From positions 1 to 23,389 of IMG/VR virus record IMGVR_UViG_3300044799_000332: 23,389 nucleotides of DNA. One strand, written 5' to 3'. The notes beneath the pieces were generated by a model that searched no databases, was not told the origin of the DNA, and saw nothing but the letters and a program-made list of their open reading frames with translations. Positions within the stretch are counted from its first letter, which is position 1. Every line of letters begins with the position of its first letter. Position numbers and translations under genes: made by a program. Positions 1 through 23,389 of this stretch are shown here, in pieces. This DNA comes from a virus.

Positions 1-150
1 AAGGCGTTTGTCGTATCCGGTTTATCCTGCGGAAGACATATCTATTATAGCGATTTGCGGCACGAAATGCAGTACGGACGTCCCGAAAAGGCCGAATTCT
101 AGAGCGAATCGCCGCGAACCTTCCGGATCTTCTCGTTCCGGACACTTCGT

Positions 151-231
151 ACCGATGTTTCCCGATACATCCCGATACGTCCCGCCGCCGCTCTCCATCG
201 TCCCGATGTATCCCGATGTTTCCCGATCTGT
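151..231. repeat. Two arrays of 10-bp iteron-like repeats
   Basis: The unit is CCCGAT followed by four variable bases, repeated at exactly one helical turn. The first array covers 151-180 (ACCGATGTTT, CCCGATACAT, CCCGATACGT) and the second 202-231 (CCCGATGTAT, CCCGATGTTT, CCCGATCTGT). Array starts are 51 bp apart, close to five helical turns, so all six boxes face one side of the helix. Such arrays are usual binding sites for ribbon-helix-helix or other small dimeric regulators. They lie 43-123 bp upstream of the -35 box of the gene at 321, which encodes a likely protein of that type. Confidence 0.7.
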
Positions 232-233
232 AC

Positions 234-257
234 GCGGTACGATATGCGGTACGGCCC
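234..257. repeat. 12-bp direct repeat next to the first promoter
   Basis: GCGGTACG occurs at 234-241 and again at 246-253, a 12-bp period, 17-40 bp upstream of the -35 hexamer at 274. It could be a second operator or activator site for the promoter that follows. The role is inferred only from position. Confidence 0.45.
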
Positions 258-273
258 GGTTTGCGGATCCGTC

Positions 274-302
274 TTGACTATATTAGATATATAGAGTACG
301 AT
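274..302 (+). promoter_or_regulatory. Sigma70-like promoter of the RHH-like gene
   Basis: TTGACT (274-279), a 17-bp spacer, then TACGAT (297-302). The region is AT-rich within GC-rich DNA. It lies just upstream of AGGAGG (309-314) and the ATG at 321, so the 5' leader would be very short. Confidence 0.7.
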
Positions 303-320
303 GACGGCAGGAGGCCCAAA

Positions 321-497
321 ATGCTCGATAAAACGAAATGGATCCCGCGCAACGTGCTGCTGACTCCGACACAGGTTGAGCAAATTGCCATTCTGGTGAC
401 CAAGCGCCGTCGATCGACGGGGTGCGCCGCTTCGACGCACGCCTGGCTTCGCGAAGCCGTCGAGGAGAAACTCGTCCGCGAAACCGGACGAAAATAG
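321..497 (+). CDS. Small ribbon-helix-helix-like DNA-binding protein
   Basis: A 58-aa basic protein. The start at ATG 321 is fixed by AGGAGG at 309-314, six bases upstream; an in-frame ATG at 216 lies upstream of the promoter and is not used. Residues RNVLLTPTQVEQIAILVTKR (10-29) fit a short strand followed by helix 1 of the MetJ/Arc/CopG fold. ASTHAWLREAVEEKL (37-51) fits helix 2, including the alternating hydrophobic pattern. Proteins of this type bind DNA as dimers on tandem sites, and matching 10-bp repeat arrays lie just upstream, so autoregulation or control of the next promoter is likely. The family call is by pattern only. A small unrelated helical protein remains possible. Confidence 0.65.
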   Translation: MLDKTKWIPRNVLLTPTQVEQIAILVTKRRRSTGCAASTHAWLREAVEEKLVRETGRK

Positions 498-517
498 AAA
501 AAACATCGACGATTCTC

Positions 518-546
518 TTGACACTCCTGGCTATAGCGGCTATACT
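518..546 (+). promoter_or_regulatory. Near-consensus sigma70 promoter
   Basis: TTGACA (518-523), a 17-bp spacer, then TATACT (541-546): a perfect -35, optimal spacing and a five-of-six -10. It lies 20 bp after the stop of the RHH-like gene, so the two genes at 605 and 1193 have their own strong promoter. Expected transcription starts near 553, leaving a leader of about 50 nt before the ATG at 605. Confidence 0.88.
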
Positions 547-575
547 TATACATGGAATGGAACTGAACGACGTCA

Positions 576-591
576 CCGGATCTTTATCCGG
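576..591 (+). other. Leader hairpin just before the ribosome site
   Basis: CCGGAT, loop CTTT, ATCCGG: a perfect 6-bp stem with a 4-nt loop, ending three bases before GGAG at 595-598. There is no U-run, so it is not a terminator. In the leader RNA it could protect the 5' end, hold the ribosome site open, or be bound by a regulator. Confidence 0.5.
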
Positions 592-604
592 AGAGGAGAC
601 GACG

Positions 605-1105
605 ATGGAAAATGCGATCTTGACGAAACAGACGAGCAAGGGGACCGTGGATGTCACCGCCGCGAAGCGCAACGGAATGTATATCGCCGTCGCGACGCTG
701 AACGGCAGTGAGATCGCCGCCGAGTATCCCCTCAAACTGCGAAAGTCGATCACCTCGAACGGCGTAACCTACACCCACCATATCGACACGATAGCGTTGA
801 CGACCGCCGAATACGATACGATCCGGCAGGAGATCCGCGCTATCACCGATCCCACCCCCAACCTGTGCAACGCCCGTGACCAGCTTGTCCGGCGGTATCA
901 CGGATTGATCGAGGACGCCGACGCCGAATTCGAGCGACTGCACGATGCTGAGGATCCCGGCGCCTGGGCCGCAAAGAGAAAGCGGGAGCCGGAGATCGAG
1001 GCTGCATTACAAGCGATCAAGCAATTCGACATCGATCACCCCGAAATCGTCGCCGCGATCAAGGCTGAGAGCAAAGCGAGCGCCGAACGACACATGTGGG
1101 ATTAG
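605..1105 (+). CDS. Unknown 166-aa phage protein
   Basis: I do not recognise this protein. The start at ATG 605 is chosen because GGAG (595-598) sits six bases upstream. An in-frame ATG at 557 would be almost leaderless from the strong promoter at 518-546. The first 60 residues look beta-rich and include a stretch similar to a small sheet domain (MYIAVATLNGSEIAAEYPLK). The rest is charged and helical, with many Glu, Lys, Arg and Ala and a probable coiled coil (about residues 100-166). There is no signal peptide, membrane segment or Cys cluster. It is the first gene of a two-gene plus-strand unit with a strong promoter, as expected for an early or lysogeny-expressed gene, but no function can be assigned. 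Confidence 0.75.
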   Translation: MENAILTKQTSKGTVDVTAAKRNGMYIAVATLNGSEIAAEYPLKLRKSITSNGVTYTHHIDTIALTTAEYDTIRQEIRAITDPTPNLCNARDQLVRRYHGLIEDADAEFERLHDAEDPGAWAAKRKREPEIEAALQAIKQFDIDHPEIVAAIKAESKASAERHMWD

Positions 1106-1192
1106 CCGCTAGCGACGATCGAAAGCCGATCGATACGCGACGACGACAAGATCCCGCACGATGAACGAGACGATGATGACAGGAGAGAGACA

Positions 1193-1420
1193 ATGGCGTA
1201 TATCAAGATCCATCCGCGCGGGTTCCAAAACGAATTCAGTTTCTATTCTGGCGGCGACGCCGAGATCCGAGAGGCCGAGGATATCGTCAACAACGACGTC
1301 AACGCCTACGCCGACGTCCTGCCCGAAACCCACCCCGTCGTCCGCCGGGCACTCAACGACGCGCGGATGTGGGGTTATCCGATCCAGGACATCAGCGAGT
1401 ATCCGCTAGGCAATCACTAA
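1193..1420 (+). CDS. Unknown 75-aa acidic protein
   Basis: A small acidic protein of unknown function. AGGAG at 1181-1185 sits seven bases before ATG 1193, which supports the start. It opens with a short beta-like stretch (MAYIKIHPRGFQNEFSFYSG) and continues as an acidic helical segment rich in Asp, Glu, Asn and Ala, ending YPLGNH. It follows the 166-aa gene by 87 bp with no convincing promoter between, so it is probably read from the promoter at 518-546. The bidirectional terminator at 1503-1544 ends this transcript. Small acidic early phage proteins often bind host proteins, but nothing in this sequence shows that here. Confidence 0.7.
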   Translation: MAYIKIHPRGFQNEFSFYSGGDAEIREAEDIVNNDVNAYADVLPETHPVVRRALNDARMWGYPIQDISEYPLGNH

Positions 1421-1502
1421 CCCCACCCCGGCCACCCGGAGCCTAGCCGCGCGATGAAGAGGACGCGGACGACGAGCTCATCTGATCCTCGCCTGAAAAA
1501 AG

Positions 1503-1544
1503 AAAAGCCCCCGGATCCTCGCGAAGAGGATCCGGGGGCTTTTT
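1503..1544. terminator. Bidirectional rho-independent terminator between convergent units
   Basis: Perfect 15-bp arms (1506-1520 and 1526-1540) enclose the loop GCGAA. The stem is GC-rich and flanked by an A-run at 1503-1506 and a T-run at 1540-1544, so it gives a U-tail on both strands. It lies between the stop of the plus-strand gene (1420) and the stop of the minus-strand endolysin gene (1569), exactly where two converging transcripts must end. Confidence 0.95.
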
Positions 1545-1568
1545 ATTGTCCGGACGGCGACCGAACAT

Positions 1569-2036
1569 CTATTCCCAAACGTGCGGCCAGACGAAACAAT
1601 GTCCCACCTCGACGCGGAGGATCCGTGTATTCCACGATCGGCTTCCCGGTCCGCGCCCGCCGTAGCACTCGAACGTTTCCCCGTCGTTGACGAGCCATAC
1701 GTGGCCGGTGTGATCGGTCGCCGGATCGACGAACGCGACGTAGAGTGTGGAATCGTTCTTGCGAGGCGCCGCAGCCGAGTAGGCGACCGCGCGGAGACGT
1801 TCGGCCAGGAACGCGCGCTGCATCCAGGATCCGTCCGGGAGCGCCAGGGACGGCTCGGTCGAATGATAGACGAGCCAGCGGATATACCCCGAACAGTCGA
1901 TCGAGGAGATCGACTGGAGCCGCGTGTCGAGCCGGGCCTTCGCGCCGAGTTTGTAACGGACGCCGCGAAGCTCCATCGCATGCGCCAGCGTCTGGAGAGT
2001 TTCAAGTTTGATGGGAGGGATGCCGGCGTCGATCAT
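1569..2036 (-). CDS. NlpC/P60-type cell-wall peptidase (endolysin)
   Basis: This 155-aa protein is probably the lysis enzyme that cuts peptide bonds in host peptidoglycan. The NlpC/P60 signature is clear. The nucleophile Cys48 sits in the motif IDCSG (46-50) at the start of a helix. The catalytic His112 is in GHVWLV, followed by a strand that runs into FECYGGRGPG. An N-terminal helix (about 10-25) has the usual ALELxGxxY-like form. There is no signal peptide and no separate wall-binding domain, so it needs the holin to reach the wall. ATG 2036 overlaps the holin stop by four bases (ATGA), with GGAG just upstream. It is the last gene of the minus-strand unit. NlpC/P60 enzymes are also known as tail-tip lysins, but the position beside the holin favours an endolysin. 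Confidence 0.88.
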   Translation of the reverse strand: MIDAGIPPIKLETLQTLAHAMELRGVRYKLGAKARLDTRLQSISSIDCSGYIRWLVYHSTEPSLALPDGSWMQRAFLAERLRAVAYSAAAPRKNDSTLYVAFVDPATDHTGHVWLVNDGETFECYGGRGPGSRSWNTRILRVEVGHCFVWPHVWE

Positions 2037-2488
2037 TTCGTCTCCGGATTGACGGGAGGAGCAACTTCGCTATCCGCGAAGAGCGCCCGAAGCCGATCCG
2101 GGATCATGACCCCGGATACGGACAGGTTTTCGGCGATTGACAGGCACTCAGTCAGAATCACGTAGTCGCAGAAGAACACCTTCCAGAGCGTGCCGGATCC
2201 GAGAACGTGATCGGCCAAGTTTCCGAACACGATCGAGGCGATCATCGCTAATTTGCGCTGTAATCCCAGGACCGCCACGCGGGAGGATAGCGATTGCCGT
2301 AATCCGCCTTTGATGACGCCGGTCACGACGTCGAGCGCGAAGGCGCAGAATGCGTAGCCGAGGAGATCGGTCCGTTGTGCGCCGAACGCGAACGTGAAAC
2401 CGGTCGCGACCCCGGCCAATGGCACGCCGAGCTTGTAGTGATGAGCCTCGAGGAAGGCGCTGGCGCCGAGGATTCGGTTTTGAAACAT
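2033..2488 (-). CDS. Holin, phage_holin_4 (TcdE/phi-type) family
   Basis: A 151-aa membrane protein that would form lesions in the inner membrane and release the endolysin. Hydrophobic segments lie at about 20-36, 43-60, 76-92 and 103-116. Family hallmarks are LDVVTGVIKGGL (52-63), the S-rich turn followed by GLQRKL (75-80), and the C-terminal TECLSIAENLSVSG with the proline at 130 (residues 113-130). Together these match the Pfam Holin_4 pattern (D-x-x-T-G, then K-G-x-x-R-K, then E-x-x-S-I-x-E-N). AAAGGAG upstream supports the ATG at 2488. It follows the large fibre gene by 27 bp and overlaps the endolysin start, a standard lysis cassette at the end of the late transcript. Confidence 0.9.
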   Translation of the reverse strand: MFQNRILGASAFLEAHHYKLGVPLAGVATGFTFAFGAQRTDLLGYAFCAFALDVVTGVIKGGLRQSLSSRVAVLGLQRKLAMIASIVFGNLADHVLGSGTLWKVFFCDYVILTECLSIAENLSVSGVMIPDRLRALFADSEVAPPVNPETK

Positions 2489-2515
2489 GATCGTCGGACT
2501 CCTTTCGCGGGAATA

Positions 2516-5500
2516 TTATCGTACGCGGACGATATAGCAGAGCGCGTATGACGGCGGCAAGGACGAACCCGATCCGGACGCGGCGGTGATTGAGTGGGAG
2601 TGTGAACCCCCGCTGTCTGTCGTGCCGCCGACGGAGACAAAGTGAATATGAGTGGTATCCGTGACGACATAATCGGTTCCGGCCGCAACACCGGCGCCGC
2701 CGGAGAAGGGAGTGGATGTAGCGAAAGGACCCGCTATATACGTATGCGTGTGGCTCCCGCCGCTATCCGTACTCGGAATCGCGTGAGTATGCGTCGCGCT
2801 TCCCACCGACTGCCCGACCGTGTAGGTCGAACCCGCGCCGATTATGAATTTATCCGTCAGGTTATAGGTGTCATTCGTCCCGTCGCAGAGTTGCCAGTTC
2901 CATTGCATATTTGCGACTGCGCCCGACCAAACCTTGATATCGCCGACGCGGAATCCGGTCCCTGTTTCCCGAAGTCGCCAACCCTCCGTGACGGCGACGA
3001 TCTGAACGCCCTCGTTGAGCGACTTGAGCGCGATCGGCGTATTGTCGGCGAGACCCTGTATCCCATCCGCCGCATTCGGTTGAATGGTGAGGGTATTCGC
3101 CGCGACGGATTTATCGATCTCGTAGACGCGATTGAGGACCGTCGCCGCCGAGGGCAAGGTAACGGTAATATTCCCGCCGGTCGTATCGACGATGAGGATC
3201 GCTTCGTCCGCGATCGTATACGTCGGCGTCGCATAAGTAATCGTGGTGACTTTTACGCCGAATGACCCGCCCGATTCCAGAGTCGAGAGCGGCGCCGCGA
3301 TCATTACGCCGAAATTGCCGCTGGCGAGGAGTGTAGCTTTCGTTGTCGGTTGTGCCGATTGCGAGTTGTCGCTCGCCTTAGTCTGAAAAAGAAGACCGCC
3401 GGAGAAGTTCGTGGCGTTCGTCCATTTGCTCGCGATGATGGCGGCGGGATACCACGCGAAGCTGTTCCCGGTATCGTTGTGTCGGAAAAATAGCCCCGGA
3501 TAATCGTTCGCGTTGTTCCCGGTCGGCGAGTTCTGGAGTACAAGCGTCTTCTGGATGCCCGAGTTGTACGCCTCGGCGGTATTGAGCGTGAGGGGCGATC
3601 CGGCGATCGGCGCCGTCGTGCCGAACCCGCCCTCGCCGGTCGTCGCGATCGTCAACCCCAGGCCCGTCGCCGACTTTGCCGCTGTCAGCGCCGCCGTCTC
3701 GCTCGCGCCCGATCCGTAATGCAGGACTGCACTTCCGTCATTTTGCGTCCCGAACAGCCATCCCGCGTTCGTTGCGTTCGCTTGCAGCCAGATACCGCCG
3801 TATCCATAGGTCGCGTCGGTGTTCTTGATCGCGACGAACGTCCCCGCCGCTTCGCTGCTGGAAATAACGAGCGGAGTTTTATACGAATCGTCTCCGATAA
3901 CCGGCGCCGTCGTGCCGATTCCGACCGGATCGGCGATATAGGCGCCGTAGTTATGGCTCGCCCCCGCGGTCGGCTTCGACACGTAAAGCCCGTAGGCGTC
4001 CGTAACCGTTCCGGCGCCGTTCTCGGTGATGACCGGGATGAACACCCCGGCCGCGCCCGCGAGGGTAACGCCGGTCGCCGGCTGCACGTCCGCCCCCAGC
4101 TTGGCTCCGTAAGCCCATTTGCCGGTCGTCTCGTTGACGAGAGTCGGCATATTCTGGAAGCCGAAAGTATGCTCGGTTGGGGCCGTGACGACCGCGATAT
4201 TCCGCAACCCGTAGCCGTAGTCGGGGCCTGTAAATGGCCCGTTGAGATCCAGGTAGCCGAGGGGCGCCGTTGGTCCGATCCCTACGTTTCCACCGTGATA
4301 GGGATTAAGACGAATCGGATTCGTCCCGCCCGCGTCGATCGCCAGCGCCCCTGCCGCGTTCTTGTGGATATCGGAATATTTATTGACCGCCGATTCCCAG
4401 ACCGCCTCGGCGTTCGGCGACTGTATCCGGATCGAGTCGCCGATCAGTGCCTCGCCTTTCAGTCGCGATTCACCCAGGACGTCGAGGTCGCCGGTCGCGG
4501 CGAGGCTCGTATCGGCCACCGGCGTCGCGTATTTCAAATCGAATGGCGTGCCGACTTCCAGGTCGGTGATTGCCGACCAGAATGAAACGTGAATGTTTCC
4601 CGTCGCCGGCTGAAACGTGAGGAGCTGCAGGATCTCCGATCCCCCGCCCCCGTCGTCCTGGTAGTTGCAGAATAACTGATGGACGAGGTTCCCGCCGTCG
4701 CCGATATCGGTCATGTGCGCCGAATGCGGTCCGTCAATGAAATGGCCGTTGACGACAAGAAATATTTCCGGGTTGAGTTTGACGAACGAATCCCACAACC
4801 CCTGCCCGTCATCCCCCTGCGTGTAGGTGTCGCCGAGCTTGCTTCGCGCCCCGTCCGCGTTGAGGTAGGCGTGGGTGGCGACGATGATCTCTTTGGTCGG
4901 GTTATTATTGACGATCCCCTGCGCCCATACGATATCAGCGGGGAGAATCCACCACCCAAGGCCGATGACCAGATAATTGTGTGTTCCCACCGTAAAAGTA
5001 ACGTAGAAATCGTGATCCGATCCGCCGTTATTGCCGCCGTACCAGCTTTTACCGGCGAAATACGCAGGGCCGAATTCGGCGTCATATTCGGCCCAATCGA
5101 CATAGTTCCAGGAGTCATGGTTGCCGCCGATCGGCAGGATCGGCAATCCGGCGGCCATCGCGACGGAATAGGCAGCAGCGCCGTTTGCGAATGAAGCCGG
5201 AGCATGAACGGGCGTAATGTCGCCGAGGCCTAGGACCGCTTTGATATTGAGCACCGTCTTGTTCGCGACGACCCAATCCATCATATCGTCTAGACGACCG
5301 TCGTCGCATTCGGCGCCGGTGTCGGGCACGGTAACGACCGTGAAGTCGGCTTCCTCCGATTGGCGGAATCCGGTAATCGTCCGCAGTCGTGACGTCGATA
5401 TCGACGCCGCGCCGGTATAGACGAGCGGATTGGAGAGTTTCGTGCCGGTGACAATCCCGGCGCGGATATCGACGGGGCTGTTAATGATCGTCGCGGCGCC

Positions 5501-5563
5501 GGCGTCGAGTGTCGCAATTAAAAAGAGCGCGACCGTCACGGCGCGCTCGGTAAACGTTCTCAT
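2516..5563 (-). CDS. Large tail fibre/receptor-binding protein with metallophosphoesterase domain and collar tip
   Basis: A 1015-aa protein. ATG 5563 is preferred because AGGAGGAG (5575-5568) lies directly upstream; an ATG at 5578 has no ribosome site. Residues 1-25 form a Sec-type signal (basic start, hydrophobic core, cleavage near AGA-A). Residues 75-330 are calcineurin-like: VPDTG (D81), GLGD (D115), GGNHD (N148, H149), THAY (H231) and NGH (H274). Motif I has Gly where His or Gln is usual, and the last motif lacks its second His. A shaft follows, with four copies of a GNVGIGxTAP-like repeat. The C-terminus (872-1015) is a phage collar-type domain (W-x-L-C-D-G-T-N, D-K-F-I-I-G-A-G) with four HxH motifs, ending PPSYALCYIVRVR. 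It lies between the tail hub and the holin, where receptor-binding fibres sit. Confidence 0.85.
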   Translation of the reverse strand: MRTFTERAVTVALFLIATLDAGAATIINSPVDIRAGIVTGTKLSNPLVYTGAASISTSRLRTITGFRQSEEADFTVVTVPDTGAECDDGRLDDMMDWVVANKTVLNIKAVLGLGDITPVHAPASFANGAAAYSVAMAAGLPILPIGGNHDSWNYVDWAEYDAEFGPAYFAGKSWYGGNNGGSDHDFYVTFTVGTHNYLVIGLGWWILPADIVWAQGIVNNNPTKEIIVATHAYLNADGARSKLGDTYTQGDDGQGLWDSFVKLNPEIFLVVNGHFIDGPHSAHMTDIGDGGNLVHQLFCNYQDDGGGGSEILQLLTFQPATGNIHVSFWSAITDLEVGTPFDLKYATPVADTSLAATGDLDVLGESRLKGEALIGDSIRIQSPNAEAVWESAVNKYSDIHKNAAGALAIDAGGTNPIRLNPYHGGNVGIGPTAPLGYLDLNGPFTGPDYGYGLRNIAVVTAPTEHTFGFQNMPTLVNETTGKWAYGAKLGADVQPATGVTLAGAAGVFIPVITENGAGTVTDAYGLYVSKPTAGASHNYGAYIADPVGIGTTAPVIGDDSYKTPLVISSSEAAGTFVAIKNTDATYGYGGIWLQANATNAGWLFGTQNDGSAVLHYGSGASETAALTAAKSATGLGLTIATTGEGGFGTTAPIAGSPLTLNTAEAYNSGIQKTLVLQNSPTGNNANDYPGLFFRHNDTGNSFAWYPAAIIASKWTNATNFSGGLLFQTKASDNSQSAQPTTKATLLASGNFGVMIAAPLSTLESGGSFGVKVTTITYATPTYTIADEAILIVDTTGGNITVTLPSAATVLNRVYEIDKSVAANTLTIQPNAADGIQGLADNTPIALKSLNEGVQIVAVTEGWRLRETGTGFRVGDIKVWSGAVANMQWNWQLCDGTNDTYNLTDKFIIGAGSTYTVGQSVGSATHTHAIPSTDSGGSHTHTYIAGPFATSTPFSGGAGVAAGTDYVVTDTTHIHFVSVGGTTDSGGSHSHSITAASGSGSSLPPSYALCYIVRVR

Positions 5564-5574
5564 TCTTCTCCTCC

Positions 5575-8154
5575 TCATGTTGTGACCTTGTAGCGTACCC
5601 GTATTCGCTCGCCGCCGCCGGTTCCATCGAGGATCGGATGCTCGCCCTCGACGAATGTAATCACCGATCCGGCGAGGTTATAGTGGACCCCGTCGTAAAG
5701 GGGCATTCCCGGAATGCGATCGACGTCGAAGATTTCGCCGGCCGCGGGCGTCTGCTGCACCGTGACCGTCACAGTGCCGTTCTTTCGTCCCAGATCCGGG
5801 TCGGGGATCCCGTCGTTCGCATCCCACGTCCGAAGGAATGCCCCCGGCTCATTAGGACCATACCATTCCTCAACGGAGAGGACCGCGCCGATCGTGCCGC
5901 CTCCCTGCGTGTTTCCCGCCGTCGCCGACAGGTTGGCGCTCATCGCCGATACGCCGCCCCCCCCGGCCTGCTGCGCCCGCAGAAGCAGAAGCGCCGGATC
6001 CGGACGGACGTTCGTCAGATCCACCTCGCACCGGATCGCGCCGCTCAGGGCGAGCAGGTAATGGATCTTCGCCGGAAACTGGTCGTCGATCGAGAGGCCG
6101 GCGCCTGCGATCCGGACCAGGCCTGCGGGCGTCCCCACGTCATCGTCGGCGACGTATTTGAGATGGACGTCGCACGGCTCCAGCACGAGCTGGGCCGCGC
6201 GGAGCGGAATCGCGTAGCGGTTGAAATAGCCGGTGATATACGCGGCGGCGCGCGCGCGCGATGCGAGTTCCGGCGCGTCGATGACGGCCTCGCGAAGTCC
6301 ATACGTCGCGATCGACGCCTTCGCCGCGGACGACAGGCCCGCCGCCAATTCCGCATCGTCGGACCGGAACGAATATTCAATCTGCTCGCCCGGCGCGAAC
6401 TCCGTCCGCTGCTCGATCGTGTACTCGAAAAGGTCTATCCCGTCGAGATCGTACGTCCCATTGCCTCGCAACTCGATGATCGGACGGACCGCGACGGTCG
6501 CCTGAGCGGTCGTGAGGTCGACGTACTGCCGCGTCCAGTCGCCGTCGCTCGGCGTCGCGCCGGCGGCGCCCCAGACCCGGGTGAGGACTCCCGCGGAATC
6601 CTTCCGCTCCCAGCCGCACCGGTAGGAGAGCGCCGCGGTTCCCCGTACGGCGATCGCGATCCGGTATCCGGTGTTCCCGCGGACTCCGATCCAATGCTGC
6701 TCGGTGGGGTAGATCCGCGTCGTGTTCGCGTCGGTCCCGTCGCAGCCGGTCGTCACGGCGCGGATGCTATAGAGGCCGTGGTAAGGGAGGTTGCCGGCGG
6801 CGCCGGCCGCGTTCTCGTGGATCCAGTCGATCTCGACGCCCGCCGTCCCCCGAACTTGGCTCGTCCATCCGTCCTGCGCCGCGTCGTCGGTTTCGTAGAG
6901 CGCGACGTCGTCGATCATCGTCGCGCGCTCGGTGAGGGTCGCGCCGCCGGTCGCGTCGTTATACGCGATCCGGATCCGGCATTTTTTCGTGCCGACCGGG
7001 AGTGTCTTGACGAAATTCGCGGGAATCGTCTCGTAAGCCTGGCTGATTACATCGACAATATACGCGTCGACCGGTGTTCCGAGATCCCCGTCCGCCGCAT
7101 CGAGGCATTGGAGCGTGATCGCGATGGAGCGCGCCAGCGTCGCCGCCTCAGCCGCGTGGGGTACTTCAAGAGTGTATTTCGTCGGCACGGTGAGTGCCGC
7201 GGCGAGGATCACGGTCTGCTGGATATACTCGCCCGGGTTGTCCACCTCGCCGAAATAATCGCCGGTCCGCGCGTATTCGCCGAGCGCCGACCCCGTCTGC
7301 TTCCGGGAGGATCCTCCCGAATAGGTCCAGTGAAGCGCGTCTTCGAACGAGGGCGAGAGCACCAGGTTCCCGGCGCCGCCGTCGCCGTTGATGACGGGCA
7401 GTTCCCACGAGGAATTGTAGACCAGGTTAGGCGCCTTCTCCGGCCCGCCGGTGATCCGCGCGGCGTTGATGACCTGCGCCAGGTCCGCCGGCTCCTCGTA
7501 ATAGTTGACGTCGCGGCCGATTCGGAAGGGGTCCGCGTCGGCGTCCGATACCGCCGCCGGCCGCGGTTTGACGTAGAGGCGGTCGAGCCGCCCGCCCGTC
7601 ATATCCCATCCCCAGATGAGGAGGTCCCCGGCCTGCTCCGCAAGCGATTCGGCTACGGAGAGCGCGTCGGAGGAAAAGGCGTCGAAGCGGTCTATCGAGA
7701 CCGCGGGCGAGAGCGCCTGGATCGCCTGCGCGAACGCCCCGAACCGCTCCGCTCCGGTCAGGTAGTGCGACGCGAGCCAGGCGAACGCCTCGCTGACGTC
7801 GGCGCCGCCCGGCTTGATATAGCGAGCGTTCGTGGCGAGCGTCTTCATTCGAGCCATCAGGCCGGCGCCGGCCAAGGCGAAAGAGGGCGCGCCGTCGCGG
7901 ATCGCCGGTGTGATCTTTTCGATCCACCCGCGAAACGCCGGTTCCTCCGCGAACCACCACTCGATCATTCCATCGACGACGGGCAGCGCCGGGATGAGGG
8001 CGTCCTGGAATTCGGCGAGGAGGGTGAGCGCGAAGTTGCCGTATCCGCCCGAGACCAACGATTCGAAGTCCCAATCAAGAACGTAGGCGTCCGGGAGCGG
8101 CTGACGCGCGCCGGCCGCGTCGTAAAGACGGATCTCGACCGGATCGAGGCTCAT
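5575..8154 (-). CDS. Tail hub (Tal/gp27-like) protein with inserted carbohydrate-binding-like modules
   Basis: An 859-aa protein that most likely forms the tail-tip hub between the distal tail ring and the fibres. Residues 1-240 have the beta-rich hub start with tryptophan and glycine motifs (VLDWDF, WWFAEEPAFRGWIEKI). Residues 590-760 return to a hub-like domain. In between are two jelly-roll modules of the kind found in carbohydrate-binding proteins, at about 262-421 (starting NLVLSPSFED, ending IDDVALYE) and 430-579 (ending LDGIDLFEYT). A Gly-rich hinge (about 765-790) leads to a C-terminal beta domain. AAGGA upstream supports ATG 8154. The stop TGA overlaps the ATG at 5578. The modules suggest binding to glycans on the host surface. 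Confidence 0.78.
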   Translation of the reverse strand: MSLDPVEIRLYDAAGARQPLPDAYVLDWDFESLVSGGYGNFALTLLAEFQDALIPALPVVDGMIEWWFAEEPAFRGWIEKITPAIRDGAPSFALAGAGLMARMKTLATNARYIKPGGADVSEAFAWLASHYLTGAERFGAFAQAIQALSPAVSIDRFDAFSSDALSVAESLAEQAGDLLIWGWDMTGGRLDRLYVKPRPAAVSDADADPFRIGRDVNYYEEPADLAQVINAARITGGPEKAPNLVYNSSWELPVINGDGGAGNLVLSPSFEDALHWTYSGGSSRKQTGSALGEYARTGDYFGEVDNPGEYIQQTVILAAALTVPTKYTLEVPHAAEAATLARSIAITLQCLDAADGDLGTPVDAYIVDVISQAYETIPANFVKTLPVGTKKCRIRIAYNDATGGATLTERATMIDDVALYETDDAAQDGWTSQVRGTAGVEIDWIHENAAGAAGNLPYHGLYSIRAVTTGCDGTDANTTRIYPTEQHWIGVRGNTGYRIAIAVRGTAALSYRCGWERKDSAGVLTRVWGAAGATPSDGDWTRQYVDLTTAQATVAVRPIIELRGNGTYDLDGIDLFEYTIEQRTEFAPGEQIEYSFRSDDAELAAGLSSAAKASIATYGLREAVIDAPELASRARAAAYITGYFNRYAIPLRAAQLVLEPCDVHLKYVADDDVGTPAGLVRIAGAGLSIDDQFPAKIHYLLALSGAIRCEVDLTNVRPDPALLLLRAQQAGGGGVSAMSANLSATAGNTQGGGTIGAVLSVEEWYGPNEPGAFLRTWDANDGIPDPDLGRKNGTVTVTVQQTPAAGEIFDVDRIPGMPLYDGVHYNLAGSVITFVEGEHPILDGTGGGERIRVRYKVTT

Positions 8155-8167
8155 GGCGGCGTCCTTC

Positions 8168-8938
8168 TCAAAGCCACCGCGCCCGGAAGCTCGTCGCGAT
8201 GCTCGTCAGAGTTGCTCCCGAGCCGCCGATCGCGAGGGTCAGCGTCAGCGTGTTCAATCCCGGCGCGAGCGCGAAAAACGAACCGAGAAAATAACTCATC
8301 TTGCTCGCCGCGTTAAGGGTCACGGTCTGTGCCCAGCAGTCGACGATAAGGATGTCCCCGGCCGTCACGGCGCCGTCGAGGTCGAACCATTCGCCCGTGT
8401 CCGTCGTGAGCGTCAGATCGAGATACCCGGTCCCGGCGATCGCGATCGTGAAGATCGGCAGCGCGTCCTCCGTCCCGGCGTTCGTGATCGGCCGCGTTTG
8501 TCCCGTCGTCGGCGTCTCCCATAAATCCGGCGTCGGCGTCGACGCGATCCAATAGGGATCCGGCGCCTCATATCGCGCAGTGCAGAGCTGCGTCGTCAAT
8601 CCCCGGTCCGGCCCCCAGGTGACCGCGCGGCATTCAGCGAGGATGAATCGCTCGTTATATTGATAGAGCGCCCGCAGGCCGGGTCGATGGGCGCGCAGGA
8701 AGTCGTTCTTCGCCTCCTCGAACAAGGCGCGGGTCGTCAGCGCCGCGGCGTCCGCGATCGCGCCCTCGATGACGATCTGGCGCGGCCCTAGCCATCCCGC
8801 CCGCGCTCGCGACCGGTCGGACCGCGGCACGGCGGCGACCGCGCCCCGTACGTCGAGCGGCGCCGAGAGGTCGGTGATGAGGACGTGATTCGACCCGAAG
8901 ACAAATTCTCCGAAAGCCGGCGCGTACGTCAGTGCCAT
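8168..8938 (-). CDS. Distal tail protein (Dit-like)
   Basis: A 256-aa protein that should form the ring joining the tail tube to the hub. It has the siphovirus tail-protein pattern: an N-terminal beta domain with FGSNHVLITDLS, the conserved RQIVIEGAI strand (53-61), and the helix TTRALFEEAKNDFLRAHRPG. A C-terminal galectin-like beta domain ends in PGLNTLTLTL and the strand SIATSFRARWL. It lies between the tape measure and the hub, the fixed place of Dit in siphovirus tail clusters. The ribosome site before ATG 8938 is poor; the tape-measure stop is only seven bases upstream, so translation is probably coupled. Confidence 0.82.
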   Translation of the reverse strand: MALTYAPAFGEFVFGSNHVLITDLSAPLDVRGAVAAVPRSDRSRARAGWLGPRQIVIEGAIADAAALTTRALFEEAKNDFLRAHRPGLRALYQYNERFILAECRAVTWGPDRGLTTQLCTARYEAPDPYWIASTPTPDLWETPTTGQTRPITNAGTEDALPIFTIAIAGTGYLDLTLTTDTGEWFDLDGAVTAGDILIVDCWAQTVTLNAASKMSYFLGSFFALAPGLNTLTLTLAIGGSGATLTSIATSFRARWL

Positions 8939-8945
8939 CTATTAC

Positions 8946-11528
8946 TCATTTCGTCGCCGTCCGGAGCGAACGCCGGAACATCCGCGCCAGGTCGTCGTTC
9001 GCCCGGCTCATATCCACGTCGGTCCGGATATCGCCGTGGATGTGCTGCACGATGACCACCGCCGGCCCCCGGCCCCCGATCGACTGCGCGTTCGCCGCGT
9101 CGTAGGCGATCTGTCCGGTGTCCGGCACGCCCGATCCGGATCCTCCCCCTCCTCCCGATCCGCCGCCGCCCGTCGGGATGTAGATGTTCCCTCCGGGAAC
9201 GCTCACGCCGACCGCCTCCGCGATCCCGAGAACCGCCTCCGAAACGCCTTCCGTCGCGATCCCGAGCACCGCCCGCCCGATCTTCGCGAGGATCCCGCCG
9301 CCCTTCTTACCGCCGCCGCCGGCCCGCCTGAGCGCGTCGGTCACCTGCTCGACGATCAAATTCGAGAGCGCCTTCGCGATGATCATCGCGACGTCGCCGA
9401 ACAGGTTCTTGACGGCGCCCTTGAAATTCTCCTGGCCCGAGAGGATCGATTCGAAAAACGTTTCCCCGATCCCCTTGAAACTCTCCTTCGACCAGCCCGC
9501 CAGGTCCTCGAAATACCGCTGCCACTTCGACCGCACCGGCCCGGCCTCGCCCGGCTCGATCCCGAGCGCCTCGCGGAGCTTCCGCGCGGCGGATTGGTCC
9601 ACCAGCACGGCGTCGACGCCGGCCTGAAGGTTCTCGACCGCGGCGTCGAGGATCTCCCGCTGCCCCCGAATTCCTTCCGGCAGCATGCCGACGACCAGCT
9701 CCCGGGAACGGTCCGCGATCGCCTTCATCCCCGCCAAAAGGTTATCTGTCCAGTCCGCCTGCGCCTTCCGTCCCGCCGCGGCGTAGTTCGCCGCGTCCCG
9801 CAGAGCGTCCGCGAACTTCCGCCCCGCCGTCGCCGCTTTCGCCTGCTCCGCCTCCCAACCCTTGCCAAACTCCGCGAAGATCCTCGCCAGGCGCGTCTGC
9901 CCCTCCTTGAGCTGGGCGGTTTGGGCGTTCGTCACCTGGTTCGCCACGTCCGCGATTTCCGGCTCGACCAAGAAGCCTTTCAACCGCGTCTGGATCCTCC
10001 CCAGGCCCTGGGCGCGCATGGTCGTCAGTTGACGGTCGATCTCCTCCTGTGGCATGCCCTTACGGGTCATCGCCAATCGCTCTCTATCGAGCCATTGATC
10101 CATATATCTCGTATTATAGTCGAGGGTCTCGCGACTGCTGCGCTGTATCTCCTCAAGTTTTTTGTGGATCGCGTCGAGCATATCCTTCCACGCGGCGGCG
10201 AAGTCGACGAGCTCGCTCTTCAGGGTCCGCGTCTTCGCGATCGCCGCGAGTGTGACGTTCGACCCGGCGACGGGCGGCGCTTCGGGCAGGCCGCCGTGGC
10301 TCGCGAGGAGCCGGTCCTGCACCGTCACGGGCGGAAGATAAAAGAGGCCATGCACGATCCTCTTCGCGCGTTCCGGCGCGCTTTCGGGGATAATCGGCAA
10401 AGGCTTGACGCCAGGTAAGACCTTATACCCGGACGAGTCGAAAAGCGGCGATGAGCTTCCAACTTTTTTAATCGACTGAATGGCGCCGTAAATCGATTCG
10501 ATGATCTCCTTCACCTGGAGCGCGATCGACAAGACTGACGTCGCGAATTCCTCCAGGTTCTTTTTCGAGAACATCTCCTTAATGTTCTTCGTAAAATCGT
10601 CGAATGCCTTCGACGCCGTAAACTGGTCGATAGCGCGGATCATCGCGTCGATCGAGGTTTTCATCGACTCCGAAAGCGCGTCGCCGAGCTTCAGCGCGGA
10701 TCGGGTGAGCGCGTCTTGAAGGTTCGTCCACTTCCCGCCGACCGTGTTCATCAGCCGATCCATCGCGCCCGCGGATCGCCGCGACATCAACTCGAAAACG
10801 GCGACCTGGAAAGCGGAATAGTCGGTGACCTGCCCCTTCGCATTGATAAGGTTGCGCCCCATCGAGGCGACCATCTGTTTTGTGACGCCGAACTCCCGGA
10901 GTCTTTCGAACTCGCCGTGCATCGCGTCCGCGATCGCCTCGACGGTGTCCTGAAACGACCGGTTCGCGCTCGCCGCGAAGTCGCCGATCGCCCGCAGGCG
11001 CTCCGCAGTCGGATTCAATCCGTAGAACGCCATCCGGACGTAGGCGTCGGTAACCTCCCCGATCTCGTAGGGCGTCCGGCGCGCGAATTCGGAGAGGGCC
11101 GCCATCGCCTGATTAACCTTCGACTGGCTGTGGAAGACGGTCATCAGGCGGGCTTCATAACCCTCGAAGGCGACGGTCGTCGTGACGACCTTCCTCACGA
11201 TCGCCTCGACCGGGTTGAGTAATCCCGTGAAGGCGCCCTTGAGCAGATACGCCGTCCCGCCCATTCCCCCCATCGCCAGCGCCAGGTCGCGCCAGCCACC
11301 CGAGGCCCGCTTCGCCTCGTCGCCGGCCGATTTCGTCGAGTCGAAGGCGCTCCGCATGGCCTGCGCCGTCTTCTTCGATTCCTGCGAAACCTCCCGCAGG
11401 TCGCGAACGGCGTCGCGGATCTCGGCCTCGACCTTCACCTGCAATTCGGCAACCGTCATCGGCATGGTGGCGTTCTCGTCATCAAAGAATTCTTCGGGAG
11501 CCTCGATCGGGGGCCGTCCTGTAGCCAC
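8946..11528 (-). CDS. Tail tape measure protein
   Basis: The 860-aa protein sets tail length and leaves with the DNA. At roughly 1.5 angstrom per residue it predicts a tail near 130 nm. The N-terminal part is a long coiled coil (about 25-80), followed by a hydrophobic stretch (81-105) and the tape-measure core (FEGYEARLMTVF, SEFARRTPYEIGEVTDAYVR, about 130-280). The middle is helical. The C-terminus (about 675-860) has FKGIGETFFESILSGQENFK, a hydrophobic segment, a Gly/Ser linker and a last domain with VVIVQHIHGDIRTDV. The start is uncertain: GTG 11528 has no clear ribosome site, and ATG 11465 or 11459 (MPMTVAELQ) would also give a typical tape-measure start. It lies downstream of the G/T chaperones, as is usual. 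Confidence 0.9.
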   Translation of the reverse strand: MATGRPPIEAPEEFFDDENATMPMTVAELQVKVEAEIRDAVRDLREVSQESKKTAQAMRSAFDSTKSAGDEAKRASGGWRDLALAMGGMGGTAYLLKGAFTGLLNPVEAIVRKVVTTTVAFEGYEARLMTVFHSQSKVNQAMAALSEFARRTPYEIGEVTDAYVRMAFYGLNPTAERLRAIGDFAASANRSFQDTVEAIADAMHGEFERLREFGVTKQMVASMGRNLINAKGQVTDYSAFQVAVFELMSRRSAGAMDRLMNTVGGKWTNLQDALTRSALKLGDALSESMKTSIDAMIRAIDQFTASKAFDDFTKNIKEMFSKKNLEEFATSVLSIALQVKEIIESIYGAIQSIKKVGSSSPLFDSSGYKVLPGVKPLPIIPESAPERAKRIVHGLFYLPPVTVQDRLLASHGGLPEAPPVAGSNVTLAAIAKTRTLKSELVDFAAAWKDMLDAIHKKLEEIQRSSRETLDYNTRYMDQWLDRERLAMTRKGMPQEEIDRQLTTMRAQGLGRIQTRLKGFLVEPEIADVANQVTNAQTAQLKEGQTRLARIFAEFGKGWEAEQAKAATAGRKFADALRDAANYAAAGRKAQADWTDNLLAGMKAIADRSRELVVGMLPEGIRGQREILDAAVENLQAGVDAVLVDQSAARKLREALGIEPGEAGPVRSKWQRYFEDLAGWSKESFKGIGETFFESILSGQENFKGAVKNLFGDVAMIIAKALSNLIVEQVTDALRRAGGGGKKGGGILAKIGRAVLGIATEGVSEAVLGIAEAVGVSVPGGNIYIPTGGGGSGGGGGSGSGVPDTGQIAYDAANAQSIGGRGPAVVIVQHIHGDIRTDVDMSRANDDLARMFRRSLRTATK

Positions 11529-11594
11529 CCCACGATGGAGGATATTAAGGCTCGACGGGACGGACCGTTACGCGGCTCCCGAAGCCGTCAAATC

Positions 11595-11664
11595 CGAAGA
11601 GCGAAGGACGAAGAGCGAAGAGCGCAACCCCCACGGGCCTTCGCTCTTCGTCCTTCGCTCTTCG
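11595..11664. repeat. Perfect 26-bp inverted repeat between chaperone T and tape measure
   Basis: Arms 11595-11620 and 11639-11664 are perfect reverse complements around an 18-nt loop. The arms are made of variants of a 7-bp unit (CTTCGCT/CTTCGTC), and the tandem series runs on to about 11678. On the late transcript it forms a very strong hairpin just after the T stop (11676) and before the tape measure. There is no U-run, so it is not a standard terminator. Bases 11609-11650 occur again, inverted, at 12226-12267. Confidence 0.85.
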
Positions 11665-11675
11665 CTCTTCGTTCT

Positions 11676-11894
11676 TCATCCCGACCTCGGATGCTTCGCC
11701 CGGTAGTTTTCCGCTTCCGTCTCCGCGTTCTGGCTCACGAGCGCCCAGCTTTCCCAGAACGAGGGACGCTCCTCCAGATCCCACGGCGCGACCCCCAGGT
11801 AGCGCGCGGCGCGGATCAGCACGTATTCCGCCGGAATAACGTCCTCCGGGCCGCTCATCCCCGTCAGGAGAAGGAAGAGGAGGCGGTCGGTTCC
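11676..11894 (-). CDS. Tail assembly chaperone T extension, read by -1 frameshift from G
   Basis: This frame carries the T part of a G-T tail chaperone pair. It has no independent ribosome site, but it is open from the slippery site at 11900-11894 to the stop at 11676. Shifting back one base after the AAG codon adds 72 residues to 101 residues of G, for a fusion of about 173 aa spanning 11676-12196. The extension begins GTDRLLFLLLTGMSGPEDV, then has the T-like core YLGVAPWDLEERPSFWESW and an Asn/Glu/Ala-rich end. In lambda-like phages a few percent of G ribosomes make the fusion, which recruits the tape measure to the tube protein. An ATG at 11858 could start a free 60-aa form, but with no good ribosome site. 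Confidence 0.8.
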   Translation of the reverse strand, partial: GTDRLLFLLLTGMSGPEDVIPAEYVLIRAARYLGVAPWDLEERPSFWESWALVSQNAETEAENYRAKHPRSG

Positions 11895-12196
11895 TTTTTT
11901 GGGCGCTCATCCTCCGTTGTGGCGCGGATGATCTCGGCGAGGGCCTGGCTCGGCACCTGGCGCAACGTTTCGAGGGTGATCGGAAGCGGAGCCCCGTCGT
12001 CGTCCAGCAGGTCCCATCCGGCGACGATCTCGCAGAACGTCGCGAGCATCGTTTCGGCGCCGGTACTGTTCGCGATCCTCGCCTCCGACTCCGGTGTGAT
12101 CGCGTAGGGCCGGTACCGCACCCGGACCGAGTCATCGCCGAACGCGACGGCGATCTCCTTCTCCCGCGCCTTCAGCTCGTGCAGTTTTAACGCCAT
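11864..12196 (-). CDS. Tail assembly chaperone G
   Basis: A 110-aa cytoplasmic chaperone expected to coat the tape measure during tail assembly. The ATG at 12196 has GAGG/AGGAG just upstream (about 12199-12207). The same frame stays open far upstream inside the tube gene, but that part is only a shadow. The protein starts with a beta strand pair (KEIAVAFGDDSVRVRYRPYAI). A helical part with AETMLATFCEIVAGWDLLDDDGAPLPIT follows, the usual chaperone G form. It ends with a low-complexity Ser tail after the frameshift site. It sits between the tail tube gene and the tape measure, the conserved place for this pair, and is bracketed by the 42-bp inverted repeat. Confidence 0.82.
   Translation of the reverse strand: MALKLHELKAREKEIAVAFGDDSVRVRYRPYAITPESEARIANSTGAETMLATFCEIVAGWDLLDDDGAPLPITLETLRQVPSQALAEIIRATTEDERPKKEPTASSSFS
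11894..11915 (-). promoter_or_regulatory. Programmed -1 frameshift site with SD-like stimulator
   Basis: In the G frame the codons are CCA AAA AAG. This places two overlapping slippery heptamers in register: C-CCA-AAA (11903-11897) and A-AAA-AAG (11900-11894). GGAGG lies at 11915-11911, with exactly 10 bases between it and A-AAA-AAG, the same layout as the stimulator of E. coli dnaX frameshifting. The frame entered is the T frame. I did not find a convincing downstream pseudoknot; a CCTCC/GGAGG pairing downstream is possible. Confidence 0.85.
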
Positions 12197-12218
12197 ATCC
12201 TCGCTCCTCAGCCTTTTC

Positions 12219-12267
12219 CGAAGAGCGAAGAGCGAAGGCCCGTGGGGGTTGCGCTCTTCGCTCTTCG
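12219..12267. repeat. Perfect 16-bp inverted repeat between tail tube and chaperone genes
   Basis: Arms 12219-12234 and 12252-12267 pair perfectly around a 17-nt loop. The hairpin lies seven bases after the tube protein stop (12274) and upstream of the chaperone G ribosome site. Bases 12226-12267 are identical to 11609-11650 in reverse orientation, so the G/T genes are bracketed by one 42-bp repeat. Confidence 0.85.
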
Positions 12268-12273
12268 CTCCCT

Positions 12274-13815
12274 CTACAGTGTCGCGATCGAGCACATTAC
12301 GTAGATCGCGATCGCGCCGCCGAACGTCGAATCGTAGATCGGCTCGAGCTCGTACGTCCGGACGCGCGCCCCCTGGTCGTCGCCGACGCCGGGGTTGCGG
12401 ACCTTGAACGGCATGTCGATCCGGATCCGGTGGACGTATCCGGTCTCGATCAGTTCCCCGACCGCCTCGAACCGAACATAGAGAAGAGTCCGGAGCCGGA
12501 GCGCGAGTATATAGGCGTCCGCATCCGTATTGGCTTCCACCGTGATCGACGCGGTGATCTCCATCCCCGGGTCGGGCTCGATCACGGCGGTGAAGGACGG
12601 CTCGACGTCGTCGAGGGTGAAGAGGGGCGCCTGCATGTTCGCGACGTTGATCCGGGCCTCCACCAGGCGCTCCAGCTGCGCCATGCCCAGCATCGTCGTC
12701 CCCGCCCACACGGAAACTTCGGTCGGGCTGACCGGCTTCATCGCGACCTCGGCCGTCCCGCCGTCCATAGTCTCGCCCACGACAAGCTGCCGCCCGAACA
12801 TCCGGCCGGTGATCCCCGCCGCGGTCCGGGTGAACGTGATCCCGAGATCCGAGACGACGCCGAAATCGAACCGCTCGGCGTAGACGCCGTTGCCGGTGTT
12901 GACTGAGTACGTCTTGATCGTGTCGCCTGCGTCGTGAGTTGGGATGACGGTCCAGAGTCGCGCAAGCGTCGCCGCCGTCGTGGTGACGGTAAGGGTTGCT
13001 TTCGAGGCGACAGTAAGCGAATGGTTTGTCCCGATGAGGTTCGCGCCGTCGCCGGTCAGGATGTGGTCCTTGTATCCCGTGGCGAATGTGACGGTATGGA
13101 TCTGCGCGCCGCCGGTGACGACCGTGACGTTTCCCTGGCCGACCGAGGAGAGCGCCTCCAGCGCGGTCTGGAGAGCCGCCGACGTGATGTCGTGATCGAG
13201 TCCCGACGTCGTCTGCCCGTCGAACGTCATAGTGAACGTTCCGTCGGTCCCGACGATCGTTACCGTCCATGCGCCGGTGATGAGCGTGCCGGCGGTCCCG
13301 GTCAGAGCCAATGGCGTATATCGGAGCGCCTTTTCAAATGAAATCGTGTACGGGCCGCCCGCGCTTCCCGAGACGCCTACGTTGCCCGCGCCGATCGTCG
13401 TCAGCGCCTCCAGGAGCGACTTCAGGTCCGCCGCGGCGACGTTGTACGCGATCGCGGCCGCCGTCTGCCCGTTGAACGTCAGTGGAAACGAGCCACCCGT
13501 CGGCGTGTTGAGGGTGACGACGAACGTACCGTTCCGCGCCGGCGTGGAGGGAGAGACGGACTTCATCCCTGCCGAGAGGAGGTAAGGCAAATCGTTATAA
13601 CAGAGATTCCCGGCAATCTCGGCGGTCGTGTGCTCTTTCTCGGCGGTCTGCTCCCGCGTGAACCGGTTTCCCTGCGCCCGCACGCCGGTCCGCGGCACGA
13701 CGGGCGTCGGCGTCAGCTTGAAACCGAGCAGCCTTTTCGTCGTCGTGACGGCCGTGCCCGGCGTATCCTCCACGCCGATCTGGACGCCCTCGAATACGCT
13801 CGCGCGTTCTGACAT
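12274..13815 (-). CDS. Major tail tube protein with two inserted repeat domains
   Basis: This 513-aa protein is the likely tail tube subunit. The N-terminus (1-90: VQIGVEDTPGTA, a Thr/Pro-rich strand pair, DLPYLLSAG) and the C-terminus (about 285-513, with GDTIKTYSVNTGNGVYAERF, ARINVANMQAPLFTL and ITVEANTDADAYILALRLR) fit a siphovirus tube protein. Residues 97-275 hold two tandem copies of a module seen in many phage virion proteins: GTFVVTLNTP...NGQTAAAIAYN...LLEALTTIGAGNVGV, then GTFTMTFDGQTTSGLDHDI...ALEALSSVGQGNVTV. These would stick out from the tube surface. GGGAG upstream supports ATG 13815. The next gene downstream is chaperone G. It is longer than the usual 150-300 residues because of the insertion. 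Confidence 0.82.
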   Translation of the reverse strand: MSERASVFEGVQIGVEDTPGTAVTTTKRLLGFKLTPTPVVPRTGVRAQGNRFTREQTAEKEHTTAEIAGNLCYNDLPYLLSAGMKSVSPSTPARNGTFVVTLNTPTGGSFPLTFNGQTAAAIAYNVAAADLKSLLEALTTIGAGNVGVSGSAGGPYTISFEKALRYTPLALTGTAGTLITGAWTVTIVGTDGTFTMTFDGQTTSGLDHDITSAALQTALEALSSVGQGNVTVVTGGAQIHTVTFATGYKDHILTGDGANLIGTNHSLTVASKATLTVTTTAATLARLWTVIPTHDAGDTIKTYSVNTGNGVYAERFDFGVVSDLGITFTRTAAGITGRMFGRQLVVGETMDGGTAEVAMKPVSPTEVSVWAGTTMLGMAQLERLVEARINVANMQAPLFTLDDVEPSFTAVIEPDPGMEITASITVEANTDADAYILALRLRTLLYVRFEAVGELIETGYVHRIRIDMPFKVRNPGVGDDQGARVRTYELEPIYDSTFGGAIAIYVMCSIATL

Positions 13816-13911
13816 CTTCGTTCTCCCGTATGGTCGTTATGATGCCCTATAACCGTTATGGTGCTTTCTTGGCCTTGGCCTTGCCCTTGAGGATGAGATT
13901 GTCCTCCTCCG
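13816..13911. other. Short gap upstream of the tail tube gene
   Basis: This 96-bp gap holds the tube gene ribosome site and a Lys/Ala-rich open tail on the minus strand, ending in TAA at 13856-13858 (…KGKAKAKKAP). I cannot find a start codon with a ribosome site for it, so it is not called as a gene. CCTTGG-type short direct repeats at about 13870-13890 are weak. Confidence 0.4.
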
Positions 13912-14361
13912 TCAGCGTAGATAAATCCGATAGAGCCCGCCGAGGTGCTCGATCCGGCGACCCTCGACGAATTCTGTCATGTCGAACGGCTGTTCCCGGC
14001 AGCAACCTGAGATCGCGTAAGCGACCCCGCCGACGGTGATCGTCTCCGGCGTCGTATCGGTCAGTACGGCGTCTATCCGGTCCGCCGCCGCCCGCAGGGC
14101 CGCGATCCCGCCCGCCTCGCCGAGAACCCGTACAAGATAGAGCGGCTTTGCGAAAATCCGCGTCGCGCCCGGCCCGATCGTATCAATCCCGCCCTGCCGG
14201 TGAAACGCAATGAGAGGATAGGCCGGCGTAAGGCCCGTCGCCGGATCCTTGTCCGGCGCCACCTGCCGGTAGATCCGCGCGCCGACGATCGCCGCGAGCG
14301 CCGCGTCGCCCGACAGTTTCGCGAATAAGTACGCCTCGGCGCCGACCAGCTCGTTAGCCAT
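13912..14361 (-). CDS. Tail terminator/completion protein (DUF3168-like)
   Basis: This 149-aa protein probably caps the tail tube so that it can join the head. Its layout fits the DUF3168/gpU-like group: an N-terminal helix (GAEAYLFAKLSGDAALAAIVG) and an RIYRQVAPD strand. After those come AYPLIAFHRQGG, a long helix (AALRAAADRIDAVL) and a C-terminal strand pair that ends GLYRIYLR. GGAGG lies upstream of ATG 14361. It sits between the HK97 gp10-like gene and the tube gene, where tail terminators are normally found. Confidence 0.75.
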   Translation of the reverse strand: MANELVGAEAYLFAKLSGDAALAAIVGARIYRQVAPDKDPATGLTPAYPLIAFHRQGGIDTIGPGATRIFAKPLYLVRVLGEAGGIAALRAAADRIDAVLTDTTPETITVGGVAYAISGCCREQPFDMTEFVEGRRIEHLGGLYRIYLR

Positions 14362-14378
14362 CGAAGTCGCGCCTCCGT

Positions 14379-14720
14379 CTACCCACGGCAGGCCTCCCGG
14401 ACCGCGTCCCTCATCCGCTCCTCGAATCTCGGCTTCGCCTCTTCCGCCGCCGGCATGAGGTAGGGATGAGCGGCCATCTTCGACGTCCCGAATTCCTGGT
14501 AGATCCCGTAATCGACGCCGACCCGGACGACGGCCTCCCGCTCTCCCGTCCGCTCCGACTGGATCGAGTTCCGCAGCGCGCCCGTCCGGACCGGCGCTTT
14601 CGTTTTCGCCAGGCCTTCGATCAAGGCGGCCGTCTCCTCGACGATCCCGCCGACCGCCGACCCAAGTCTCGCGGCGATCGCGGGCGTCAGGTCGAATTTC
14701 AGATCGACGGAGACCTTCAT
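14379..14720 (-). CDS. HK97 gp10-like neck/tail-joining protein
   Basis: This 113-aa protein belongs to the HK97 gp10 family of connector proteins, which act at the head-tail joint or in tail completion. The two family blocks are both present: APVRTGALRNSI (42-53), and YGIYQEFGTSKMAAHPYLMP (71-90), where the YQEFGT and HPYL signatures are unmistakable. The N-terminal part is a beta strand plus helix and the C-terminus is a charged helix. ATG 14720 overlaps the stop of the preceding 76-aa gene by four bases (ATGA), which implies coupled translation. Confidence 0.9.
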   Translation of the reverse strand: MKVSVDLKFDLTPAIAARLGSAVGGIVEETAALIEGLAKTKAPVRTGALRNSIQSERTGEREAVVRVGVDYGIYQEFGTSKMAAHPYLMPAAEEAKPRFEERMRDAVREACRG

Positions 14721-14947
14721 GACATATCCTGCGCCGGCTCGGATATCATCGAATCGAGTTGCGGATCCGCCGACTCCACCGGGGCGATCGACGTCACGAA
14801 CTCGATCAACTCCGGACGCGGATCGATGTTGATCCGCACCACCTCGCCACTTTGGAGCTGGTGGAGCACCATTCCTTCCTCGTCGATCCCCACCACGTAG
14901 CCGGCGCGCCCCGCCAGGTTGATCTGCTGCCCGATATAGAGATCCAT
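14717..14947 (-). CDS. Small connector-region protein of unknown function
   Basis: A 76-aa acidic protein I do not recognise. The N-terminal half (YIGQQINLAGRAGYVVGIDE, then VLHQLQSGEVVRINI) looks like a small five-strand SH3/KOW-type barrel. The C-terminal 30 residues are acidic and probably disordered. GAGG upstream supports ATG 14947. It lies one base after the head-closure stop and overlaps the gp10-like gene by four bases, so it belongs to the connector operon. Confidence 0.65.
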   Translation of the reverse strand: MDLYIGQQINLAGRAGYVVGIDEEGMVLHQLQSGEVVRINIDPRPELIEFVTSIAPVESADPQLDSMISEPAQDMS

Positions 14948-14948
14948 C

Positions 14949-15356
14949 CTACACCTCGCTGAAACGCGCGAGCACGGCCGTCACGGCAAGAGGGTTAGCC
15001 CGCCCGGCGTCCGTATCGATCACCTCGTAGACCCGGCCGGCGACTGAAGTCACGCCTCGGTCTACTATCGTCACCCGGTCCTGCGGGCGAACGTCCGTGC
15101 CCACGGGAAACGCGCAGCGCCAGGTGGTGATCGCCTGGAGTTCCCCGCCCCGCGCCGCCTCCTCGCCGGATAAGAACCGGTTCAGGTTGCATGCCGGCGA
15201 CGCGACCGCCGCCCACGTCTCCGTCATCCCCCCGGCGCCGTCGCTGGCGACCGTCTTTCGCGAGATCGTCCCGGTCGCGGGGAACGTCGACGCGAGGATC
15301 GCGGCGGCGTCCGCGAAGGCGCCGGACTCGATTCCCGGATCGAGCGGATCGGGCAT
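14949..15356 (-). CDS. Head closure/head-tail joining protein
   Basis: A 135-aa protein of the type that plugs the portal exit after packaging (SPP1 gp16, HK97 gp7-like). The family pattern is visible: GTISRKTVASDGAGGMTETWAAV (a strand, a D-G-x-G-G turn, then W), a middle strand with ITTWRCAFPVGTDVRPQDRVTI, then GRVYEVIDTD. The last strand ends AVLARFSEV. The start shares a base with the previous stop (TGATG at 15358-15354), so coupling replaces a ribosome site. It follows the adaptor and unknown genes and precedes gp10, the standard order. Confidence 0.75.
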   Translation of the reverse strand: MPDPLDPGIESGAFADAAAILASTFPATGTISRKTVASDGAGGMTETWAAVASPACNLNRFLSGEEAARGGELQAITTWRCAFPVGTDVRPQDRVTIVDRGVTSVAGRVYEVIDTDAGRANPLAVTAVLARFSEV

Positions 15357-15736
15357 CAGACGTTTCCGATCAGGACGACGCCGAAATCGATCGCCTCGCC
15401 CGCGTTATTCGTGACGGTCGCGCCGGTGATGTCGCCGGAGAGGGCGAAGACCCCGCCGTCCGTCCCGATCGTATGTCCTGTCGCCTCGGAATCTAATTTG
15501 ACCGTCACCGATTTCGATGCATAGATCGCGAAAAACCGGACAGTCCCAATCGAATGGAGGTTGACGGCCTCATTCGCGGCACTCGACGCGAGGGTCGCCT
15601 CATACGCTTCCAACCGCTCTCCCGTGTACGTGAATAGCGCGGGCAGGATGGCTGACAGGAGTTTTTCGACCGTCCCGTCCAATCCCACGTCATCCAGACC
15701 CAGCGTCACCCGCAGGGTTTTCGTCGTTATCGACAT
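15356..15736 (-). CDS. Unknown beta-rich connector-cluster protein
   Basis: This 126-aa protein is not recognised. The first half is helical (LDGTVEKLLSAILPALFTYTG) and the second is a beta domain with Thr/Val/Gly strands (VRFFAIYASKSVTVKLDSE, then GVFALSGDITGATVTNNAGE). The form recalls small virion proteins that pack on neck or capsid. GAGG upstream supports ATG 15736, and its TGA overlaps the next ATG. Virion location is inferred from its place between the adaptor and head-closure genes. Confidence 0.6.
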   Translation of the reverse strand: MSITTKTLRVTLGLDDVGLDGTVEKLLSAILPALFTYTGERLEAYEATLASSAANEAVNLHSIGTVRFFAIYASKSVTVKLDSEATGHTIGTDGGVFALSGDITGATVTNNAGEAIDFGVVLIGNV

Positions 15737-15754
15737 TCGATTCCTCGCCTCTCC

Positions 15755-16483
15755 TTACATCACCGCCGGGCGCAACCGGCGCAATCGCCGCCCCGCCGGC
15801 CGCTTGTGGCGCCTCATAGCCGCGCGAAACAGGTCATGCCATCCGGTGAGCGTCGGCGCCGTCGCCGCATAACGCACGGAATTATCGCCGCTCCGCACCT
15901 CGGCCACGTTTCCCGCGGGTCGCCAGGAGGCTTCGGAGGCCAGCCGTAGGGCGCATTCCGCCGCCACCGCCTCCCAGACGTCGGGCGGGATCGACCGGTC
16001 GTACCCGAAAACCCCGGTCACCTCGACGTTCCGCCGCCCGACCGGGAACACGTATTCGATGTAGACGGAGGGGAGCACGTAATCGCGGTTCGCGATCGAC
16101 TCCCTGCCGGCGTCGACGATGCCCGGTCCCAGACTTCCACGATCGAGGAGGATCCGTGTCCTCGGTTTCCCCTGCTCGCGCGCGAGCTGCGCGCCGTCCA
16201 GCGCGTAGGAGAGATCGCCGCCGTCGTCGAGGATCGCGACGCCCGAAAGCGACACCATCTCGTCGACCTCGATCTCCGGCGTTCCACTGCCGTCGTACGT
16301 CCGAACGTCGGCCGTCGCCACGAACTGCCGGCCCGTCTCCGACTCCAACTCCGCCGGCACAGCCCGGAGGGTGCGCGCGAAGACTTCCGCCGCCTCCGCG
16401 CCGGCCAACCGGAGAGTGACGTTCGCGCGCGCCAGAAGGCTCTGTACGTCGGTCTGCTCCGGCCATGCTTCGTATATCGCCAC
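15755..16483 (-). CDS. Head-tail adaptor protein (HK97 gp6/SPP1 gp15-like)
   Basis: A 242-aa protein that likely forms the ring below the portal. The start is GTG at 16483 with GAGGG about 10 bases upstream. An N-terminal helical domain (about 12-50) leads to a beta insert, with EIEVDEMVSLSGVAILDDGG and a later IEYVFPVGRRNVEVTGVFGYD. The helical end has PPDVWEAVAAECALRLASEASW. That pattern (GxxGY..PxD...A....A..L) is the usual signature of the gp6/gp15 group. The extreme C-terminus is very basic (RRHKRPAGRRLRRLR), possibly for contact with the packaged DNA. It precedes the closure and gp10 genes. Confidence 0.75.
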   Translation of the reverse strand: MAIYEAWPEQTDVQSLLARANVTLRLAGAEAAEVFARTLRAVPAELESETGRQFVATADVRTYDGSGTPEIEVDEMVSLSGVAILDDGGDLSYALDGAQLAREQGKPRTRILLDRGSLGPGIVDAGRESIANRDYVLPSVYIEYVFPVGRRNVEVTGVFGYDRSIPPDVWEAVAAECALRLASEASWRPAGNVAEVRSGDNSVRYAATAPTLTGWHDLFRAAMRRHKRPAGRRLRRLRPAVM

Positions 16484-16509
16484 GATTCAGTTTCCCTCAG
16501 CCGCCGAAA

Positions 16510-16842
16510 TCATATCATCAAGTCATCCACGTTCACCGGGCGCCTTGCGGCGCGCTCCTCCACGATCGCCGCCTCCAGGTCAGGCTTTCCATAGATGTCC
16601 ACCAGCGCGATCTCCTTCTTGTCCTTCGCCGGCCCGATCGCTCCCAGCAATCCCATCAGCTTCGCCGCCGTCCCAAGCTTCATCGTCCAGCCGCAAACCG
16701 CGTCCGTCTCCTCCTCGCGCACCTGCCACGTCAGCCGGTCCGCCTCCTCGCCGGTCGCCTCCACCGCCGCCGCGTTCGCCGCGTCGCAGAGTTCCGCCGG
16801 AACGACGATCACAAACCGCTTCGTGTAGAGCGTCTTCGCCAT
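16510..16842 (-). CDS. Unknown 110-aa protein before the adaptor
   Basis: I do not recognise this protein. It begins with a strand (YTKRFVIVVP), then a helix with ELCDAANAAAVEATG, then strands (LTWQVREEE...VCGWTMKL). It contains a helical LGTAAKLMGLLGAIGPAKDKKE segment and an acidic C-terminus (VNVDDLMI). There is no signal or membrane segment. GGAGG five bases before ATG 16842 supports the start. It is the first gene after the long inverted repeat at 16870-17015, which would fold in the RNA upstream of its ribosome site. Confidence 0.6.
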   Translation of the reverse strand: MAKTLYTKRFVIVVPAELCDAANAAAVEATGEEADRLTWQVREEETDAVCGWTMKLGTAAKLMGLLGAIGPAKDKKEIALVDIYGKPDLEAAIVEERAARRPVNVDDLMI

Positions 16843-16869
16843 CTTAACCTCCGTGGGTCGTGCGTTCGC

Positions 16870-17015
16870 GCGTCCGCATGTTCGTAGGTCGTGCGTTCGT
16901 GCGTTCGTGCGTTCGTGAAAACCCCGTCTATCTCGATCACGTCCCGCCTTCGAAGGGGGTTACGAACGCACGACCTACGAACGCACGAACGCACGACCTA
17001 CGAACATGCGGACGC
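16870..17015. repeat. Long inverted repeat with 39-bp perfect arms
   Basis: Arms 16870-16908 and 16977-17015 are perfect reverse complements. Pairing continues imperfectly inward (AAAACCCC near 16918 with GGGGGTT near 16955) and outward, so the whole gap folds. The arms contain tandem copies of an 8-bp unit (GTGCGTTC, up to three in a row). It fills almost the whole gap between two late genes (17021 stop and 16842 start). There is no U-run on the transcript, so it is not a standard terminator. Confidence 0.9.
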
Positions 17016-17020
17016 ACGAC

Positions 17021-17710
17021 TTATACCGTCCCGAGCTTCATCGTCACGCCGGCCGCCGTATAGGTTCCCGCCCCGCGCGAGCGCAAGGCCATGAACAGGC
17101 TCGTCGCGTTCGGTTTCATCGGCAGCCCGATGTTTTTGATGACGGCGATCCGGTTGCCGCCGAGGTCGTTATAGTCGGCCGCGGCGACCGGGATATATCC
17201 CAGGCAATTAGCCATATCCGCGTCCGAGACGTTCCAGGCCGCGTTCACCGCCGGCAGCGTCGCCGTTCGGTCAAAGAAGAAAACCTCGAACGCGATCCCC
17301 TGGTCGTCTTCATCGTTGACCACCAGCGAGTTGAGGATGCACGTTTCCCCCGCCGCCCGCACGAAATTCGCGATTTCCACGATGGCGCACATCGAATCGC
17401 CGTCCGCATAGATGCTCGTATCCAACGTCGGGATCACCGAAAACACATTCGGTCCGTTGGTGCTTTTATCCAGCAAAACGACCAGCCGGCCGTTCAGATC
17501 GAGCCAGCCATCGACGCGATCGGCCGCCGACACGGCGGTTGGAATAGTCGTGGTCGCAGAAGCCTTGCCTCCGAGCTTGATCGGACTGCCGGAATCGGCG
17601 GCGTCATGCGCCGGGCCGCCCTGAACGGGCAGCGGATTCGCGGCGGACGTCTCGACGTAACCGGCCGCCGCCTTCAGCCAATTAAGGACGTTCAAGACCG
17701 TTCTCCTCAC
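17021..17710 (-). CDS. Virion-associated accessory protein, function unknown
   Basis: A 229-aa beta-rich protein, probably a virion protein. Its ADSGSPIKLGGKASATTTIPT motif (38-58) and the later AADRVDGWLDLNGRLVVLL recall a type of structural protein I remember from several environmental phages. It also has ILNSLVVNDEDDQGIAFEVFF. There is no signal peptide. The start is uncertain: GTG 17710 overlaps the fibre stop (GTGA) but has no ribosome site, while TTG 17695 has AGGAG seven bases upstream. It is followed by the long inverted repeat. Its neighbours are fibre and capsid genes, so it is probably displayed on the head or neck. Confidence 0.6.
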   Translation of the reverse strand: MRRTVLNVLNWLKAAAGYVETSAANPLPVQGGPAHDAADSGSPIKLGGKASATTTIPTAVSAADRVDGWLDLNGRLVVLLDKSTNGPNVFSVIPTLDTSIYADGDSMCAIVEIANFVRAAGETCILNSLVVNDEDDQGIAFEVFFFDRTATLPAVNAAWNVSDADMANCLGYIPVAAADYNDLGGNRIAVIKNIGLPMKPNATSLFMALRSRGAGTYTAAGVTMKLGTV

Positions 17711-18900
17711 TTCACGACGATAAAATTGAGTTTGTAAGTAAGCGCCGTCGTCGCAGACGGCGTTCCGTTATAGACGAACGTCGCCGTCGTCGCCGCGCTC
17801 GTCGTGAGCCACTGCTGCACCGGTCCCGTCGAGGTGCTCGACCAACTGGCGACGACGTACGGCGCCGCCCCGAACGTCCCGTCCTTGAACGTCAGTACGA
17901 TCGTCGGGCTGGCCGCCGGGGTGTCCGACGCGCTCGTGGTGATCGTGATAATCCCCCCGAGGTCCGTGCCCGTGATCGCCTTCGTCGCGTTCGAGCCCCA
18001 TCCGGCTCCGCCGCCGCCCAGCGCGATATCGCCGCTCGCCAGCGCGGTTCCGCCGCCGAGGAGCCTCTTTCCCACCAGGTTGCCCGCCGTCGCCGTCACG
18101 TTGCCCGTCGTCGCAATCACGCCGGTGCCGCCCGTCACAGTCGTCGTCGCCGCGACGGAGGCGCCCGCGGTTACCGTCGTTCCGGCCGCGACGCTCCCCA
18201 ATGTGGCCGCGATATTGCCGGCCGAGGCGGTGACGTTGCCCAGGGTCGCGACGATATTTCCCGCGTCCGCCGTCACGCCGCCCGCCGTGGCGTGAAGCCC
18301 GGTGCCCGAGGTGATCGTCGTGCCGGCGGAGACGCTTCCCGCGGTCGCGGCGATATTGCCCCCCGTCGCGGTGATGTTGCCGCCGACGGCCGTAAAGTCG
18401 ACCGTGCCGATCAACGTCATGGCCGTCGTCGAGAGAGTCGCGCGAGCCGTCCCGCCCGCCGTGAGGCCGAGCGTATCCGCCGCGCTCCAGTAGATTCCTG
18501 TATTCGTATCGGTCGTGTTGGCGATTGACGGCGCCGCCGCCGTGCCGTCCGCGAAGGTCGTCACTCCCGGAGAAAAACTCGTCGCCGTGACTACGCCGGT
18601 GTAGGTGACCTTGAATTTCGAGGTTCCGTTCACCATCAGGTTAATAAAGTCACCCGCGAATCCCGTCGCCGGGTTCGCCCCTATGTACGTCCCGTACGCG
18701 CTGCCCCCGGTGAGGGCCACCCGGCCCATCCGGAGGAGCGCCTTCGTGGCGCCGGCCTGCGGGGTCATGTAGAGCTGGACCGGCCCGCGCGCGATCAATT
18801 CGTCCCGGATCTCCGTCGCCGCGGCGGACGGACCGAGAGGCCACGCCAGGCCGATCATCAACGCTAACGCGACACCGGCCACCGATTTTCTAACGATCAT
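17707..18900 (-). CDS. Secreted-type repeat fibre in the head gene region
   Basis: A 397-aa fibre-like protein. ATG 18900 is chosen because GGAGG lies eight bases upstream; an in-frame start at 18942 lies inside an upstream hairpin. Residues 1-28 form a clear Sec signal (basic MIVRKS, hydrophobic VAGVALALMIGLAW, then SAAA). Residues 125-165 (NTTDTNTGIYWSAADTLGLT) match the knob-to-shaft region of many phage fibres. Residues 173-275 are a 7-residue-period beta repeat of GNITAT/GNIAAT form, a likely triple-beta shaft. The C-terminus (305-397) is a beta domain with ITITTSASDTP and WSSTSTGPVQQW. Its place next to capsid genes, far from the tail tip, suggests a head or neck fibre; a surface-exported protein is also possible. 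Confidence 0.75.
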   Translation of the reverse strand: MIVRKSVAGVALALMIGLAWPLGPSAAATEIRDELIARGPVQLYMTPQAGATKALLRMGRVALTGGSAYGTYIGANPATGFAGDFINLMVNGTSKFKVTYTGVVTATSFSPGVTTFADGTAAAPSIANTTDTNTGIYWSAADTLGLTAGGTARATLSTTAMTLIGTVDFTAVGGNITATGGNIAATAGSVSAGTTITSGTGLHATAGGVTADAGNIVATLGNVTASAGNIAATLGSVAAGTTVTAGASVAATTTVTGGTGVIATTGNVTATAGNLVGKRLLGGGTALASGDIALGGGGAGWGSNATKAITGTDLGGIITITTSASDTPAASPTIVLTFKDGTFGAAPYVVASWSSTSTGPVQQWLTTSAATTATFVYNGTPSATTALTYKLNFIVVK

Positions 18901-18916
18901 GATCTGATCCTCCAGA

Positions 18917-18949
18917 GCATAGGGTGTTCCCAACGGACACACCCTATGC
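18917..18949. other. Hairpin in the leader of the repeat fibre gene
   Basis: GCATAGGGTGT (18917-18927) and ACACCCTATGC (18939-18949) are perfect 11-bp arms with an 11-nt loop. In the late RNA it sits just upstream of the fibre ribosome site (GGAGG near 18911). Next to it, TATTCC-CGC-GGAATA and two CCGCGG palindromes lie at 18956-18976. No U-run follows, so it may act in translation control or RNA processing. Confidence 0.6.
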
Positions 18950-18980
18950 CCCGATTATTCCCGCGGAATACCGCGGACCC

Positions 18981-19124
18981 TGTAGACGCGAGGCGCGACT
19001 TACCTGTAGACGCGAGGCGCGACTTACCTGTAGACGCGAGGCGCGACTTACCTGTAGACGCGAGGCGCGACTTACCTGTAGACGCGAGGCGCGACTTACC
19101 TGTAGACGCGAGGCGCGACTTACC
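18981..19124. repeat. Six perfect tandem copies of a 24-bp repeat
   Basis: The unit TGTAGACGCGAGGCGCGACT plus TACC is present six times without a single mismatch (18981, 19005, 19029, 19053, 19077, 19101). The array ends one base before the stop of the 265-aa gene. Each unit contains a short palindrome (GCGAGGCGCG-like), so the RNA could fold into a row of small hairpins. Perfect identity points to recent expansion or ongoing slippage. Confidence 0.95.
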
Positions 19125-19125
19125 G

Positions 19126-19923
19126 CTACTGCAAGCCGCAATCGAATAGGGAAAGCTCCACCGTGCCCGCGACGTCGGTCCCGTGGAGGAAGAAGATGAA
19201 CGGCATGACCGTGTCGCCGGTATCGAACTTGTAGGCGGTCACCACCGTCGGCGCTGCGTCGTTGATCTTGTACGTGACGTTGCCATCGACGTCGACGAAG
19301 ACCGAAAACTTCTTCTTCGCCGCGTCCGCCCAGGTGTTCGTCGTGTTGGTCTGGATGGTCGCCACATTGTTCAGCGCCGTTTCAAGGTAGATCGTCGCCG
19401 GATCCGAGCCTGCGCCCCCGCCCGCATAGGCGCCGATGCACGCGAAATCGGTGTAATCGTTATAGTCCCCGGCGCGCGCGGCCAACTTCCGGAATCCGAC
19501 GTGGAACGGGTCGGCTCCCGAGGCGTCCGCGATCGTCGCTTCGACGTGAAGGTAGAATGCGTCGGTCCCGACGACGAACGCGAGAGGATTCCGGGCTGTG
19601 ATTCCCGTATCGATCTCCAGGCCGTCGTTATTGGTCTGGTCCATCCCGATGTCGAGGCCGACATCGGTCTCCGCCGGCCCTAGAATGGTTTGCGTGCCCT
19701 TGATCGCCGTTTTGAACCCCGCGCCGGGGTAGGCGCCCAGGGACGGGACGTGCAGAACGTTGACGGTGTTCGCGCTGCCGACCGCCGCCCCCGCGCCGGC
19801 CAGCGCGACGTGGATCGGCGTCTGCCGGAATTCGGTATAGAGATGTCGTTTGTCGAGTGGGATCCTGCCGGTTCCGACCATGACGGCGGCGCCGGTCCGG
19901 GTCCCGATGACGGGGTTTTCCAT
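19126..19923 (-). CDS. Accessory virion protein with a lectin-like domain
   Basis: This 265-aa protein is beta-rich with no signal or membrane segment. Features resemble the jelly-roll/ConA-like folds of phage structural proteins: FKTAIKGTQTILGPAETDV, DPFHVGFRKLA, and KKKFSVFVDVDGNVTYKINDAAP near the C-terminus, then the strands TVMPFIFFLHGTD and GTVELSLFDCGLQ. AAGGA upstream supports ATG 19923. It is the second gene after the major capsid gene, so it may be a head decoration or head fibre. The stop is directly followed by the 24-bp tandem array. A function cannot be read from sequence alone. Confidence 0.6.
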   Translation of the reverse strand: MENPVIGTRTGAAVMVGTGRIPLDKRHLYTEFRQTPIHVALAGAGAAVGSANTVNVLHVPSLGAYPGAGFKTAIKGTQTILGPAETDVGLDIGMDQTNNDGLEIDTGITARNPLAFVVGTDAFYLHVEATIADASGADPFHVGFRKLAARAGDYNDYTDFACIGAYAGGGAGSDPATIYLETALNNVATIQTNTTNTWADAAKKKFSVFVDVDGNVTYKINDAAPTVVTAYKFDTGDTVMPFIFFLHGTDVAGTVELSLFDCGLQ

Positions 19924-19960
19924 GAGTTAAATTCCTTTCGATCCGCCAGGCGCCGCCGGG

Positions 19961-20000
19961 CGCGAGAACCCTCACTTGGTCGCGAGAACCCTCACTTGGG
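19961..20000. repeat. 20-bp tandem duplication at a gene end
   Basis: Bases 19961-19980 and 19981-20000 are nearly identical (CGCGAGAACCCTCACTTGG plus one variable base). The second copy includes the stop of the 148-aa gene (19992-19994), so the first repeats the last codon and stop just downstream. It looks like a recent slippage duplication. Confidence 0.85.
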
Positions 20001-20438
20001 CGGCGGAGGCGGCGCATCCATGAGAACGTTCTTGTCCGACTTCCCTTTGCCGGCGGCGCTCTTCTCTCCTCTGCCGGCGGCGCTCTTCTCTCCTCGCCCT
20101 TTGCTTGTCAGCGTGCGAACGCCTTCCTTCTCCGCCTTCCATGCGGCGAGATCATTGGCCGCCTGAGCCGCGAGCGCGTCCCCGAAGGGATCGCCCGTCA
20201 ACGGCGCCGCCGGCTCCGCGCGCTTCGGCTCCGCGCGCTTCAGCGCCGACGTCATCGCGAGGTACGTCTCGTCGGTGACTTCGCGGAAGCCGCGCCGCGC
20301 GAGGAATTGCGCGCCCACTTCCGGGCTCACCTCCGCGATGCCGACGTGGAGGCCGGTCCGCCGGTCGAGCACGCGCTCGAACTGGACGCGCGTCCGCAGG
20401 TCGTAAAAGTGGTCGTAATTCTCGATCCGAATTCGCAT
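19992..20438 (-). CDS. Unknown 148-aa protein downstream of the major capsid gene
   Basis: I do not recognise this protein. Residues 1-60 form a compact alpha/beta segment (MRIRIENYDHFYDLRTRVQF, then GLHVGIAEVSPEVGAQFLA). The rest is low complexity: KRAEP twice (67-76), an Ala-rich helix, GRGEKSAAG as a duplicated block (114-129), and a Pro-rich end. The DNA behind those blocks is duplicated too (about 20050-20095). GGAG eight bases before ATG 20438 supports the start. Short genes after the capsid gene often encode head proteins or minor connectors, but nothing specific is visible here. Confidence 0.6.
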   Translation of the reverse strand: MRIRIENYDHFYDLRTRVQFERVLDRRTGLHVGIAEVSPEVGAQFLARRGFREVTDETYLAMTSALKRAEPKRAEPAAPLTGDPFGDALAAQAANDLAAWKAEKEGVRTLTSKGRGEKSAAGRGEKSAAGKGKSDKNVLMDAPPPPPK

Positions 20439-20449
20439 GAGCGGTCTCC

Positions 20450-20483
20450 GGGCGGACGTCGGATTGGCGTCGGACGTCCGCCC
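20450..20483. other. Hairpin between the major capsid gene and the next gene
   Basis: GGGCGGACGTC (20450-20460) and GACGTCCGCCC (20473-20483) are perfect 11-bp arms with a 12-nt loop. The hairpin fills most of the gap between the capsid stop (20493) and the following start (20438). No U-run follows on the transcript. It could shield capsid mRNA or set the downstream expression level. Confidence 0.7.
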
Positions 20484-20492
20484 GCGGGTAGT

Positions 20493-21485
20493 TTACAGAG
20501 CGGTGATGCCGGCGGCCAACAATAAGCTGCCGTGACAGAATTCCGGACCGTGGTCGAGCCCGAGATGGCCGTAGATCTGCGTCGCGTCCGAGGATCCGAC
20601 CCGGGCGAGCGGCTCCTCGAACAGGACGCCCTTGCCGGGGACCGGGAGACCGACGATCCCGACGACGCGCAGGTTGAAGATGTCGAGTGTATCCGCCGGC
20701 ATGTCGGGCTCCAGCACCAGGTTAAGGTCGCCCATCCGCGTGCGGATCACCCGGATCTGGAGGCCTGCGATGGTGCGTTCGAGCGGAATCCCCGTCAGTC
20801 CCTCGTACGCCGCGGCCGCGTTGTTGAAGATGATCGCATCGCAGAACGCGGTCCACGAATCATCGACCGAATAGCCGTTCGACGCGATAATCGTCCTCAT
20901 CAACTCCTCGACGTAGCTCCGCATGGTCGTCGTGTCGGGAGCGGCGGCGCCGGAGTGATCGACGACGTTCGTCGAGATCGCGGTATGGATCCCCCGCGTG
21001 CGCAGAGCCACCGTCGACGGATTGGCCGGCGAGGCGTAGGCGCCGCGCAGGAACGAATAGTTGGCGTCCTGCGCGATCCCCTCGAGCGCCCACATGATCT
21101 GCGTCGATTCGTCGCGCGGGTTGATGACCGACCCCTGCGCCGCGGCCTGCGGGAGCGGCACGACCCCGGTGACCGCGTTCTCCGCGGTCGCCAGGTAACT
21201 GAGGTCGACCTTTTTATGGAAGATCTGGATGACGTTCTCCGTTTGAGTCAGGATGCGGTGCTCCGCCGCGGGCGCGACGTCGCCTTCCAGGACCGCCGGC
21301 TGAGAGGGCGCGGCGAGATCGAAATAGACGCCGACGGGGAACGTCCGGGACGAGGACAGGATGAGTCCTCCCTGGAGTCCCCCGAGAAGCCTGAGAAGTT
21401 GATTGGGTCGTCGAGAGGTTTGAAATAGCTCACCCAGATAGCTGACGGCCCCGGTGGCGGTGACCTGTCCGGCTGCCATAGTCAT
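20493..21485 (-). CDS. Major capsid protein (HK97 fold)
   Basis: A 330-aa protein matching HK97-type capsid subunits of the SU10/DUF5309-like kind. The N-arm has GELFQTSRRPNQLLRLLGGL; an extended strand region (HRILTQTENVIQIFHKKVDLSYLATAEN) is typical of the E-loop and first strands. The spine helix follows (about 127-150: STQIMWALEGIAQDANYSFLRG). Later comes GIHTAISTNVVDHSG, and the P-domain helix MRSYVEELMRTIIASNGYS. The C-terminus has DLNLVLEPDMPADTLDIFNL. No protease domain is fused. ATG 21485 or the third codon ATG 21479 may be used; AAGGA spacing slightly favours 21479. It follows the scaffold gene, as is normal. Confidence 0.88.
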   Translation of the reverse strand: MTMAAGQVTATGAVSYLGELFQTSRRPNQLLRLLGGLQGGLILSSSRTFPVGVYFDLAAPSQPAVLEGDVAPAAEHRILTQTENVIQIFHKKVDLSYLATAENAVTGVVPLPQAAAQGSVINPRDESTQIMWALEGIAQDANYSFLRGAYASPANPSTVALRTRGIHTAISTNVVDHSGAAAPDTTTMRSYVEELMRTIIASNGYSVDDSWTAFCDAIIFNNAAAAYEGLTGIPLERTIAGLQIRVIRTRMGDLNLVLEPDMPADTLDIFNLRVVGIVGLPVPGKGVLFEEPLARVGSSDATQIYGHLGLDHGPEFCHGSLLLAAGITAL

Positions 21486-21543
21486 TCATCCTTTTCCGGG
21501 CCGTCGGCGAGCGTAATAAAGGCGATCGCGCGCTGATGAGACC

Positions 21544-22218
21544 CTAATCGGCGGTCGTGAACCCCGCCTTCTGTCGTTTGAGCTTGATCGAGAGCCTCGG
21601 ATTGCCGGCCTTAACGGCCGCGTCGATCTGCTCGTCGATCGAGGGAGTCTGATTGCCCGGCGGGTTCGTGATGCTGCCTGCCGGTCCTGCCGGCAGGACC
21701 GGTTTCGCGCCGATCATCGCGACGAGTTTCGCCGCCTGGGCGCGGACCGTCGCTTCATCGTTCGCTGTGACGAATTCCAGCGCGTCGGGCGCCAGCCCCA
21801 CCTCGGCTGCGATCCGGCGGCGAAGGTTCTCGATCTTCAGGGTGGAGATTTCGTCGGTCGCGGCCTGCGCCGCCTTCTGGGCGTCCTCCGCGGCCTTCTG
21901 GGCCTTTTGGAGGTCGGTCATGCCGGCTTCGGCTCGCGTCTTCTCCGCGTCCTCCAGCTCCTTCACGCGCACACGGTTTTTCGCCGCTTCGTCGCGAAGT
22001 TGCTTGACGTACGCCTCGTCGAACGTTTTCGGCTCGGCGGGAGGAGTGGCGGGAGGGGTCGCGGGCGGAGTTGCCGCCGGGGCAACGGCAGGAGGGGTAG
22101 CCGGCGGGACGGCGGTAGGAACGGCCGGCGGGGTCACCGGCGGAATGATGGGCGGCGCACCTGGCGCCGGGGGAACAACGGGCGGCGCGCCTGGCGCCGA
22201 AGGAGTGGCTGGTGACAT
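21544..22218 (-). CDS. Capsid scaffolding protein
   Basis: This 224-aa protein should direct procapsid assembly. ATG 22218 has GGAGG at 22228-22224, which rules out the in-frame GTG at 22224. Residues 1-65 are Pro/Ala/Thr repeats of the form ATPPATPPA. They are followed by the typical scaffold coiled coil (about 66-130: FDEAYVKQLRDEAAKNRVRV, then AQKAAEDAQKAAQAATDEIS). Then come IAAEVGLAPDALEFV, a Gly/Pro segment and a basic C-terminus (LSIKLKRQKAG) of the kind that binds the capsid shell. Its place between MuF and the major capsid gene supports the role. The repeat-rich N-terminus is unusually long for this family. Confidence 0.83.
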   Translation of the reverse strand: MSPATPSAPGAPPVVPPAPGAPPIIPPVTPPAVPTAVPPATPPAVAPAATPPATPPATPPAEPKTFDEAYVKQLRDEAAKNRVRVKELEDAEKTRAEAGMTDLQKAQKAAEDAQKAAQAATDEISTLKIENLRRRIAAEVGLAPDALEFVTANDEATVRAQAAKLVAMIGAKPVLPAGPAGSITNPPGNQTPSIDEQIDAAVKAGNPRLSIKLKRQKAGFTTAD

Positions 22219-22233
22219 TTTCACCTCCGAATG

Positions 22234-22258
22234 AAAAGGCCGCCCACCTGGAGCGGCC
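22234..22258 (-). terminator. Candidate terminator or attenuator before the scaffold gene
   Basis: On the transcribed strand, GGCCGC and GCGGCC (22258-22253 and 22243-22238) form a 6-bp GC stem, with a mismatch then one further pair inward, followed by TTTT (22237-22234). It ends only six bases before the scaffold GGAGG. It may be a leaky terminator that sets the ratio of head morphogenesis to scaffold and capsid transcripts. Confidence 0.45.
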
Positions 22259-22261
22259 CGA

Positions 22262-22312
22262 TGAACGGGAATAACGGGAATAAATGTAGAAAAGTAAAGT
22301 GTTTATTTAACG
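22262..22312 (-). promoter_or_regulatory. AT-rich patch, possible late promoter
   Basis: This stretch is markedly AT-rich in GC-rich surroundings and lies between MuF and the scaffold gene. It includes a 9-bp direct repeat (ACGGGAATA twice, about 22265-22282). No good sigma70 pair is present; TTTACT-17-GTTATT is the best on the minus strand and is weak. A phage-specific or activator-dependent promoter for scaffold and capsid is conceivable. Confidence 0.3.
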
Positions 22313-22320
22313 CTGGCCCG

Positions 22321-23277
22321 CTACGCTTTGGCCGGCGTCTCCGCGCCGTAATAGATCCGTTGTCCCTCCGGCACATCGTCCGGGTGCGCCGGATGCTGCG
22401 CGAACTGGAGATCGGGATAAGCGGCAAGCAAGGTCAAGGTAGCGCATAAGCAACGAGCGTGCCCCGCCGGCACGTTCTCCGGCAGGTAGTTCCCCGGCCC
22501 GAGTCCCGTATCGTCTCCCGCCCAGGCGTCGCAAATGTCGATCCGCGGATGAGTTCGCGAGAGCCGCCAACCGATCGCGCTCACGTACGATTTTAGATTG
22601 CCTTCGGCGTCCGTCACACTGGCGACGTGCGCTTCGCGATAGGCCGAGTTGATCTCGGTCCGCGCGAGCGTTATCGCCTTCTGCCGCGCGCCCTTCATCC
22701 CCTCTCCGACGAGGATGCTTTTCACGTCCTTCGCGAGCGCCGCCGGCCCCTGCCCGCGCGCGATCGCGTCCATGACGGTGTTTCGGATTAATTCGTAATT
22801 GTCGGCGTTGATCTTATACAGCCGCTCGTAGAGATCGCGCCCATCCCGGTAGGTCCGGACATAGGCCCGTTCGAGAACGCGCCGGGGCACCGAGCCGAAT
22901 TCGACGCTCGCGCGCCCCGCGGCCTCCATCGCCCCCAGGGATTGATCCGGCGGCAGGACGCCGCGCTCCGCGAGCAGCCGGTCCAGCAGCGCGTTCTCCC
23001 GATCCGCCGCCAACCGGCCCGCCTCGACGATCCCGGCGTCGAGCAGCGATTTGTATTCCGCGCGAAATAACTCGAGTTCCCGCTCGACGATCGCCAGGAT
23101 GTCCCGCCGGTAGCGATCGCCGGCGATTCCACGGGTCACCGTCCGGATCTCCTCGCGCAGCCGCTCCGCCGCATGGCTGTAGATCCGCTCGACCTCTCGG
23201 GCCGCTCCGTCCAGGTGCGCGAGCTGTACCCGCCGGTTCGCCCGGATGATCGCGGCGTATTCAGTCCCGAGCGACAT
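22321..23277 (-). CDS. Head morphogenesis protein (Mu gpF/SPP1 gp7-like)
   Basis: A 318-aa minor head protein that associates with the portal and is packaged in small numbers. Residues 1-165 are helical. The MuF core spans about 165-285: ALAKDVKSILVGEGMK, then ARTEINSAYREAH, the classic A-R-T-E helix (206-217). After that come GWRLSRTHPRIDICDAWAGD, with Cys249, and the final GHARCLCATL, with His273, Cys276 and Cys278. These are the conserved metal-site-like residues of the family. The start at ATG 23277 lies inside the upstream gene's end (17-bp overlap), without a strong ribosome site. No toxin is fused at the C-terminus. Confidence 0.88.
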   Translation of the reverse strand: MSLGTEYAAIIRANRRVQLAHLDGAAREVERIYSHAAERLREEIRTVTRGIAGDRYRRDILAIVERELELFRAEYKSLLDAGIVEAGRLAADRENALLDRLLAERGVLPPDQSLGAMEAAGRASVEFGSVPRRVLERAYVRTYRDGRDLYERLYKINADNYELIRNTVMDAIARGQGPAALAKDVKSILVGEGMKGARQKAITLARTEINSAYREAHVASVTDAEGNLKSYVSAIGWRLSRTHPRIDICDAWAGDDTGLGPGNYLPENVPAGHARCLCATLTLLAAYPDLQFAQHPAHPDDVPEGQRIYYGAETPAKA

Positions 23278-23389
23278 AATCGGTCGCCGGCCCGATCGCG
23301 ATGTGGCAGTATTCGTGGAGAACGTGCTCCCGGCGGATTTCCGGCGGCGCGTCGAAGAACCCGGCGTAAACGTAAATCGAAGCCCACCG
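23261..23389 (-). CDS. Partial HExxH metallopeptidase-like protein (C-terminal end)
   Basis: Only the last 42 residues are in the window; the gene continues past 23389. The frame reads WASIYVYAGFFDAPPEIRRE, then HVLHEYCHIAIGPATDYVARD and stop at 23261-23263. It has HEYCH, an HExxH zinc-binding motif, at the end of a helix preceded by a strand and an R-R-E turn. This matches the small phage metallopeptidase-like proteins (W-A-x-I, then R-x-x-x-x-H-E) found near head genes. The frame overlaps the MuF start by 17 bp, as in coupled phage genes. Whether it acts as a peptidase cannot be told from this piece. Confidence 0.7.
   Translation of the reverse strand, partial: RWASIYVYAGFFDAPPEIRREHVLHEYCHIAIGPATDYVARD

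Follow-up and report, generated by a model that had tools for sequence, protein, structure and literature searches.

A tail fibre-like gene of a siphovirus-like phage joins a predicted signal peptide to a divergent metallophosphoesterase domain

A single gene of an uncultivated virus of bacteria was found to encode a predicted Sec-type signal peptide, a calcineurin-like metallophosphoesterase (MPP) domain, a repeat shaft, and a collar-type tip in one polypeptide. It occupies positions 2516 to 5563 of the window, by which we mean the whole stretch of 23,389 bases that was analyzed, and on balance we read it as a host-recognition fibre gene in the late block of a siphovirus-like phage, between the tail-tip gene and the holin gene. 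In the searchable literature, covered mostly by titles and abstracts and with subscription journals sparsely represented, we found no earlier description of a tail fibre bearing a signal peptide or an MPP, or of an MPP fold in a signal-bearing fibre. Synthesis and mounting of tailed-phage fibres are assumed to take place in the cytoplasm, and a fibre with a signal peptide makes that assumption testable. The features are collected in Table 1; residue numbers of the fibre protein follow the 1,020-aa numbering of the ORF from 2516 to 5578.

Table 1. Features of the window on which the analysis rests
Feature	Position	Strand	Basis or remark
Source record	1-23,389		IMG/VR IMGVR_UViG_3300044799_000332
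MuF-like protein	22321-23277	-	gene order, family searches
Major capsid protein (MCP)	20493-21485	-	by position
Second signal-bearing fibre-like gene	17707-18900	-	predicted signal MIVRKSVAGVALALMIGLAWPLGPSAAA, cleavage before T; own Shine-Dalgarno sequence
Tape measure protein (TMP)	8946-11528	-	family searches
Dit	8168-8938	-	family searches
Tail-tip protein, 859 aa	5575-8154	-	by position; upstream of fibre gene
Shine-Dalgarno sequence of fibre gene	5568-5575	-	read directly
Fibre gene from likely start	2516-5563	-	mechanical ORF 2516-5578, 1,020 codons
Sec-type signal peptide	5492-5563	-	predicted; MRTFTERAVTVALFLIATLDAGAA, cleavage before T
Linker, ~45 residues	5357-5491	-	pLDDT ~30-35, no confident structure in monomer model
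Calcineurin-like MPP domain, residues ~75-355	4514-5356	-	homology, model, Foldseek
Motif 1, D86-T87-G88	5315-5323	-	family DTQ, or DTH in L578
D120 of GD motif	5219-5221	-	alignment
N153-H154-D155 of GNHD motif	5114-5122	-	alignment
H236, conserved metal-site His	4871-4873	-	alignment
H279 of GH motif	4742-4744	-	alignment
Fibre shaft, four VGIGTTAP-like repeats	2954-4513	-	sequence
C-terminal tip, collar type (WSG..W.LCDGTN..NL.DKFIIGAGS ... LPPSYALCYI)	2519-2953	-	homology
HxH pair 1, residues 930-932	2783-2791	-
HxH pair 2, residues 943-945	2744-2752	-
HxH pair 3, residues 977-979	2642-2650	-
HxH pair 4, residues 993-995	2594-2602	-
Holin (PF05105)	2033-2488	-	Pfam; directly downstream of fibre gene
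Probable endolysin, NlpC/P60-like	1569-2036	-	read by eye
Strong terminator-like hairpin	1503-1543	-	closes late block, after endolysin

Open reading frames and family searches identified the minus strand of the window as the structural region of a siphovirus-like genome. Connector genes are present, the tail-tip, Dit, TMP, MCP, and MuF genes follow one another in contiguous order, and the fibre gene adjoins the tail-tip gene, for which the family searches returned only a weak PHROG match. The probable endolysin matched no curated family. Besides the hairpin that closes the block, five terminator-like matches were found between positions 1400 and 8400, equal to the shuffle expectation. Scanning for promoters gave one match, with 1.4 expected, which falls inside the fibre gene, and an Rfam search found nothing. 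L009 proved to be the same phage (99.97% over 6,488 bases) and supplies the portal and terminase reading frames. Apart from it, IMG/VR yielded no close relatives of the capsid, and a host search via the portal gave no relatives in approximately 1,170 genomes, sampled from the three groups to which L153, L155, and L127 belong.

The TGA of the tail-tip gene (5577-5575) overlaps ATG 5578, at which the mechanical ORF begins. Just past this stop, 4 to 6 nt ahead of ATG 5563, lies the Shine-Dalgarno sequence AGGAGGAG (5575-5568). Because it stands between the upstream stop and ATG 5563, the latter is the most likely start, in agreement with the extent assigned to the gene when it was read from sequence alone. 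From signal through tip, GC3 of the fibre gene ranges from 0.68 to 0.76, compared to 0.83 to 0.86 in four other late genes, and the value for the whole gene lies 0.08 to 0.18 below theirs. Low GC3 over the full length fits acquisition of the fibre gene, probably as a single unit. A search of IMG/VR revealed no close relatives of the whole gene or of its MPP domain.

The presence of a calcineurin-type phosphoesterase had been proposed from sequence, and both homology and structure prediction upheld it. Searched with tblastn, the domain matched exported cellular MPPs (E value of 3e-19), including those of haloarchaea, Streptomyces, Variovorax, and others, and the PDT, GD, GNHD, H, and GH motifs are common to these proteins in the alignment. 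An AlphaFold2 model of 343 residues, built from 59 sequences, reached a pTM of 0.80, with core pLDDT mostly above 90 and 211 of the 343 residues at 90 or higher. Foldseek placed purple acid phosphatases (6e-10), Lmo2642, Rv0805, and GpdQ at the top of its PDB matches. Compared to the exported MPPs of the PF00149 superfamily (PDTQ...GNHD branch; Actinomycetota, Acidobacteriota, haloarchaea, and others), the window domain has the same fold and conserved residues at 19 to 33% identity, and it differs in being fused to a fibre shaft and tip and in carrying Gly instead of Gln in motif 1. Some of these cellular relatives have Sec-like and many actinobacterial ones Tat-like N-termini, as judged by eye.

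Across 56 cellular relatives, 22 positions are conserved at a level of 95% or more, and the window domain keeps 18 of these, including D86, D120, N153, H154, D155, H236, and H279. Judged from the alignment, the loss that matters among the four changed positions is that of Gln88 to Gly; the wider superfamily has His there. All 56 cellular relatives in the alignment have Gln at this position, and five phage relatives have either Gln or His; A3 was mostly fetched by a pattern requiring PDTQY and GNHD, so that conservation there holds by construction, and independent evidence for motif 1 comes from A1 (tblastn, 7/7 DTQ) and from the phage copies, whose third residue was left free (4 Q, 1 H). A genome scan with A2 returned no relative. 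Since motif 1 reads D-T-G instead of the D-x-H of the superfamily or the D-T-Q of this branch, the domain is, by its sequence, a divergent relative of the superfamily and was not filed as an active enzyme. Neither Pfam, PHROGs, nor NCBIfam called an MPP in the fibre protein, and PF00149 gave no hit, whereas six relatives, five from phages and one cellular, exceeded the Pfam cut-off for Metallophos.

These observations bear on the possibility, to which we assign somewhat less than an even chance, that the domain is a pseudo-enzyme that serves binding or structure only, which would be compatible with the other readings given below. Gly88 and the long branch on which the domain falls in the MPP tree would fit a loss of activity, as would the silence of Pfam. 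The 18 retained family positions weigh on the other side, and the other phage copies keep a similar 17 to 21 of the 22. Phosphoesterase activity on surface polymers is thus considered possible, and such activity has a precedent, since tail phosphoesterases acting on wall teichoic acid are known in phages, phi29 gp12 and others (PMC6116005). The same hydrolysis of a phosphoester by a tail protein would be shared by the window fibre, for which it is proposed only. The fold differs, phi29 gp12 being a beta-helical protein and not calcineurin-like.

The part of the polypeptide that follows the MPP domain is of virion-fibre type. The repeat shaft noticed in the sequence-only reading was recovered as four VGIGTTAP-like repeats, at residues 429, 553, 652, and 757. 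The tip, comprising the last ~145 residues, matched a PHROG of tail fibres (3.5e-7), annotated phage tail fibres, and PDB entry 6ov6; environmental fibres matched it with phmmer E values down to 1e-21. It is homologous to the collar-type tips of Burkholderia phages, cyanophages, Flavobacterium phages, and marine phages (PDB 6ov6 C24), which share its HxH pairs and its PPxYALxYI-like end, and the gene stands within the tail module of the late block. The four HxH pairs that had been singled out are indeed present, but the special character attributed to them was not sustained: HxH pairs occur in all seven annotated relatives (2 to 15 pairs each) and in 118 of 123 environmental tips, and we rejected them as a mark of anything unusual. 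We infer the place of the fibre in the virion from the position of its gene and from this tip.

What sets the fibre apart from its collar-type relatives is its N-terminus. On a hydrophobicity heuristic, which is not a trained predictor and, when applied strictly, fails to recognize one of four textbook controls, the N-terminus displays the n-, h-, and c-regions of a signal peptide and scores 2.80, level with OmpA (2.66) and PhoA (2.83). Its hydrophobic core is the strongest among 22 putative genes of the window, with the frame 17707-18942 a close second, and the only other signal-like N-terminus among the 22 is that of 17707-18900 (2.74). Start sites chosen wrongly were rejected as the source of these signals, given that ATG 5563 and ATG 18900 are each preceded by a strong Shine-Dalgarno sequence. 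By comparison, none of 108 environmental fibre tips with a complete 5' end reached the score of the fibre; the best of them scored 2.24, and this at distant alternative starts only. Neither the seven annotated tip relatives nor, in a stricter scan, 125 fibre-like ORFs in viral loci displayed a signal-like N-terminus; the samples compared are biased towards marine phages. Thus, the reading of the N-terminus as signal peptide-like and the expectation that virion fibres rarely carry export signals were both confirmed, and the signal peptide is an odd feature of this fibre. In itself, the predicted signal peptide would argue for export.

The second signal-bearing gene of the window lies close to the capsid gene and is flanked by two genes of structural type. 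Its product matches proteins of a Roseobacter phage and of cyanophages over short stretches and contains no MPP domain, and the GC3 of the gene is normal (0.856).

Further viral MPPs of this family were found by pattern scans of viral contigs, where most matches were due to chance, an MPP being encoded at few loci out of hundreds. Phage regions could be assigned to five of these, G001 to G005, from gene order read by eye and a few PHROG matches. In G002, a LamG-MPP fusion adjoins tail genes and a beta-helix-like protein, and the domain joined to the MPP has a match to a virion structural protein of phages (phrog_10356, 8.7e-18). G004 encodes a stand-alone MPP with 33% identity to that of the window. 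The MPP of G005 (L037) adjoins a LamG-like protein and capsid-type genes, and that of G003 (L577) adjoins terminase- and portal-like frames. The MPPs of G002, G004, and G005 lie in tail or structural regions and have no signal peptide; because of these surroundings and the fusion in G002, they are probably used at virions. In the MPP tree, whose long branches leave placements unsure, the phage copies are not united, with four label changes, at least three of which are forced by well-supported branches.

G001 (IMGVR_UViG_3300017613_001601, L578) is a contig from an unrelated phage. It carries three consecutive signal-bearing genes followed by an MPP gene (8775-12532, minus strand), all downstream of a 2,036-aa frame, and the last of the three overlaps the MPP gene. 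Signal-bearing structural-type genes and an MPP are therefore side by side, as in the window fibre, but in separate genes, and the MPP itself is signal-less, with motifs that read DTH and GHNH. The second signal-bearing gene belongs to phrog_8198, some cyanophage members of which are annotated as tail fibres; three translated cyanophage homologues had no signal. The pairing of signal and phosphoesterase is thus seen in two unrelated phages. That phage structural regions have captured exported phosphoesterases more than once also points to a group of candidate enzymes for surface modification that go unnoticed or unassigned in standard libraries, as Pfam misses the window domain and PHROGs gives a phosphoesterase call for just one of the five other phage copies.

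Taken as a whole, the gene somewhat more probably than otherwise encodes a host-recognition fibre of the late block that has taken up an exported MPP. The product would be a tail fibre of the virion, probably trimeric, whose tip would bind the host cell surface. Once docked, the tail-proximal MPP would hydrolyze, or at least bind, phosphate esters or diesters in a surface glycopolymer. We are less sure that the signal peptide works, in which case part or all of the product might cross Sec and reach the envelope before lysis. A virion-associated fibre is favored because of the tip, the location of the gene, and the occurrence of MPPs without signals in structural regions of other phages; that no strong terminator is met until after the endolysin also speaks for the fibre. 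Gly88 and the long branch of the domain count against this reading. Also against it, a strong signal should divert the chain from the cytoplasm, where tailed phages assemble.

The signal leads to an alternative that we consider possible but rather doubtful, in which the product is an exported phage protein comparable to lambda Lom and not a virion fibre. Secreted through Sec during infection, it would be tethered to the envelope by the fibre tip. There the MPP would alter or scavenge phosphate esters, and its action may leave receptors on the cell and its debris masked or destroyed. The convincing signal peptide with a Shine-Dalgarno sequence of its own speaks for such a protein, as do the Sec- or Tat-like N-termini seen by eye on examples of cellular relatives and the three signal-bearing genes in a row ahead of the MPP in G001. 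Lambda Lom provides the precedent, being a signal-bearing outer membrane protein whose gene lies between the tail-spike and tail-fibre genes (PMC12309495). Like Lom, the window product is signal-bearing and encoded inside the tail-fibre region. Lom is a beta-barrel membrane protein and has no known enzyme domain or collar tip, whereas sequence matches of the window protein indicate a fibre tip instead. This virion-type tip and shaft, the location in a late block with no separate promoter for the gene, and the absence of signals from the MPPs of G002, G004, and G005 all count against a Lom-like protein.

That the product is a virion fibre whose hydrophobic N-terminus is an uncleaved tail anchor or a remnant of the enzyme gene that was captured seems unlikely: a signal could have travelled with the domain from exported relatives, and the uniformly low GC3 suggests that the gene was probably acquired as one unit, but the second signal-bearing gene of the window has neither an MPP nor low GC3, and the phrog_8198 protein of G001 has a signal that its three checked cyanophage homologues do not; repeated gain of a signal speaks for function.

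A broader proposal, which we put forward as quite unlikely, is that some tailed phages export host-recognition fibres and a phosphoesterase via Sec during infection, and that the fibres fold outside the cytoplasm and either become part of virions upon lysis or act on the envelope beforehand. If true, the window phage, with two signal-bearing fibre genes, and G001, with three and an MPP, would be two independent cases of Sec-exported fibres.

Several additional observations were made in the course of this analysis. One 823-aa phage protein (L580, 10375-12846, minus strand) combines a LamG-like domain, a metallophosphoesterase, and a leucine-rich-looking C-terminus. MT835827 and three further "Bacteriophage sp." matches to the MPP queries are unannotated faecal contigs of 6.9 to 17 kb. 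Read by eye, the GenBank "Bacteriophage sp." entry MT835827.1 (L001) resembles a bacterial chromosome, with DNA polymerase III subunit-, transporter-, and LPXTG-like frames, and for this reason none of the four was counted as phage evidence. In the window, a 24-bp unit, CCTGTAGACGCGAGGCGCGACTTA, is present in six perfect tandem copies at positions 18979 to 19124, just upstream of the second signal-bearing gene, and its copy number is the same in L009, the overlap with which aligns without gaps.
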